Source of the DNA: a virus
Length of the DNA stretch: 37,507 nt
IMG/VR virus record: IMGVR_UViG_3300040751_004487
Span: 1 to 37,507 of that record
Direction: 5' to 3' (one strand)
A program made the translations under genes and the position numbers. Shown here one piece after another: positions 1 through 37,507 of this stretch. Numbering within the stretch: the first letter of the stretch is position 1; every line of letters starts with the position of its first letter. The notes beneath the pieces are model-generated. The model was given only the letters and a program-made list of their open reading frames with translations. It ran no database searches and was not told the origin of the DNA.

Positions 1-1005
1 ACAGTTGACGCTAACGGTAAATTCTATGGCAGTGACGGGAAAGAGCTTAAAGGTGCGGCATTATCAAATGCACAAAGAACTTATAATGCTGACCAGGCAA
101 AATTGGCACAGGCTGCCGTACCAGACAAAGCCCCAGTCGTTGATACTACAGTAACCCCTAAAGCACAACAAGTTGGCCGAAGTCTCGGCAGAGGTGGTCC
201 AAAACCTGGAGATCTTGGTAAAGAAATCGCAAAAAGATCCGCAGGAAAGGTTGCAAAATCTGTAGCTAAAAAGGTTGGCGCAGCAATGCTTAAAGCAATT
301 CCTGTTGTTGGCGCAGCCGTTGGTGCTTGGTTTGCAATAACAAGTTTGGCAAGAGGCGATACAACAACTGCTGCGCTCGAAGGAACATCAATATTCTTAC
401 CATCTCTTTCAGGAGCACCTGTCGATCTTCTTGCAATTGCAACTGGGGTATTCTTTGACGTTTATGGCGAAACATATGATCCGTCAAACCCTGAACATCG
501 TGAAATGATGAAAGCGATTGGCGAAATGATTGAACAAGAAATGGAAAAATATAAAAACGAACGCGATGCAGATAGAAGAACTGCATATGACAATGCTGAT
601 GCAGAAACACGCGCGGCATTCATGTCACAAGCGGAAATAGCGCAGATGGGTCCAGGTGGGATTACCGCGGGAATGGCAAGGGTAGGTGGTGTTACAGTAA
701 GAACAGCAAGACCAGGATTCTTTGGAGGTTACCCAAGCGCATCAGATAACGCGGCATTTTTTGAGGAAATGAGACAAGGTGAAAATTACGCAGGAAGTCC
801 TGCTAACTTAGCAGCACGAGCAGCACGAGCGGCGGCCGGCGGAAGTGGTTCAGGAACTTATAACGATAATAGAACAACGAACAACGTAGTTCAAGGTGGT
901 GCTAACGTTTCTAATAAAACTGAAAACCAAGCAGCCGTATTTGGTAGTGGGGGAGCGTCGGATAGAACTGGCAACCCTTTCGGATTGCCAGGCACTATTC
1001 AATAA
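1..1005 (+). CDS. Ala/Gly-rich phage protein, C-terminal part (5' end outside window)
   Basis: The reading frame is open from the first base of the window to the TAA at 1003-1005, so this is the 3' part of a longer gene. A TTG at 103 is only an internal codon. A Lys/Ala-rich stretch (about 190-290) leads into a hydrophobic glycine-spaced segment (about 290-350) of glycine-zipper type. A charged helix and an Ala-rich low-complexity stretch (AARAARAAAGG) follow, then an Asn/Gly-rich tail. I recognise no enzyme motif. The glycine zipper could contact membrane, as in a virion or DNA-injection protein, but that is inference. The gene converges with the minus-strand gene ending at 1007, with one base between the stop codons and no visible terminator. 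Confidence 0.6.
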   Translation, partial: TVDANGKFYGSDGKELKGAALSNAQRTYNADQAKLAQAAVPDKAPVVDTTVTPKAQQVGRSLGRGGPKPGDLGKEIAKRSAGKVAKSVAKKVGAAMLKAIPVVGAAVGAWFAITSLARGDTTTAALEGTSIFLPSLSGAPVDLLAIATGVFFDVYGETYDPSNPEHREMMKAIGEMIEQEMEKYKNERDADRRTAYDNADAETRAAFMSQAEIAQMGPGGITAGMARVGGVTVRTARPGFFGGYPSASDNAAFFEEMRQGENYAGSPANLAARAARAAAGGSGSGTYNDNRTTNNVVQGGANVSNKTENQAAVFGSGGASDRTGNPFGLPGTIQ

Positions 1006-1006
1006 A

Positions 1007-1234
1007 TTATTTGTCGCCTTTATCAGAAACGAAGGAATACATCTCTTTGGCTTTTGCCATAAGATCTTCCATTGAATACATTTTGTATTCGGCTTGCATT
1101 TCTTCTGCTGACTTTTTACCAGCGTCAAACATTTTTTCAGCGAAAGAAATATTCATATGGTACTGTTGATCCATATATTCTTTTGCCAATTGAAGCATAT
1201 CTGAGCGAATTTCGAATGGGTTTTTGTTAGACAT
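1007..1234 (-). CDS. small conserved phage protein, 75 aa
   Basis: A 75-residue acidic, helix-rich protein beginning MSNKNPFEIRSDML. It looks like small proteins common in T4-like marine phages, but I know no function. The start at 1234 is chosen because AAAGGAG lies 7-8 bases upstream. The frame stays open to an ATG at 1303 that overlaps the oxidase stop (ATGA). That extension lacks a ribosome binding site and has a different composition, so it is probably leader. It is the last gene of the Hsp20-oxidase group. Confidence 0.75.
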   Translation of the reverse strand: MSNKNPFEIRSDMLQLAKEYMDQQYHMNISFAEKMFDAGKKSAEEMQAEYKMYSMEDLMAKAKEMYSFVSDKGDK

Positions 1235-1299
1235 AATAGTCTCCTTTGTGTATGTGTGATTCATCCAGGCTGGATGTATATCATATGGGTTGCAAATAT

Positions 1300-1893
1300 T
1301 CATTTTAGTTCATCGGCCATTTTATGATTAACGTCAGCGTGGCCTTGCTCGTCTAGACGAACCGCTTTAACAACGTCATCAAGTTTTGCATTTGACTCTA
1401 GTCCATAGTAGTCAATTGCAATTTGCGGAGCGGCAATGTTTGGAATATCGCCTCTCTCAATTCTTTCTAAATATTGAGTGTAACTGATTACAGCCTGATC
1501 CTCAAAGTATCCTACCATACGGTGCGCCGTTGTTGGGAAGAATACATATAGAACCAAATAAAAGTGCCAAAAGATTGCCTGAGCTAGCAGAATTAGTCCA
1601 CGCTCGAGCCAGTTAGGTTTAGCAATCTCGATGAATATCATCAAGTGCATACGCTCATTTTCAGCTTCTTCTAACAATGTTTTTATCCAACCGCGATCAT
1701 CGGGTTCCATTTTTCTTAAAGACCGCAAGTGATTCCACATTCCTGCTACCATTCCTGGCACACCTGCCACAGTTTCTAATACAACTGCTCTATGCCCATA
1801 TCGCTTTGCAAAGAAAGTATCTGCAAGCCATCTAAACAACATAGTAAGAAAATATGCGATATGATCTGACATACCGTTTGGTTTACGTAACAT
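1300..1893 (-). CDS. aox: alternative oxidase (ubiquinol oxidase, di-iron)
   Basis: A 197-residue membrane-bound di-iron oxidase that transfers electrons from quinol to oxygen, bypassing the proton-pumping terminal oxidases. All expected iron ligands are present: E40 in LETVAGVPGM, E80 and H83 in EEAENERMHL, E131 in GYFEDQA, E182 and H185 in DEQGHADVNH. The hydrophobic stretch about 98-120 and HRMVGY match mitochondrial/proteobacterial AOX better than plastid terminal oxidase. The usual LEEEA is FEDQA, keeping the ligand Glu. Start at 1893 is preferred over a GTG at 1929: AAGGA lies upstream of it, and the GTG sits inside a hairpin almost on its own SD. It follows hsp20 and probably uses the late box at 1942-1949. 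During infection it could hold redox balance or respiration (inference). Confidence 0.93.
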   Translation of the reverse strand: MLRKPNGMSDHIAYFLTMLFRWLADTFFAKRYGHRAVVLETVAGVPGMVAGMWNHLRSLRKMEPDDRGWIKTLLEEAENERMHLMIFIEIAKPNWLERGLILLAQAIFWHFYLVLYVFFPTTAHRMVGYFEDQAVISYTQYLERIERGDIPNIAAPQIAIDYYGLESNAKLDDVVKAVRLDEQGHADVNHKMADELK

Positions 1894-1914
1894 TGGAATC
1901 CTTTGGTTTAGAAG

Positions 1915-1935
1915 TGGAGGGGCTTTCACCCTCCT
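1915..1935 (-). other. stem-loop in oxidase leader
   Basis: A perfect 6-bp inverted repeat (GGAGGG, 1916-1921; CCCTCC, 1929-1934) with a 7-base loop lies between the late-type box at 1942-1949 and the chosen oxidase start at 1893. It contains an AGGAGG and a GTG at 1929. It has no T-run on the minus strand, so it is not an obvious terminator for these genes. It may hide a decoy initiation site or affect translation. Confidence 0.4.
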
Positions 1936-1941
1936 GCTTTT

Positions 1942-1949
1942 TATTTATC
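1942..1949 (-). promoter_or_regulatory. late promoter box for oxidase
   Basis: GATAAATA on the minus strand fits the T4-like late pattern NATAAATA. It overlaps the TAA stop of hsp20 (1945-1947) and lies about 50 bases ahead of the chosen oxidase start. Such boxes also occur by chance in AT-rich DNA. Confidence 0.5.
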
Positions 1950-2391
1950 CCTTAAGGAGTTTTTTATCCTCGCTGCCAATGGCAATTTTACGTGGTTTCT
2001 TTTCCTCGGGAATAACGTTCTCAAGTTCAATTGTAAGAATGCCGTCAAGGAACTCGGCACCACGAACTACAATTGTGTCTGAAAGTGTAAAGGTACGACG
2101 GAATTGACGAGCGGAAATTCCACGATGTAGATAACTTCCATCTGTCTCTTTGTCTTCTTTTTTTCCTTCCACTGAAAGAACACCTTCTTTCAATTCAACA
2201 TCCAATTCATCACGTGTAAATCCGGCGACAGCAATCTCAATATGATAGTTGTCGTCATTAACTTTTACGATGTTGTATGGAGGGTAATTTGTTTGACCCG
2301 GAGTTTGTTGGTGCATACGATCCAATACGCGATCGAAACCAATAAAGAAAGGGTCATTTAATAGGTCGGCAGTAATTCTGCGTGCATTCAT
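1945..2391 (-). CDS. hsp20: small heat-shock protein Hsp20 (IbpA-like)
   Basis: A 148-residue alpha-crystallin-domain chaperone that holds unfolding proteins. The domain spans about residues 35-135: NYHIEIAVAGF begins it, followed by ELDVELKEGVLSVEGKKE and RQFRRTFTL. The C-terminal IxI-type anchor may be the KIAIG segment. Length and layout match the Hsp20 found in many T4-like marine phages, where it is a late gene. The start at 2391 follows AAAGGAG. Its promoter at 2456-2486 combines a sigma70 -35 box with a perfect late box. The oxidase lies downstream. It probably helps virion protein folding or host stress tolerance (inference). Confidence 0.95.
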   Translation of the reverse strand: MNARRITADLLNDPFFIGFDRVLDRMHQQTPGQTNYPPYNIVKVNDDNYHIEIAVAGFTRDELDVELKEGVLSVEGKKEDKETDGSYLHRGISARQFRRTFTLSDTIVVRGAEFLDGILTIELENVIPEEKKPRKIAIGSEDKKLLKG

Positions 2392-2455
2392 TTTGCTATC
2401 TCCTTTTGTTTAAGCAAGATTTTAAAAATAGGAACCCGTTTGGCATTCCTATTAT

Positions 2456-2486
2456 TATTTATAACACAGTTCTATGAACGTGTCAA
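2456..2486 (-). promoter_or_regulatory. dual sigma70 / late promoter of hsp20
   Basis: Minus strand: TTGACA (2481-2486), exactly 17 bases, then TATAAATA (2456-2463). TATAAATA is the exact T4 late consensus, and its first six bases (TATAAA) also serve as a sigma70 -10. The hsp20 start lies 65 bases downstream. Confidence 0.8.
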
Positions 2487-2494
2487 TAAATTTT

Positions 2495-3007
2495 TTAATT
2501 TCCTGTAGATCCAAAACCACCATTACGGTCGGTCTTTTGTTCAGGACGGTCTGTTGTTTCTACAAGTTCATGCTGTTCTACAGGAACCAACATACATTGT
2601 GATAAACGGTCGCCGTTTGCAATTGTAACTAAACTATCGGTAATATTCTGAAGCATCATAAACGATTCTTCTACATAATCAGAATCAATAATGCCTGTGC
2701 CATTTGCCATAACAAGACCTTTTTTCAAAGCCACGCTTGAGCGAATATACATTTTCATAACTTGGCCTTCTGGAATATCAAAAATCAATCCAGTCGGAAC
2801 AAGAACTCGAATTCCTGGTGGTAATTGAAACGCGTTAGAATCTTGCCCGACACTTGCCTTAACAACAAGCTTTTGTTCTTTGTTCCAGGAATTATATGCT
2901 TTTAAGTATTGTCCTGCTTTAATGCAGGCTCTAATATCAAAGCAGGCCGAACCTTCAGTTGCGTACGCAGGTAGCGTAGCGTTCTCGTTCGCTTTGTAGA
3001 TTTTCAT
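2495..3007 (-). CDS. dut: dUTPase (dUTP diphosphatase, trimeric type)
   Basis: A 170-residue enzyme hydrolysing dUTP to dUMP and PPi, which keeps uracil out of DNA and feeds dTMP synthesis. Motif I is ATEGSACFDIRA (about 15-26). Motifs II and III are in RSSVALKKGL and ANGTGIIDSDYVEE (about 89-114). The glycine-rich motif V is RNGGFGSTGN at the very C-terminus. An insert of about 25 residues after motif I (roughly 30-58, Lys/Asn-rich) makes it longer than the usual ~150. It sits just downstream of regA, so it is probably co-transcribed with the replication cassette. The dCMP deaminase at 13712 works in the same pathway. Confidence 0.95.
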   Translation of the reverse strand: MKIYKANENATLPAYATEGSACFDIRACIKAGQYLKAYNSWNKEQKLVVKASVGQDSNAFQLPPGIRVLVPTGLIFDIPEGQVMKMYIRSSVALKKGLVMANGTGIIDSDYVEESFMMLQNITDSLVTIANGDRLSQCMLVPVEQHELVETTDRPEQKTDRNGGFGSTGN

Positions 3008-3015
3008 AATTTAAC

Positions 3016-3420
3016 TCACTTTTTTCCAATGTTATATTTCGCCTCTAAAATCCAATTACCTTTTTCTTTATGTGATAGGATCTTGATTTGGTTAAGTGGA
3101 GCAACTGGATCTTGCGACTTGTTAGGGTCTACAACTTCAATTAAATCCCACTCTTCAAGTAGATTCACAATCGTATTACGTCGTGCACGATCTTCATCTG
3201 TAAAAGTATTGTTTTTGCCGTCAAGGATAAACAATTCTTTAAAGTGTAGAATTGAGTACTTTCCTTGTTTGTGTAGAATATGACAAGATTGGTATAGTTT
3301 CTTTTCCTTTCGAGAGGAAATGCCAATACGAGTCAAAGTTTCTTTTACTTTTAAGAAACTGTCCGGCGTTGGTAATCTAATCTCCACACCGACTCCTTTA
3401 AATATATCTTCAGTTTGCAT
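3016..3420 (-). CDS. regA: RegA translational repressor
   Basis: A 134-residue RNA-binding protein. In T4, RegA represses translation of many early mRNAs by binding at their start regions. Several T4 RegA blocks are clearly present: FLKVKETLTRIGI, LYQSCHIL, HFKELF, EDRARRNTI, LLEEWDLIEV. Gene order gp45-gp44-gp62-regA also matches T4. The start at 3420 (MQTEDIF) is chosen for its AAAGG about 10 bases upstream, over a GTG at 3432. Residues 1-10 extend beyond the T4 N-terminus. It probably tunes the neighbouring clamp and clamp-loader mRNAs. Confidence 0.95.
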   Translation of the reverse strand: MQTEDIFKGVGVEIRLPTPDSFLKVKETLTRIGISSRKEKKLYQSCHILHKQGKYSILHFKELFILDGKNNTFTDEDRARRNTIVNLLEEWDLIEVVDPNKSQDPVAPLNQIKILSHKEKGNWILEAKYNIGKK

Positions 3421-3486
3421 AATAAGCAGCACCTTTGTTTATAGTTATTATTTTCATGCTGTATGTCCACCATGACCATCAGAGAA

Positions 3487-3494
3487 TATTTATT
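3487..3494 (-). promoter_or_regulatory. possible late-type box ahead of regA
   Basis: AATAAATA on the minus strand lies in the 86-base gap between gp62 and regA and fits NATAAATA. RegA is an early protein in T4, so a late box here would be a secondary promoter or chance. Confidence 0.25.
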
Positions 3495-3506
3495 AAAATT
3501 CTGATC

Positions 3507-3902
3507 TTAGCCACCTGTGAACAACTTACTATGTACTTGTTTTAATTGATCCGCAGACAATGCTTTTAAATACATTTTAGCTACGGTGCGGTTACAAGAA
3601 TAGACCTGTTGAATTGCGTCAAGGTCTTTATTCTTATCGGCCTTTGGCCATTTAGAAAAGCGTTTACGTTTACGCAAAGCACCACGATAATAATCAAACT
3701 GAGCACGATTGAATAGATGGGCACGTTGATTCATTTCGTTGGCATGCAAGATTGTATCTTCAAAGTTTGCAAACCCACGGTTAACCATATAAGGAATAAA
3801 TTCCTTTTCAGTCATTTCAGGATTTTCGGCATCACCAATAAGATCTTGTTTACTAAATGAAACGGCATTCATAAAGTCAAAAGGGGTATACTCTTTAGCC
3901 AT
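3507..3902 (-). CDS. 62: clamp loader small subunit gp62
   Basis: A 131-residue protein in the position of T4 gene 62, the small subunit that joins the gp44 tetramer to load the gp45 clamp at primer ends. Similarity to T4 gp62 is limited but visible around AQFDYYRGALRKRKRFSKWPK (compare the AHFNYL...GKRYGKWAK region). It is shorter than T4 gp62 (about 187) and closer to marine T4-like homologues. Its start overlaps the end of the upstream gene by 8 bases. It lies three genes downstream of gp44, although the two are adjacent in T4. Confidence 0.85.
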   Translation of the reverse strand: MAKEYTPFDFMNAVSFSKQDLIGDAENPEMTEKEFIPYMVNRGFANFEDTILHANEMNQRAHLFNRAQFDYYRGALRKRKRFSKWPKADKNKDLDAIQQVYSCNRTVAKMYLKALSADQLKQVHSKLFTGG

Positions 3903-4143
3903 TGTTCATTTCCTGTCCTAATTTAGCTAACTCATCTAAGGCATCAGCTCGTTCATCTTTAATTTCTTCAAAGCTATCTGCAATATAACGCATGTTATAC
4001 TGAGATGGATAATGACGTAAAAGCCTTGCTGCTTCTTTACGAATTTCCTTAGGTACACGAGGAGATTCTTTTGGAATACAAAGCTTAAGTAAAAACTTTT
4101 CAGTTTTAAGTACTGCATTAGTTCTTTCAATAGGTAATGTCAT
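3895..4143 (-). CDS. small BPSL0761-like conserved protein, 82 aa
   Basis: An 82-residue protein beginning MTLPIERTNAVLKTEKFL, with PRVPKEIRKEAARLLRHYPS in the middle. This pattern resembles the BPSL0761 family of bacteria and phages, whose function is unknown. The ATG at 4143 overlaps the preceding stop (ATGA), which suggests translational coupling. A TTG at 4152 is less likely. It is probably the first full gene transcribed from the sigma70-type promoter at 4165-4193, followed by gp62. Confidence 0.75.
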   Translation of the reverse strand: MTLPIERTNAVLKTEKFLLKLCIPKESPRVPKEIRKEAARLLRHYPSQYNMRYIADSFEEIKDERADALDELAKLGQEMNNG

Positions 4144-4457
4144 ATGATCCAATCCATATCCATTATATTATCAGGTTTTTCCATAATTGTCAACCGGTCA
4201 TCATCAACGTATCCTGTAGCAACGCCCCATCCATAAGCTGTTGCGCCATACATTTCTTTATGGCAACGGTAACAAGAACCTGAAGATCCAAAGAACTTAT
4301 AGTAATCGCCGTCTTCTTCAACACGAGTAATACCGCTATTCATACGCCAAGAATCGCCGTCAAGATAGCCACCAGACCAAGAACCGAAAACTCTATAATG
4401 AGGATCAGTTCCACCAATTTTAATTAACAACCATTTATCAGGATTATATTGACTCAT
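4140..4457 (-). CDS. conserved phage hypothetical protein, 105 aa
   Basis: A 105-residue protein rich in Gly, Trp, Tyr and Asp (SWSGGYLDGDSWRMNSG; DGDYYKFFGSSGSCYRCHKE). Proteins with this pattern are common in tailed phages, but I know no function. CYRCHK is a lone CxxCH, which resembles a c-type haem site. Without a signal peptide that is probably coincidental or metal-binding. The start at 4457 overlaps the zinc-finger gene by 14 bases. An upstream in-frame extension to 4541 lies inside that gene and is not used here. Confidence 0.7.
   Translation of the reverse strand: MSQYNPDKWLLIKIGGTDPHYRVFGSWSGGYLDGDSWRMNSGITRVEEDGDYYKFFGSSGSCYRCHKEMYGATAYGWGVATGYVDDDRLTIMEKPDNIMDMDWII
4165..4193 (-). 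promoter_or_regulatory. sigma70-type promoter ahead of 82-aa gene and gp62
   Basis: Minus strand TTGACA (4188-4193), 17 bases, TAATAT (4165-4170). It lies inside the 3' end of the 105-aa gene and 22 bases before the 82-aa gene. Same geometry as the other early promoters in the window. Confidence 0.6.
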
Positions 4458-4641
4458 TACGTGCTTCCTCAATATTTTTAAGTACATCATCAAAATCTTT
4501 GGCACATAGTTCACACAACACCATAGTGTGAGGGCCTTCAAGAGTATCCATACTTACTGTATAGATTTCTTTCTTATTAAGCTTCTTGTCACAAAACCTA
4601 CAAGTATGACTACTAATAAGTTTCTGCATCCATTTGCTCAT
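4444..4641 (-). CDS. small zinc-finger-like protein, 65 aa
   Basis: A 65-residue protein with two CxxC pairs, C14/C17 (CRFC) and C43/C46 (CELC), about 25 residues apart. This is a typical zinc-ribbon or treble-clef spacing. The rest is charged and helical. The function is unknown; such small phage zinc proteins can bind nucleic acid or host proteins. Its start overlaps the gp44 stop by 4 bases (ATGA), so it is translationally coupled to the clamp loader. Confidence 0.75.
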   Translation of the reverse strand: MSKWMQKLISSHTCRFCDKKLNKKEIYTVSMDTLEGPHTMVLCELCAKDFDDVLKNIEEARNESI

Positions 4642-5588
4642 TTAAAGCTTGCCTCCATCATAACTTCTGTAAGGAAAGCTACCATGTTAACCTCAAGGTC
4701 AGCAACAAAGTTTGCTTTGTACATATAGTCTGCAAGAGTTACAACAAATCCTGGTTGGGATCTGAGTTCAACCGTATCAGTTGACATATCATAGATACGA
4801 CGGAACAACTCATTCATATCTTGATCTGAATTCTTTGCAACCCATTTGCGCATATTAGTAAAATCTTTTGATTTCAACAAACGAAACAGTTCGTCAACGC
4901 TTTCTTGCTTCAGGTTAACAAAGATACCTTCATCAATACGACCTGATGCTGCATAAGATTGCAGTTCAGTAAGTACACGTCGGAAATCAGGGAAGTGCTT
5001 TTCAATTACTTTAGCAACAACCTTAGCATCGTATTCAACGTTTTCTTGGTCTAGGATTGCACGAACTCGTTTATAGAATGCTGCCGCCATCTTTGGGCGA
5101 TCCTGTTGCTCAATCGTGAAGTCAACTTCTGACAGTCGCGAACGTAATGGAGCAATGATACGATTCTTAAAGTTACAAGTAAAGATAAAGCCACAGTTTG
5201 AAGAGTATTCTTCAATAAAGTTACGTAAAGCAGGCTGAACGTTTGCGGCATTTAGATAATCAGCTTCATCAAAGATAACGTATTTTCGGCCACCTTGTAA
5301 TGAGACTGAAGATGCGTAGGTTGAGATATCGTAACGAATGGAATCAATGTTAACATTCAAAGATCCGTTCATAATTTTATAATCGCAGCCCATCTCTTCG
5401 AGCATTGCTTTTGCGATTGTGGTCTTACCTACGCCTGGACCACCTGTAAGTAACAAGTTTGGAATGCTGTCGTCAGCAACAAACTTCTTAAACATTGTTT
5501 TTGTTTTTTCTGGGAGAATTGTGTCATCAATTTTTTGAGGACGGTACTTTTCAACGTATAGTACTTCATTTGATTTTGCATCAAGCAT
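4638..5588 (-). CDS. 44: clamp loader large subunit gp44 (AAA+ ATPase)
   Basis: A 316-residue AAA+ ATPase, the motor of the sliding-clamp loader. Walker A is GGPGVGKTT (49-57) and Walker B is VIFDEAD (104-110). Sensor-1-like FTCNFKNRI and the arginine-finger SRC-type motif, here LRSRLSEVDF, follow. The C-terminal helical collar is present. The length matches T4 gp44 (319). It lies two genes downstream of the clamp, with only the 91-aa protein gene between. The ~80-base leader holds two small stem-loops that could be a translational control site (RegA is known to act on this operon in T4). Confidence 0.97.
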   Translation of the reverse strand: MLDAKSNEVLYVEKYRPQKIDDTILPEKTKTMFKKFVADDSIPNLLLTGGPGVGKTTIAKAMLEEMGCDYKIMNGSLNVNIDSIRYDISTYASSVSLQGGRKYVIFDEADYLNAANVQPALRNFIEEYSSNCGFIFTCNFKNRIIAPLRSRLSEVDFTIEQQDRPKMAAAFYKRVRAILDQENVEYDAKVVAKVIEKHFPDFRRVLTELQSYAASGRIDEGIFVNLKQESVDELFRLLKSKDFTNMRKWVAKNSDQDMNELFRRIYDMSTDTVELRSQPGFVVTLADYMYKANFVADLEVNMVAFLTEVMMEASFK

Positions 5589-5618
5589 GTATTCACCATT
5601 TTCATAATATAAAATAAG

Positions 5619-5674
5619 TGCGGGTTTAATTTAGCAACGAGAGCCCGCATCGTTCGGTCCTAGGTAGCGCCTAG
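5619..5674 (-). other. two stem-loops between 91-aa gene and gp44
   Basis: A 6-bp perfect inverted repeat (TGCGGG 5619-5624, CCCGCA 5644-5649) and a 5-bp one (CTAGG 5660-5664, CCTAG 5670-5674) lie in the otherwise unused gap. The second overlaps the stop codon of the 91-aa gene. There is no T-run, so a leader structure is more likely than a terminator. Confidence 0.35.
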
Positions 5675-5946
5675 TTAACTTTTTCAACAACCTTATCAGC
5701 CATTGGTGCGTCGGCAGGAACGTCAGCTGGTGCCATTTGACCTTGAGCAGACTGGCCTTGTGCCTCAGCCTGCTGATTAAGGAATACCTCTACTTTATTA
5801 CGTAGGGTACCAACACCTTGAAGTTCACGGCCCTCAAAGGCACCGCGGCGGGAAGCGATATCTACAATCTGTACGAAAGTTGCAATATCATTAAGAGACA
5901 GCTGAACTGGTTCTTGCTGCTCTTGGTTTTGATTTTCTTCATTCAT
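5671..5946 (-). CDS. small Gln-rich conserved protein between gp45 and gp44, 91 aa
   Basis: A 91-residue acidic protein with a Gln/Glu-rich N-terminus, a structured middle (about 17-57: IATFVQIVDIASRRGAFEG) and an Ala/Pro/Gln-rich tail. Proteins with an IVDIASRRGAF-type core are found in marine T4-like phages. No function is known to me. It follows the clamp gene after 6 bases, so it is co-expressed with gp45. It is not recognisably T4 RpbA, which lies on the other side of gene 45. Confidence 0.75.
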   Translation of the reverse strand: MNEENQNQEQQEPVQLSLNDIATFVQIVDIASRRGAFEGRELQGVGTLRNKVEVFLNQQAEAQGQSAQGQMAPADVPADAPMADKVVEKVN

Positions 5947-5952
5947 GGATAA

Positions 5953-6615
5953 TTATCCTTTCTTATAAGTCGACTTTGTATCAATAGCAACGAAGTATTT
6001 CGCACTATCACCTTTAAACTCAGAGATACCCTTCGCGCAAAGAGTAACCTGATAATCCTGCGGGAGAAGCTTCAAGTTATCAGTCTTGATAACAATTGAA
6101 AACTCATCAGCAGTTTCGCCAATCTCAATACCATAATCATCAGCGTTAGACGATGATGTATCTACAGCTTTGAGAAAGACTTTCCCATCCTGACCAACGA
6201 ACGCAATTTCAGTAAACTGAAGTACACCTGCTGCTTTTAAAACAGACTGCAAGTCGTCCCAAGTCACATTCACCTGCACATCCGCAGAAGGAATCGTAAT
6301 CTCCTTATCCGGTGGTGTATGGATCATGGAAACGTCTGCAAAAGCGTACTTAGTACGTCGCTTACCTTCGGTAATCACGAAATATTTATCTCCGAATTCC
6401 ACGTCTGGATTGTTGTGGAGAGACAAAATTGACAAAAATCTTGATAAATCATACACACAAGCATTACCAGGGATTTGATCTGGGATTGTTGCTGATGCCA
6501 CGAGAGTTTTCTCGGGAGTAATAGTCTTTAGGACATTACCTTCAGACATCAGAATAGATTTGTTGATTTGGGAGAAACTCTTCAAAATTGTAAGAGTTTG
6601 TTCAGAGAAATGCAT
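5953..6615 (-). CDS. 45: sliding clamp gp45 (DNA polymerase processivity factor)
   Basis: A 220-residue clamp subunit. In T4 the trimer encircles DNA, tethers the polymerase, and also activates late transcription with gp33 and gp55. Matching landmarks are the N-terminal LTILKSFSQINKSI, YDLSRFLSILSL (about 55-66), the middle DDLQSVLKAAGVLQ, and the C-terminal FKGDSAKYFVAIDTKS. T4 gp45 is 228 residues. The start follows AAAGGAG. A sigma70-type promoter at 6651-6679 lies just upstream. The presence of gp45 and NATAAATA boxes together fits clamp-dependent late transcription. Confidence 0.96.
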   Translation of the reverse strand: MHFSEQTLTILKSFSQINKSILMSEGNVLKTITPEKTLVASATIPDQIPGNACVYDLSRFLSILSLHNNPDVEFGDKYFVITEGKRRTKYAFADVSMIHTPPDKEITIPSADVQVNVTWDDLQSVLKAAGVLQFTEIAFVGQDGKVFLKAVDTSSSNADDYGIEIGETADEFSIVIKTDNLKLLPQDYQVTLCAKGISEFKGDSAKYFVAIDTKSTYKKG

Positions 6616-6640
6616 TATATAAGAACTCCTTTAGTTAATC

Positions 6641-7561
6641 CTATTTGTTTATTGTATTACGGTTTTTCTTTTTTGTCAATGGTTTTTTCTTGCCATATGC
6701 TTTTTTATTGCTCGAAGCATTTGCAGTTGCAGACATACCTAACTGACCAATAGCACCAAGTGAACCTTTGAAGATATACGTACCTACGTGTTGCAAGTTA
6801 ATCCATGGGCACATCCAAACTCGAATGCCAATCTCTCGTGCCTTTTTACAGAAGAAGTAATCTTCCGATAGATAACGTTTTGTGGTTGGGTCAATTATGC
6901 AATCAAAGAATGCAGTAATATCGCGGCTGCCATCAAATGCGTCAGTACGTACGTGGTCAGGTTTGTATTTAAACTCAGGATATGCCTCGGCGTATTTCTC
7001 AAGTGTCTTACGTGGGATTAGCATAAATCCTGTACCACCTTCAGCAATTTCAAGTGGTGAACCTAAATTAAAACTTGTTTGACCTGATACCGGATTGAAC
7101 ACATAGTCAGCAGAATATGCTTCAAGTTCAAACGGGTTATCATCACCACGACCTTGTTTACTTGCTTGCGAAATCTTTTCCCATGCAATTGTTTTCTTTG
7201 GGTATGGTCCTGTAATGATTTCCATCGTATCAGGGTTTGTAATGTTTAATGCCAACATCGATAGAATATCACGTGGGTTGAAACCAATATCAGAATCAAT
7301 AAACATTAGGTGAGAACAATCTGAACGAAGAAACTCATCAACAATATAGTTACGTGCTCGTTGGACAAGGCTTTCGTTAAACAGATAATAGAACTTTAAA
7401 GGAATGCCGTTTGCGGCGCAAAGCATTGCCAAATCAGTACAAGATTTAGTAAATGTACCTGCGCATTGACCGCCATACATCGGTGTTCCTACAAAGATTG
7501 ACTGCTTTCGGATTTCTTCAATCTTTACTTCAGTCTTTTGGACATTTGGTTCTGCACTCAT
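6641..7561 (-). CDS. GT-A family glycosyltransferase, 306 aa
   Basis: A 306-residue GT-A-type protein. MFIDSDIGF carries the DxD metal/nucleotide-sugar motif (D89, D91), and GGTGFMLIPRKTLEKY and SEDYFFCKKARE resemble the acceptor and catalytic regions of GT2-like enzymes common in T4-like marine phages. The last ~25 residues are a Lys-rich basic tail (KKAYGKKKPLTKKK) that could bind DNA or lipid head groups. It lies between gp45 and the DexA gene, in a replication and DNA-modification setting, so a DNA-sugar role is as plausible as a cell-surface role. The gp45 promoter lies in its 3' end. Confidence 0.8.
   Translation of the reverse strand: MSAEPNVQKTEVKIEEIRKQSIFVGTPMYGGQCAGTFTKSCTDLAMLCAANGIPLKFYYLFNESLVQRARNYIVDEFLRSDCSHLMFIDSDIGFNPRDILSMLALNITNPDTMEIITGPYPKKTIAWEKISQASKQGRGDDNPFELEAYSADYVFNPVSGQTSFNLGSPLEIAEGGTGFMLIPRKTLEKYAEAYPEFKYKPDHVRTDAFDGSRDITAFFDCIIDPTTKRYLSEDYFFCKKAREIGIRVWMCPWINLQHVGTYIFKGSLGAIGQLGMSATANASSNKKAYGKKKPLTKKKNRNTINK
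6651..6679 (-). promoter_or_regulatory. sigma70-type promoter ahead of gp45
   Basis: Minus strand TTGACA (6674-6679), 17 bases, TACAAT (6651-6656), 36 bases before the clamp start. The -35 box lies inside the 3' end of the glycosyltransferase gene and the -10 spans its stop region. Confidence 0.7.
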
Positions 7562-8190
7562 TAAATTTGCTCCATATCATTTTCAGCTCGAGTAATTGCT
7601 TGCATACGTAATACATCGGCAAGGATATCCCACGAGCTATCGTGTGCTTTAAAGTTTTGTTCCCATTTTGCTTCATCAGCTAACGGATTGAATCCATTCT
7701 TTTTCGGGAAATTTAGTTTTGCGTCAATGAAGGTACGAGTATCACGTACCCTCCAATATTTCAAATACTCTTCCATATGTAATCGCTTACCTTGAGTATC
7801 AAATAGACGCCCAAGAATAATAGGATCGTATGTATTTGAACGGCTCCACCAGAAATCAATTTTAGGGCTATTGATTAAATAGTTATGGAACTCTTTACAA
7901 AATGCTTCGACCGTTAGGTCATTCTGCTGTGGTTTAATATGCCGCTTTACTTCAGGAGATTGCTCTTCCCAAAACGCAACGGTATCTTTTTCAATTTCAA
8001 AACCATGGTTCTTGACTTGGTCTGTAACTGATAGCTTGAATCGCCTACAGTCAGTAATGTTCGCCATTGTATATGGATCGTCAGAAACCATTTTGTCCCA
8101 ACTAAACACCATTGCTGATACATCAATCACAGCACATTTTGAAGCATCCTTACCGAATGTCTCAAAGTCAAGTATTAAATCGTGCCTCAC
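7561..8190 (-). CDS. dexA: DexA-like 3'-5' exonuclease (DEDD family)
   Basis: A 209-residue exonuclease of the DEDD/RNase T fold. Motif ExoI is DLILDFETFG (D8, E10). The middle has VAFWEEQSPEVKRHI, close to T4 DexA's WWKNQSPEARKNI. ExoII is in SRSNTYDPIIL, and the C-terminal HDSSWDI supplies the ExoIII His and Asp. T4 DexA is 227 residues and degrades single-stranded DNA from 3' ends. Its start overlaps the methyltransferase stop (ATGA), and a sigma70-type promoter lies 31 bases ahead in that gene. Confidence 0.9.
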   Translation of the reverse strand: MRHDLILDFETFGKDASKCAVIDVSAMVFSWDKMVSDDPYTMANITDCRRFKLSVTDQVKNHGFEIEKDTVAFWEEQSPEVKRHIKPQQNDLTVEAFCKEFHNYLINSPKIDFWWSRSNTYDPIILGRLFDTQGKRLHMEEYLKYWRVRDTRTFIDAKLNFPKKNGFNPLADEAKWEQNFKAHDSSWDILADVLRMQAITRAENDMEQI

Positions 8191-9404
8191 GCCATAAACT
8201 CCTCAAGTGTTGATATATTAATATTACCATAGTTATCGTATTCTGTCAACTGTTTATGATTGTTTTGGCGTAAAAAATCTCCATCTGACATTTCCAATTC
8301 ACCGCGGATAAACTTTTGAATCTCAGAATGAATATCTCGGCTTGTTGGAACAGGCACGTTTTGAGCAATGTGATTACATTTTGGTAATCCACCAACGAGT
8401 TCAAAGTCTTCAGGGAATCCCATCATATGTAATGCTTCACGGATCGTAAGAGAACGGTCTTCAGTTGGATGGATTGTGTCGTTCATATTACGCCCAATAA
8501 CGGCATTCATCGTATCATTAAATACGTGGACTGAACCATCCCAAATACCTTTATTCATAGCGAATTTTGCCAACGCATGTTCTGCAAGTTTGATTCCTTT
8601 TTCGTTGTTTGTTTTACGGAACCAATCAAGTGCGTTTTCAAGTTTATCGTTTTTCATAATATAATTGAACGCAGTAATACGACCTGCATCAATCATTACC
8701 TTACGAGCATCTTCATTCGTTGTGCTTTGAATATACTGATAGTAAGGTTCTTGTGATAGATTCTGATGGATGATAAGATCGTGCTGCAAAGCATCATCTG
8801 GGATTTCAGCAAGGTATTCAGTAAATGTCTTTTTCTGGCGGTTATACCAATTCATAATTGGGGCGGTTTCGCTTTTCCAACCAATTGCAAAGGTACGGTC
8901 TCGTGCCTGTGGAATGCCATGATATTTAGTTGAAGTTTTATAAAGAGATAAGCTGTACCCACGTTCTTTGCAAATACGATATAGGTTTTCCGCAACGGGT
9001 CTACCTTTGTTTGTAAATAAAGCAGGAGCATTCTCAACTACAACAGCTTTTGCTTGAAAGTCATCAATACCACGTTGGAATACTTCATACATCCATTCGT
9101 TCTTTGCACAACCTGCACCTTTTGATTCTACGCTTGTACCGGTATTCAATTGAGACAATGCTGCACAGGGAGGAGTGCCTGAGATAACATCAATTTGACG
9201 ATTAGGAGGACCTTCGTTCAGGTCAACGTATTTAATATCTCGGCCTTTTGTGTTCTGCTGATAGTTGACGTAGTGTCCATCATTAGCAGCAAAAGAATCG
9301 TGGAAAGAATAAATTGCTTCTGGTGGTTTGCCGAATGCCTTTTCAGCTCCTAACATTTGTCCGCCAATCAACGGGATAATCGGTGCCCAAGTAATCTCTG
9401 TCAT
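8187..9404 (-). CDS. C5-cytosine DNA methyltransferase
   Basis: A 405-residue DNA (cytosine-5) methyltransferase using S-adenosylmethionine. Motif IV is GTPPCAALSQ with catalytic C80, motif VI is VVVENAPAL (E124), motif VIII is QARDRTFAIG, motif IX is RSLTIREALHMMGFP, and motif X is HIAQNVPVPT. Motif I is atypical (PLIGGQMLG instead of DLFxGxGG). The target-recognition region is about 185-310. No restriction partner is nearby, so it is a solitary phage enzyme. It coexists with a dCMP hydroxymethylase, which raises the question of its substrate (see findings). It starts one base after the upstream glycosyltransferase stop. Confidence 0.93.
   Translation of the reverse strand: MTEITWAPIIPLIGGQMLGAEKAFGKPPEAIYSFHDSFAANDGHYVNYQQNTKGRDIKYVDLNEGPPNRQIDVISGTPPCAALSQLNTGTSVESKGAGCAKNEWMYEVFQRGIDDFQAKAVVVENAPALFTNKGRPVAENLYRICKERGYSLSLYKTSTKYHGIPQARDRTFAIGWKSETAPIMNWYNRQKKTFTEYLAEIPDDALQHDLIIHQNLSQEPYYQYIQSTTNEDARKVMIDAGRITAFNYIMKNDKLENALDWFRKTNNEKGIKLAEHALAKFAMNKGIWDGSVHVFNDTMNAVIGRNMNDTIHPTEDRSLTIREALHMMGFPEDFELVGGLPKCNHIAQNVPVPTSRDIHSEIQKFIRGELEMSDGDFLRQNNHKQLTEYDNYGNINISTLEEFMA
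8221..8249 (-). promoter_or_regulatory. sigma70-type promoter ahead of dexA
   Basis: Minus strand TTGACA (8244-8249), 17 bases, TAATAT (8221-8226), inside the 3' end of the methyltransferase gene and 30 bases before dexA. Confidence 0.6.
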
Positions 9405-9405
9405 A

Positions 9406-10533
9406 TTATAATCCTATTTTCAATTTTCGTTCAGTTTGCAAACATTTGTCTTTAAAGTACTCGAGAATTTCTAAACGCTCGCTTTCAGACAGCTCGTTGA
9501 TCTTATTTCCTATTGTTAGATAGTCAACCGTGATTTTATTTATGTATTCTGGACTGAGCTCGAAACTCTTGACAAAATCTTCAACGTGTACATCGCTTGT
9601 AATCAGCGGCAAACATTCGTTATGGATTGATTCCAGAAAGCGATAAACAGAAAAATGTTTCAGATCATACGGTGGAATGATTAAAGTATATCTTGCTTTG
9701 CGAATGCCATCTAAATACTCATCACGCTTAACGAAAGTATCAATACCTAAACGCTTGTGACGAATAAACAATTTTGCATTAACTTCATTTGCGTTTAGAC
9801 TTGCTATTAATTGGTCATACTGTTGTTCGCGGTGCGCCGTTAATGCTGTAAACCCAAAACATAAATCAACCGATTTTTCCTTATCTTGAAAGAATGACCA
9901 AAACCCTTCTTCTTTATTTAGATATTCCTGAAGAGAATCAAGTCTTTCTAAATCGTAGTCAGGCCAATCGTATCCATGATAACAATGAAGTTCGTGTGGT
10001 AGATAATCAGTCAACAAAGATAAGCTGTGCTCAGTTGGATCATAACAAATCTCGTGAATTGGCACTTTTCTTTCTCGAGATAATTTAACTAATTGAAACA
10101 GACCAGTCATATAAGTACCGTTGGCAACAAAGTTCATTTGGTTTCTCGTAGTCATCATACGATTTAAACCTGCCCATTCTCGAGTTAACTTGCCTGCGTC
10201 AGATTGAAGTGCTCCAAACACGACAATTTCGGCAACGTCGCCAAGTTGAGTAATCCAATCTTCCTTTTCAATGAACTCGTACCAAGAATCATATATTGGT
10301 TTAGGGTCTCTCGCAACCCTATCGTAATCATCAGCATAAGAAATCATTTTACTAATGTTGATTCCTGCAACCTCTTCAATATAGCGGACGTTTTCCTCTT
10401 TACGTTTACAAGTAAATAGTATAATGTCGTGACCTTTATCAGTGTATTCTTTCATAATACACATCTGCTCAATCAAAGATTTCGTATACTTTGATGTGAT
10501 AGGCCGGGTTGTGAATAAAATAATATTTGCCAT
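9406..10533 (-). CDS. putative GT-B-like glycosyltransferase, 375 aa
   Basis: A 375-residue cytosolic protein. The N-terminal half begins ANIILFTTRPITSKYT, a Rossmann-type strand. The C-terminal half has RKARYTLIIPPYDLKHFSVYRFLESI, which resembles the nucleotide-sugar-binding half of GT-B or exostosin-type enzymes (a conserved acidic residue follows the aromatic Y-R-F pattern). I do not recognise a named family. It abuts the next glycosyltransferase (start and stop share one base) and the methyltransferase. With the hydroxymethylcytosine genes nearby, a DNA glycosyltransferase is possible, as is an LPS- or capsule-modifying one. Confidence 0.6.
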   Translation of the reverse strand: MANIILFTTRPITSKYTKSLIEQMCIMKEYTDKGHDIILFTCKRKEENVRYIEEVAGINISKMISYADDYDRVARDPKPIYDSWYEFIEKEDWITQLGDVAEIVVFGALQSDAGKLTREWAGLNRMMTTRNQMNFVANGTYMTGLFQLVKLSRERKVPIHEICYDPTEHSLSLLTDYLPHELHCYHGYDWPDYDLERLDSLQEYLNKEEGFWSFFQDKEKSVDLCFGFTALTAHREQQYDQLIASLNANEVNAKLFIRHKRLGIDTFVKRDEYLDGIRKARYTLIIPPYDLKHFSVYRFLESIHNECLPLITSDVHVEDFVKSFELSPEYINKITVDYLTIGNKINELSESERLEILEYFKDKCLQTERKLKIGL

Positions 10534-11786
10534 CAGAAAAACGATTCTAGTCCAATTTGCGGCTCTTCAGGAATTGCAAACTCATTTAGGTTTGGTTCAA
10601 CATAATTTGAGTCCAATGCTGTCATAATTGTTTTATTTAAAAATGAGCCATCGTAGTATTCAGGTTTTAGAATAGCCTTACGAATTCCTTCCAATACAAC
10701 ACGGTACTTCTCAGGATCCTCGGACAACGCTTTAATTCTTTCAGCTAACTCTTGTGGAGTTTTTGGCCGCAAATACTTTGGTATATTTAAATGGTTTTGT
10801 TCGTCATACGTTGGGTGTAGGAAAGGAATGACACCTGCATGGATCATCTCAATATACTTTGATGTTACCCAACCTTTTTTAATTGGAATGATGAAAGTAA
10901 ACTTAACATCTTGCAGCTTTGTTTGTAATTCATCAATGCGCAAAGAACCTTTAAAGCGGTGATCACCTTCAACTGCATCAGACCATTTACCGTATACTTC
11001 AACATCAGGGTTATGGTCGAGTACCCATTCTTTTAGCATTTTATAACGAGAAGGTTTACCTTCGTTTAGCACGACCATGAAATCTGTTTTACGGTCGGTG
11101 CTTACGGTTTCAGGATATTCATAATCCAAACAGAATGCTGTTTCCATACCTGCGTACGTAGATGGCACTTCACGAATAATACGTTCTTGATCTTCGTATG
11201 ACTTAATAGTGTTTGCGCTATATGAATAATCGTACTGCCCTAAAGAAAGAGGCGGTAGGTGAAACATATCTCGTGCTTGATTCATAACGTATCGTGGGTC
11301 GTTAACGATTTCAACATAATGAGGTTTCTTTTCGTTTAGCCAAACCGCAAGAGGAGTAGCATAACCTTTAGTCATGTCAATTACTGCAGCAGGCTTTCCG
11401 TCATCGTCGTTTACTTTACGGGTTTTGCCAGGAATTGTAACAGTGCCTATCTGTCCCATCATCATGACCGTGGTATCTAATTCAATACCTTTTTCTTCAA
11501 AGTAATCAATGACCCAACGATAATAAGTATCGTCATAATTACCTGGACGCAACTTTTCGCCGTTCCAAATATCTACAACGTTATTATAGGGAAAGATTTC
11601 GTGGATTTCTTTTTCATTCAATTGAGCAAAGTCTGATCTACCGATAAGATAAAAGGTTTTATCAGGATTACGATTTGCCAACGCACGTATAGTACAGCTT
11701 GCTTCATTATCTCCACCAATAGGAGAATACTTATTCTTTCTAAATTTGATTGATTTGCCAATCTTTGCAAAGCCAATGTTTTTCAT
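10533..11786 (-). CDS. putative glycosyltransferase, 417 aa
   Basis: A 417-residue protein starting MKNIGFAKIGKSIKF. The ATG two bases after the HAD stop is preferred, with weak SD support; an ATG at 11798 would overlap that gene. The N-terminal GGDNEASCTIRAL looks like the loop at the start of GT-B enzymes. The C-terminal TSKYIEMIHAGVIPFLHP resembles the donor-binding E-x-x-x-x-G pattern of GT-B and exostosin-like proteins, followed by the typical helical PKTPQELAERIKALSED. The exact family is not recognised. It lies between the HAD phosphatase and the 375-aa transferase in one operon. Confidence 0.65.
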   Translation of the reverse strand: MKNIGFAKIGKSIKFRKNKYSPIGGDNEASCTIRALANRNPDKTFYLIGRSDFAQLNEKEIHEIFPYNNVVDIWNGEKLRPGNYDDTYYRWVIDYFEEKGIELDTTVMMMGQIGTVTIPGKTRKVNDDDGKPAAVIDMTKGYATPLAVWLNEKKPHYVEIVNDPRYVMNQARDMFHLPPLSLGQYDYSYSANTIKSYEDQERIIREVPSTYAGMETAFCLDYEYPETVSTDRKTDFMVVLNEGKPSRYKMLKEWVLDHNPDVEVYGKWSDAVEGDHRFKGSLRIDELQTKLQDVKFTFIIPIKKGWVTSKYIEMIHAGVIPFLHPTYDEQNHLNIPKYLRPKTPQELAERIKALSEDPEKYRVVLEGIRKAILKPEYYDGSFLNKTIMTALDSNYVEPNLNEFAIPEEPQIGLESFF

Positions 11787-11788
11787 AA

Positions 11789-12160
11789 TCAATTCCATTC
11801 CATAAACTTAATGAATTCTTCTGGTCTCATTGCCTTATCATCAACATAGTAAACACCATATGGTTTACCCCAAACGATCTCATCATACGGTACTTCGTAA
11901 TGTTTAAGCCATTTTTCAGTCAATGGTCCGACATCTTCAATGATTTTATTTATGTCCCCGCCATGAGTCAACATTCGACGAGCGGTATGAATAACAATAC
12001 GGTAACCTTGCTTTTTTGCCTTCTGCAGAGAAGCAATCATTTCTACAGCAGGCTGTGCATGGTTTATTCCGTATTTTGTTTCAGTGGTTTTACCTTCATG
12101 GTTAGTAAAACAAATGGTATCGTCAAGATCCATCACTAGTGTTTGCGTATCCATTAACAT
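11789..12160 (-). CDS. HAD-family phosphatase, 123 aa
   Basis: A small HAD phosphatase. Motif I is VMDLDDTI with nucleophile D11 and acid D13, motif II is IVIHTARRM (Thr), the basic residue is in the KPYG region, and motif III is YYVDDKAM (the DD pair). It is close to the short HAD proteins found in capsule and sugar-nucleotide cassettes. It overlaps the 3' end of the nucleotidyltransferase-kinase by 38 bases; an ATG at 12154 is an equal start candidate. It may remove a phosphate from a sugar intermediate of the same pathway (inference). Confidence 0.85.
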   Translation of the reverse strand: MLMDTQTLVMDLDDTICFTNHEGKTTETKYGINHAQPAVEMIASLQKAKKQGYRIVIHTARRMLTHGGDINKIIEDVGPLTEKWLKHYEVPYDEIVWGKPYGVYYVDDKAMRPEEFIKFMEWN

Positions 12161-13658
12161 AATCTCTCATTCGCTGTTGTCTTTCAGGGCAATCATAGTG
12201 CAGTTTAATACAAGTCGCAATTAACAACGCACCACCATCAATAATCTCTTTATACTCATCAGGGTAATGTTTCATAATAAGTTTAGTGAAACTTTCCTGA
12301 ACGTACGAAGGATATTTATGTCCAGAAACAATTTCATTATAGCCGTGATACAAATCATGCGACAGCTTGCAGAGATCATACATATAATCTCCACCACAAC
12401 CTACATGATCGCCATAGGATCCTCGTGGGTCGAGCAGAGTAATACTATCGTTATATGGATTATATAATATGTTGCCAAAGTGAAGATCACCGTGCATTGC
12501 CGAGACAGGAATGGATTTGTCTAAGCAACGTTTTGCAACATTCCGATAGAAGCTATCAGCATTGCCTTCAAATCGTTCTTCTGATTTATCAATCCACATC
12601 TTCTTTGCGTTATCATAAAAATTAGCCGTGAATTCAAGTGTTGCTTTATTATGGAAATACTTTTGCATTGCAACGATTACCTTTTCAATCAGATAATCAA
12701 TTGTGCTTTTAGATATATCTTCGTGCATAAACAAATCAGACAATAAGACACCAGACTCATACGACATACTTAAAGCATAATCGTCATCAAGTACTTTAGG
12801 GACAAACATTTTCTGTAAAGGATTCAAAGAATCGTACCAGTTCTTTTCGTTCATAATCGTTTTAACTGCAAAAGAGTCGTGCTGTTTAGGAATCTTTGTA
12901 ATAGCATTAAGATCCGAATGGTACTCAAAAGAATTGAACTCACGTGCCTTAAAGGTAAGGAATTGAGCACAAGTTTTATGGTATGTTGAAATGTCACCGA
13001 TGTCGTACCATTGCAATGTATTGATACGATCGTAGTTTTTAGAATACAGCTCCAAGGTATCAGAAATATCGTTGATACAATCGTAGTTTTTAGAATACAG
13101 CTCCAAGGCATCAGAAATATCGTAACCTTGTGTGCAATTAAACGCATCTTCCGCCTGAAGACCATTAGCAAAACTATATAGTCCAACAAGAGCAACTGCG
13201 TTTTCAACGGTTTCATTTGGTTTATTATAGAATTTATTACCGTCCCACATACACCAAGCAAAGTGGTCATCAACTTCTTTGGTCAACAAAAAATCTGTAC
13301 CTAACGGCAAATCTTCTTCAAGGATAATCGCATCACCAAGCCAAACAACAAGAGGGAGGTCAGCATTTTGTATTTCGTTAATACCTACACGAATAGCATC
13401 ACGAGGACCATCGAGTGATCCTTGTTTGACGCAGGTAATGTTATTCCATTTGGATTTTTCTACCCAATCTCGTATATCATTGTGTTTACCATCTACAATA
13501 ACGATTTCACCGACGTCAGATGTATTCTTATAAATGGACTCAATAATATATTCAATTGTAGGTTTACCGTGTACACGTACCATTGCCTTTGAGCAATTTG
13601 ACGTTAAAGGTTTAAGGCGAGTTGCTTCACCTGCGGCTGGTATTACGACGTTAATCAT
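12123..13658 (-). CDS. fused sugar nucleotidyltransferase and small-molecule kinase
   Basis: A 511-residue bifunctional protein. The N-terminal domain (1-about 230) is an NTP-transferase: PAAGEATRLKPLTSNCSKAM is the nucleotide-binding signature, and WLGDAII carries the metal-binding Asp. The C-terminal domain (about 255-511) is an aminoglycoside-phosphotransferase/choline-kinase-type kinase with catalytic HGDLHFGN (389-396) and metal-binding LLDPRG (408-413). Together they could phosphorylate a sugar or alcohol and activate it as an NDP or CDP derivative for the downstream transferases. Residues 180-196 and 197-213 are a near-perfect duplication (51-bp tandem repeat). A strong promoter lies just upstream. 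Confidence 0.88.
   Translation of the reverse strand: MINVVIPAAGEATRLKPLTSNCSKAMVRVHGKPTIEYIIESIYKNTSDVGEIVIVDGKHNDIRDWVEKSKWNNITCVKQGSLDGPRDAIRVGINEIQNADLPLVVWLGDAIILEEDLPLGTDFLLTKEVDDHFAWCMWDGNKFYNKPNETVENAVALVGLYSFANGLQAEDAFNCTQGYDISDALELYSKNYDCINDISDTLELYSKNYDRINTLQWYDIGDISTYHKTCAQFLTFKAREFNSFEYHSDLNAITKIPKQHDSFAVKTIMNEKNWYDSLNPLQKMFVPKVLDDDYALSMSYESGVLLSDLFMHEDISKSTIDYLIEKVIVAMQKYFHNKATLEFTANFYDNAKKMWIDKSEERFEGNADSFYRNVAKRCLDKSIPVSAMHGDLHFGNILYNPYNDSITLLDPRGSYGDHVGCGGDYMYDLCKLSHDLYHGYNEIVSGHKYPSYVQESFTKLIMKHYPDEYKEIIDGGALLIATCIKLHYDCPERQQRMRDYVNGYANTSDGS
13021..13122 (-). repeat. 51-bp tandem direct repeat within a coding region
   Basis: Two adjacent 51-base copies (13021-13071 and 13072-13122) differ at only two positions. 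Each encodes 17 residues of pattern DISDxLELYSKNYDxIN. The unit length keeps the frame. It sits at the end of the nucleotidyltransferase domain. Confidence 0.95.
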
Positions 13659-13686
13659 ACTTCACATTTTCTCCATTACAAATAAT

Positions 13687-13715
13687 AGTATATACTATAT
13701 ATGATATTATGTCAA
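13687..13715 (-). promoter_or_regulatory. sigma70-type promoter of the sugar-nucleotide/glycosyltransferase operon
   Basis: Minus strand TTGACA (13710-13715), 17 bases, TATACT (13687-13692), in the 53-base gap after the dCMP deaminase gene and 28 bases before the nucleotidyltransferase-kinase. The spacer is almost pure A/T. Confidence 0.75.
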
Positions 13716-14155
13716 CCAATAAATGAAACTTCTACGCCAGCTTCCTTGAACATTGGTAATGATTGAGTATCCCATACCTCTTGCCAATTTCCTTTATCAG
13801 TTTTTCCTTGTGGGATGACGATCCGAGATACGCCTGCTTGGATTACACACTTGGCGCAACTAGGACAAATAGGAAGACCGTAAACATATAAGGTAGATCC
13901 TTTTACAGACACGCCATTATATAACGCATTCATAAGTGCGTTCATTTCAGCATGAATGATACGAGGATGTTTTTCACTACGGTCGTTCAGGCGATCTTCG
14001 GTATCGTCAATCCCACGAGGAAACCCGTTGTAACCGGTAGCAAGGATCCGCCGTTCATCATTGACTATAACAGCGCCAATCTTACTAGACGGATCCTTAC
14101 TCCAGTTTGAAATGACCTCAGCCATTTCCATAAAACGTTTATCCCACTTAAGCAA
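13712..14155 (-). CDS. cd: dCMP deaminase
   Basis: A 147-residue zinc deaminase converting dCMP to dUMP, the thymidylate precursor. The zinc and catalytic site is HAE (H68, E70) with ICPSCAKC (C97, C100). The N-terminal SKDPSSKIGAVIV and GYNGFPRG are typical of the family. In phages with hydroxymethylcytosine it shares the dCMP pool with the hydroxymethylase at 14986. Its start overlaps the SH3-like gene by 8 bases. T4 dCMP deaminase is 193 residues; this one is the short form. No thymidylate synthase is visible in this window. Confidence 0.95.
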   Translation of the reverse strand: MLKWDKRFMEMAEVISNWSKDPSSKIGAVIVNDERRILATGYNGFPRGIDDTEDRLNDRSEKHPRIIHAEMNALMNALYNGVSVKGSTLYVYGLPICPSCAKCVIQAGVSRIVIPQGKTDKGNWQEVWDTQSLPMFKEAGVEVSFIG

Positions 14156-14420
14156 CGTTAAATCCTAACAAATGGTCCCAACGGAAAGAACGCCATCCGT
14201 CTTTTTCTACATCATAAACGACTTGAACTTCTTCGTTTACAGCGCGGACCTTTTTCTGAGACAAAGGATCTTCTTTCTTGGCAGGTGGGGTAAGGTCTTC
14301 ATTTAATGTGCAAACCATTACTCGTTCGTCACCGTTTAATTTTTTAAACGTAATTTCAACTAAACCTTTCTTCAAAGATTCTTTTACTTCAGCTTTAATT
14401 GCAGATGCGTCGGTTGTCAT
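14148..14420 (-). CDS. SH3-like beta-barrel phage protein, 90 aa
   Basis: A 90-residue protein with the pattern VEITFKKLNGDERVMVCTLNEDL and, near the end, VVYDVEKDGWRSFRWDHLLGF. This is the hallmark of a small phage family (DUF2693-type) annotated as SH3-fold. Function is unknown. Its start overlaps the peroxiredoxin stop (ATGA), and its end overlaps the deaminase start, so all three are co-translated. Confidence 0.75.
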   Translation of the reverse strand: MTTDASAIKAEVKESLKKGLVEITFKKLNGDERVMVCTLNEDLTPPAKKEDPLSQKKVRAVNEEVQVVYDVEKDGWRSFRWDHLLGFNVA

Positions 14421-14968
14421 GCTGCTACTCCTTCTACTTTACTTTCAAGATATTTAACCATACTTTCTGGTGTGGTTTCAACATATGGATCTTCGTCTGT
14501 GCCATCGTTGTTGATGCCAGGTTCTTGCCACCATTGCTCAACAACGCCATCATTTAGTACACACATGTAACGCCAAGAACGGTTGCCAAATCCTAAATGG
14601 TTTTTACCAATAAGCATTCCCATAAAGCGAGTAAAGTTACCTGAACCGTCTGGGATTACTTTTACATTTTCGAGTCCTTGCTGTTTAGACCAAGCATTCA
14701 TTACAAAAGCATCGTTTACACTAATGCAATATACTTCATCAATTCCTGCGTTACGAATGCGGTTATAGTTTTTTTCAAATCCTGGCAACTGATAGGTTGA
14801 ACAAGTTGGTGTAAACGCGCCTGGTAGACTAAACAGTACTACACGCCGGCCTGCAAACATTTCATTACTTGTTACCTGTTCCCATCGAAAAGGGTTAGGT
14901 CCTTCAATAGATTCGTCACGAACTCGAGTTTGAAACGTAACATTTGGTGGACGGAATCCTTCAATCAT
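14417..14968 (-). CDS. peroxiredoxin (Prx5/PrxII type)
   Basis: A 183-residue thiol peroxidase reducing H2O2 or organic peroxides. The peroxidatic motif PGAFTPTCS has C56 in the classic PxxxTxxC arrangement. NRSWRYMCVLNDG near residue 130 is the conserved Arg-containing region. There is no fused glutaredoxin domain, and the reductant would come from host or phage glutaredoxin/thioredoxin. AGGAG precedes the start. It is embedded between dCMP hydroxymethylase and SH3-like genes. Protection against oxidative stress in infected cells is the likely role. The AOX gene and several oxygenases elsewhere in the window make redox control a theme. Confidence 0.92.
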   Translation of the reverse strand: MIEGFRPPNVTFQTRVRDESIEGPNPFRWEQVTSNEMFAGRRVVLFSLPGAFTPTCSTYQLPGFEKNYNRIRNAGIDEVYCISVNDAFVMNAWSKQQGLENVKVIPDGSGNFTRFMGMLIGKNHLGFGNRSWRYMCVLNDGVVEQWWQEPGINNDGTDEDPYVETTPESMVKYLESKVEGVAA

Positions 14969-14985
14969 AATTTACTCCTAAGGGT

Positions 14986-15678
14986 TTATTTTACCATATC
15001 AAAATGGCGACTATATACGTGTAAGTTTTGAACTTGCCAAACAATACTACCAGGTTCAATTACACGACCATTATCATAACGATCTTCATTCGTAAAATCG
15101 TTACAAAGTTTTTCTTGAACATATTTCTGCCAAGCATAATCATTTCTATATCCAAAGACTACATCATTTGAACGCATTTGAACCACAGCATGAAGCAGGC
15201 CGTCACGAATATAGTAAGTGACAGCATTGGTGCAAATGAAATCATTTTTGCCATTATCTTCAAAATCAACCCAAATGTTAGGACGATTATAAACACAAGT
15301 AGCGCGTCGGCCATCAGGATTCTCCAATAGTTCAGTTAATACACTATCATACTGATTGAAATACTTATCGGCATAAATTAGAGTACCATAGTTTGAATTG
15401 ATTTCACCATGTTCGTTTGCAGAATATTGCCATGCTTGTGGTGATTTGCCGTAAATATCGGCAAGTGTGTTAATGTTTGTAGACTGAGTTTCGTACCATT
15501 CAATTTCGGCACGAATGTATTCTTGATTAGGAGTACCAAAGATAGCAGGACCATTTGCAATAAATGATGCGCCGATAAGCTCAATTGTTTTGGAACCTGT
15601 CCTGTCAATTGTAAACCGTTCATTTGCCAACTCGTCAATAAAGTATTTACGGATATCATCAATTGTATTCATTCGCAT
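14986..15678 (-). CDS. 42: dCMP hydroxymethylase (T4 gp42-like)
   Basis: A 230-residue thymidylate-synthase-fold enzyme. It shares long blocks with T4 gp42: TIELIGASF (31-39), GEINSNYG (91-98), MRSNDVVFGYRNDYAWQKYV (168-187) and LHVYSRHF near the end. Catalytic C149 lies in DFICTN, matching T4 C148. It makes hydroxymethyl-dCMP from dCMP and methylenetetrahydrofolate, so the phage DNA probably contains 5-hydroxymethylcytosine. The start at 15678 shares one base with the preceding stop (TGATG), with AAAGGAG upstream, so it is coupled to the diphosphohydrolase gene. Confidence 0.95.
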   Translation of the reverse strand: MRMNTIDDIRKYFIDELANERFTIDRTGSKTIELIGASFIANGPAIFGTPNQEYIRAEIEWYETQSTNINTLADIYGKSPQAWQYSANEHGEINSNYGTLIYADKYFNQYDSVLTELLENPDGRRATCVYNRPNIWVDFEDNGKNDFICTNAVTYYIRDGLLHAVVQMRSNDVVFGYRNDYAWQKYVQEKLCNDFTNEDRYDNGRVIEPGSIVWQVQNLHVYSRHFDMVK

Positions 15679-15995
15679 CAGTCGTCTCCTTTAAATCTAT
15701 CATCAGTTGTTTCGGGATTGCCTTCTTGAGTTGTCATTACAAGAATCATCATCTGAGTCAAAGCGTGCGACAAGTGAGGCAAACCAGACTCGGGATCGTC
15801 ATCCTCACCCATCATATATGCCATTAGGTGGCGCTGAATAGATGAGTAATGACGAGAGACAGGAAACTTATGGATATCCTGCCGCCAATTGTTTTCACCG
15901 TACTTTTCAGCACCGAAACCAAACACGCGTGCCGCTTCGATGATTGCTTCGGGTGGAACCAAATGGATCTTTGGTTTGCCTTCGTCATACTTCAT
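15678..15995 (-). CDS. MazG-like dNTP diphosphohydrolase (DUF5664 type)
   Basis: A 105-residue protein. The pattern KYDEGKPKIHLVPPEAI, then VFGFGAEKYGENNWRQ, RHLMAYMMGEDDDPESGLPHLSHALTQMMIL is that of DUF5664 proteins, related to all-alpha NTP pyrophosphatases and annotated as dATP/dGTP diphosphohydrolases. The acidic EDDDPES with GLPHLSHA is the putative metal site. It is translationally coupled to dCMP hydroxymethylase, so it may instead (or also) convert dCTP to dCMP, the role of T4 gp56. That specificity is inference. It overlaps the GIY-YIG gene by 11 bases. Confidence 0.8.
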   Translation of the reverse strand: MKYDEGKPKIHLVPPEAIIEAARVFGFGAEKYGENNWRQDIHKFPVSRHYSSIQRHLMAYMMGEDDDPESGLPHLSHALTQMMILVMTTQEGNPETTDDRFKGDD

Positions 15996-16500
15996 TACGA
16001 GAACCTCTACCTTTAATTTCGTTATTCATTATAGGTTGAAAATGTTGGATTGATGCGTCCTCAATAATAGGAGCAATGCTCAGATCACCATATTCGACCG
16101 TATTAATATATTGTATCACAACATCCATAGAATGTAAACCATTTTGTTTTAGATATTCCCGATATTTACGACCTGAAGATTCATGCTGTTCATCAGGACG
16201 GCGGAACGAACGAGTATGGTTACCTTGCCGCAGATGAATAGAGCTTGACTTTCCATCCGTCTTACCGACATACAGGATTTTTCCTGTTTCCTTTTCAACC
16301 CAACGATAGATACCCTTTGCGTAGTTTGCAGCAATGCGGTTTCCATCTTTAATGTGTGGAGTTAAAAGCTCAGTTTCAAAACCCGAGTCGGTTTTTGAAA
16401 GACGGATTTCTCCATAGGATTTCGCTTCAGCCCAATAGTCTTCAATCTCGTTAAAGACAGTCTGTTCTATAATAGCGGCAAGTGATTGCAACTTAGACAT
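15985..16500 (-). CDS. GIY-YIG nuclease
   Basis: A 171-residue protein with a GIY-YIG domain in the middle: GIYRW (63-67), ILYVGKT (75-81), the catalytic Arg in IHLRQGNH (R91), and a late EDASIQHF/PIMNNE with conserved Glu and Asn. The N-terminal ~60 residues are of unknown type. It has no obvious DNA-binding NUMOD repeats and is not inserted into another gene, so it is not clearly a homing endonuclease. It could degrade host DNA or process phage DNA. It is the second gene after the promoter at 16856-16884. Confidence 0.88.
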   Translation of the reverse strand: MSKLQSLAAIIEQTVFNEIEDYWAEAKSYGEIRLSKTDSGFETELLTPHIKDGNRIAANYAKGIYRWVEKETGKILYVGKTDGKSSSIHLRQGNHTRSFRRPDEQHESSGRKYREYLKQNGLHSMDVVIQYINTVEYGDLSIAPIIEDASIQHFQPIMNNEIKGRGSRNEV

Positions 16501-16520
16501 TGTGAATATCCTGTTTTCTA

Positions 16521-16823
16521 TTAAGTACGATCGTAAACGTAAACGTCAGCAGTTGTAGCAAGACTTAGTGGCAAACCTTGGTCATAACAGCGTGAGCGTC
16601 CTCCATAATCACGACGAGACTGCGCAGCACGAGGACCACGACCTTGAAGTTTTACACGAAGTGGTGTATATGAGCTGAAATTAGAATATGTAGCATTGCT
16701 TTTCTTGATAATAGCACGAAGTTCAGATACGTATTCTTGATCTTCAGGTGCGATCTGACCATCGACCATTTTAACAGTGAAACGGTAAGCAGTTGAAGTG
16801 CGATTTTGTGATGTGATTTTCAT
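16521..16823 (-). CDS. unknown early protein, 100 aa
   Basis: A 100-residue protein of unrecognised family with a basic middle (RGPRAAQSRRDYGGRSR) that could bind nucleic acid. It is the first gene behind the strong early promoter at 16856-16884, a position typical of host-takeover proteins. The start at 16823 follows the shared leader containing AGGAAA-type Shine-Dalgarno sequence. Confidence 0.65.
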   Translation of the reverse strand: MKITSQNRTSTAYRFTVKMVDGQIAPEDQEYVSELRAIIKKSNATYSNFSSYTPLRVKLQGRGPRAAQSRRDYGGRSRCYDQGLPLSLATTADVYVYDRT

Positions 16824-16855
16824 GTGTGTTTTCCTATTTCCTATTTGATATAACT

Positions 16856-16884
16856 ATAATATATCAAATCATTTAGAATGTCAA
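16856..16884 (-). promoter_or_regulatory. early promoter copy 1 (sigma70 type, repeated module)
   Basis: Minus strand TTGACA (16879-16884), 17 bases, TATTAT (16856-16861). It is preceded by an A-tract (GAAAAAAGTTG) and followed by TATATCAAATAGGAAA. Both flanks are shared with the copies at 17668 and 19367. Confidence 0.88.
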
Positions 16885-16913
16885 CAACTTTTTTCAGTTA
16901 TTGTGAAATTAAT

Positions 16914-17369
16914 TTATGCCGCCGCTGGAACTTCGGCAGACCATCCAGCATCTGTTAAGTATTCACATTTATAGTGAGCACGCTCACCACCATCGAGCGG
17001 AATCCATTCTTCACGCTTTGCAAGAATATCACGGCGCATGTAGCCGTACTCTTCATTTTTGATTGTCCGATCTGCAAGCCAACGATCTATTGCCCAAGAA
17101 AACTCAATAGGAGTTTCCCACTCTTCGCACTCATAAGAGTCGTCTTCTACGACTCCAAAGCCAAGGATATACTCCTCGTAGTAATCGTTCTTTTCCTCAA
17201 TGAGTTTAGTAAGAGTTGGAATGCCGTCTTTGGCACGCGCAGATTGGCGAGGAGAAAGGTCACGAACAACGTAAGTGTTGCCGCCTTTCATTTTCCAATA
17301 GTACTCACCGTTGAAGCCATTGTGAGCTGCATAGTTTTCGCGGATTTGAGTTTGGATAACAAGTTTCAT
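16914..17369 (-). CDS. conserved phage hypothetical protein, 151 aa
   Basis: A 151-residue protein beginning MKLVIQTQIRENYAAHNG. This MKLVIQTQxRENY opening is widespread in tailed phages, but no function is known to me. It is rich in acidic and aromatic residues (EEWETPIEFSWAIDRWLAD). It follows the 87-aa gene by two bases and shares the promoter at 17668-17696. Confidence 0.75.
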   Translation of the reverse strand: MKLVIQTQIRENYAAHNGFNGEYYWKMKGGNTYVVRDLSPRQSARAKDGIPTLTKLIEEKNDYYEEYILGFGVVEDDSYECEEWETPIEFSWAIDRWLADRTIKNEEYGYMRRDILAKREEWIPLDGGERAHYKCEYLTDAGWSAEVPAAA

Positions 17370-17371
17370 GT

Positions 17372-17635
17372 TTAGGCTCCTTGGCCAAGGTTAAAGAATT
17401 CAGTTGCTTCTTCTTGAGTACAACCTGACTGACTTAAGATATTCTTTAGATCGGACGGACCGAAAAGAGTACCTACACGAGTCAGACAATCGCCAAAAGA
17501 TGCCATGCGGTTATAACGTCCGATTTCAGCATCCTTTAAACCTTTCATAGGCGCGGTTGCAGAGATGTCCATTAGACGACGGCCGATACGAGCAAGAGCA
17601 AGTTCAGATGATGATGGATCGTAGTAGCTTTTCAT
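17372..17635 (-). CDS. unknown early protein, 87 aa
   Basis: An 87-residue, largely helical protein (RIGRRLMDISATAPMKGLKDAEIGRY; ILSQSGCTQEEATEFF). No family is recognised. It is the first gene behind the perfect sigma70 promoter at 17668-17696, so it should be among the most strongly expressed early proteins. The start at 17635 has AGGAA upstream. Confidence 0.65.
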   Translation of the reverse strand: MKSYYDPSSSELALARIGRRLMDISATAPMKGLKDAEIGRYNRMASFGDCLTRVGTLFGPSDLKNILSQSGCTQEEATEFFNLGQGA

Positions 17636-17667
17636 AATGTTATTCCTATTTCCTATTTGATATAACT

Positions 17668-17696
17668 ATTATAATTGAAACGAAAAGGAATGTCAA
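17668..17696 (-). promoter_or_regulatory. early promoter copy 2 (perfect sigma70 consensus)
   Basis: Minus strand TTGACA (17691-17696), 17 bases, TATAAT (17668-17673). This is an exact consensus with ideal spacing, the same A-tract upstream and the same TATATCAAATAGGAAA leader downstream. Confidence 0.93.
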
Positions 17697-17755
17697 CAAC
17701 TTTTTTCAGTTATTTTCATTTAATTTCATATTTTTTAGAACTTTTTGTTATATCG

Positions 17756-18979
17756 TTAGACTTTTTTGTAGATAACAGTTGCGTTAGCTCCTCCAAATCC
17801 AAAGGAATTCGTTATAACCGAGTCTAGTTCGGCATCAAATGATTCGCGGGCAATAGGGAACTCCGCGGCGCGTGGGTCGATTTCGTCAATGTTTGCCGAT
17901 CCTGCAATGAAGCTTTGATTCATCATCAAAATAGAGAAAATTGACTCCCAAACCCCCGCAGAACCCAAACCGTGTCCTGTCAACGATTTAGTTGAGCTTA
18001 TTGGCGGTATATCAGCGCCGTGGAATGCCGCTTTAATAGCGTTCAATTCAGTTATATCGCCCACTGGAGTTGATGTTCCATGGGCATTCATATAGTCAGG
18101 CAATTTAGTATAACCTTTACGTCGAGCATCGCTCATAGCATTACTCATACATCGAACTGCACCTTCTCCTGAAGGATGAGCCATATCGTATCCATCTGAC
18201 GTAGCACCATATCCTGCAATCTCAGCGTAAATCTTTGCACCACGAGCAATTGCAGTATCATAATCCTCAAGGATTAAAGCACCACTACCTTCTCCTACAA
18301 CAAATCCATCACGGTCTTTATCATATGCCCGAGATGCTTTTGATGGGTTATCGTTGTATTTTGAAGAAAGCGCACGCAATGCGTCAAGCATACCAACCAT
18401 TGCATAATGATCGTTATCAGAACCACCTACAATCATTCGCTTTTGATAACCGTGAGCAATTGTTCGGTATGCTTCTCCGATGCAATGAAGACTTGAAGAA
18501 CACGCTGAAGAAATGGTAAATCCTTCGCCATAAATTCTCAGTGCCTTAGTAATATTTGCTGACGTTGTTGAGTTCATTGTTTTAAATACAATGGTAGGAT
18601 CCCGCGCAGGACCTTTACGAACAACTACGTCTTCAGCATGTTGCTGCCAATCAGGAGATGCTGCACCAGATCCAAAGTAACACCCAGTGTCAGGATTACT
18701 TACTTCATTAGGTTTTAACCCAGCGTCTTCAATTGCTGATACACAAGATAAGTAACCTAATGCCGCAGTAGGACCCATCCATCTATAATCTTTTGGATGT
18801 ACAAGATCGGCGGGATGAAAGTCTAGACTACCTGAGACATGACATTTCAATCCTATAGCGGCATAGTCAGAATTATACTTAATTCCTGAGTTGCCTTCTC
18901 TTAGGTTTTTTGTAACAGTTTCAAGATCGTTTCCGATGGGAGAGCGAATGCCCATCCCTGTCACGACTACTCTATTCAA
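17756..18979 (-). CDS. fabB: 3-oxoacyl-ACP synthase (KAS I/FabB-like)
   Basis: A 407-residue thiolase-fold condensing enzyme that elongates acyl-ACP with malonyl-ACP. The catalytic triad is intact: C160 in SSACSSSLHCIG, H300 in NAHGTSTPVGD and H336 in STKSLTGHGLGSAG (with K331). The Cys-loop and C-terminal NSFGFGGANAT are closest to FabB/KAS I. Full length, with no frameshift. It is the second gene behind the early promoter at 19367-19395, so it should act early. No acyl carrier protein or other fatty-acid gene is visible, so it would work with host ACP. It may redirect membrane lipid synthesis or feed the oxidative operon upstream (inference). Confidence 0.95.
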   Translation of the reverse strand: MNRVVVTGMGIRSPIGNDLETVTKNLREGNSGIKYNSDYAAIGLKCHVSGSLDFHPADLVHPKDYRWMGPTAALGYLSCVSAIEDAGLKPNEVSNPDTGCYFGSGAASPDWQQHAEDVVVRKGPARDPTIVFKTMNSTTSANITKALRIYGEGFTISSACSSSLHCIGEAYRTIAHGYQKRMIVGGSDNDHYAMVGMLDALRALSSKYNDNPSKASRAYDKDRDGFVVGEGSGALILEDYDTAIARGAKIYAEIAGYGATSDGYDMAHPSGEGAVRCMSNAMSDARRKGYTKLPDYMNAHGTSTPVGDITELNAIKAAFHGADIPPISSTKSLTGHGLGSAGVWESIFSILMMNQSFIAGSANIDEIDPRAAEFPIARESFDAELDSVITNSFGFGGANATVIYKKV

Positions 18980-18980
18980 A

Positions 18981-19334
18981 TTATGCTACCTCACTATCAA
19001 TTCTTTTAAAACCAAACGGCATAACTTTGTGGACCGAAGTGCCAAAGATATCTTCAACAATAAACCGGTCTCCCACCATTGAACTACGCAAGCCCATTGG
19101 ATTGCCTGTGCGCTTGGACACTGGGAGATCCGCTAATACAGTTACATTATCATTCGCATCACTGCCAATTTTCATTGACCAAGAACCATCAACATTGTTG
19201 GTATAACGCCAAGCATATTCAAGCGCCTCATCAAGGTTATGGATATGTGAAGCATTAACTTCTGCAACTGATGCGAAACCTTCAAGGTTGCCGGTTTTTT
19301 CGTTAAGGTTCTGATGTTCAACAACGATTTTCAT
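18981..19334 (-). CDS. unknown early protein upstream of FabB, 117 aa
   Basis: A 117-residue protein of no recognised family. It reads as a small alpha/beta protein (MKIVVEHQNLNEK; LDEALEYAWRYTNN; SWSMKIGSDANDNVTVL). It is the first gene behind early promoter copy 3 and is separated from FabB by one base, so the two are co-expressed. A functional link to FabB is possible but not shown. Confidence 0.65.
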   Translation of the reverse strand: MKIVVEHQNLNEKTGNLEGFASVAEVNASHIHNLDEALEYAWRYTNNVDGSWSMKIGSDANDNVTVLADLPVSKRTGNPMGLRSSMVGDRFIVEDIFGTSVHKVMPFGFKRIDSEVA

Positions 19335-19366
19335 AATGTATTCCTGTTTTCCTATTTGATATATCT

Positions 19367-19395
19367 ATTCTAACAAGATTGAAACCAAATGTCAA
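19367..19395 (-). promoter_or_regulatory. early promoter copy 3
   Basis: Minus strand TTGACA (19390-19395), 17 bases, TAGAAT (19367-19372), with the shared A-tract upstream and TATATCAAATAGGAAA leader. It drives the 117-aa protein and FabB. Confidence 0.85.
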
Positions 19396-19419
19396 CAACT
19401 TTTTTCAGTTTTTGTGAAA

Positions 19420-19704
19420 TTATTTCATATTTTTTTCACGTTCCGCATCTTCTTTCTCAATTACACCTTTGAGTTCAGCAATAAGTTCTTCCGCGAGCTC
19501 AACCTGCCTTAACGTAATTCTATGCGGAGTGTTAGGAAACAGAAACGGTAAAAATGCGTGGGTATATCCAGTGATTGCGTTAACTAAACCAAATGTGCTC
19601 AATTTTATAGCAAACCACATATGCTGAAAATACCCAGACCTTACTTCATGCAAATGCTCAGTATTAATCAAATACCCATATCTGCCCAAATTACCAAATT
19701 TCAT
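19420..19704 (-). CDS. small membrane protein, DUF6356-like, 94 aa
   Basis: A 94-residue protein: HLHEVRSGYFQHMWFAIKLS, a hydrophobic segment, FLPFLFPNTPHRIT, then a charged amphipathic tail. It resembles DUF6356-type small membrane proteins and is a paralogue of the neighbouring 72-aa gene (shared H-x-x-x-x-GYF-x-H pattern and xxHAxxPF). The start at 19704 has GAGG upstream and lies one base from the previous stop. Function is unknown. Confidence 0.7.
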   Translation of the reverse strand: MKFGNLGRYGYLINTEHLHEVRSGYFQHMWFAIKLSTFGLVNAITGYTHAFLPFLFPNTPHRITLRQVELAEELIAELKGVIEKEDAEREKNMK

Positions 19705-19705
19705 A

Positions 19706-19924
19706 TCAAGCCTCGTGGTGTGCGAAGGTTTCCTCAACCAAGCTCGCCAGTTTCTTCGCCGCATTCATAGATGCTTTCTCTAAAGCAAATGGGAAAATGG
19801 CATGGATTGAGCTTGTTACAAATACTGCGACTGACCAAACGACCATGTTAAGTCCAATCTTAATGTGGCCGAAGTATCCGCCGCCAGCACCTTCTTTATG
19901 TAAATGTGTAGTTAATGTAGTCAT
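19706..19924 (-). CDS. small membrane protein, DUF6356-like, 72 aa
   Basis: A 72-residue protein with HLHKEGAGGGYFGHIKIGLNM, one clear transmembrane stretch (about 24-45), SIHAIFPFALEKAS and a short helical tail. It is paralogous to the 94-aa gene just downstream. AAAGGAG precedes the start. The pair closes the oxidative-tailoring operon. Confidence 0.7.
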   Translation of the reverse strand: MTTLTTHLHKEGAGGGYFGHIKIGLNMVVWSVAVFVTSSIHAIFPFALEKASMNAAKKLASLVEETFAHHEA

Positions 19925-19941
19925 ATATTTTCTCCTTTGTT

Positions 19942-20691
19942 TTAGTATCCGATTATGCCCACGTTAGCAGGCAAGCGGTCTCTGACTTTTATTTTCATCC
20001 AATTGAACCCAGTTGTCATACCGCTCTCAATTGAAATAGCAAATGGCGAACTATTTATTATCGCCTCCTTTAGAAAATCAGTTTTAATCACAGTCCAAAT
20101 ATCTTTGTAAGGTTCTTGGACTTGGTTAACGACTTTGTTTCTATTTAATATATATGAGATATTGTGGTCTGACAAATTGGTTATTTCTTCATCAGTCAAA
20201 TCAATAGCGTTATGCCTCTTACGTAATACCTCAAAGATTCTAGTGTTTTCAGGATCTATATAAGTAAAGTTAATTTCGTTTGATATTATTTGCAGACCGC
20301 GGATACAAAACAGTATTTCTCTTAGATCCATGTGAGTGAATACACTATTTGCGAACGACATGTCATATGATAAAGAATTAATTGTAAGAGCGCCAAGGAA
20401 TCCATTGAAACCTGGAAACTGTTCGTTTTTATTTCCTTGAGGATTGTATGTTTGATGGTGGCGATTCCAGTAAATCGTATTAGCATTTGGAAATTCTTCA
20501 AGCAATTCGTTTAAAGCATTTTTGCTAACATCCATTGAGGTATATTTTTCGGGTAGGATTTTTCCATCACTAAAGTGAATAAGGTTACCCCTGTTGCCAC
20601 CGAAGTCTAATATCGTTTCATTTTTGTAATCAACAAACTGAGTAAATATTTTAAATGTGTTAACTCGTTTGAATATATCATATTGATTCAT
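19942..20691 (-). CDS. putative SAM-dependent methyltransferase, 249 aa
   Basis: A 249-residue class I methyltransferase-like protein: ILDFGGNRGNL (27-37) is the glycine-rich SAM motif I, and YTSMDVSKNALNEL (about 50-63) has the acidic residue for the ribose. MSFANSVFTHM is a motif-IV-type strand (usual D replaced). The C-terminal half is unique. Its ATG follows the stop of the 81-aa gene directly. Substrate is unknown. In this operon it may methylate a product of the halogenase and P450 group (inference). Confidence 0.7.
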   Translation of the reverse strand: MNQYDIFKRVNTFKIFTQFVDYKNETILDFGGNRGNLIHFSDGKILPEKYTSMDVSKNALNELLEEFPNANTIYWNRHHQTYNPQGNKNEQFPGFNGFLGALTINSLSYDMSFANSVFTHMDLREILFCIRGLQIISNEINFTYIDPENTRIFEVLRKRHNAIDLTDEEITNLSDHNISYILNRNKVVNQVQEPYKDIWTVIKTDFLKEAIINSSPFAISIESGMTTGFNWMKIKVRDRLPANVGIIGY

Positions 20692-20937
20692 TTACCATAA
20701 AACCCCTGGTTGGAGATCTTTCCATTTCATATCAGGGAATGCACTTGAATACTTTCTTTCAAGAAATAATAATACAAGATAAAGATCGCTCACAAACGGC
20801 ATAAAATAAAACACATATCTTTCAACAATATTACATCTATTTATAGCACCACCAATACATCCTAATGGATTAGCAATTCTTTCTTTCTCGAGTACGTATG
20901 CTTTTATCACAAAACTAATTAATATCAAATATGTCAT
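20692..20937 (-). CDS. small hydrophobic protein, 81 aa
   Basis: An 81-residue protein with hydrophobic stretches at both ends of a Cys/Gly/Asn-rich centre (NPLGCIGGAINRCNIVE), ending ...PDMKWKDLQPGVLW. The start at 20937 overlaps the dioxygenase gene by 23 bases. Unrecognised. Its position between two enzyme genes with a stop/start junction (TAA-ATG) supports it being real. It contains a perfect TATAAATA (20838-20845). Confidence 0.5.
   Translation of the reverse strand: MTYLILISFVIKAYVLEKERIANPLGCIGGAINRCNIVERYVFYFMPFVSDLYLVLLFLERKYSSAFPDMKWKDLQPGVLW
20838..20845 (-). promoter_or_regulatory. possible internal late promoter
   Basis: TATAAATA on the minus strand is the exact T4 late consensus, inside the 81-aa gene and 147 bases before the methyltransferase. 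Coding location lowers confidence. Confidence 0.3.
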
Positions 20938-21424
20938 GTTCTTTACCTTCAATGCAATCTAAAACTTCTTCGTATGAAATGTCGTTTGCAGTAAGTCTAA
21001 ATAAAACTCTAGTGTCTTCAGTTTTTACAGAGTGATATTGCGTTACATCAAGTAATGCGCATTTGTAGTTTATATATATGTCGTCATCAAAACATATTGG
21101 GCCTGAACCTTCTAATACAATATTAAGTGCGATAGTAGCGCCAACATCTTTATGTTTATTTAAATCTGATCCCGCTGCTTGTCTATAATATCTTGGCTTT
21201 ACTTCTGCAGCAATCATATATGATAAGTTTTTTGCTATCTTATGCGCTAATACACAATCTTCGGCATCTGCTAAACGAATCACTTCCATTTCATCAAGAG
21301 ATCTTGTTATAACTCCATTTGATGCAGTATATATTTTTGCCTTATGGACATTATCATAAAACTCTTTAATTAATTTTTCAACAACATATTCAGAAACTGG
21401 TAGATGGGTTAAGTACTTATTCAT
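20915..21424 (-). CDS. putative 2OG-Fe(II) oxygenase, 169 aa
   Basis: A 169-residue protein whose middle fits the 2-oxoglutarate oxygenase core: H91-x-D93 in LNKHKDVGATIALNIVL, the distal His (H131) in DVTQYHSV, then VLFRLT with R139 or R143 for 2OG. It is small for the family, close to the minimal double-stranded beta-helix. It follows another such enzyme directly (ATGA overlap). It would hydroxylate an unknown substrate. Confidence 0.65.
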   Translation of the reverse strand: MNKYLTHLPVSEYVVEKLIKEFYDNVHKAKIYTASNGVITRSLDEMEVIRLADAEDCVLAHKIAKNLSYMIAAEVKPRYYRQAAGSDLNKHKDVGATIALNIVLEGSGPICFDDDIYINYKCALLDVTQYHSVKTEDTRVLFRLTANDISYEEVLDCIEGKEHDIFDIN

Positions 21425-22005
21425 GGCAATATATCTACAACAAAATGAATACGTTCTATATCACTCGCATTTAGCGCAGTATGGTAACCTTTGTTAGTAT
21501 GCGCAAAAGTCCATTGTTCTAATGGAAGATGATATGATTCGTCTTCAATAATCATTAAACAACCATCTGCAGTTTGCAATGGATAATGAACTCTTGGAAT
21601 TGGATCTATATGCCAATTCATGCAAGTACGAGGAGCTGATTTAAGAAGTCGTGCTCTTCCTACATTAAATTTTGTTTTAAGCGTGTTAAAGATATTATCA
21701 AAACCAGTATCAACAAAGACATCACATAGTTCCCAATCATAAACACTACTTGGCTTCATTGGAATGCGGATATCACCCTCAGGAGTGTGTCGAATAAAGA
21801 AATCGCTATTACCCTTATCGGCAAAATAACCAGCACCAAAATTTACGTCATGTGTATAACCCGGCGCGGCGTTTAAACATATTTGTGCTGAGCTTAAAGG
21901 ATGCGATGGTTGCAACCATGTAACTTCTTCAGAAGCTTCTAGCATATTTAATTCATCTAACAATCCGTGAAATCGTGGTAATAGTATTTTTTCAAAATAT
22001 TTCAT
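21421..22005 (-). CDS. aspartyl/asparaginyl beta-hydroxylase-like 2OG oxygenase
   Basis: A 194-residue protein with MNWHIDPIPRVHYPLQT carrying H132-x-D134, HLPLEQWTFAHTNKGYHTALN with distal H175, and R185 in ERIHFVV. This arrangement matches the aspartyl/asparaginyl beta-hydroxylase family of Fe(II)/2OG oxygenases. Phage members are known, but substrates are not. The start overlaps the radical SAM gene stop (ATGA), and its end overlaps the second oxygenase. Confidence 0.82.
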   Translation of the reverse strand: MKYFEKILLPRFHGLLDELNMLEASEEVTWLQPSHPLSSAQICLNAAPGYTHDVNFGAGYFADKGNSDFFIRHTPEGDIRIPMKPSSVYDWELCDVFVDTGFDNIFNTLKTKFNVGRARLLKSAPRTCMNWHIDPIPRVHYPLQTADGCLMIIEDESYHLPLEQWTFAHTNKGYHTALNASDIERIHFVVDILP

Positions 22006-23519
22006 AATTCTAAAAATCTTTCTACTTTATCATAATAATTTTTTTGCATATAGGCGTGAGCACGCTCTTTAATTGCTGGATCTATAAACAATTCTGTGAA
22101 CGTCATTTTTCTAAGCTCTTCAAATTCAAAGCCTAAACATTGATAAAACATAAGGAAGAACGTTGCAACCTTAATATCATCAATAAAGTTTTCTTGTAGG
22201 TTCTTTACGTATTCAACCGCTTCTTTACTAGACCAATCATCGCTGATCCATTGGTTTGTTGCAGTATCAACTTGATATCCAAACTGTTCGGCATTACGAG
22301 ACAACTCAGACGCCGTGCCAAGTTCAAGCGGGCTAAAGGAATACGAATCAAACAAATGGTTGTGAGCAAATAAGTCCTGAGTCCATTCGTTCATTGTATC
22401 TTCGTTATCGTGCGGAAGACCTGCAATAAAACTACCGTATACGCTTAGTGAATCGTTAAAGGCTTCTTTGCTTGCCGCAATTGTTTCAAAGATCTTTTCT
22501 TTAGGACAGCTTTTACCAATTCCTTTTGCCGCTTCATAGTTCAAGGATTCAATACCAAGGAACCATGCACAACAATTAATTCTTCTTAATAAATCAATTT
22601 GCTCAGGAAAGCGAGCAATTAAATCAATACGTATGAATGCCGAGAACTGTAATTGTTCAGGTAATGCCAATTCGTCAATAGCATCAGCAATCGCTTGAAG
22701 TTTAACTGTTTGCTCATTAAACGTATCATCAATAATAACATATTTCGTTGTACCGTATAGATCGTAATTTTGTTTGAGTTCGTGCTTTATCCGTTCCTTT
22801 TCTCGTAAGAACGAGTCGTCGCCTTTACGTTTACCAATCAAAGGATAGGCGCAAAACTTGCACTTAAATATACAACCGCGTCCGAACTCAATTCCCATTG
22901 CATCTTGCGGATTCCAAAAATCCTCGGGAACATAATTGATATATGAGTTACGGAAGTCGAACTGATTACCCTTTTGGTCAAAGTCAATTACTTTACATTG
23001 AGATCCATACGCAATATTATAGTTTAATTTTGTATCGTTTACAAGATGGTTGGTAATATGCTCCGCCATTGCTTCACCCATACCAACGACATAATAATCA
23101 ATACATTCTTGAACTTGTGGTCTACGACGAGTATCCATCATACCACCGTATACTGTTTTAGCACCTTTTGAACGAATATGATCTGTCATAGATTTAATAT
23201 CTTCATCCTGAGTTGGCCAGTGCCATAGAATATTCATTCGAGCACCGTCGCGTGTATGACGTTTGGTATAGACGTCATCTGACCTTCTCATAAACAGAGT
23301 TGAACTAAACCCAACCCATAAAGTATTTGGTCCCATCAATTTATCAAGGACTTCGTTTATCATACCTTTTTTGATCCAATGAGTAAAGTTGTTTAGTACA
23401 AACACACTGTATCCAAGGTTTCTCATATGAGACGCAATCTTATAACCGCCAACAGCACGTGCTACATTAAACACGGGATCGCTACCTTCGGTCATAATTA
23501 TAATATCGTATGTTTTCAT
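22002..23519 (-). CDS. B12-binding-type radical SAM enzyme, 505 aa
   Basis: A 505-residue radical SAM protein. The cluster-binding motif is GRGCIFKCKFCAYP (C216, C220, C223; CxxxCxxC). The N-terminal ~165 residues have the Rossmann-like layout of cobalamin-binding domains (VFNVARAVGGYKIASHMRNLGY; the DxHxxG His of the base-on type is not clear). FLGIESLNYEAAKGIGK and SFIAGLPHDNEDT are typical of the radical-SAM barrel of MiaB-like/B12 proteins. Such enzymes methylate or rearrange unactivated carbons. It sits between the adenylation domain and two dioxygenases in one overlapping operon. Substrate unknown. Confidence 0.88.
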   Translation of the reverse strand: MKTYDIIIMTEGSDPVFNVARAVGGYKIASHMRNLGYSVFVLNNFTHWIKKGMINEVLDKLMGPNTLWVGFSSTLFMRRSDDVYTKRHTRDGARMNILWHWPTQDEDIKSMTDHIRSKGAKTVYGGMMDTRRRPQVQECIDYYVVGMGEAMAEHITNHLVNDTKLNYNIAYGSQCKVIDFDQKGNQFDFRNSYINYVPEDFWNPQDAMGIEFGRGCIFKCKFCAYPLIGKRKGDDSFLREKERIKHELKQNYDLYGTTKYVIIDDTFNEQTVKLQAIADAIDELALPEQLQFSAFIRIDLIARFPEQIDLLRRINCCAWFLGIESLNYEAAKGIGKSCPKEKIFETIAASKEAFNDSLSVYGSFIAGLPHDNEDTMNEWTQDLFAHNHLFDSYSFSPLELGTASELSRNAEQFGYQVDTATNQWISDDWSSKEAVEYVKNLQENFIDDIKVATFFLMFYQCLGFEFEELRKMTFTELFIDPAIKERAHAYMQKNYYDKVERFLEL

Positions 23520-23520
23520 T

Positions 23521-24291
23521 TTAACCTTTTCTTGGATTACTAAAATCTACAGGAGTGCCGGCGCGGCCAGTATACCAAAGGCATCCAAAATAGTCAACAA
23601 CAACTTGATCCTTTGTATTGAACCAATCCTCATACACACAAGAATCACCTTTTACCCAAAGACAATTGTTTTCATCTACTTTCCATTCGCAATGGAATAT
23701 ATTTCCAAGAATAGTAGAATTTGAAGGGCATTTTGTTTTTGCTGCAATTACATCGAACACACTTCGAAATTTGTGTAATATTGCATTTACTCCAATTTCA
23801 GTCATTCCCCAAATAGTAATTACAGTAGCTCCACGTTCTACAAACGCTTCAATTATATCCCACGTAACTGGTTCAGATCCAACTAAAAATACTTTATCTT
23901 TTAAATTAAGATCTTTAAAACCTTTTGTTTTCATCACAGCTAACGCTTGCTTTGGTGTTAAGTGCGTATGTGTATATTTATGGGCTATCTGCACATAGCG
24001 ATATGGATTAAATTTTTCAAGGTCAATAGTTGCTCCGACCATTAAGCCTGGAATTGTTTGAGCAAACAACGCACCTGCTCTTTGTGGATTCAAACAAGTA
24101 TAGATTACTGAATCGCCAGTAATACCTTGTGTCTCAATAGCAGCGTGAGAATTTGATATTGATTTATACGGAGGTTGAAATATTTCCTTTGGTTCTCCAG
24201 ATGAACCGCTTGTTTTAATTATAATGCCTTTCTCAGCAGCATCACGGAAATAATCCTCATCATAATTATCGTACCAAGTTCTTAGCGGCAT
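23521..24291 (-). CDS. mini AMP-binding (ANL) adenylation domain, 256 aa
   Basis: A 256-residue protein with the signature motifs of acyl-CoA synthetase and NRPS adenylation enzymes: KTSGSSGEPKEI (26-37), WGMTEIG (161-167), and a degenerate A7 near FGCLWYTGRAG (235-245). Family members are ~500 residues. This protein lacks the first ~150 residues and the whole C-terminal domain with the A10 Lys. It may form only an acyl-adenylate, bind an acyl group, or need a partner. It lies one base from the radical SAM gene and three bases from the halogenase gene. Confidence 0.85.
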   Translation of the reverse strand: MPLRTWYDNYDEDYFRDAAEKGIIIKTSGSSGEPKEIFQPPYKSISNSHAAIETQGITGDSVIYTCLNPQRAGALFAQTIPGLMVGATIDLEKFNPYRYVQIAHKYTHTHLTPKQALAVMKTKGFKDLNLKDKVFLVGSEPVTWDIIEAFVERGATVITIWGMTEIGVNAILHKFRSVFDVIAAKTKCPSNSTILGNIFHCEWKVDENNCLWVKGDSCVYEDWFNTKDQVVVDYFGCLWYTGRAGTPVDFSNPRKG

Positions 24292-24294
24292 GTA

Positions 24295-25464
24295 TCACCC
24301 AAAGTAATTAAAACCAAACTCACGGTCTACGTATCGTAATACGTGATGTCCCATAAATCTTTCGGTTATTGTTTTAAACATCTGATCTTCCTGATCTGCT
24401 ACATATCTTTGCAATACGTCAGTTTCTTTTAAATTATTTGAGGCTCGGTCTTTTGCCCAATCCCAAAACGCATTTTCGTAAATAGAACCGCCGTGATAAA
24501 TTAAGTTAATAAGATCTTCAACTGCGCGGTAATTTAATATGCACAACTCGTTTGCTTCATCTTCATTAATTTCGCCTCTAATGTAATCCGACAAAATCTG
24601 AGTATTTTTAACAGCCATATAAAGTGAGTTAGCACTCATAGGCTCGAAGAATACCGCACGATTACCATTCTTGAGCATACGCCCATTGACTGTCTTTTTA
24701 CAATAATATGGTTTGATTGGAAATGTTCTGAAGTCCTCAATATCATCCTCGGTTGCATTCGTAATACGAATAAGCTCTTCAATTGCCATTTGCTTATCGG
24801 CAAAATTGTTGTTATACAGTAATCCGTGCGAGGTGCGATGCTGTAACGGAATCACAAACATCCACCCATATTTATGAGCAACGTGTCTTGTAAATCCAAA
24901 ATCAGATGGCTCAGGATCGTCGTATACTAACGCAGAGTTCAGAATTAAATTGCATTCTTTATAATCAGTAAAGTCTTCAGGTCTGCCACGGCAATCAATC
25001 ACATAGTCAAAAACATTTAGTTCTTTATTGATTGTAAGTGCTACTCCAGAATGATCCCACATAGGTTGCTCACCAACTGTACCTTCCAATAAAGTATAGT
25101 TTGGATATAATTTTTTTAATCTATCCAATCCCATTTTTGCAAAGTCACGAGCATCAAAATGAACGGCATGATAACCAGTTTGAAATGGAAAGATAATGTC
25201 CTTTTCACGCCAATCAATATAGTGTGTACCATATTTTGTTGTGCTATTTAATTCCTCAGCCTCTGTGGCAAATATAAAGTCAAACGCTTGCCCAATCGCA
25301 AAAGTTACTTCTGACGTTGTGCTTTCTCCTACTCCAAGAATTGGAATGGTTGGATCAAAAACGTGGGTCATTTCAATATCAATCCCACGGTTTTTGAAAT
25401 CTTTAAGAATACAGCCTGTTGTTAGTATGCCTGCGCTTCCTGCTCCTAGTACTGCAATCTTCAT
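24295..25464 (-). CDS. flavin-dependent halogenase-like protein (divergent)
   Basis: A 389-residue protein of the tryptophan-halogenase superfamily. GAGSAGILTTG (7-17) binds FAD, LGVGESTTSEV (43-53) is the second family signature, K77 aligns with the catalytic lysine of PrnA (NSTTKYGTHYIDW), and GWMFVIPLQHRT (199-210) corresponds to WxWxIP but with Phe at the second Trp. The later FEPMSANSLYMAV (272-284) corresponds to EPLESTGLY, where the catalytic Glu is replaced by Ser. Family length is ~500 residues, so it is also short. It may halogenate, or it may be a flavin monooxygenase. A marine cyanophage halogenase (VirX1) is a precedent. Confidence 0.88.
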   Translation of the reverse strand: MKIAVLGAGSAGILTTGCILKDFKNRGIDIEMTHVFDPTIPILGVGESTTSEVTFAIGQAFDFIFATEAEELNSTTKYGTHYIDWREKDIIFPFQTGYHAVHFDARDFAKMGLDRLKKLYPNYTLLEGTVGEQPMWDHSGVALTINKELNVFDYVIDCRGRPEDFTDYKECNLILNSALVYDDPEPSDFGFTRHVAHKYGWMFVIPLQHRTSHGLLYNNNFADKQMAIEELIRITNATEDDIEDFRTFPIKPYYCKKTVNGRMLKNGNRAVFFEPMSANSLYMAVKNTQILSDYIRGEINEDEANELCILNYRAVEDLINLIYHGGSIYENAFWDWAKDRASNNLKETDVLQRYVADQEDQMFKTITERFMGHHVLRYVDREFGFNYFG

Positions 25465-25976
25465 TCTTCACCTCTTACTTCAAGATATCTTTCTTTATTT
25501 AATTTCCATATATTTTGGTTAACGCCAAATACTTCTTCATTACTTATATGCTCAACAAGACCATTCTTTTCGAGTATATAGTATAACTTATTTAATCTTA
25601 ACATGCTTCCGCTTGCATCATTATCAGTATTGGTCGTGATATAAATTGGTTCTCCATTAACTAAATCAATAGCTATTGGAAGATGGTAATAAAACATCCA
25701 ACAATTCATATGATTACGAGTTAATCCACCAGGTCTTGAATATAGCTGTGCACCACGATATAAAGCTCTATAACCATCTTTAAATTCGTGTAAACCACTT
25801 ATGCCAACAATTTTATCGTCTACATAAGTTGCAAACCAAATACCACGATTTTCTATTGTTTCAAAGAAATTCATCGAGCAAAAAGAATTGTTATTTTTAA
25901 ATCCAAGCTTATCGCACTCACGGATAAATTCTAACAGTGCCTCGTTTGCTCCAAACAAGAGTTCGGTTTTAATCAT
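25461..25976 (-). CDS. GNAT-like N-acetyltransferase, putative, 171 aa
   Basis: A 171-residue protein with a GNAT-like layout: IWFATYVDDKIVGISGLHEF (about 46-65) resembles the central beta strands, and YRALYRGAQLYSRPGG and LRLNKLYYILEKNGL follow. No clear acetyl-CoA loop (Q/RxxGxG/A) is visible, so the assignment is tentative. It overlaps the P450 stop (ATGA) and the halogenase start (ATGA), so all three are tightly coupled. Confidence 0.5.
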   Translation of the reverse strand: MIKTELLFGANEALLEFIRECDKLGFKNNNSFCSMNFFETIENRGIWFATYVDDKIVGISGLHEFKDGYRALYRGAQLYSRPGGLTRNHMNCWMFYYHLPIAIDLVNGEPIYITTNTDNDASGSMLRLNKLYYILEKNGLVEHISNEEVFGVNQNIWKLNKERYLEVRGEE

Positions 25977-27220
25977 GCGAATCTCATTTCAAGATCTTTC
26001 CATACGGTTGTTGATCCAAACATTGCTGGCAATCTTTCAGGTTCTTTTGTGATTTCAAATTCATCATAACGATCTAATAACTCGTTTACAATAATTTCCA
26101 TAAAATGTTTTACAATAAAATCGCCAGTACAATGGTGTGGACCGTATGCTAGTGTTACAGGGTTTGGTTCGTCATCTCGTTCTAATTTAAATTCAAGCGG
26201 ATCTTTGTAGTATTTTGGATCGCGGTTTGCGCCATATGTATATAATAAAATACGAGAACCAAAATCAATTTTATAGCCATGATAATCAACTGTCTCAGGT
26301 ACATCACGAATGCCTCCTTTTAATGGAGCAAGACGCAATGCTTCACGAGCAAACTTAGGAACAAGTTCTCGGTTAGACTTAACTCTTTTTGTAATATCAG
26401 GATATTTCGCAAGACACATTGTGAGGTATTGGTATAAAGACAATGCGAAGGTTGGAATTACAACAGTCCATAGCGATTGAATAAACATGTATCCCATCAT
26501 TTTTGGGCGATCGTTATATTCCCATTGCTTATCGCTTAATGTATAAGTCATATTAATCATAGTGTCTTGATCTTTACCTTCAAGCTCATAGTAATCAAGT
26601 GCCTCATTTACAATACGAGAAAACATACTATAGAATTCTGTTGTCTCAGCCACCGGCTTGTCATAATCAAATTCAGGATTAAAATTTGAGAATACATTGC
26701 CAGGTCTCATCCATTCGTGAAACCCGTCCTTAACGTGGTCTTCAGTAACGTCAAGTTCATCCCATGGAAATTGGATCATTTGTATTTGAGTATCGGTGGC
26801 AACTCTACCAATGATATCGTACGCCTTAAATGGAACGCCTTTCTCCACTTTATTCAAATACTTATTTAAATTATTTTTAAAGTATTGAGTATATAAAGGG
26901 GCGTTGCGTTTTGCCCAGTCCAAGCTGTGCTTTTTCGCAAGGTGGTGGTGAGGCCCTTCACGCAAAGTCAACGCATATCCTGCACGCCAAACTCCACCCA
27001 AAGGTGTTGGATCAAACGGTGCAGGTGATGTGGTTGCAAGACTGAAAGTTTCGTTCATTCTGGACGCTTCTTTTAGTCGGTCCATTGAAAATACAATCCA
27101 GTGTTTGTATATAGGATGCCAATAGAATCCACGCGGTTCGTTCTCAAACAGGAACTCAGCGTGCTCATCCATTTTATACAGAAATTCTGGATTTACAATA
27201 TCAAAATCAGTCTTTTTCAT
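25973..27220 (-). CDS. cytochrome P450
   Basis: A 415-residue cytosolic bacterial-size P450. The haem-thiolate motif is AYGPHHCTGDF (C364), the K-helix ExxR is E293-A-L-R296, and the meander has a PERF-like DPLEFKLERD. The I-helix region (SLWTVVIPTFALSLYQYL) lacks the usual acid-alcohol pair (Asp/Glu-Thr), which normally helps cleave O2. It could use peroxide or substrate-assisted activation, or be a non-standard P450. No N-terminal membrane anchor. No ferredoxin or reductase gene is nearby. It heads the oxidative operon, with only an 18-base A/T gap to the upstream gene and no clear Shine-Dalgarno. P450s are rare in phages. Confidence 0.94.
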   Translation of the reverse strand: MKKTDFDIVNPEFLYKMDEHAEFLFENEPRGFYWHPIYKHWIVFSMDRLKEASRMNETFSLATTSPAPFDPTPLGGVWRAGYALTLREGPHHHLAKKHSLDWAKRNAPLYTQYFKNNLNKYLNKVEKGVPFKAYDIIGRVATDTQIQMIQFPWDELDVTEDHVKDGFHEWMRPGNVFSNFNPEFDYDKPVAETTEFYSMFSRIVNEALDYYELEGKDQDTMINMTYTLSDKQWEYNDRPKMMGYMFIQSLWTVVIPTFALSLYQYLTMCLAKYPDITKRVKSNRELVPKFAREALRLAPLKGGIRDVPETVDYHGYKIDFGSRILLYTYGANRDPKYYKDPLEFKLERDDEPNPVTLAYGPHHCTGDFIVKHFMEIIVNELLDRYDEFEITKEPERLPAMFGSTTVWKDLEMRFA

Positions 27221-27238
27221 AATATATATTTTTTTATA

Positions 27239-27541
27239 TTAAAGGTCAGCTGTTTCAGGCGAAAAAGAAATTGTCCAGCCTTGCCCGGCAAGTGAATCTT
27301 TAACTCCTTGCGAAACGTTAGCCATCATTCCTTTATATTCAGCAATAATTGAAGTATCCCATTGCGTTGTCATTGTAAATGTTCCGCTGGATTCAGTAAG
27401 AGTTGATGTTCTTGTACCAGCTTCATCTGAATTATTTAAAAAATCAATAACAGGCGTTGGCAATAAATTGCGGATGGTATTAACCGCGGTTGCGCCATCT
27501 GTTCCTGCCGGTGGTGTAAAAGTAACAGTTTGTGTGACCAT
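27239..27541 (-). CDS. unknown late protein, 100 aa
   Basis: A 100-residue Thr-rich protein (TVTFTPPAGTDG; TSTLTESSGTFTMTTQWDTSI) of beta type. It may be a structural or decoration protein. The second ATG (27541) is chosen because GGAGG is 7 bases upstream. The first (27547) is too close. It is the first gene behind the late box at 27563-27570 and is followed by the P450 operon. Confidence 0.65.
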   Translation of the reverse strand: MVTQTVTFTPPAGTDGATAVNTIRNLLPTPVIDFLNNSDEAGTRTSTLTESSGTFTMTTQWDTSIIAEYKGMMANVSQGVKDSLAGQGWTISFSPETADL

Positions 27542-27561
27542 AGTCATTCCTCCATTTTTGT

Positions 27562-29322
27562 TTATTTATTTTGAAAGAACAAGCTAAAGTTCTTGGATAT
27601 AAAATGAGTTATAACCGCGTGATTTTCATACGATTCTTGTTTCATTTTAGATAAAGCAATGTTCCATGCCGTCGTTCCTTCGTTAAAACTATCTATTCCT
27701 TGATACATGTTACGGCTATGCCATGCCGACGGCAATCTATAAATCAAAACATTATTTTGTATTACTTTATATGAAAAGATTGCTTCGTTATCATATCCAA
27801 AGGATTTGCGCACCTGCGGCGGATACATACTGAACTCATCTTGTTTAAGTTCTTTCATCATTTCAATTGTGTCGTCAATATCTCCAAAGTAATCTAGCTG
27901 TTCTATAACTTGTTTACTTGCAACGATAACGCCAGTATTATAACCACGATTCTTTTTAGTATCTAAACCTTGTTCTGTACACATTGCGTGCGCATTCCAA
28001 TACTTTGCTTGTGGGTTACGAAAATCTTTTTTGTAATGCGCAAAGTATACTGCGTCTTCATTTATTTTTAAATCTTTTTTAGTTTCGTAAAAAACGCAAA
28101 TAGCATGGCCACAAGGAGTATAGTCAAACACACTAATATGATCGTGGAATACACAATCAAAATCTACATATGCAACGTGGTCGTATTCCTTTGATACCTT
28201 TTCAAGTAACCATATTTTATATAGGTTAATGACATCGTATTCCGATAGATCAGGAAACCGTTTATAAAAAGCTTCGTATTCTTCATCCCTACCAAAATGT
28301 TTATAGTCTGCACCAATTCCTTTTGCATAATCACGATGGTTATCGAGCAACCTATCTCGGTACTGATTCATTAATCTTTTTGCGATAGCACTTTTATTTT
28401 CAGGATTGTCCTTGTGAGATTGTGGGTTATCAAGGCGGTCTGTTGGAATATCAATATGTAATGAAAATATCGCCTTTGTCTTGTCTTTAAAAAATGTACC
28501 AAACTGTTTATTAATAAAGTGAATTATATATTCTTCTTGGGCAGCCATCTTTGGAAAGTCTGAATAAATTACGTGCCACTTTTCCTCTAACAAAACGTAA
28601 GGGACTTTGTATTTTTCCATGATATATGAAAAGATGCTTTCGTTGTTCGGATAGTAAGACATTGTAATAATACTAAAAGCAATTGGCGAATCATCAAGCA
28701 TACCATCTTTCATCTTTTCGATGATATTAATAACTTCTCGAGCACGCTCAATAAACTTTATTTGATTAATGTGTTCGGATTTGCCAATCAAAATACCAGT
28801 ATTCATTACATGGTTATCTTGTCCGTTTAACAGATCTTTTGTGATATGGTACTTAAGTGTAGGAGATCTTAATCCAATCGTATCAAATAATAACTCTTCT
28901 TTATCTTTTGTTATAATATCATCGTCTTGATGTTTAACGTGAATACCTTTACTTAAATCGTTTTCTTCAAATACGTTTAATTCTGTATTAAACAAAACAT
29001 CCATGTCAACATACATAACTTCGTCGTATTCTTTTGCAAGCTCCGCCATCAAATGATGCTTGTATATATTAACCTTTGCAAATTCAAGTTCGCAATCAAT
29101 ATCAAAGTCTTTCATTGTATTACGATATAGAATAAAGTCTACACCTATTGAATCCGCATAATCTTTTTTATTTGAAACGAGACGATCAAAGTATTCATCA
29201 GTAGTTTTTTGTTTTGCTATATCGGCATCACGTGTTGCAACCGCATCCCCATCATACTTATGAGAATCTTTTGTTTCTGCGCGGTCAATGTCGTCATATG
29301 TTGTAAAGATTACTCTTTTCAT
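27562..29322 (-). CDS. two-domain GT-A glycosyltransferase, 586 aa
   Basis: A 586-residue protein made of two homologous GT-A domains. Domain 1 (about 1-290) has YVDMDVLF (D106, D108) and NTGILIG (about 174-180). Domain 2 (about 320-586) has YVDFDCVF (D387, D389) and NTGVIVA. Each also has a [VI]NxYKxxLxxxxxKEYDxVxYVD run and a HFIxKxF near its end. It is probably a fusion after gene duplication, giving two active sites. It lies with a methyltransferase, a second glycosyltransferase and a radical SAM enzyme downstream of the fibre genes, so protein or surface glycosylation is a plausible role. Confidence 0.88.
   Translation of the reverse strand: MKRVIFTTYDDIDRAETKDSHKYDGDAVATRDADIAKQKTTDEYFDRLVSNKKDYADSIGVDFILYRNTMKDFDIDCELEFAKVNIYKHHLMAELAKEYDEVMYVDMDVLFNTELNVFEENDLSKGIHVKHQDDDIITKDKEELLFDTIGLRSPTLKYHITKDLLNGQDNHVMNTGILIGKSEHINQIKFIERAREVINIIEKMKDGMLDDSPIAFSIITMSYYPNNESIFSYIMEKYKVPYVLLEEKWHVIYSDFPKMAAQEEYIIHFINKQFGTFFKDKTKAIFSLHIDIPTDRLDNPQSHKDNPENKSAIAKRLMNQYRDRLLDNHRDYAKGIGADYKHFGRDEEYEAFYKRFPDLSEYDVINLYKIWLLEKVSKEYDHVAYVDFDCVFHDHISVFDYTPCGHAICVFYETKKDLKINEDAVYFAHYKKDFRNPQAKYWNAHAMCTEQGLDTKKNRGYNTGVIVASKQVIEQLDYFGDIDDTIEMMKELKQDEFSMYPPQVRKSFGYDNEAIFSYKVIQNNVLIYRLPSAWHSRNMYQGIDSFNEGTTAWNIALSKMKQESYENHAVITHFISKNFSLFFQNK
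27563..27570 (-). promoter_or_regulatory. late promoter box before the 100-aa gene
   Basis: AATAAATA on the minus strand matches NATAAATA, overlaps the stop codon of the 586-aa transferase (27562-27564), and lies 22 bases before the 100-aa gene start. It would also feed the P450 operon. Confidence 0.55.
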
Positions 29323-29963
29323 ATTCCTATCACCATATATCTGTCATAGTCCGTTGTTTCAAATTTACCTGAATAGTATACTCGAGTTAAGTTTAAACTT
29401 TTTTCAAAATCTTCAAGTGAATCGTGAGTATTAATATGGCTTTGTACTGAATGGTAATTGTTACCCTGAAAGCAAATAACAGAATTTGGTTTTTTCATTG
29501 CTATCATCAGTCTAATATCTTCCGCTTCCATATGCTCACAACTTGTATTAATAATTATATCACACTTTACAATATTGTCAAATATCCAATCCTCGGCGTC
29601 TTCATTAACGAAATGGGTATTTTCTGTCGGAGTACCTTTAAGCAATTTTCTCGAAAATTCTTTGGCATAAGGATCAGAATCTACGTTATGAATATGAACC
29701 TTTTCGCCGACCTGTTCTCGTAGCATCAGACTCGTGTATCCATACCAGGATCCAAGAATACAAATATTATAAAGATTCTTTTTAGGAATAAAGGGAATAA
29801 GTTTTTCAATTAACCATTCCTTGCTTTTTGTTTGAGATTCGTTAACCGAATTCATTACATCAAAAGCTCGATACAAGTCAACGTCAGGATCATACTTTGA
29901 CTCGATATATATGTTCTCAATTGTACTTAGTGCATTTTTATAAAGTAACTCACGATAATTCAT
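29319..29963 (-). CDS. class I SAM methyltransferase, 214 aa
   Basis: A 214-residue protein. The SAM-binding motif is ICILGSWYGYTSL (67-79), and HNVDSDPYAKEFS (about 92-104) holds the acidic residue at the end of strand 2. CDIIINTSCEHM (about 134-145) is the motif-IV-type strand. The target is unknown. It overlaps the 199-aa glycosyltransferase by 14 bases and the two-domain transferase by 4 bases. A sugar or protein O- or N-methyltransferase is possible. Confidence 0.8.
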   Translation of the reverse strand: MNYRELLYKNALSTIENIYIESKYDPDVDLYRAFDVMNSVNESQTKSKEWLIEKLIPFIPKKNLYNICILGSWYGYTSLMLREQVGEKVHIHNVDSDPYAKEFSRKLLKGTPTENTHFVNEDAEDWIFDNIVKCDIIINTSCEHMEAEDIRLMIAMKKPNSVICFQGNNYHSVQSHINTHDSLEDFEKSLNLTRVYYSGKFETTDYDRYMVIGI

Positions 29964-30549
29964 AGCTTATCCCATTATACATATCAATTGGTGCATCCCA
30001 TTCAGAAGGATCCGCAACACTATTTACTAAACCGTGTTCAAAAGTATTGAACGGAATCTTTTCGTGAACAAGAAATCTATCTATGCCTGGATATTTGCGC
30101 ATCCAATAATCACGGTTTGTCATAAACAAATCCCAGACATGAGATTGCTCACCTGCGGTCCAAGTAATTACAGAACTATTTATGTGGACATCGTAAGCGT
30201 GCGGTGCCATATACAAATCATCTTTCCAATAATCTTTTAAGATTGTTAACCCATCCCATTTTATAAACTCAGAAGGATCTCTTTTAATATCCATGTCTAA
30301 ATCAAAATAAAGGCATTTACCTTCTACAGGAAAATCTTTACTGAACATCGCAAGTTTATTCCACCAATACCTGAGGCTAGGCTTTTTAAAACACGCAATG
30401 GTTTCTATTTCAATATCGGCAGGATCTTCGGTGTAGCAAAGATATCTTGCTGTTGGATAGTATTGTTTTAAAGTTGATGCTAATTTATTTACATGTTTGG
30501 CTGTATACTTATTACCATGTTTTACGAATATAATATTATTTGGCATCAT
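29950..30549 (-). CDS. GT-A glycosyltransferase, 199 aa
   Basis: A 199-residue small GT-A protein with YFDLDMDI (D83-x-D85-x-D87), preceded by SLRYWWNKLAMFSKDF, a layout common to phage and marine bacterial transferases. Only one domain. It overlaps the radical SAM gene by 14 bases. Acceptor unknown. Confidence 0.8.
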   Translation of the reverse strand: MMPNNIIFVKHGNKYTAKHVNKLASTLKQYYPTARYLCYTEDPADIEIETIACFKKPSLRYWWNKLAMFSKDFPVEGKCLYFDLDMDIKRDPSEFIKWDGLTILKDYWKDDLYMAPHAYDVHINSSVITWTAGEQSHVWDLFMTNRDYWMRKYPGIDRFLVHEKIPFNTFEHGLVNSVADPSEWDAPIDMYNGISYELS

Positions 30550-31684
30550 GGCGATCTCTCAACTGATGTGTTTTGTAAATACGATTACTGCAGTTTCTTA
30601 CGCATTGTGGAACCGGATTGTCGCCTTTCATGCTGTTAGGTAACGTTTTAGTATACCATTCTGAGTTAATAATTTCAGATAATGGTGTATGGAATAGATT
30701 ATACTTTTTTAGATTGTTATTGTATTCATCTATGTATATGTCATTCCTATCCATATCAGGTTTATGCGTCGGGTCAACTCGACCTTGATAATGAGCATTG
30801 GCATGGAAACAACAAGGCAAAACTTGACCGTCAGGATTAACAACTATTTCGTTTCGAGGTTTTGCCCATCTACAAACGATTTCACTTGATAATTCCGCTA
30901 CTTGTTTAACCTGTGAAGGTTTAAGCTCGTGTATTTCTATCTTTTGCCCATCATTAACCTTTTCAGATGGAACATATGCGCCCATAACTCTTGGGTTAGT
31001 TAGTACTTTAGGATTTGCTGGTTCTAAATATTCTTTTTCGTTATTTACGTTATAAAAGTATCTTTTGTTATCAACTGTAGATTTTCCAGTAAACCTATCT
31101 GATATAACAAACTCGTGCCCTGTTGAACCTTTACTTTTTACTAATTCTAATATATCGTCTTTATAATCTTGGTTGTGTTTAAATAAAATAGTTTGAGATC
31201 TTGCGACGGCACGTGTCTGCGCAAAAATTGACATATTATCAAGTACTTTCTCTAAGCTTGTAAACCTTCTGTACTTTTCGTGCATTGCTTGGTCTATACC
31301 GTCAATATCAAATATAACTTCTAACCGCTCACCACCCATAACACCAAAGTCCCACCAAAAATCGGAACTACGGATACTTCCGTTTGTGTCAATTGAAATT
31401 TGAGTAAAAAAAGTATTATCTATAATATACTTAACGATATCATATATGTCTTTGTTCATCATTGGGTCGCCCCAAGTGCCACAAAGTTTAAACCTACTAA
31501 TATTTTTTAATTCTTTAGGAGGGAACGCGGTTTTAAATTCTTCAAGGCTCCATTGAACTAATGGTAACCAATCAACCTTTCCAAGACCGCCGCGTTGTTC
31601 TGTCCTGTGACATTGTGGGCATCCTGCGTTACAATAAGTAGACAAGTCCACAAATACACGTAGGCCATTAAGATCCCATAACAT
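30536..31684 (-). CDS. radical SAM/SPASM enzyme, 382 aa
   Basis: A 382-residue radical SAM protein. The cluster motif YCNAGCPQCHR has C18, C22 and C25. The C-terminal part has CRWAKPRNEIVVNPDGQVLPCC and, near the end, PQCVRNCSNR, the Cys pattern of a SPASM or twitch domain with auxiliary Fe-S clusters. SPASM enzymes often modify peptides or sugars. It lies directly downstream of the fibre cassette and upstream of glycosyltransferase and methyltransferase genes in the same direction. Confidence 0.9.
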   Translation of the reverse strand: MLWDLNGLRVFVDLSTYCNAGCPQCHRTEQRGGLGKVDWLPLVQWSLEEFKTAFPPKELKNISRFKLCGTWGDPMMNKDIYDIVKYIIDNTFFTQISIDTNGSIRSSDFWWDFGVMGGERLEVIFDIDGIDQAMHEKYRRFTSLEKVLDNMSIFAQTRAVARSQTILFKHNQDYKDDILELVKSKGSTGHEFVISDRFTGKSTVDNKRYFYNVNNEKEYLEPANPKVLTNPRVMGAYVPSEKVNDGQKIEIHELKPSQVKQVAELSSEIVCRWAKPRNEIVVNPDGQVLPCCFHANAHYQGRVDPTHKPDMDRNDIYIDEYNNNLKKYNLFHTPLSEIINSEWYTKTLPNSMKGDNPVPQCVRNCSNRIYKTHQLRDRHDAK

Positions 31685-31693
31685 AATATAATC

Positions 31694-32206
31694 CTATTGT
31701 AAAAGGAACAAAACAGATGCTGCTTCAAGCAAAGTTTTTGCTCGGCGTACTGCTTTCTTTTGATCGCTCGTTGCCTTCCTACCGAAGTCAGATTCCAATA
31801 TCCACATCTTAAATGCAAATACGTCATCTTTTATTTCGTTGTGTTCTATTAAAGTATCCCAGAATTTAGTGTGGTCTATATAATCAGACATACCTGATTC
31901 TGTTTTAACTTTGCTAGTAACTGACGTTAGATTGTGTTGCTTGACAAGGTCTGCTAACCTAAACTCAACCTCATCGTTTATTAATTTTGCGTGGGCTTTA
32001 GCACCAACCAAGTGATATTCTTTGGTTTGTTCCGCAAGTTTTTCGTCAGTCCAACCTTCAGATACCAATGCTTTAAAGTCGGGGTGTGCTTTATCAATTT
32101 TATATTTACGAATAGCGCCAGAATCGTCTTTCCATTCAACGCAAACTACTGCAAATGAATCACTCGTATAGTATGCCTGCTCAATCTTGCCAGCAAATAT
32201 TGCCAT
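31694..32206 (-). CDS. fibre-cassette partner protein A, 170 aa
   Basis: A 170-residue protein with an N-terminal beta part (VVCVEWKDDSGAIRKYKID) and a helical C-terminal half containing FWDTLIEHNEIKDDVFAFKMWILE and ATSDQKKAVRRAKTLLEA. The C-terminal half is clearly paralogous to the 188-aa protein at 33435-34001 (KxxxxFxFKxWxLExD and ATSxQKK). Both follow a fibre-type gene, so they are probably fibre-associated or chaperone proteins. Confidence 0.75.
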   Translation of the reverse strand: MAIFAGKIEQAYYTSDSFAVVCVEWKDDSGAIRKYKIDKAHPDFKALVSEGWTDEKLAEQTKEYHLVGAKAHAKLINDEVEFRLADLVKQHNLTSVTSKVKTESGMSDYIDHTKFWDTLIEHNEIKDDVFAFKMWILESDFGRKATSDQKKAVRRAKTLLEAASVLFLLQ

Positions 32207-32221
32207 TATATAAACTCCTAA

Positions 32222-33205
32222 TTATGTAAGACTTACTTTAAGCGCGTATGATCTCTTAATTGTTTTTGAACCTGACGGAACATTTTGCGCATAATAAGTA
32301 TCTGCAATTTGTTGTGTTCTTCTTAATGAAGTTGCGTAAACTTCATCTTCCATTACTTCGCCCATTGTTGTACCAGCTGGGCTACCAGCGAGGTCTTCAA
32401 GTTGATATCTAATTCTACTTCCCGCCAATCCTGAAGCTGCGTGATTCATATGAGCTGTAAGCATAGTATTAAATGACGATGCATCATATTCACGTACTTC
32501 AAAATTTACTCCTGTACCTATTCCAAATAATGGGAAAGGATGCGCTTTCGTTGAAGTATTCTTTTTATATAAGTAATACGATGTATCTTGAATTACCTGA
32601 GACTGTGCTTCTGGCAAATTACCGCTAGCAAAGTCTGCGATGTTTGCCTGCGTGTCCGTAAACACAGCTTGAGAATTATCAACAATTGTGAAGCCTGAAA
32701 TAGCAGCAGTATCTTGATAGATAGCGTATAGACCTCCGCCACTAAGATTACCTGAACCAGTTGGTGATACGAGTGTTGAAATGGCAGGAACGATAAATGT
32801 GTCGTAAAAATCATCAACCGACATTGCTTGAATATCGCCATCGTCATTAATATACAATGGCATCTCAATTTCAGGATTTGTTAACGCCGCATTATACGCA
32901 TTCTTAGCGCCTGCACCTTGTACTGTCTGAGAAATATTATCCCAAGTGATTTCAGTCTCTATAATTGCAGCAGGTGAAGCGGGAAAGGAAACATTTGTTG
33001 ACGATGCTGCGCCAGCTTTATAGTAAGTGTTAATCATGGCATTAAGATTGCCATCACTTGCTACAACAGACAGTGTAACAGATTGACCTGAATCTGTCGC
33101 CCAAGCATGAACAGCCTGCTCTTGGATTGCAACTATCTCAGCAGCAGTCATCCCTTCTAGCTCATTCGATGCGTTGAGCTTAAGGACATTAGTACGGACC
33201 GCCAT
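32222..33205 (-). CDS. putative fibre/adhesin protein, 327 aa
   Basis: A 327-residue Ala/Ser/Thr-rich protein beginning MAVRTNVLKLNASNELEGM. It is paralogous to the first ~330 residues of the 660-aa protein at 34014-35996: an opening MAxRTxVL, then AGxxxxxxVSF, then DDFYDTF (compare KQDFFDTF), AISGFTIV, and a conserved C-terminal pattern RTQQIADTYYAQNVPSGSKTI. It lacks the extra C-terminal domains of its paralogue. Probably a tail or capsid fibre component (inference). It abuts the 62-aa gene and overlaps it by one base. Confidence 0.72.
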   Translation of the reverse strand: MAVRTNVLKLNASNELEGMTAAEIVAIQEQAVHAWATDSGQSVTLSVVASDGNLNAMINTYYKAGAASSTNVSFPASPAAIIETEITWDNISQTVQGAGAKNAYNAALTNPEIEMPLYINDDGDIQAMSVDDFYDTFIVPAISTLVSPTGSGNLSGGGLYAIYQDTAAISGFTIVDNSQAVFTDTQANIADFASGNLPEAQSQVIQDTSYYLYKKNTSTKAHPFPLFGIGTGVNFEVREYDASSFNTMLTAHMNHAASGLAGSRIRYQLEDLAGSPAGTTMGEVMEDEVYATSLRRTQQIADTYYAQNVPSGSKTIKRSYALKVSLT

Positions 33206-33393
33206 TAGCTTCGGTCCTCTGCTCCATAGATTTCCTTAACAACAGTTCCCGCATTGTCTTTGATGACAAGCTTATTATTACGGGATACAAGATCGTCATT
33301 AATAGAGTTACTTGTTGTTGTATCTACATCTGCAATATTCTGCAAATGTTTATCGTTGCTGATTACAATATCAGCGGCTACTTTAATTGGCAT
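33205..33393 (-). CDS. small fibre-cassette protein, 62 aa
   Basis: A 62-residue member of a four-gene family (also 36006, 36188, 36394): opening M-x-[IL]-K-[VI], a middle x-N/D-x-x-L, and a C-terminal NAGTxVKxIYGAE-type beta hairpin. The MAIKxxGxxV opening is common in short phage tail proteins. It is the first gene behind the late box at 33432-33439. Confidence 0.72.
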   Translation of the reverse strand: MPIKVAADIVISNDKHLQNIADVDTTTSNSINDDLVSRNNKLVIKDNAGTVVKEIYGAEDRS

Positions 33394-33431
33394 CTTTATC
33401 TCCTATCAGACGGTTATAAAGTTATTGTTTC

Positions 33432-33439
33432 TATTTATG
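33432..33439 (-). promoter_or_regulatory. late promoter box before 62-aa fibre gene
   Basis: CATAAATA on the minus strand overlaps the TAA stop of the 188-aa gene (33435-33437) and lies 39 bases before the 62-aa gene. It fits NATAAATA. Confidence 0.55.
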
Positions 33440-34001
33440 AGATTATCTCGTTGAATTTCGCAACACAGTCAAATAAGGTTGTCTGTTGTCGTAATTCTTT
33501 TTTCTGTTCTGATGTTGCATCTTTAATTACATCCTGTTCAAGTGCCCATAATTTAAACTTAAAGATCTCATCTTTATCTTCATTTGAACTAAAGATTTTT
33601 TCCCAAGTTGAGGTATCCACTTCCTTTGTTACCGCAGATAATGTTTGGTCAACTTTGAGTTTTGTCGCATCAACTTCAGATAACCTATCGTTAAGTTCTT
33701 TAACCTTTGATGCTACTTTGCGTTCAATTGCTTCTTCTGCAAGTTCAGCCGCAGCTTTACGAATATTCGCATTGACCACTTTACTTGCTTGTCGCTTATA
33801 TACTTCAGTGTGTTTAATCAATACCTCTTCATTAACGCCGCTTTCAATAAGATCTTTATAATCAGAATTATTTAAGTCGGCAGGAATTGAGTGAATTCGA
33901 AGCTTTCCGTCTGCAGGATTAACCCAATCAATGTGTATTGTTGAATGAGAGCTATCTTCATATCTTGACGATAGCATATTGTCTATGATTACATTTGTCA
34001 T
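33435..34001 (-). CDS. fibre-cassette partner protein B, 188 aa
   Basis: A 188-residue protein with an N-terminal beta part (STIHIDWVNPADGKLRIHSIP), a long central coiled-coil-like helix (VNANIRKAAAELAEEAIERK, about 85-115) and the family C-terminus FKFKLWALEQDVIKDATSEQKKEL. It is paralogous to the 170-aa protein A and follows the 660-aa fibre gene. The long helix may trimerise or bind the fibre. Confidence 0.75.
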   Translation of the reverse strand: MTNVIIDNMLSSRYEDSSHSTIHIDWVNPADGKLRIHSIPADLNNSDYKDLIESGVNEEVLIKHTEVYKRQASKVVNANIRKAAAELAEEAIERKVASKVKELNDRLSEVDATKLKVDQTLSAVTKEVDTSTWEKIFSSNEDKDEIFKFKLWALEQDVIKDATSEQKKELRQQTTLFDCVAKFNEIIS

Positions 34002-34013
34002 TTAATTCTCCTA

Positions 34014-35996
34014 TTATGCTCCGCCTTCATATGCGTTTGAATAATATCCGGTTGCGAGTATTCCTGGTATTGTTTGAGTTACTGCATAAGAGCGGCCGCT
34101 CGTTGGTGTACTAGCTCTTGTGTATGTATATCCGTCAGAGCCGGTAATTGACGTAGGTGTGGCACCTTCAGTTGCATAACCGTCTTGTTCGTGTACTAAA
34201 ATGTCATTCCAATAAACTGATATTTTCCAGTTATTTGTTGATTCCAAACCTACGATCCAGCGATATTCTGGTGATGTTGCGCTATATTGGTTACTTGTAA
34301 CTTGGTCACTGCCCGTCGCACTTTCTGATATATCAAGTTTCATTACGACAATACGAGTTCCATACGAATTGGAACCGCCGTTATCCGAAAAGAAAAACGA
34401 TCTACTTGTATTTAATTGAACCCACGTGTTGTAAGCGGTTGGCGAAGGCGTCGGACTAGTAAAGCTTCCTGAGTCAAACGAATAAATTGATGCTCTTACA
34501 TAATAAGTTTTAGTTGGGGAAGGCGCATTGCTATTCCAATCTAAGTGACCAGTGGCACTATATTGCGGGAATCTGTCAGAATCATAATCTTCAATTGTAC
34601 CGCTTGAGTTAACTCTCCAACCCATAAGAATAGAGCCATCTGTTAAAGGAAGCGATGTGCCAGTTTCTGGGGATCCAGTTGTACCTTCAAGACTAACGGT
34701 TTCAAATGTGTTTGTACTCGTATCGTTAATTGTAACAGAAACACTTGAGCCGCCGGCGGTAAACGTTGCCGTTTCAGTACCTTCAGTTACGCCATCATTC
34801 GCCAAGGTAATTTGAGTAGTCCCAGATGCTGATGCTGCACTACCTGTTGTTGTAATATTACCAGTCAAAGATCCAGCTGATATATCTCCCGCGCTAATTC
34901 CAGTAATTGCGTAAGATACATTTCCTGGCGCCACGTTTGCGGTTGTAATTGTAAAGGTTATAGTTCCGCCTTCGTTTACAGATGAAACGTCTGCGCTTGC
35001 CGTATAAGACGCCGCAGTAGTAACCCCAAGTTTGTATGAATTTAAGATTGCAACGGCACCGTTTGGAAATTCTTGCGTACGATAGTCATCAATAGTTGCA
35101 AGATATTGAGTATACCCATCGGCAGAAGAACCTGACAAATAAGTATCGTTAATATTCGTTCCTTTTTGGTTTGAAACAGATGTACTCATTTCGTGTGTAA
35201 TTGAATAGCCTGTTAAACCAAAAGATGCACTTTGGATATATTCATCAACCATTGTTTCAAACGTAGCAGTCGTATATACCTGAACACCACTACCATCTGC
35301 TAGCAAGAATAAAGGCATTTGATATGTTGGCTTTGATGTTTGTTGAATCCTGTGAAGATAATAACTGTTAACTGTTTCGGGCTGATCTTGCGCTTCTTCA
35401 ATACCGTTTGCGGTATATAGTGAGGCATCAGCACGAGTGTCAATAAAAATTGGATTTGTTGATACGATAGTAGTTCCAGGATTGCCTGAAATAGAAGCAT
35501 TGTTTGTTAAAACGGTATAAGTACCTGATGCCAATTTATTAACACTACCTGTGCCAACCAAACCGTTTGTAATAGTATATCCAATGAACGTATCAAAGAA
35601 ATCTTGTTTTGTCATTGATTTAATTGTCTTTGTAGCACCGTCCCAATAAATTGGAAACGCTGTTCCTGTCCCATTTTCATCAGGTTCAGTTGCAGACGTT
35701 GTAGTTATTCTAGATTTTGATACGTGGTCAAACGTAGTATCAATTGCCGAGATATCCGGAGTATCAGCTTCAGAAGCGAATGATACTGCACCATTAAAAA
35801 CCGCGGTTCCTGCTTGATACCTACGGTCTGTCATTGTTGGCGAAAGGTTACCACCAGATGATACATACGTTAAAGTTTCGACTGGATTTTCCTGGTAAAA
35901 ATATGCTGCGAGGTGCCTGACCTCGTCAAGTTGCGCCGCAGACATAATCCTCAAATTACCGCCAGTTTCGTATAGTACTGTAGTTCGTATTGCCAT
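34014..35996 (-). CDS. putative fibre/adhesin with Calx-beta-like domain, 660 aa
   Basis: A 660-residue Ser/Thr/Gly-rich protein. The first ~330 residues are paralogous to the 327-aa gene. About 335-430 resembles a Calx-beta or similar beta-sandwich repeat (SADVSSVNEGGTITFTITT; NDGVTEGTETATFT). The last ~225 residues form a receptor-tip-like region (PETGTSLPLTDGSILMGWRVN; YRWIVGLESTNNWKISVYW), which may carry the host-binding site. No cleavage or catalytic motif seen. It probably forms a tail or head fibre. It lies behind the 60-aa gene and is followed by partner protein B. Confidence 0.78.
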   Translation of the reverse strand: MAIRTTVLYETGGNLRIMSAAQLDEVRHLAAYFYQENPVETLTYVSSGGNLSPTMTDRRYQAGTAVFNGAVSFASEADTPDISAIDTTFDHVSKSRITTTSATEPDENGTGTAFPIYWDGATKTIKSMTKQDFFDTFIGYTITNGLVGTGSVNKLASGTYTVLTNNASISGNPGTTIVSTNPIFIDTRADASLYTANGIEEAQDQPETVNSYYLHRIQQTSKPTYQMPLFLLADGSGVQVYTTATFETMVDEYIQSASFGLTGYSITHEMSTSVSNQKGTNINDTYLSGSSADGYTQYLATIDDYRTQEFPNGAVAILNSYKLGVTTAASYTASADVSSVNEGGTITFTITTANVAPGNVSYAITGISAGDISAGSLTGNITTTGSAASASGTTQITLANDGVTEGTETATFTAGGSSVSVTINDTSTNTFETVSLEGTTGSPETGTSLPLTDGSILMGWRVNSSGTIEDYDSDRFPQYSATGHLDWNSNAPSPTKTYYVRASIYSFDSGSFTSPTPSPTAYNTWVQLNTSRSFFFSDNGGSNSYGTRIVVMKLDISESATGSDQVTSNQYSATSPEYRWIVGLESTNNWKISVYWNDILVHEQDGYATEGATPTSITGSDGYTYTRASTPTSGRSYAVTQTIPGILATGYYSNAYEGGA

Positions 35997-36005
35997 TATA
36001 TTATC

Positions 36006-36188
36006 CTACGGGTTTGCAAAGTAAATTGTTTTGATTGCAGTTCCTGCTGAGTTGTAAACTGTAAATGTATGGTTTTCAGCTCTCATTACATCAATCATTC
36101 TTTGCACAATATTTGAGTCATACCCATTAATTCCACGCAGTTGATAATCATTTTCAAATACAACACCGCCGCCTACTTTAATAGCCAT
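36006..36188 (-). CDS. small fibre-cassette protein, 60 aa
   Basis: A 60-residue protein, MAIKVGGGVVFEND...YNSAGTAIKTIYFANP, of the four-member family described at 33205. It abuts the 68-aa gene (1-base overlap) and lies nine bases ahead of the 660-aa gene. Confidence 0.72.
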   Translation of the reverse strand: MAIKVGGGVVFENDYQLRGINGYDSNIVQRMIDVMRAENHTFTVYNSAGTAIKTIYFANP

Positions 36189-36394
36189 TATGCGCCTCCT
36201 GGATCTGTGTTTGCACCGTAGAAAGTACCAAAGTTTGTACTGCCAGAATTTGTAATTGTAAACCCATGGTTTTGGCTACGTACTGCATCTAAAAATACTG
36301 CTTCAGTATTTGCGTCTATGCTTGCAACATTAATAAGATTTGTGTTTGCGTTATCGCTCTCGACAACAATCGTTCCATTAATTTTAAGAGACAT
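36188..36394 (-). CDS. small fibre-cassette protein, 68 aa
   Basis: A 68-residue protein beginning MSLKINGTIVVESD, with ITNSGSTNFGTFYGAN near the end, the third member of the small family. Its start shares one base with the stop of the 58-aa gene (TAATG). Confidence 0.72.
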   Translation of the reverse strand: MSLKINGTIVVESDNANTNLINVASIDANTEAVFLDAVRSQNHGFTITNSGSTNFGTFYGANTDPGGA

Positions 36395-36570
36395 TAACCT
36401 GCCCCATAATATACATGGATTGGATTTCCGCTGGAATCTTGGATTTCAAGAAAATCATTATCTTCTCGAAGGGCATAACGCAAAATTTCTTTTACGTCAT
36501 CATCAGCTGATCTAATCTTAAGTTCTCTTGCGTCGGTGATAACGTCTACACCGCTCAATTGAATCGCCAT
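36394..36570 (-). CDS. small fibre-cassette protein, 58 aa
   Basis: A 58-residue gene, below common length cut-offs but well supported: AGGAGGAGA lies upstream of the ATG at 36570. The protein begins MAIQLSGVDVITDA and ends IQDSSGNPIHVYYGAG, matching the other three small family members. It is the first gene after the palindromic late promoter at 36610-36621. Confidence 0.75.
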   Translation of the reverse strand: MAIQLSGVDVITDARELKIRSADDDVKEILRYALREDNDFLEIQDSSGNPIHVYYGAG

Positions 36571-36609
36571 TTTCGTCTCCTCCTGTAAATTTGACTAAGC
36601 GTTATAGTT

Positions 36610-36621
36610 TATTTATAAATA
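36610..36621. promoter_or_regulatory. palindromic divergent late promoter
   Basis: TATTTATAAATA is a perfect 12-base palindrome. It holds TATAAATA on the plus strand (36614-36621) and on the minus strand (36617 down to 36610). Plus-strand use would drive the EF-hand gene at 36673. Minus-strand use would drive the fibre genes from 36570. Confidence 0.75.
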
Positions 36622-36672
36622 AAATCGTGAGTTCTTTGGCATGATATGATTTTTAATATAAAGGAGACAATT

Positions 36673-36984
36673 ATGTCTGAAGAAAAAGGCTATCATGCCG
36701 CAGATGTCAACGGCGACGGAGTTGTAGACGACATCGAAAGAGATATGTTTTTAGAATTTAAACGAAAAGAATTAGAAGACAAAGATGCGCAACGCGATGC
36801 TATGAGAAATATGACATGGTTCGCATTGATGGGTATGCTATTATATCCGTTTGCCATTGTCTTAACATCATATTTAGGATTAGACCAAGCTGCTAATATT
36901 GTTGGCGATATTGCTCCAACATACTTTGTTGCTATTTCAGCTTTGGTTGCTGCATTCTTTGGTGCTGACGCAATCCGCAAGTAA
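36673..36984 (+). CDS. EF-hand small membrane protein, possible holin, 103 aa
   Basis: A 103-residue protein. Residues 11-22, DVNGDGVVDDIE, form a complete EF-hand calcium loop (D1, N3, D5, G6, D9, E12). A charged helix follows, then two hydrophobic segments (about 43-63 and 70-100). The start at 36673 has AAGGAG seven to eight bases upstream; an in-frame ATG at 36646 is not supported. EF-hand plus membrane segments recurs in small phage proteins of this size, and some are suspected holins. The only full plus-strand gene here, with its own late promoter and a terminator after it. Confidence 0.82.
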   Translation: MSEEKGYHAADVNGDGVVDDIERDMFLEFKRKELEDKDAQRDAMRNMTWFALMGMLLYPFAIVLTSYLGLDQAANIVGDIAPTYFVAISALVAAFFGADAIRK

Positions 36985-36992
36985 ATAAATCA

Positions 36993-37022
36993 AAAGGGAG
37001 GCCTTCCTAGGTGCCTCCCTTT
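36993..37022. terminator. terminator after EF-hand gene
   Basis: Perfect 10-bp inverted repeat (AAAGGGAGGC 36993-37002; GCCTCCCTTT 37013-37022) with a 10-base loop. The arms carry A and T runs on both sides, so it can act in either direction. Confidence 0.85.
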
Positions 37023-37115
37023 CTATCTCCACCGTCCACGCCGGAAGCCCACGCCCCACTCTAAGCTGAGGGTACTTACCATTCCAAAAGCTGCAGCCTT
37101 ATGGATGGATTTTCT
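37023..37115. other. spacer before tRNA-Pro
   Basis: This 93-base spacer holds no gene. It is more GC-rich than the surrounding DNA. No RNA family is recognised. Confidence 0.3.
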
Positions 37116-37192
37116 TGGTCGGAGTAGTAGGATTCGAACCTACGACCTCTGCATCCCAAATGCAGCGCACTACCAGGCTGTGCTATACTCCG
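37116..37192 (-). tRNA. tRNA-Pro (anticodon TGG), CCA encoded
   Basis: A 77-nt cloverleaf on the minus strand: acceptor stem CGGAGTA/TACTCCG, discriminator A and encoded CCA (37116-37118). The anticodon arm is CTGCA-TTTGGGA-TGCAG, with TGG at positions 34-36. The T-loop TTCGAAT is present. C1-G72 and A73 are the bacterial proline identity elements. It reads CCN proline codons. Confidence 0.95.
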
Positions 37193-37292
37193 CAGTATAA
37201 ACGTATAGGCTCCTACTGAAAGTGCTATACAAACTCACCTACACTTTATTTAACTTGCTCGCCTGTCAGGCGTTATGGGCTTAACCGCAATT
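37193..37292. other. spacer between tRNAs with inverted repeats
   Basis: No gene. It contains GTATAG/CTATAC (37203-37208 and 37225-37230) and CGCCTG-T-CAGGCG (37260-37272), which can fold. Possibly processing or small RNA structure. Confidence 0.35.
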
Positions 37293-37380
37293 TGGCATCG
37301 GTTGAGGGATTCGAACCCCCTGATTATTTCTAATCCTGGTTTTGGAGACCAGTGTGCCACTCCAACTGCACCGAACCGAC
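37293..37380 (-). tRNA. tRNA-Trp-like (anticodon CCA) with a long variable arm
   Basis: An 88-nt cloverleaf: acceptor GTCGGTT/AACCGAT (G1-U72 wobble), D-stem GTGC/GCAC, anticodon arm CTGGT-CTCCAAA-ACCAG with CCA, T-arm GGGGG-TTCGAAT-CCCTC, discriminator G and encoded CCA (37293-37295). The anticodon loop and G73 match tRNA-Trp. The variable region is 15 bases, with a 5-bp stem GATTA/TAATC capped by a GAAA tetraloop, a class II-type arm. Position 8 reads C rather than the usual T. Confidence 0.85.
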
Positions 37381-37507
37381 TTAAATTTGCCAGTTCAACA
37401 CCACAAACTAGCACGCGGTAAATTTGAGTGACCCTCAGGTTGAGTAGTTGAGCTTCTGCAATCTTTTAATGCTCAACTTCTTTAGCAACTCACCATCTCT
37501 TGGTACC
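37381..37507. other. spacer after tRNA-Trp with inverted repeats
   Basis: No gene. It holds a perfect 8-bp repeat (AGTTGAGC 37446-37453; GCTCAACT 37471-37478) and a 9-bp one with one G-T pair (37384-37392 and 37417-37425). The last bases (TGGTACC) could be the 3' end of a further tRNA, but the rest is outside the window. Confidence 0.3.

Follow-up and report, generated by a model that had tools for sequence, protein, structure and literature searches.

A conserved cassette of predicted oxidative tailoring enzymes in the fibre-gene island of marine T4-like phages

Described phage systems and the cassette locus

Phages are known to encode individual metabolic genes and a small number of short pathways, a baseline against which the cassette described here, with about ten tailoring enzymes moving intact between dissimilar phage lineages, should be viewed. 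Fibre-island glycan genes are known from pelagimyophages, and the host-recognition island of pelagimyophages and cyanomyophages resembles the cassette site, being a variable region of T4-like marine phages beside the tail fibres, with glycosyltransferase (GT) genes, radical SAM cassettes and LPS-type genes (PMC7029224, available part). Unlike the cassette, that island is described in the same part of the source with no mention of a P450 or a halogenase, and it is placed there between VrlC and gp14, whereas the cassette of one of the lineages recognized here, lineage A, has fibre genes on one side and the gp42/gp44/gp45 region on the other.

A halogenase and a P450 are known from phages, too. 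An iodinating cyanophage flavin-dependent halogenase was reportedly described by Gkotsi et al. in 2019. Another account gives flavin-dependent halogenases in 20 of 153 cyanophages (PMC10452541); they belong to the same family as the cassette halogenase, PHROG 2928, with relatives in 55 cultured-phage records. The cassette enzyme differs from them in being only 24-36% identical among the matches listed, in its WxFxIP motif and in being part of a co-inherited multi-enzyme block. Mycobacterium phage Adler encodes a cytochrome P450 (Lamb 2019, cited in PMC9405906), which is like the cassette P450 in lacking an encoded redox partner. The latter differs, however, by its Pro-Thr I-helix, by being embedded in a pathway and by showing no tblastn relationship to the Adler enzyme in 50,697 cultured-phage records, the collection in which the cassette P450 (by tblastn), radical SAM enzyme and ANL adenylation protein all had no relatives. 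The initial annotation knew of no described phage with such a combination of genes, and the point stands: neither these records nor the available literature, searched for a phage combining a P450, a halogenase and a radical SAM enzyme, yielded one.

The window analysed is the whole 37,507-nt stretch of the record IMGVR_UViG_3300040751_004487. The nine ORFs predicted at 27220-19942 on the minus strand are all present and intact, as initially annotated; comparative data extend the block by three small genes, i.e. o27239 at one end and two DUF6356 genes at the 3' end, so that the nine-gene limits first drawn proved too narrow. The features are as follows:

27239-27547, minus strand: o27239, 102 aa, ferredoxin-like fold, first cassette gene in lineages A and B
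25973-27220, minus strand: cytochrome P450, 415 aa (Pfam p450, over cut-off)
25461-25976, minus strand: GNAT-fold N-acyltransferase-like protein, 171 aa (AF2 and Foldseek)
24295-25464, minus strand: flavin-dependent (tryptophan-type) halogenase, 389 aa (Pfam/PHROG)
23521-24291, minus strand: minimal ANL adenylation core, 256 aa (Pfam AMP-binding and motifs)
22002-23519, minus strand: class-B-like radical SAM enzyme, 505 aa (Pfam Radical_SAM)
21421-22005, minus strand: OxA, aspartyl/asparaginyl-hydroxylase-like 2OG/Fe(II) oxygenase (Pfam PF05118, over cut-off)
20915-21424, minus strand: OxB, small 2OG/Fe(II)-oxygenase-like protein (HxD...H...R pattern)
20692-20937, minus strand: HP86, small hydrophobic protein, not generally conserved
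19942-20691, minus strand: SAM-dependent methyltransferase, MT (Pfam Methyltransf_12 under cut-off, and motif)
19706-19924, minus strand: DUF6356 small hydrophobic protein 1 (Pfam PF19883, over cut-off)
19420-19704, minus strand: DUF6356 small hydrophobic protein 2 (Pfam PF19883, 7e-10; conserved start at 19704)
27562-31684, minus strand: upstream backbone outside the cassette, comprising a GT-like gene (27562-29322), a methyltransferase (29319-29963), a GT-like gene (29950-30549) and a radical SAM/SPASM gene (30536-31684)

Gene order, co-inheritance and genomic setting

The nine genes had been taken as a single translation-coupled unit on account of their close junctions, which range from -23 to +18 bases with a median of 0. 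The remaining junctions of the window have a median of 6 bases (74% of at most 20 bases), and since the rest of the window is thus also tightly packed, spacing is weak evidence for an operon and the conclusion drawn from it alone was dropped. The unit itself is upheld by the conserved gene order, which is the strong evidence for a predicted operon. This order, P450-GNAT-(halogenase)-ANL-radical SAM-OxA-OxB-methyltransferase, is found again in some 20 further viral records, of which about ten are distinct and which belong to at least three phage lineages. The cassette of about ten enzyme genes is thus common to several marine T4-like phages that are related only distantly. HP86, initially counted as a member, is not generally conserved, having a 54% match in one record and a 29% match in one cluster of near-identical records.

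Between lineages, the cassette proteins share 54-85% identity, while other reciprocal best hits number just 2-8, with medians mostly at 25-50% identity, and the cassette therefore travels as a unit. The distances of the P450, GNAT, ANL, radical SAM and MT proteins correlate with each other (Mantel p ≤0.005), and dN/dS of the cassette enzymes is 0.06-0.19, with the exception of the fast-evolving MT (about 0.3). The comparisons thus show the cassette, as read from its predicted proteins, to be one conserved unit with intact catalytic motifs, purifying selection and block transfer. Three complete cassettes lack both the halogenase and the DUF6356 genes and one lacks OxA/OxB, which means that not every step is essential; the halogenase is also missing from one partial relative and, by distance comparison, is swapped between cassettes more freely than the other genes. 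This freer exchange, the hypervariability of the region and the loss of the OxB iron site in four fused copies are what a passive accumulation of unrelated genes would have in its favour, but it is contradicted by the order kept across lineages, the low dN/dS, the invariant active sites, the fusion protein and the co-inheritance, and is hardly credible. As for the two conditions that would have refuted the initial annotation, the genes do recur together and no frame-broken copies were seen, the loss of iron ligands in the fused OxB copy of the four near-relatives being one qualification.

The cassette sits in a hypervariable island next to fibre and glycosyltransferase genes. The upstream fibre/GT/radical SAM backbone is found next to fibre genes in some 45 records, the majority without the P450 cassette, and related phages carry at the island site other sets of 2OG oxygenases, FA_desaturase, TauD, radical SAM or B12-rSAM enzymes; the comparison shows the island to be a site of interchangeable predicted oxidative batteries. 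A gp44-type clamp loader is present in the window and in records G001-G003, G016 and G019. The initial view of a coherent oxidative-tailoring unit within a T4-like phage is supported; with fibre and GT neighbours and T4 replication genes, the locus falls among T4-like marine fibre/tailoring islands. The fibre genes had also been described as carrying late promoters, and this was not borne out: the T4 late-promoter motif TATAAATA has 4 occurrences versus 4.6 expected, i.e. a chance level, and the candidate was rejected. In lineage C, the genes upstream of the cassette represent UDP-sugar dehydrogenase, DegT, hexapeptide transferase and PP-loop families, a setting that counts in favour of the surface proposal made below. 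The cassette has other neighbours in lineage C than in lineages A and B, however, so that something other than the fibre may be the target.

Lineage A further possesses a thymidylate-synthase-family enzyme, which we take to resemble the T4 gp42 dCMP hydroxymethylase, as well as a dCMP deaminase and a cytosine methyltransferase. Known base hypermodification involves enzymes of the GNAT and radical SAM types, and the cassette might accordingly act on hydroxymethylcytosine in the phage DNA. This is very improbable, however, as the gp42-like enzyme was unmatched in the 91-kb lineage C record and the other B/C sequence examined, these records being incomplete, except for the short record 3300047453, no precedent is known for a P450 or a flavin halogenase in such modification, and the cassette is linked to fibre/sugar genes rather than to replication genes.

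Sequence motifs of the cassette proteins

The initial family assignments hold in Pfam for P450 (5e-12), Trp_halogenase (5e-30), AMP-binding (1e-12), Radical_SAM (7e-14) and Asp_Arg_Hydrox (1.5e-5). Among 20 P450 sequences, 72-100% identical, the motifs are without change, covering the haem Cys364, the ExxR (E293/R296) and YGPHHCTGD (20/20). Most P450s carry an acid-Thr pair in the I-helix; the cassette P450, with WTVVIPTF at the position placed by the distance to ExxR, has an invariant Pro256-Thr257 instead and thus departs from the monooxygenase pattern. CYP152 peroxygenases have an RP motif in the I-helix, and the CYP152 model matches 13/13 P450 members, far under its cut-off; assignment to these peroxygenases was rejected at 35.7 bits versus a cut-off of 600, with Ile-Pro found where Arg-Pro is expected. 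The P450 models matched come from natural-product pathways, and the profile matches include alkane hydroxylases. An encoded ferredoxin (PF00111) was not found in the cassette records.

The halogenase is matched by PHROG tryptophan halogenase at 8e-63 and keeps GAGSAG, Lys77 and Glu274 in 16/16 sequences, the latter two presumably equivalent to the catalytic Lys and the conserved Glu of PrnA; by its FAD, Lys and Glu motifs, it is a predicted flavin-dependent halogenase. Its WxWxIP motif is altered to WMFVIP in 16/16 sequences, the second Trp being Phe203, so that activity is not assured, although the change does not exclude the fold. The GNAT-like label is upheld in a different way, without any sequence-level family match, by an AlphaFold model (pLDDT 86) that matches GNAT acetyltransferases in Foldseek (probability 1.00, E about 1e-5); the gene is present in every cassette record examined.

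The ANL protein shares its core motifs with acyl-CoA ligases and NRPS A domains, keeping the phosphate loop, WGMTE, NTKD and the TGR hinge in 20 sequences; we take the motifs after the loop to be A5, A7 and A8. It differs from standard ANL enzymes in being cut down to 256 aa: the Pfam AMP-binding alignment spans positions 167-355 of 384, and all relatives are without the N-terminal third and the C-terminal lid with the catalytic Lys, the copies stopping just past the hinge motif. Classical adenylation is therefore doubtful. The best-matching model is a long-chain acyl-CoA ligase. As initially proposed, this is not a standard NRPS/PKS cluster; the carrier protein PF00550 is absent from the 15 cassette records (fragments), the same search being positive in 11/14 control genomes.

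The radical SAM enzyme has an invariant CxxxCxxC (20/20 sequences), a Rossmann-like N-terminal part and the domain layout of the PhpK/ladderane-type class B enzymes. Its best NCBIfam models are PhpK (1.6e-22) and ladderane B12/rSAM (8e-17), reaching 80 and 61 bits against cut-offs of 600 and 360, and the models matched include ladderane and hopanoid lipid enzymes, far under the curated cut-offs. The cobalamin dependence implied by its first description as B12-type would be putative: alignment to the B12/rSAM models extends into the N-terminal part, from residue 105, while Pfam B12-binding gives no match and no DxHxxG was seen. Unlike the PhpK/ladderane type, it is fused at the C-terminus to OxB in most relatives (11 records; about 670-690 aa), the two being separate genes in the window, and the closest cousin seen in cells shares 27% identity. 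Concerning the two 2OG oxygenases initially annotated, OxA keeps HxD and a distal H in the aligned copies; OxB has no Pfam match, and its assignment is backed by the HxD...H...R pattern in 14/18 copies, the fused copies of the four near-relatives mentioned above having lost the iron ligands. MT matches Methyltransf_12 at 1e-4 and carries DFGGNRGNL in 18 sequences. DUF6356 genes occur in all complete cassettes with the halogenase, protein 2 being 57-96% identical among relatives.

The small protein o27239 was found in IMG/VR only directly upstream of the cassette P450 (11/11 loci) and is absent from all cassette-less relatives sharing the same fibre/GT backbone. Its body is variable (39-50% identity) and evolves quickly (dN/dS 0.4), the C-terminal tail GWxI[ST]F[ST]PxTADL excepted, which is invariant. 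This tail, in a RiPP-like manner, or else a fibre protein could be what the cassette modifies. The exclusive association, the Trp, Ser/Thr, Pro and Asp preserved in the tail, the Asp/Asn hydroxylase family of OxA and matches of the radical SAM enzyme and P450 to the RiPP enzymes ApyD and ApyO would agree with this. The AF2 model is, however, a confidently folded ferredoxin-like domain (pLDDT 92; no Foldseek match below E 1e-3), unlike a leader-core peptide, and o27239 is missing from at least seven complete cassettes and from lineage C, which weakens it as the precursor expected in all members of a RiPP cluster. With the ANL left unexplained and no peptidase or exporter in the cassette, protein modification seems unlikely.

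Proposed function and cellular relatives

Our preferred, still tentative reading, to which we give somewhat less than an even chance, is that a single pathway modifies an acyl-type group by oxidation, halogenation and methylation and attaches it to a surface component. The mini-ANL would convert a carboxylate to acyl-AMP, and an amine would receive the acyl group by way of the GNAT-fold enzyme. Oxidation or methylation at carbon positions would fall to the P450, to OxA and to the radical SAM enzyme paired with OxB, while the halogenase would add a halogen. The methyltransferase would cap the product, and the DUF6356 proteins may tie the final steps to the membrane. The host would supply the reducing power, or else the P450 would work with peroxide. 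The product would be one unusual acyl or amino-acyl group fixed to a component made by the neighbouring glycosyltransferase genes, such as a phage fibre-linked glycan, or a host envelope glycan or lipid, the benefit being altered adsorption or exclusion of competing phages; the acyl-type substrate, the step order, the surface target and the benefit are all what we infer. A weak leaning towards acyl or lipid chemistry comes from the ANL, ladderane/hopanoid and alkane-hydroxylase matches, all far below curated cut-offs, as well as from the alternative desaturases and the halogenase-tied, membrane-type DUF6356 proteins. The cellular radical SAM cousin beside two PaaK-like ligases, described below, and the fibre-island glycan genes of pelagimyophages also speak for this reading. 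The presence of a halogenase suggests an aromatic rather than aliphatic substrate and counts against the acyl proposal.

A free diffusible molecule (a phage-encoded specialised metabolite such as a signal, siderophore or antimicrobial), with a host amino acid or fatty acid as precursor and no carrier protein involved, is possible, if rather doubtful. All the cassette enzyme types are typical tailoring enzymes, the P450 models point to natural-product pathways, and the 27% identical radical SAM cousin adjoins two PaaK-like ligases and a PLP decarboxylase in a gammaproteobacterial cluster; yet the block conserves neither a transporter nor a resistance gene nor a core scaffold enzyme, the gain for a lytic phage is not obvious, and the cassette is always set among fibre, GT and surface-type genes. 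Remodelling of the host's membrane lipids or O-chain in the course of infection, chiefly as a barrier to superinfection, is less probable still. For pelagimyophages, an alteration of the O-chain by phage-encoded GTs has been put forward (PMC7029224), and the co-occurrence of DUF6356 proteins with the halogenase, the desaturases among alternative island occupants and a KAS-type enzyme gene near the lineage A cassette would fit; the block, however, has no glycan-acting or lipid-headgroup enzyme, and this explanation overlaps the surface-acyl proposal to the extent that sequence cannot separate them.

In a more far-reaching reading, the cassette would be a phage-evolved specialised-metabolic pathway without cellular counterpart, a self-contained mobile unit making a halogenated, oxidised and methylated group with a minimal ANL core and no carrier proteins, o27239 possibly being a scaffold, and one of many interchangeable decorations diversifying the phage or host surface, comparable to bacterial serotype loci. 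We regard this as conceivable rather than likely. A conserved block of tailoring enzymes that passes intact between dissimilar lineages, and whose P450, radical SAM enzyme and ANL have no relatives in cultured phages, would imply that phages keep up a specialised chemistry of their own. The cassette in any case frames a testable question, i.e. what the oxidative batteries beside marine T4-like fibre genes produce, and it offers unusual enzymes, namely the Pro-Thr I-helix P450, the minimal ANL core and the radical SAM-oxygenase fusion.

Concerning cellular genomes, a search of 84,980 bacterial and archaeal genomes with narrow radical SAM patterns gave nothing, and the radical SAM and P450 profiles each matched 0/385 genomes in the class of a Puniceispirillum genome. 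Plasmids gave partial tblastn matches only, 23-28% for the radical SAM enzyme and 21-28% for the P450. The radical SAM profile matched 1/369 genomes in the class of a Litoricola genome and 1/245 in a Marinimicrobia phylum, the latter being a 335-kb contig with seemingly phage-like gene content. As all these profile searches used samples without an in-group positive control, absence is only suggestive. As regards host signals, the AOX relatives occur in records from alpha-, beta- and gammaproteobacteria alike, and the closest gp44 matches, at about 54%, come from phages infecting Stenotrophomonas and Methylophilales.

Composition and recurrence of the cassette

The nine genes that the initial annotation described as an oxidative tailoring operon are all present and intact according to an ORF check of the 37,507-base viral record, and profile searches (Pfam, PHROG, NCBIfam) agree with their family assignments. 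The GNAT-like protein gave no match in sequence searches; its label is backed by a predicted structure (pLDDT 86) that, in a structure search, resembles GNAT acetyltransferases. The junctions are close (-23 to +18 bases), but spacing is not taken here as proof of an operon because most of the window is nearly as tightly packed. The phage also has T4-type genes for a clamp loader, a clamp and dCMP metabolism.

The limits drawn around nine genes proved too narrow, the unit, as judged from the sequences, also comprising a small upstream gene and two DUF6356 genes:

27239-27547, minus strand: o27239, small protein
27220-19942, minus strand: the nine tailoring genes
19420-19924: two DUF6356 genes

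Three scans of IMG/VR and a fourth, profile-guided one, resting on short exact patterns and on records that are fragments, revealed the cassette in ~20 further records, i.e. ~10 distinct phages once near-identical ones are set aside. The genes thus recur together, and with all ORFs ordered their arrangement is P450-GNAT-(halogenase)-ANL-rSAM-OxA-OxB-MT-(DUF6356 x2), where ANL is the adenylation core, rSAM the radical SAM enzyme, OxA and OxB the 2OG/Fe(II)-oxygenase-like proteins and MT the methyltransferase. Among the 17 records intact from P450 to MT, the window included, P450, GNAT, ANL, rSAM and MT are present in all, OxA and OxB in 16 (missing from 3300048033), and the halogenase and DUF6356 genes in the same 14. 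The halogenase has been cleanly lost from 3300031974, leaving 4 bases between GNAT and ANL.

Phage halogenases (PMC10452541), a phage P450 (cited in PMC9405906) and radical SAM and glycosyltransferase (GT) genes of pelagimyophage islands (PMC7029224) are each known singly. The view that no described phage system has such a combination held: no relatives of the cassette P450, rSAM or ANL occurred in the cultured phages searched, and a literature search of incomplete coverage found no paper on P450, halogenase and radical SAM together in a phage.

Lineages and block transfer

Reciprocal best matches between contigs divide the phages into three lineages.

Phage lineages carrying the cassette
Lineage A: window, 3300040806, 3300048033
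Lineage B: 3300027833, 3300031519
Lineage C: 3300025617, 3300031974, 3300023115

Contigs of different lineages share only 2-8 matching genes outside the cassette, with a median identity mostly of 25-50%, whereas the cassette retains 73-83% (P450), 73-85% (halogenase) and 64-74% (rSAM); on these identities, it is transferred as a block. Pairwise distances of its enzymes correlate (Mantel), most weakly for the halogenase, which seems to have been exchanged more freely; between the window and 3300040806, identity is 95% for the halogenase and 92% for the ANL but 74-81% for their neighbours. By rough Nei-Gojobori estimates, with few pairs under saturation, most enzymes have a dN/dS of ~0.06-0.19, while MT reaches 0.3 and o27239 0.4.

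Condition of the enzymes and the small protein

The motifs of P450, radical SAM and halogenase are invariant and those of OxA and the ANL core nearly so. Some features are unusual: the ANL is a bare core with the lid missing, the halogenase reads WxFxIP, and the P450 I-helix has Pro-Thr where acid-Thr is expected, reminiscent of the CYP152 peroxygenases, although the score lies under the CYP152 family cut-off. No ferredoxin was found in the cassette-phage sequence searched, as reported for other viral P450s (PMC9405906), so the P450 would draw reducing power from the host or use peroxide. In 11 records the rSAM carries OxB as a C-terminal fusion; since the fused domain of four near-identical or close ones has lost its iron ligands, it may be structural there.

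In lineages A and B the gene for the ~100-residue o27239 immediately precedes that for the P450; it is missing from lineage C. When its alignment was used to scan IMG/VR, 11 relatives emerged, every one of them adjoining this P450; the upstream fibre/GT backbone is common to ~45 records, those without the cassette having no detectable copy. Its body is variable, its tail, GWxI[ST]F[ST]PxTADL, nearly invariant. A structural search returned no informative matches; the model predicts a confident ferredoxin-like fold (pLDDT 92), which argues against a classical precursor peptide.

Genomic setting and possible product

From sequence comparison, the site beside the fibre/GT/rSAM backbone (27562-31684) is a hot spot. 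In relatives it holds Asp/Asn-hydroxylase-like and TauD oxygenases, fatty-acid desaturases, B12-type rSAM, PP-loop enzymes and additional GNAT-like and DUF6356 proteins.

Alternative oxidative batteries at this site in relatives (numerous 2OG oxygenases, together with fatty-acid desaturases, TauD, B12-type rSAM, PP-loop enzymes)
L128: 9718-17688
L109: 9773-14634
L110, L123: downstream of the GT gene

The downstream ends of L110 and L123, by eye, carry a porin-like gene (~262 aa) with signal peptide and a heme-oxygenase-like gene (~120 aa). A 335-kb contig from a Marinimicrobia bin, read as phage from its gene content, has an rSAM cousin (29% identical) adjoining desaturase-like and GNAT-like genes and oxygenases. 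The closest cellular analogue found, on a gammaproteobacterial contig (L162, 7976-19866), combines six class-B-like rSAM genes, three with a ~200-aa partner, with two PaaK-like ligases and a PLP decarboxylase, and is possibly an undescribed biosynthetic cluster.

The cassette records searched, being fragments, yielded no carrier protein, in line with the initial view that this is not a standard NRPS/PKS cluster, and transporters and a conserved precursor are missing from the cassette; NRPS/PKS and classical RiPP pathways are therefore disfavoured. We tentatively prefer a pathway that decorates a surface component with an acyl-type group, because acyl/lipid leanings, weak but in one direction, combine with the fibre/GT setting: the ANL is acyl-CoA-ligase-like, the rSAM has matches of ladderane/hopanoid type and the P450 hits of alkane-hydroxylase type, desaturases are alternative occupants and the DUF6356 partners are hydrophobic. 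A free metabolite as the product is rather unlikely, and modification of a protein by these enzymes less probable still.

Further genes of the window and its relatives

Other genes of the window, all on the minus strand, are:

1300-1929: alternative oxidase (AOX, 1e-77)
1945-2391: Hsp20-like
14417-14968: peroxiredoxin-like
14986-15678: thymidylate-synthase-family protein
17756-18979: beta-ketoacyl-ACP synthase I/II-like, beside the cassette (lineage A)

No carrier protein to accompany the synthase was found in the sequence searched. The Hsp20-like and peroxiredoxin-like genes possibly have oxidative-stress functions. The 14986-15678 protein presumably resembles T4 gp42 dCMP hydroxymethylase, which suggests hydroxymethylcytosine DNA. 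Relatives of the AOX (65-79% identity) occur in marine proteobacterial records and on the phage-looking 335-kb contig (79%). Several SPASM/twitch-type radical SAM genes (370-465 aa) share a single phage island in 3300025617_000935 (L008, L067). Lineage B (3300027833_001471, 3300031519_004379) encodes, by eye, a ~683-aa protein of CHASE2/adenylate-cyclase-like look and a FecR-like protein, both unusual for phages.
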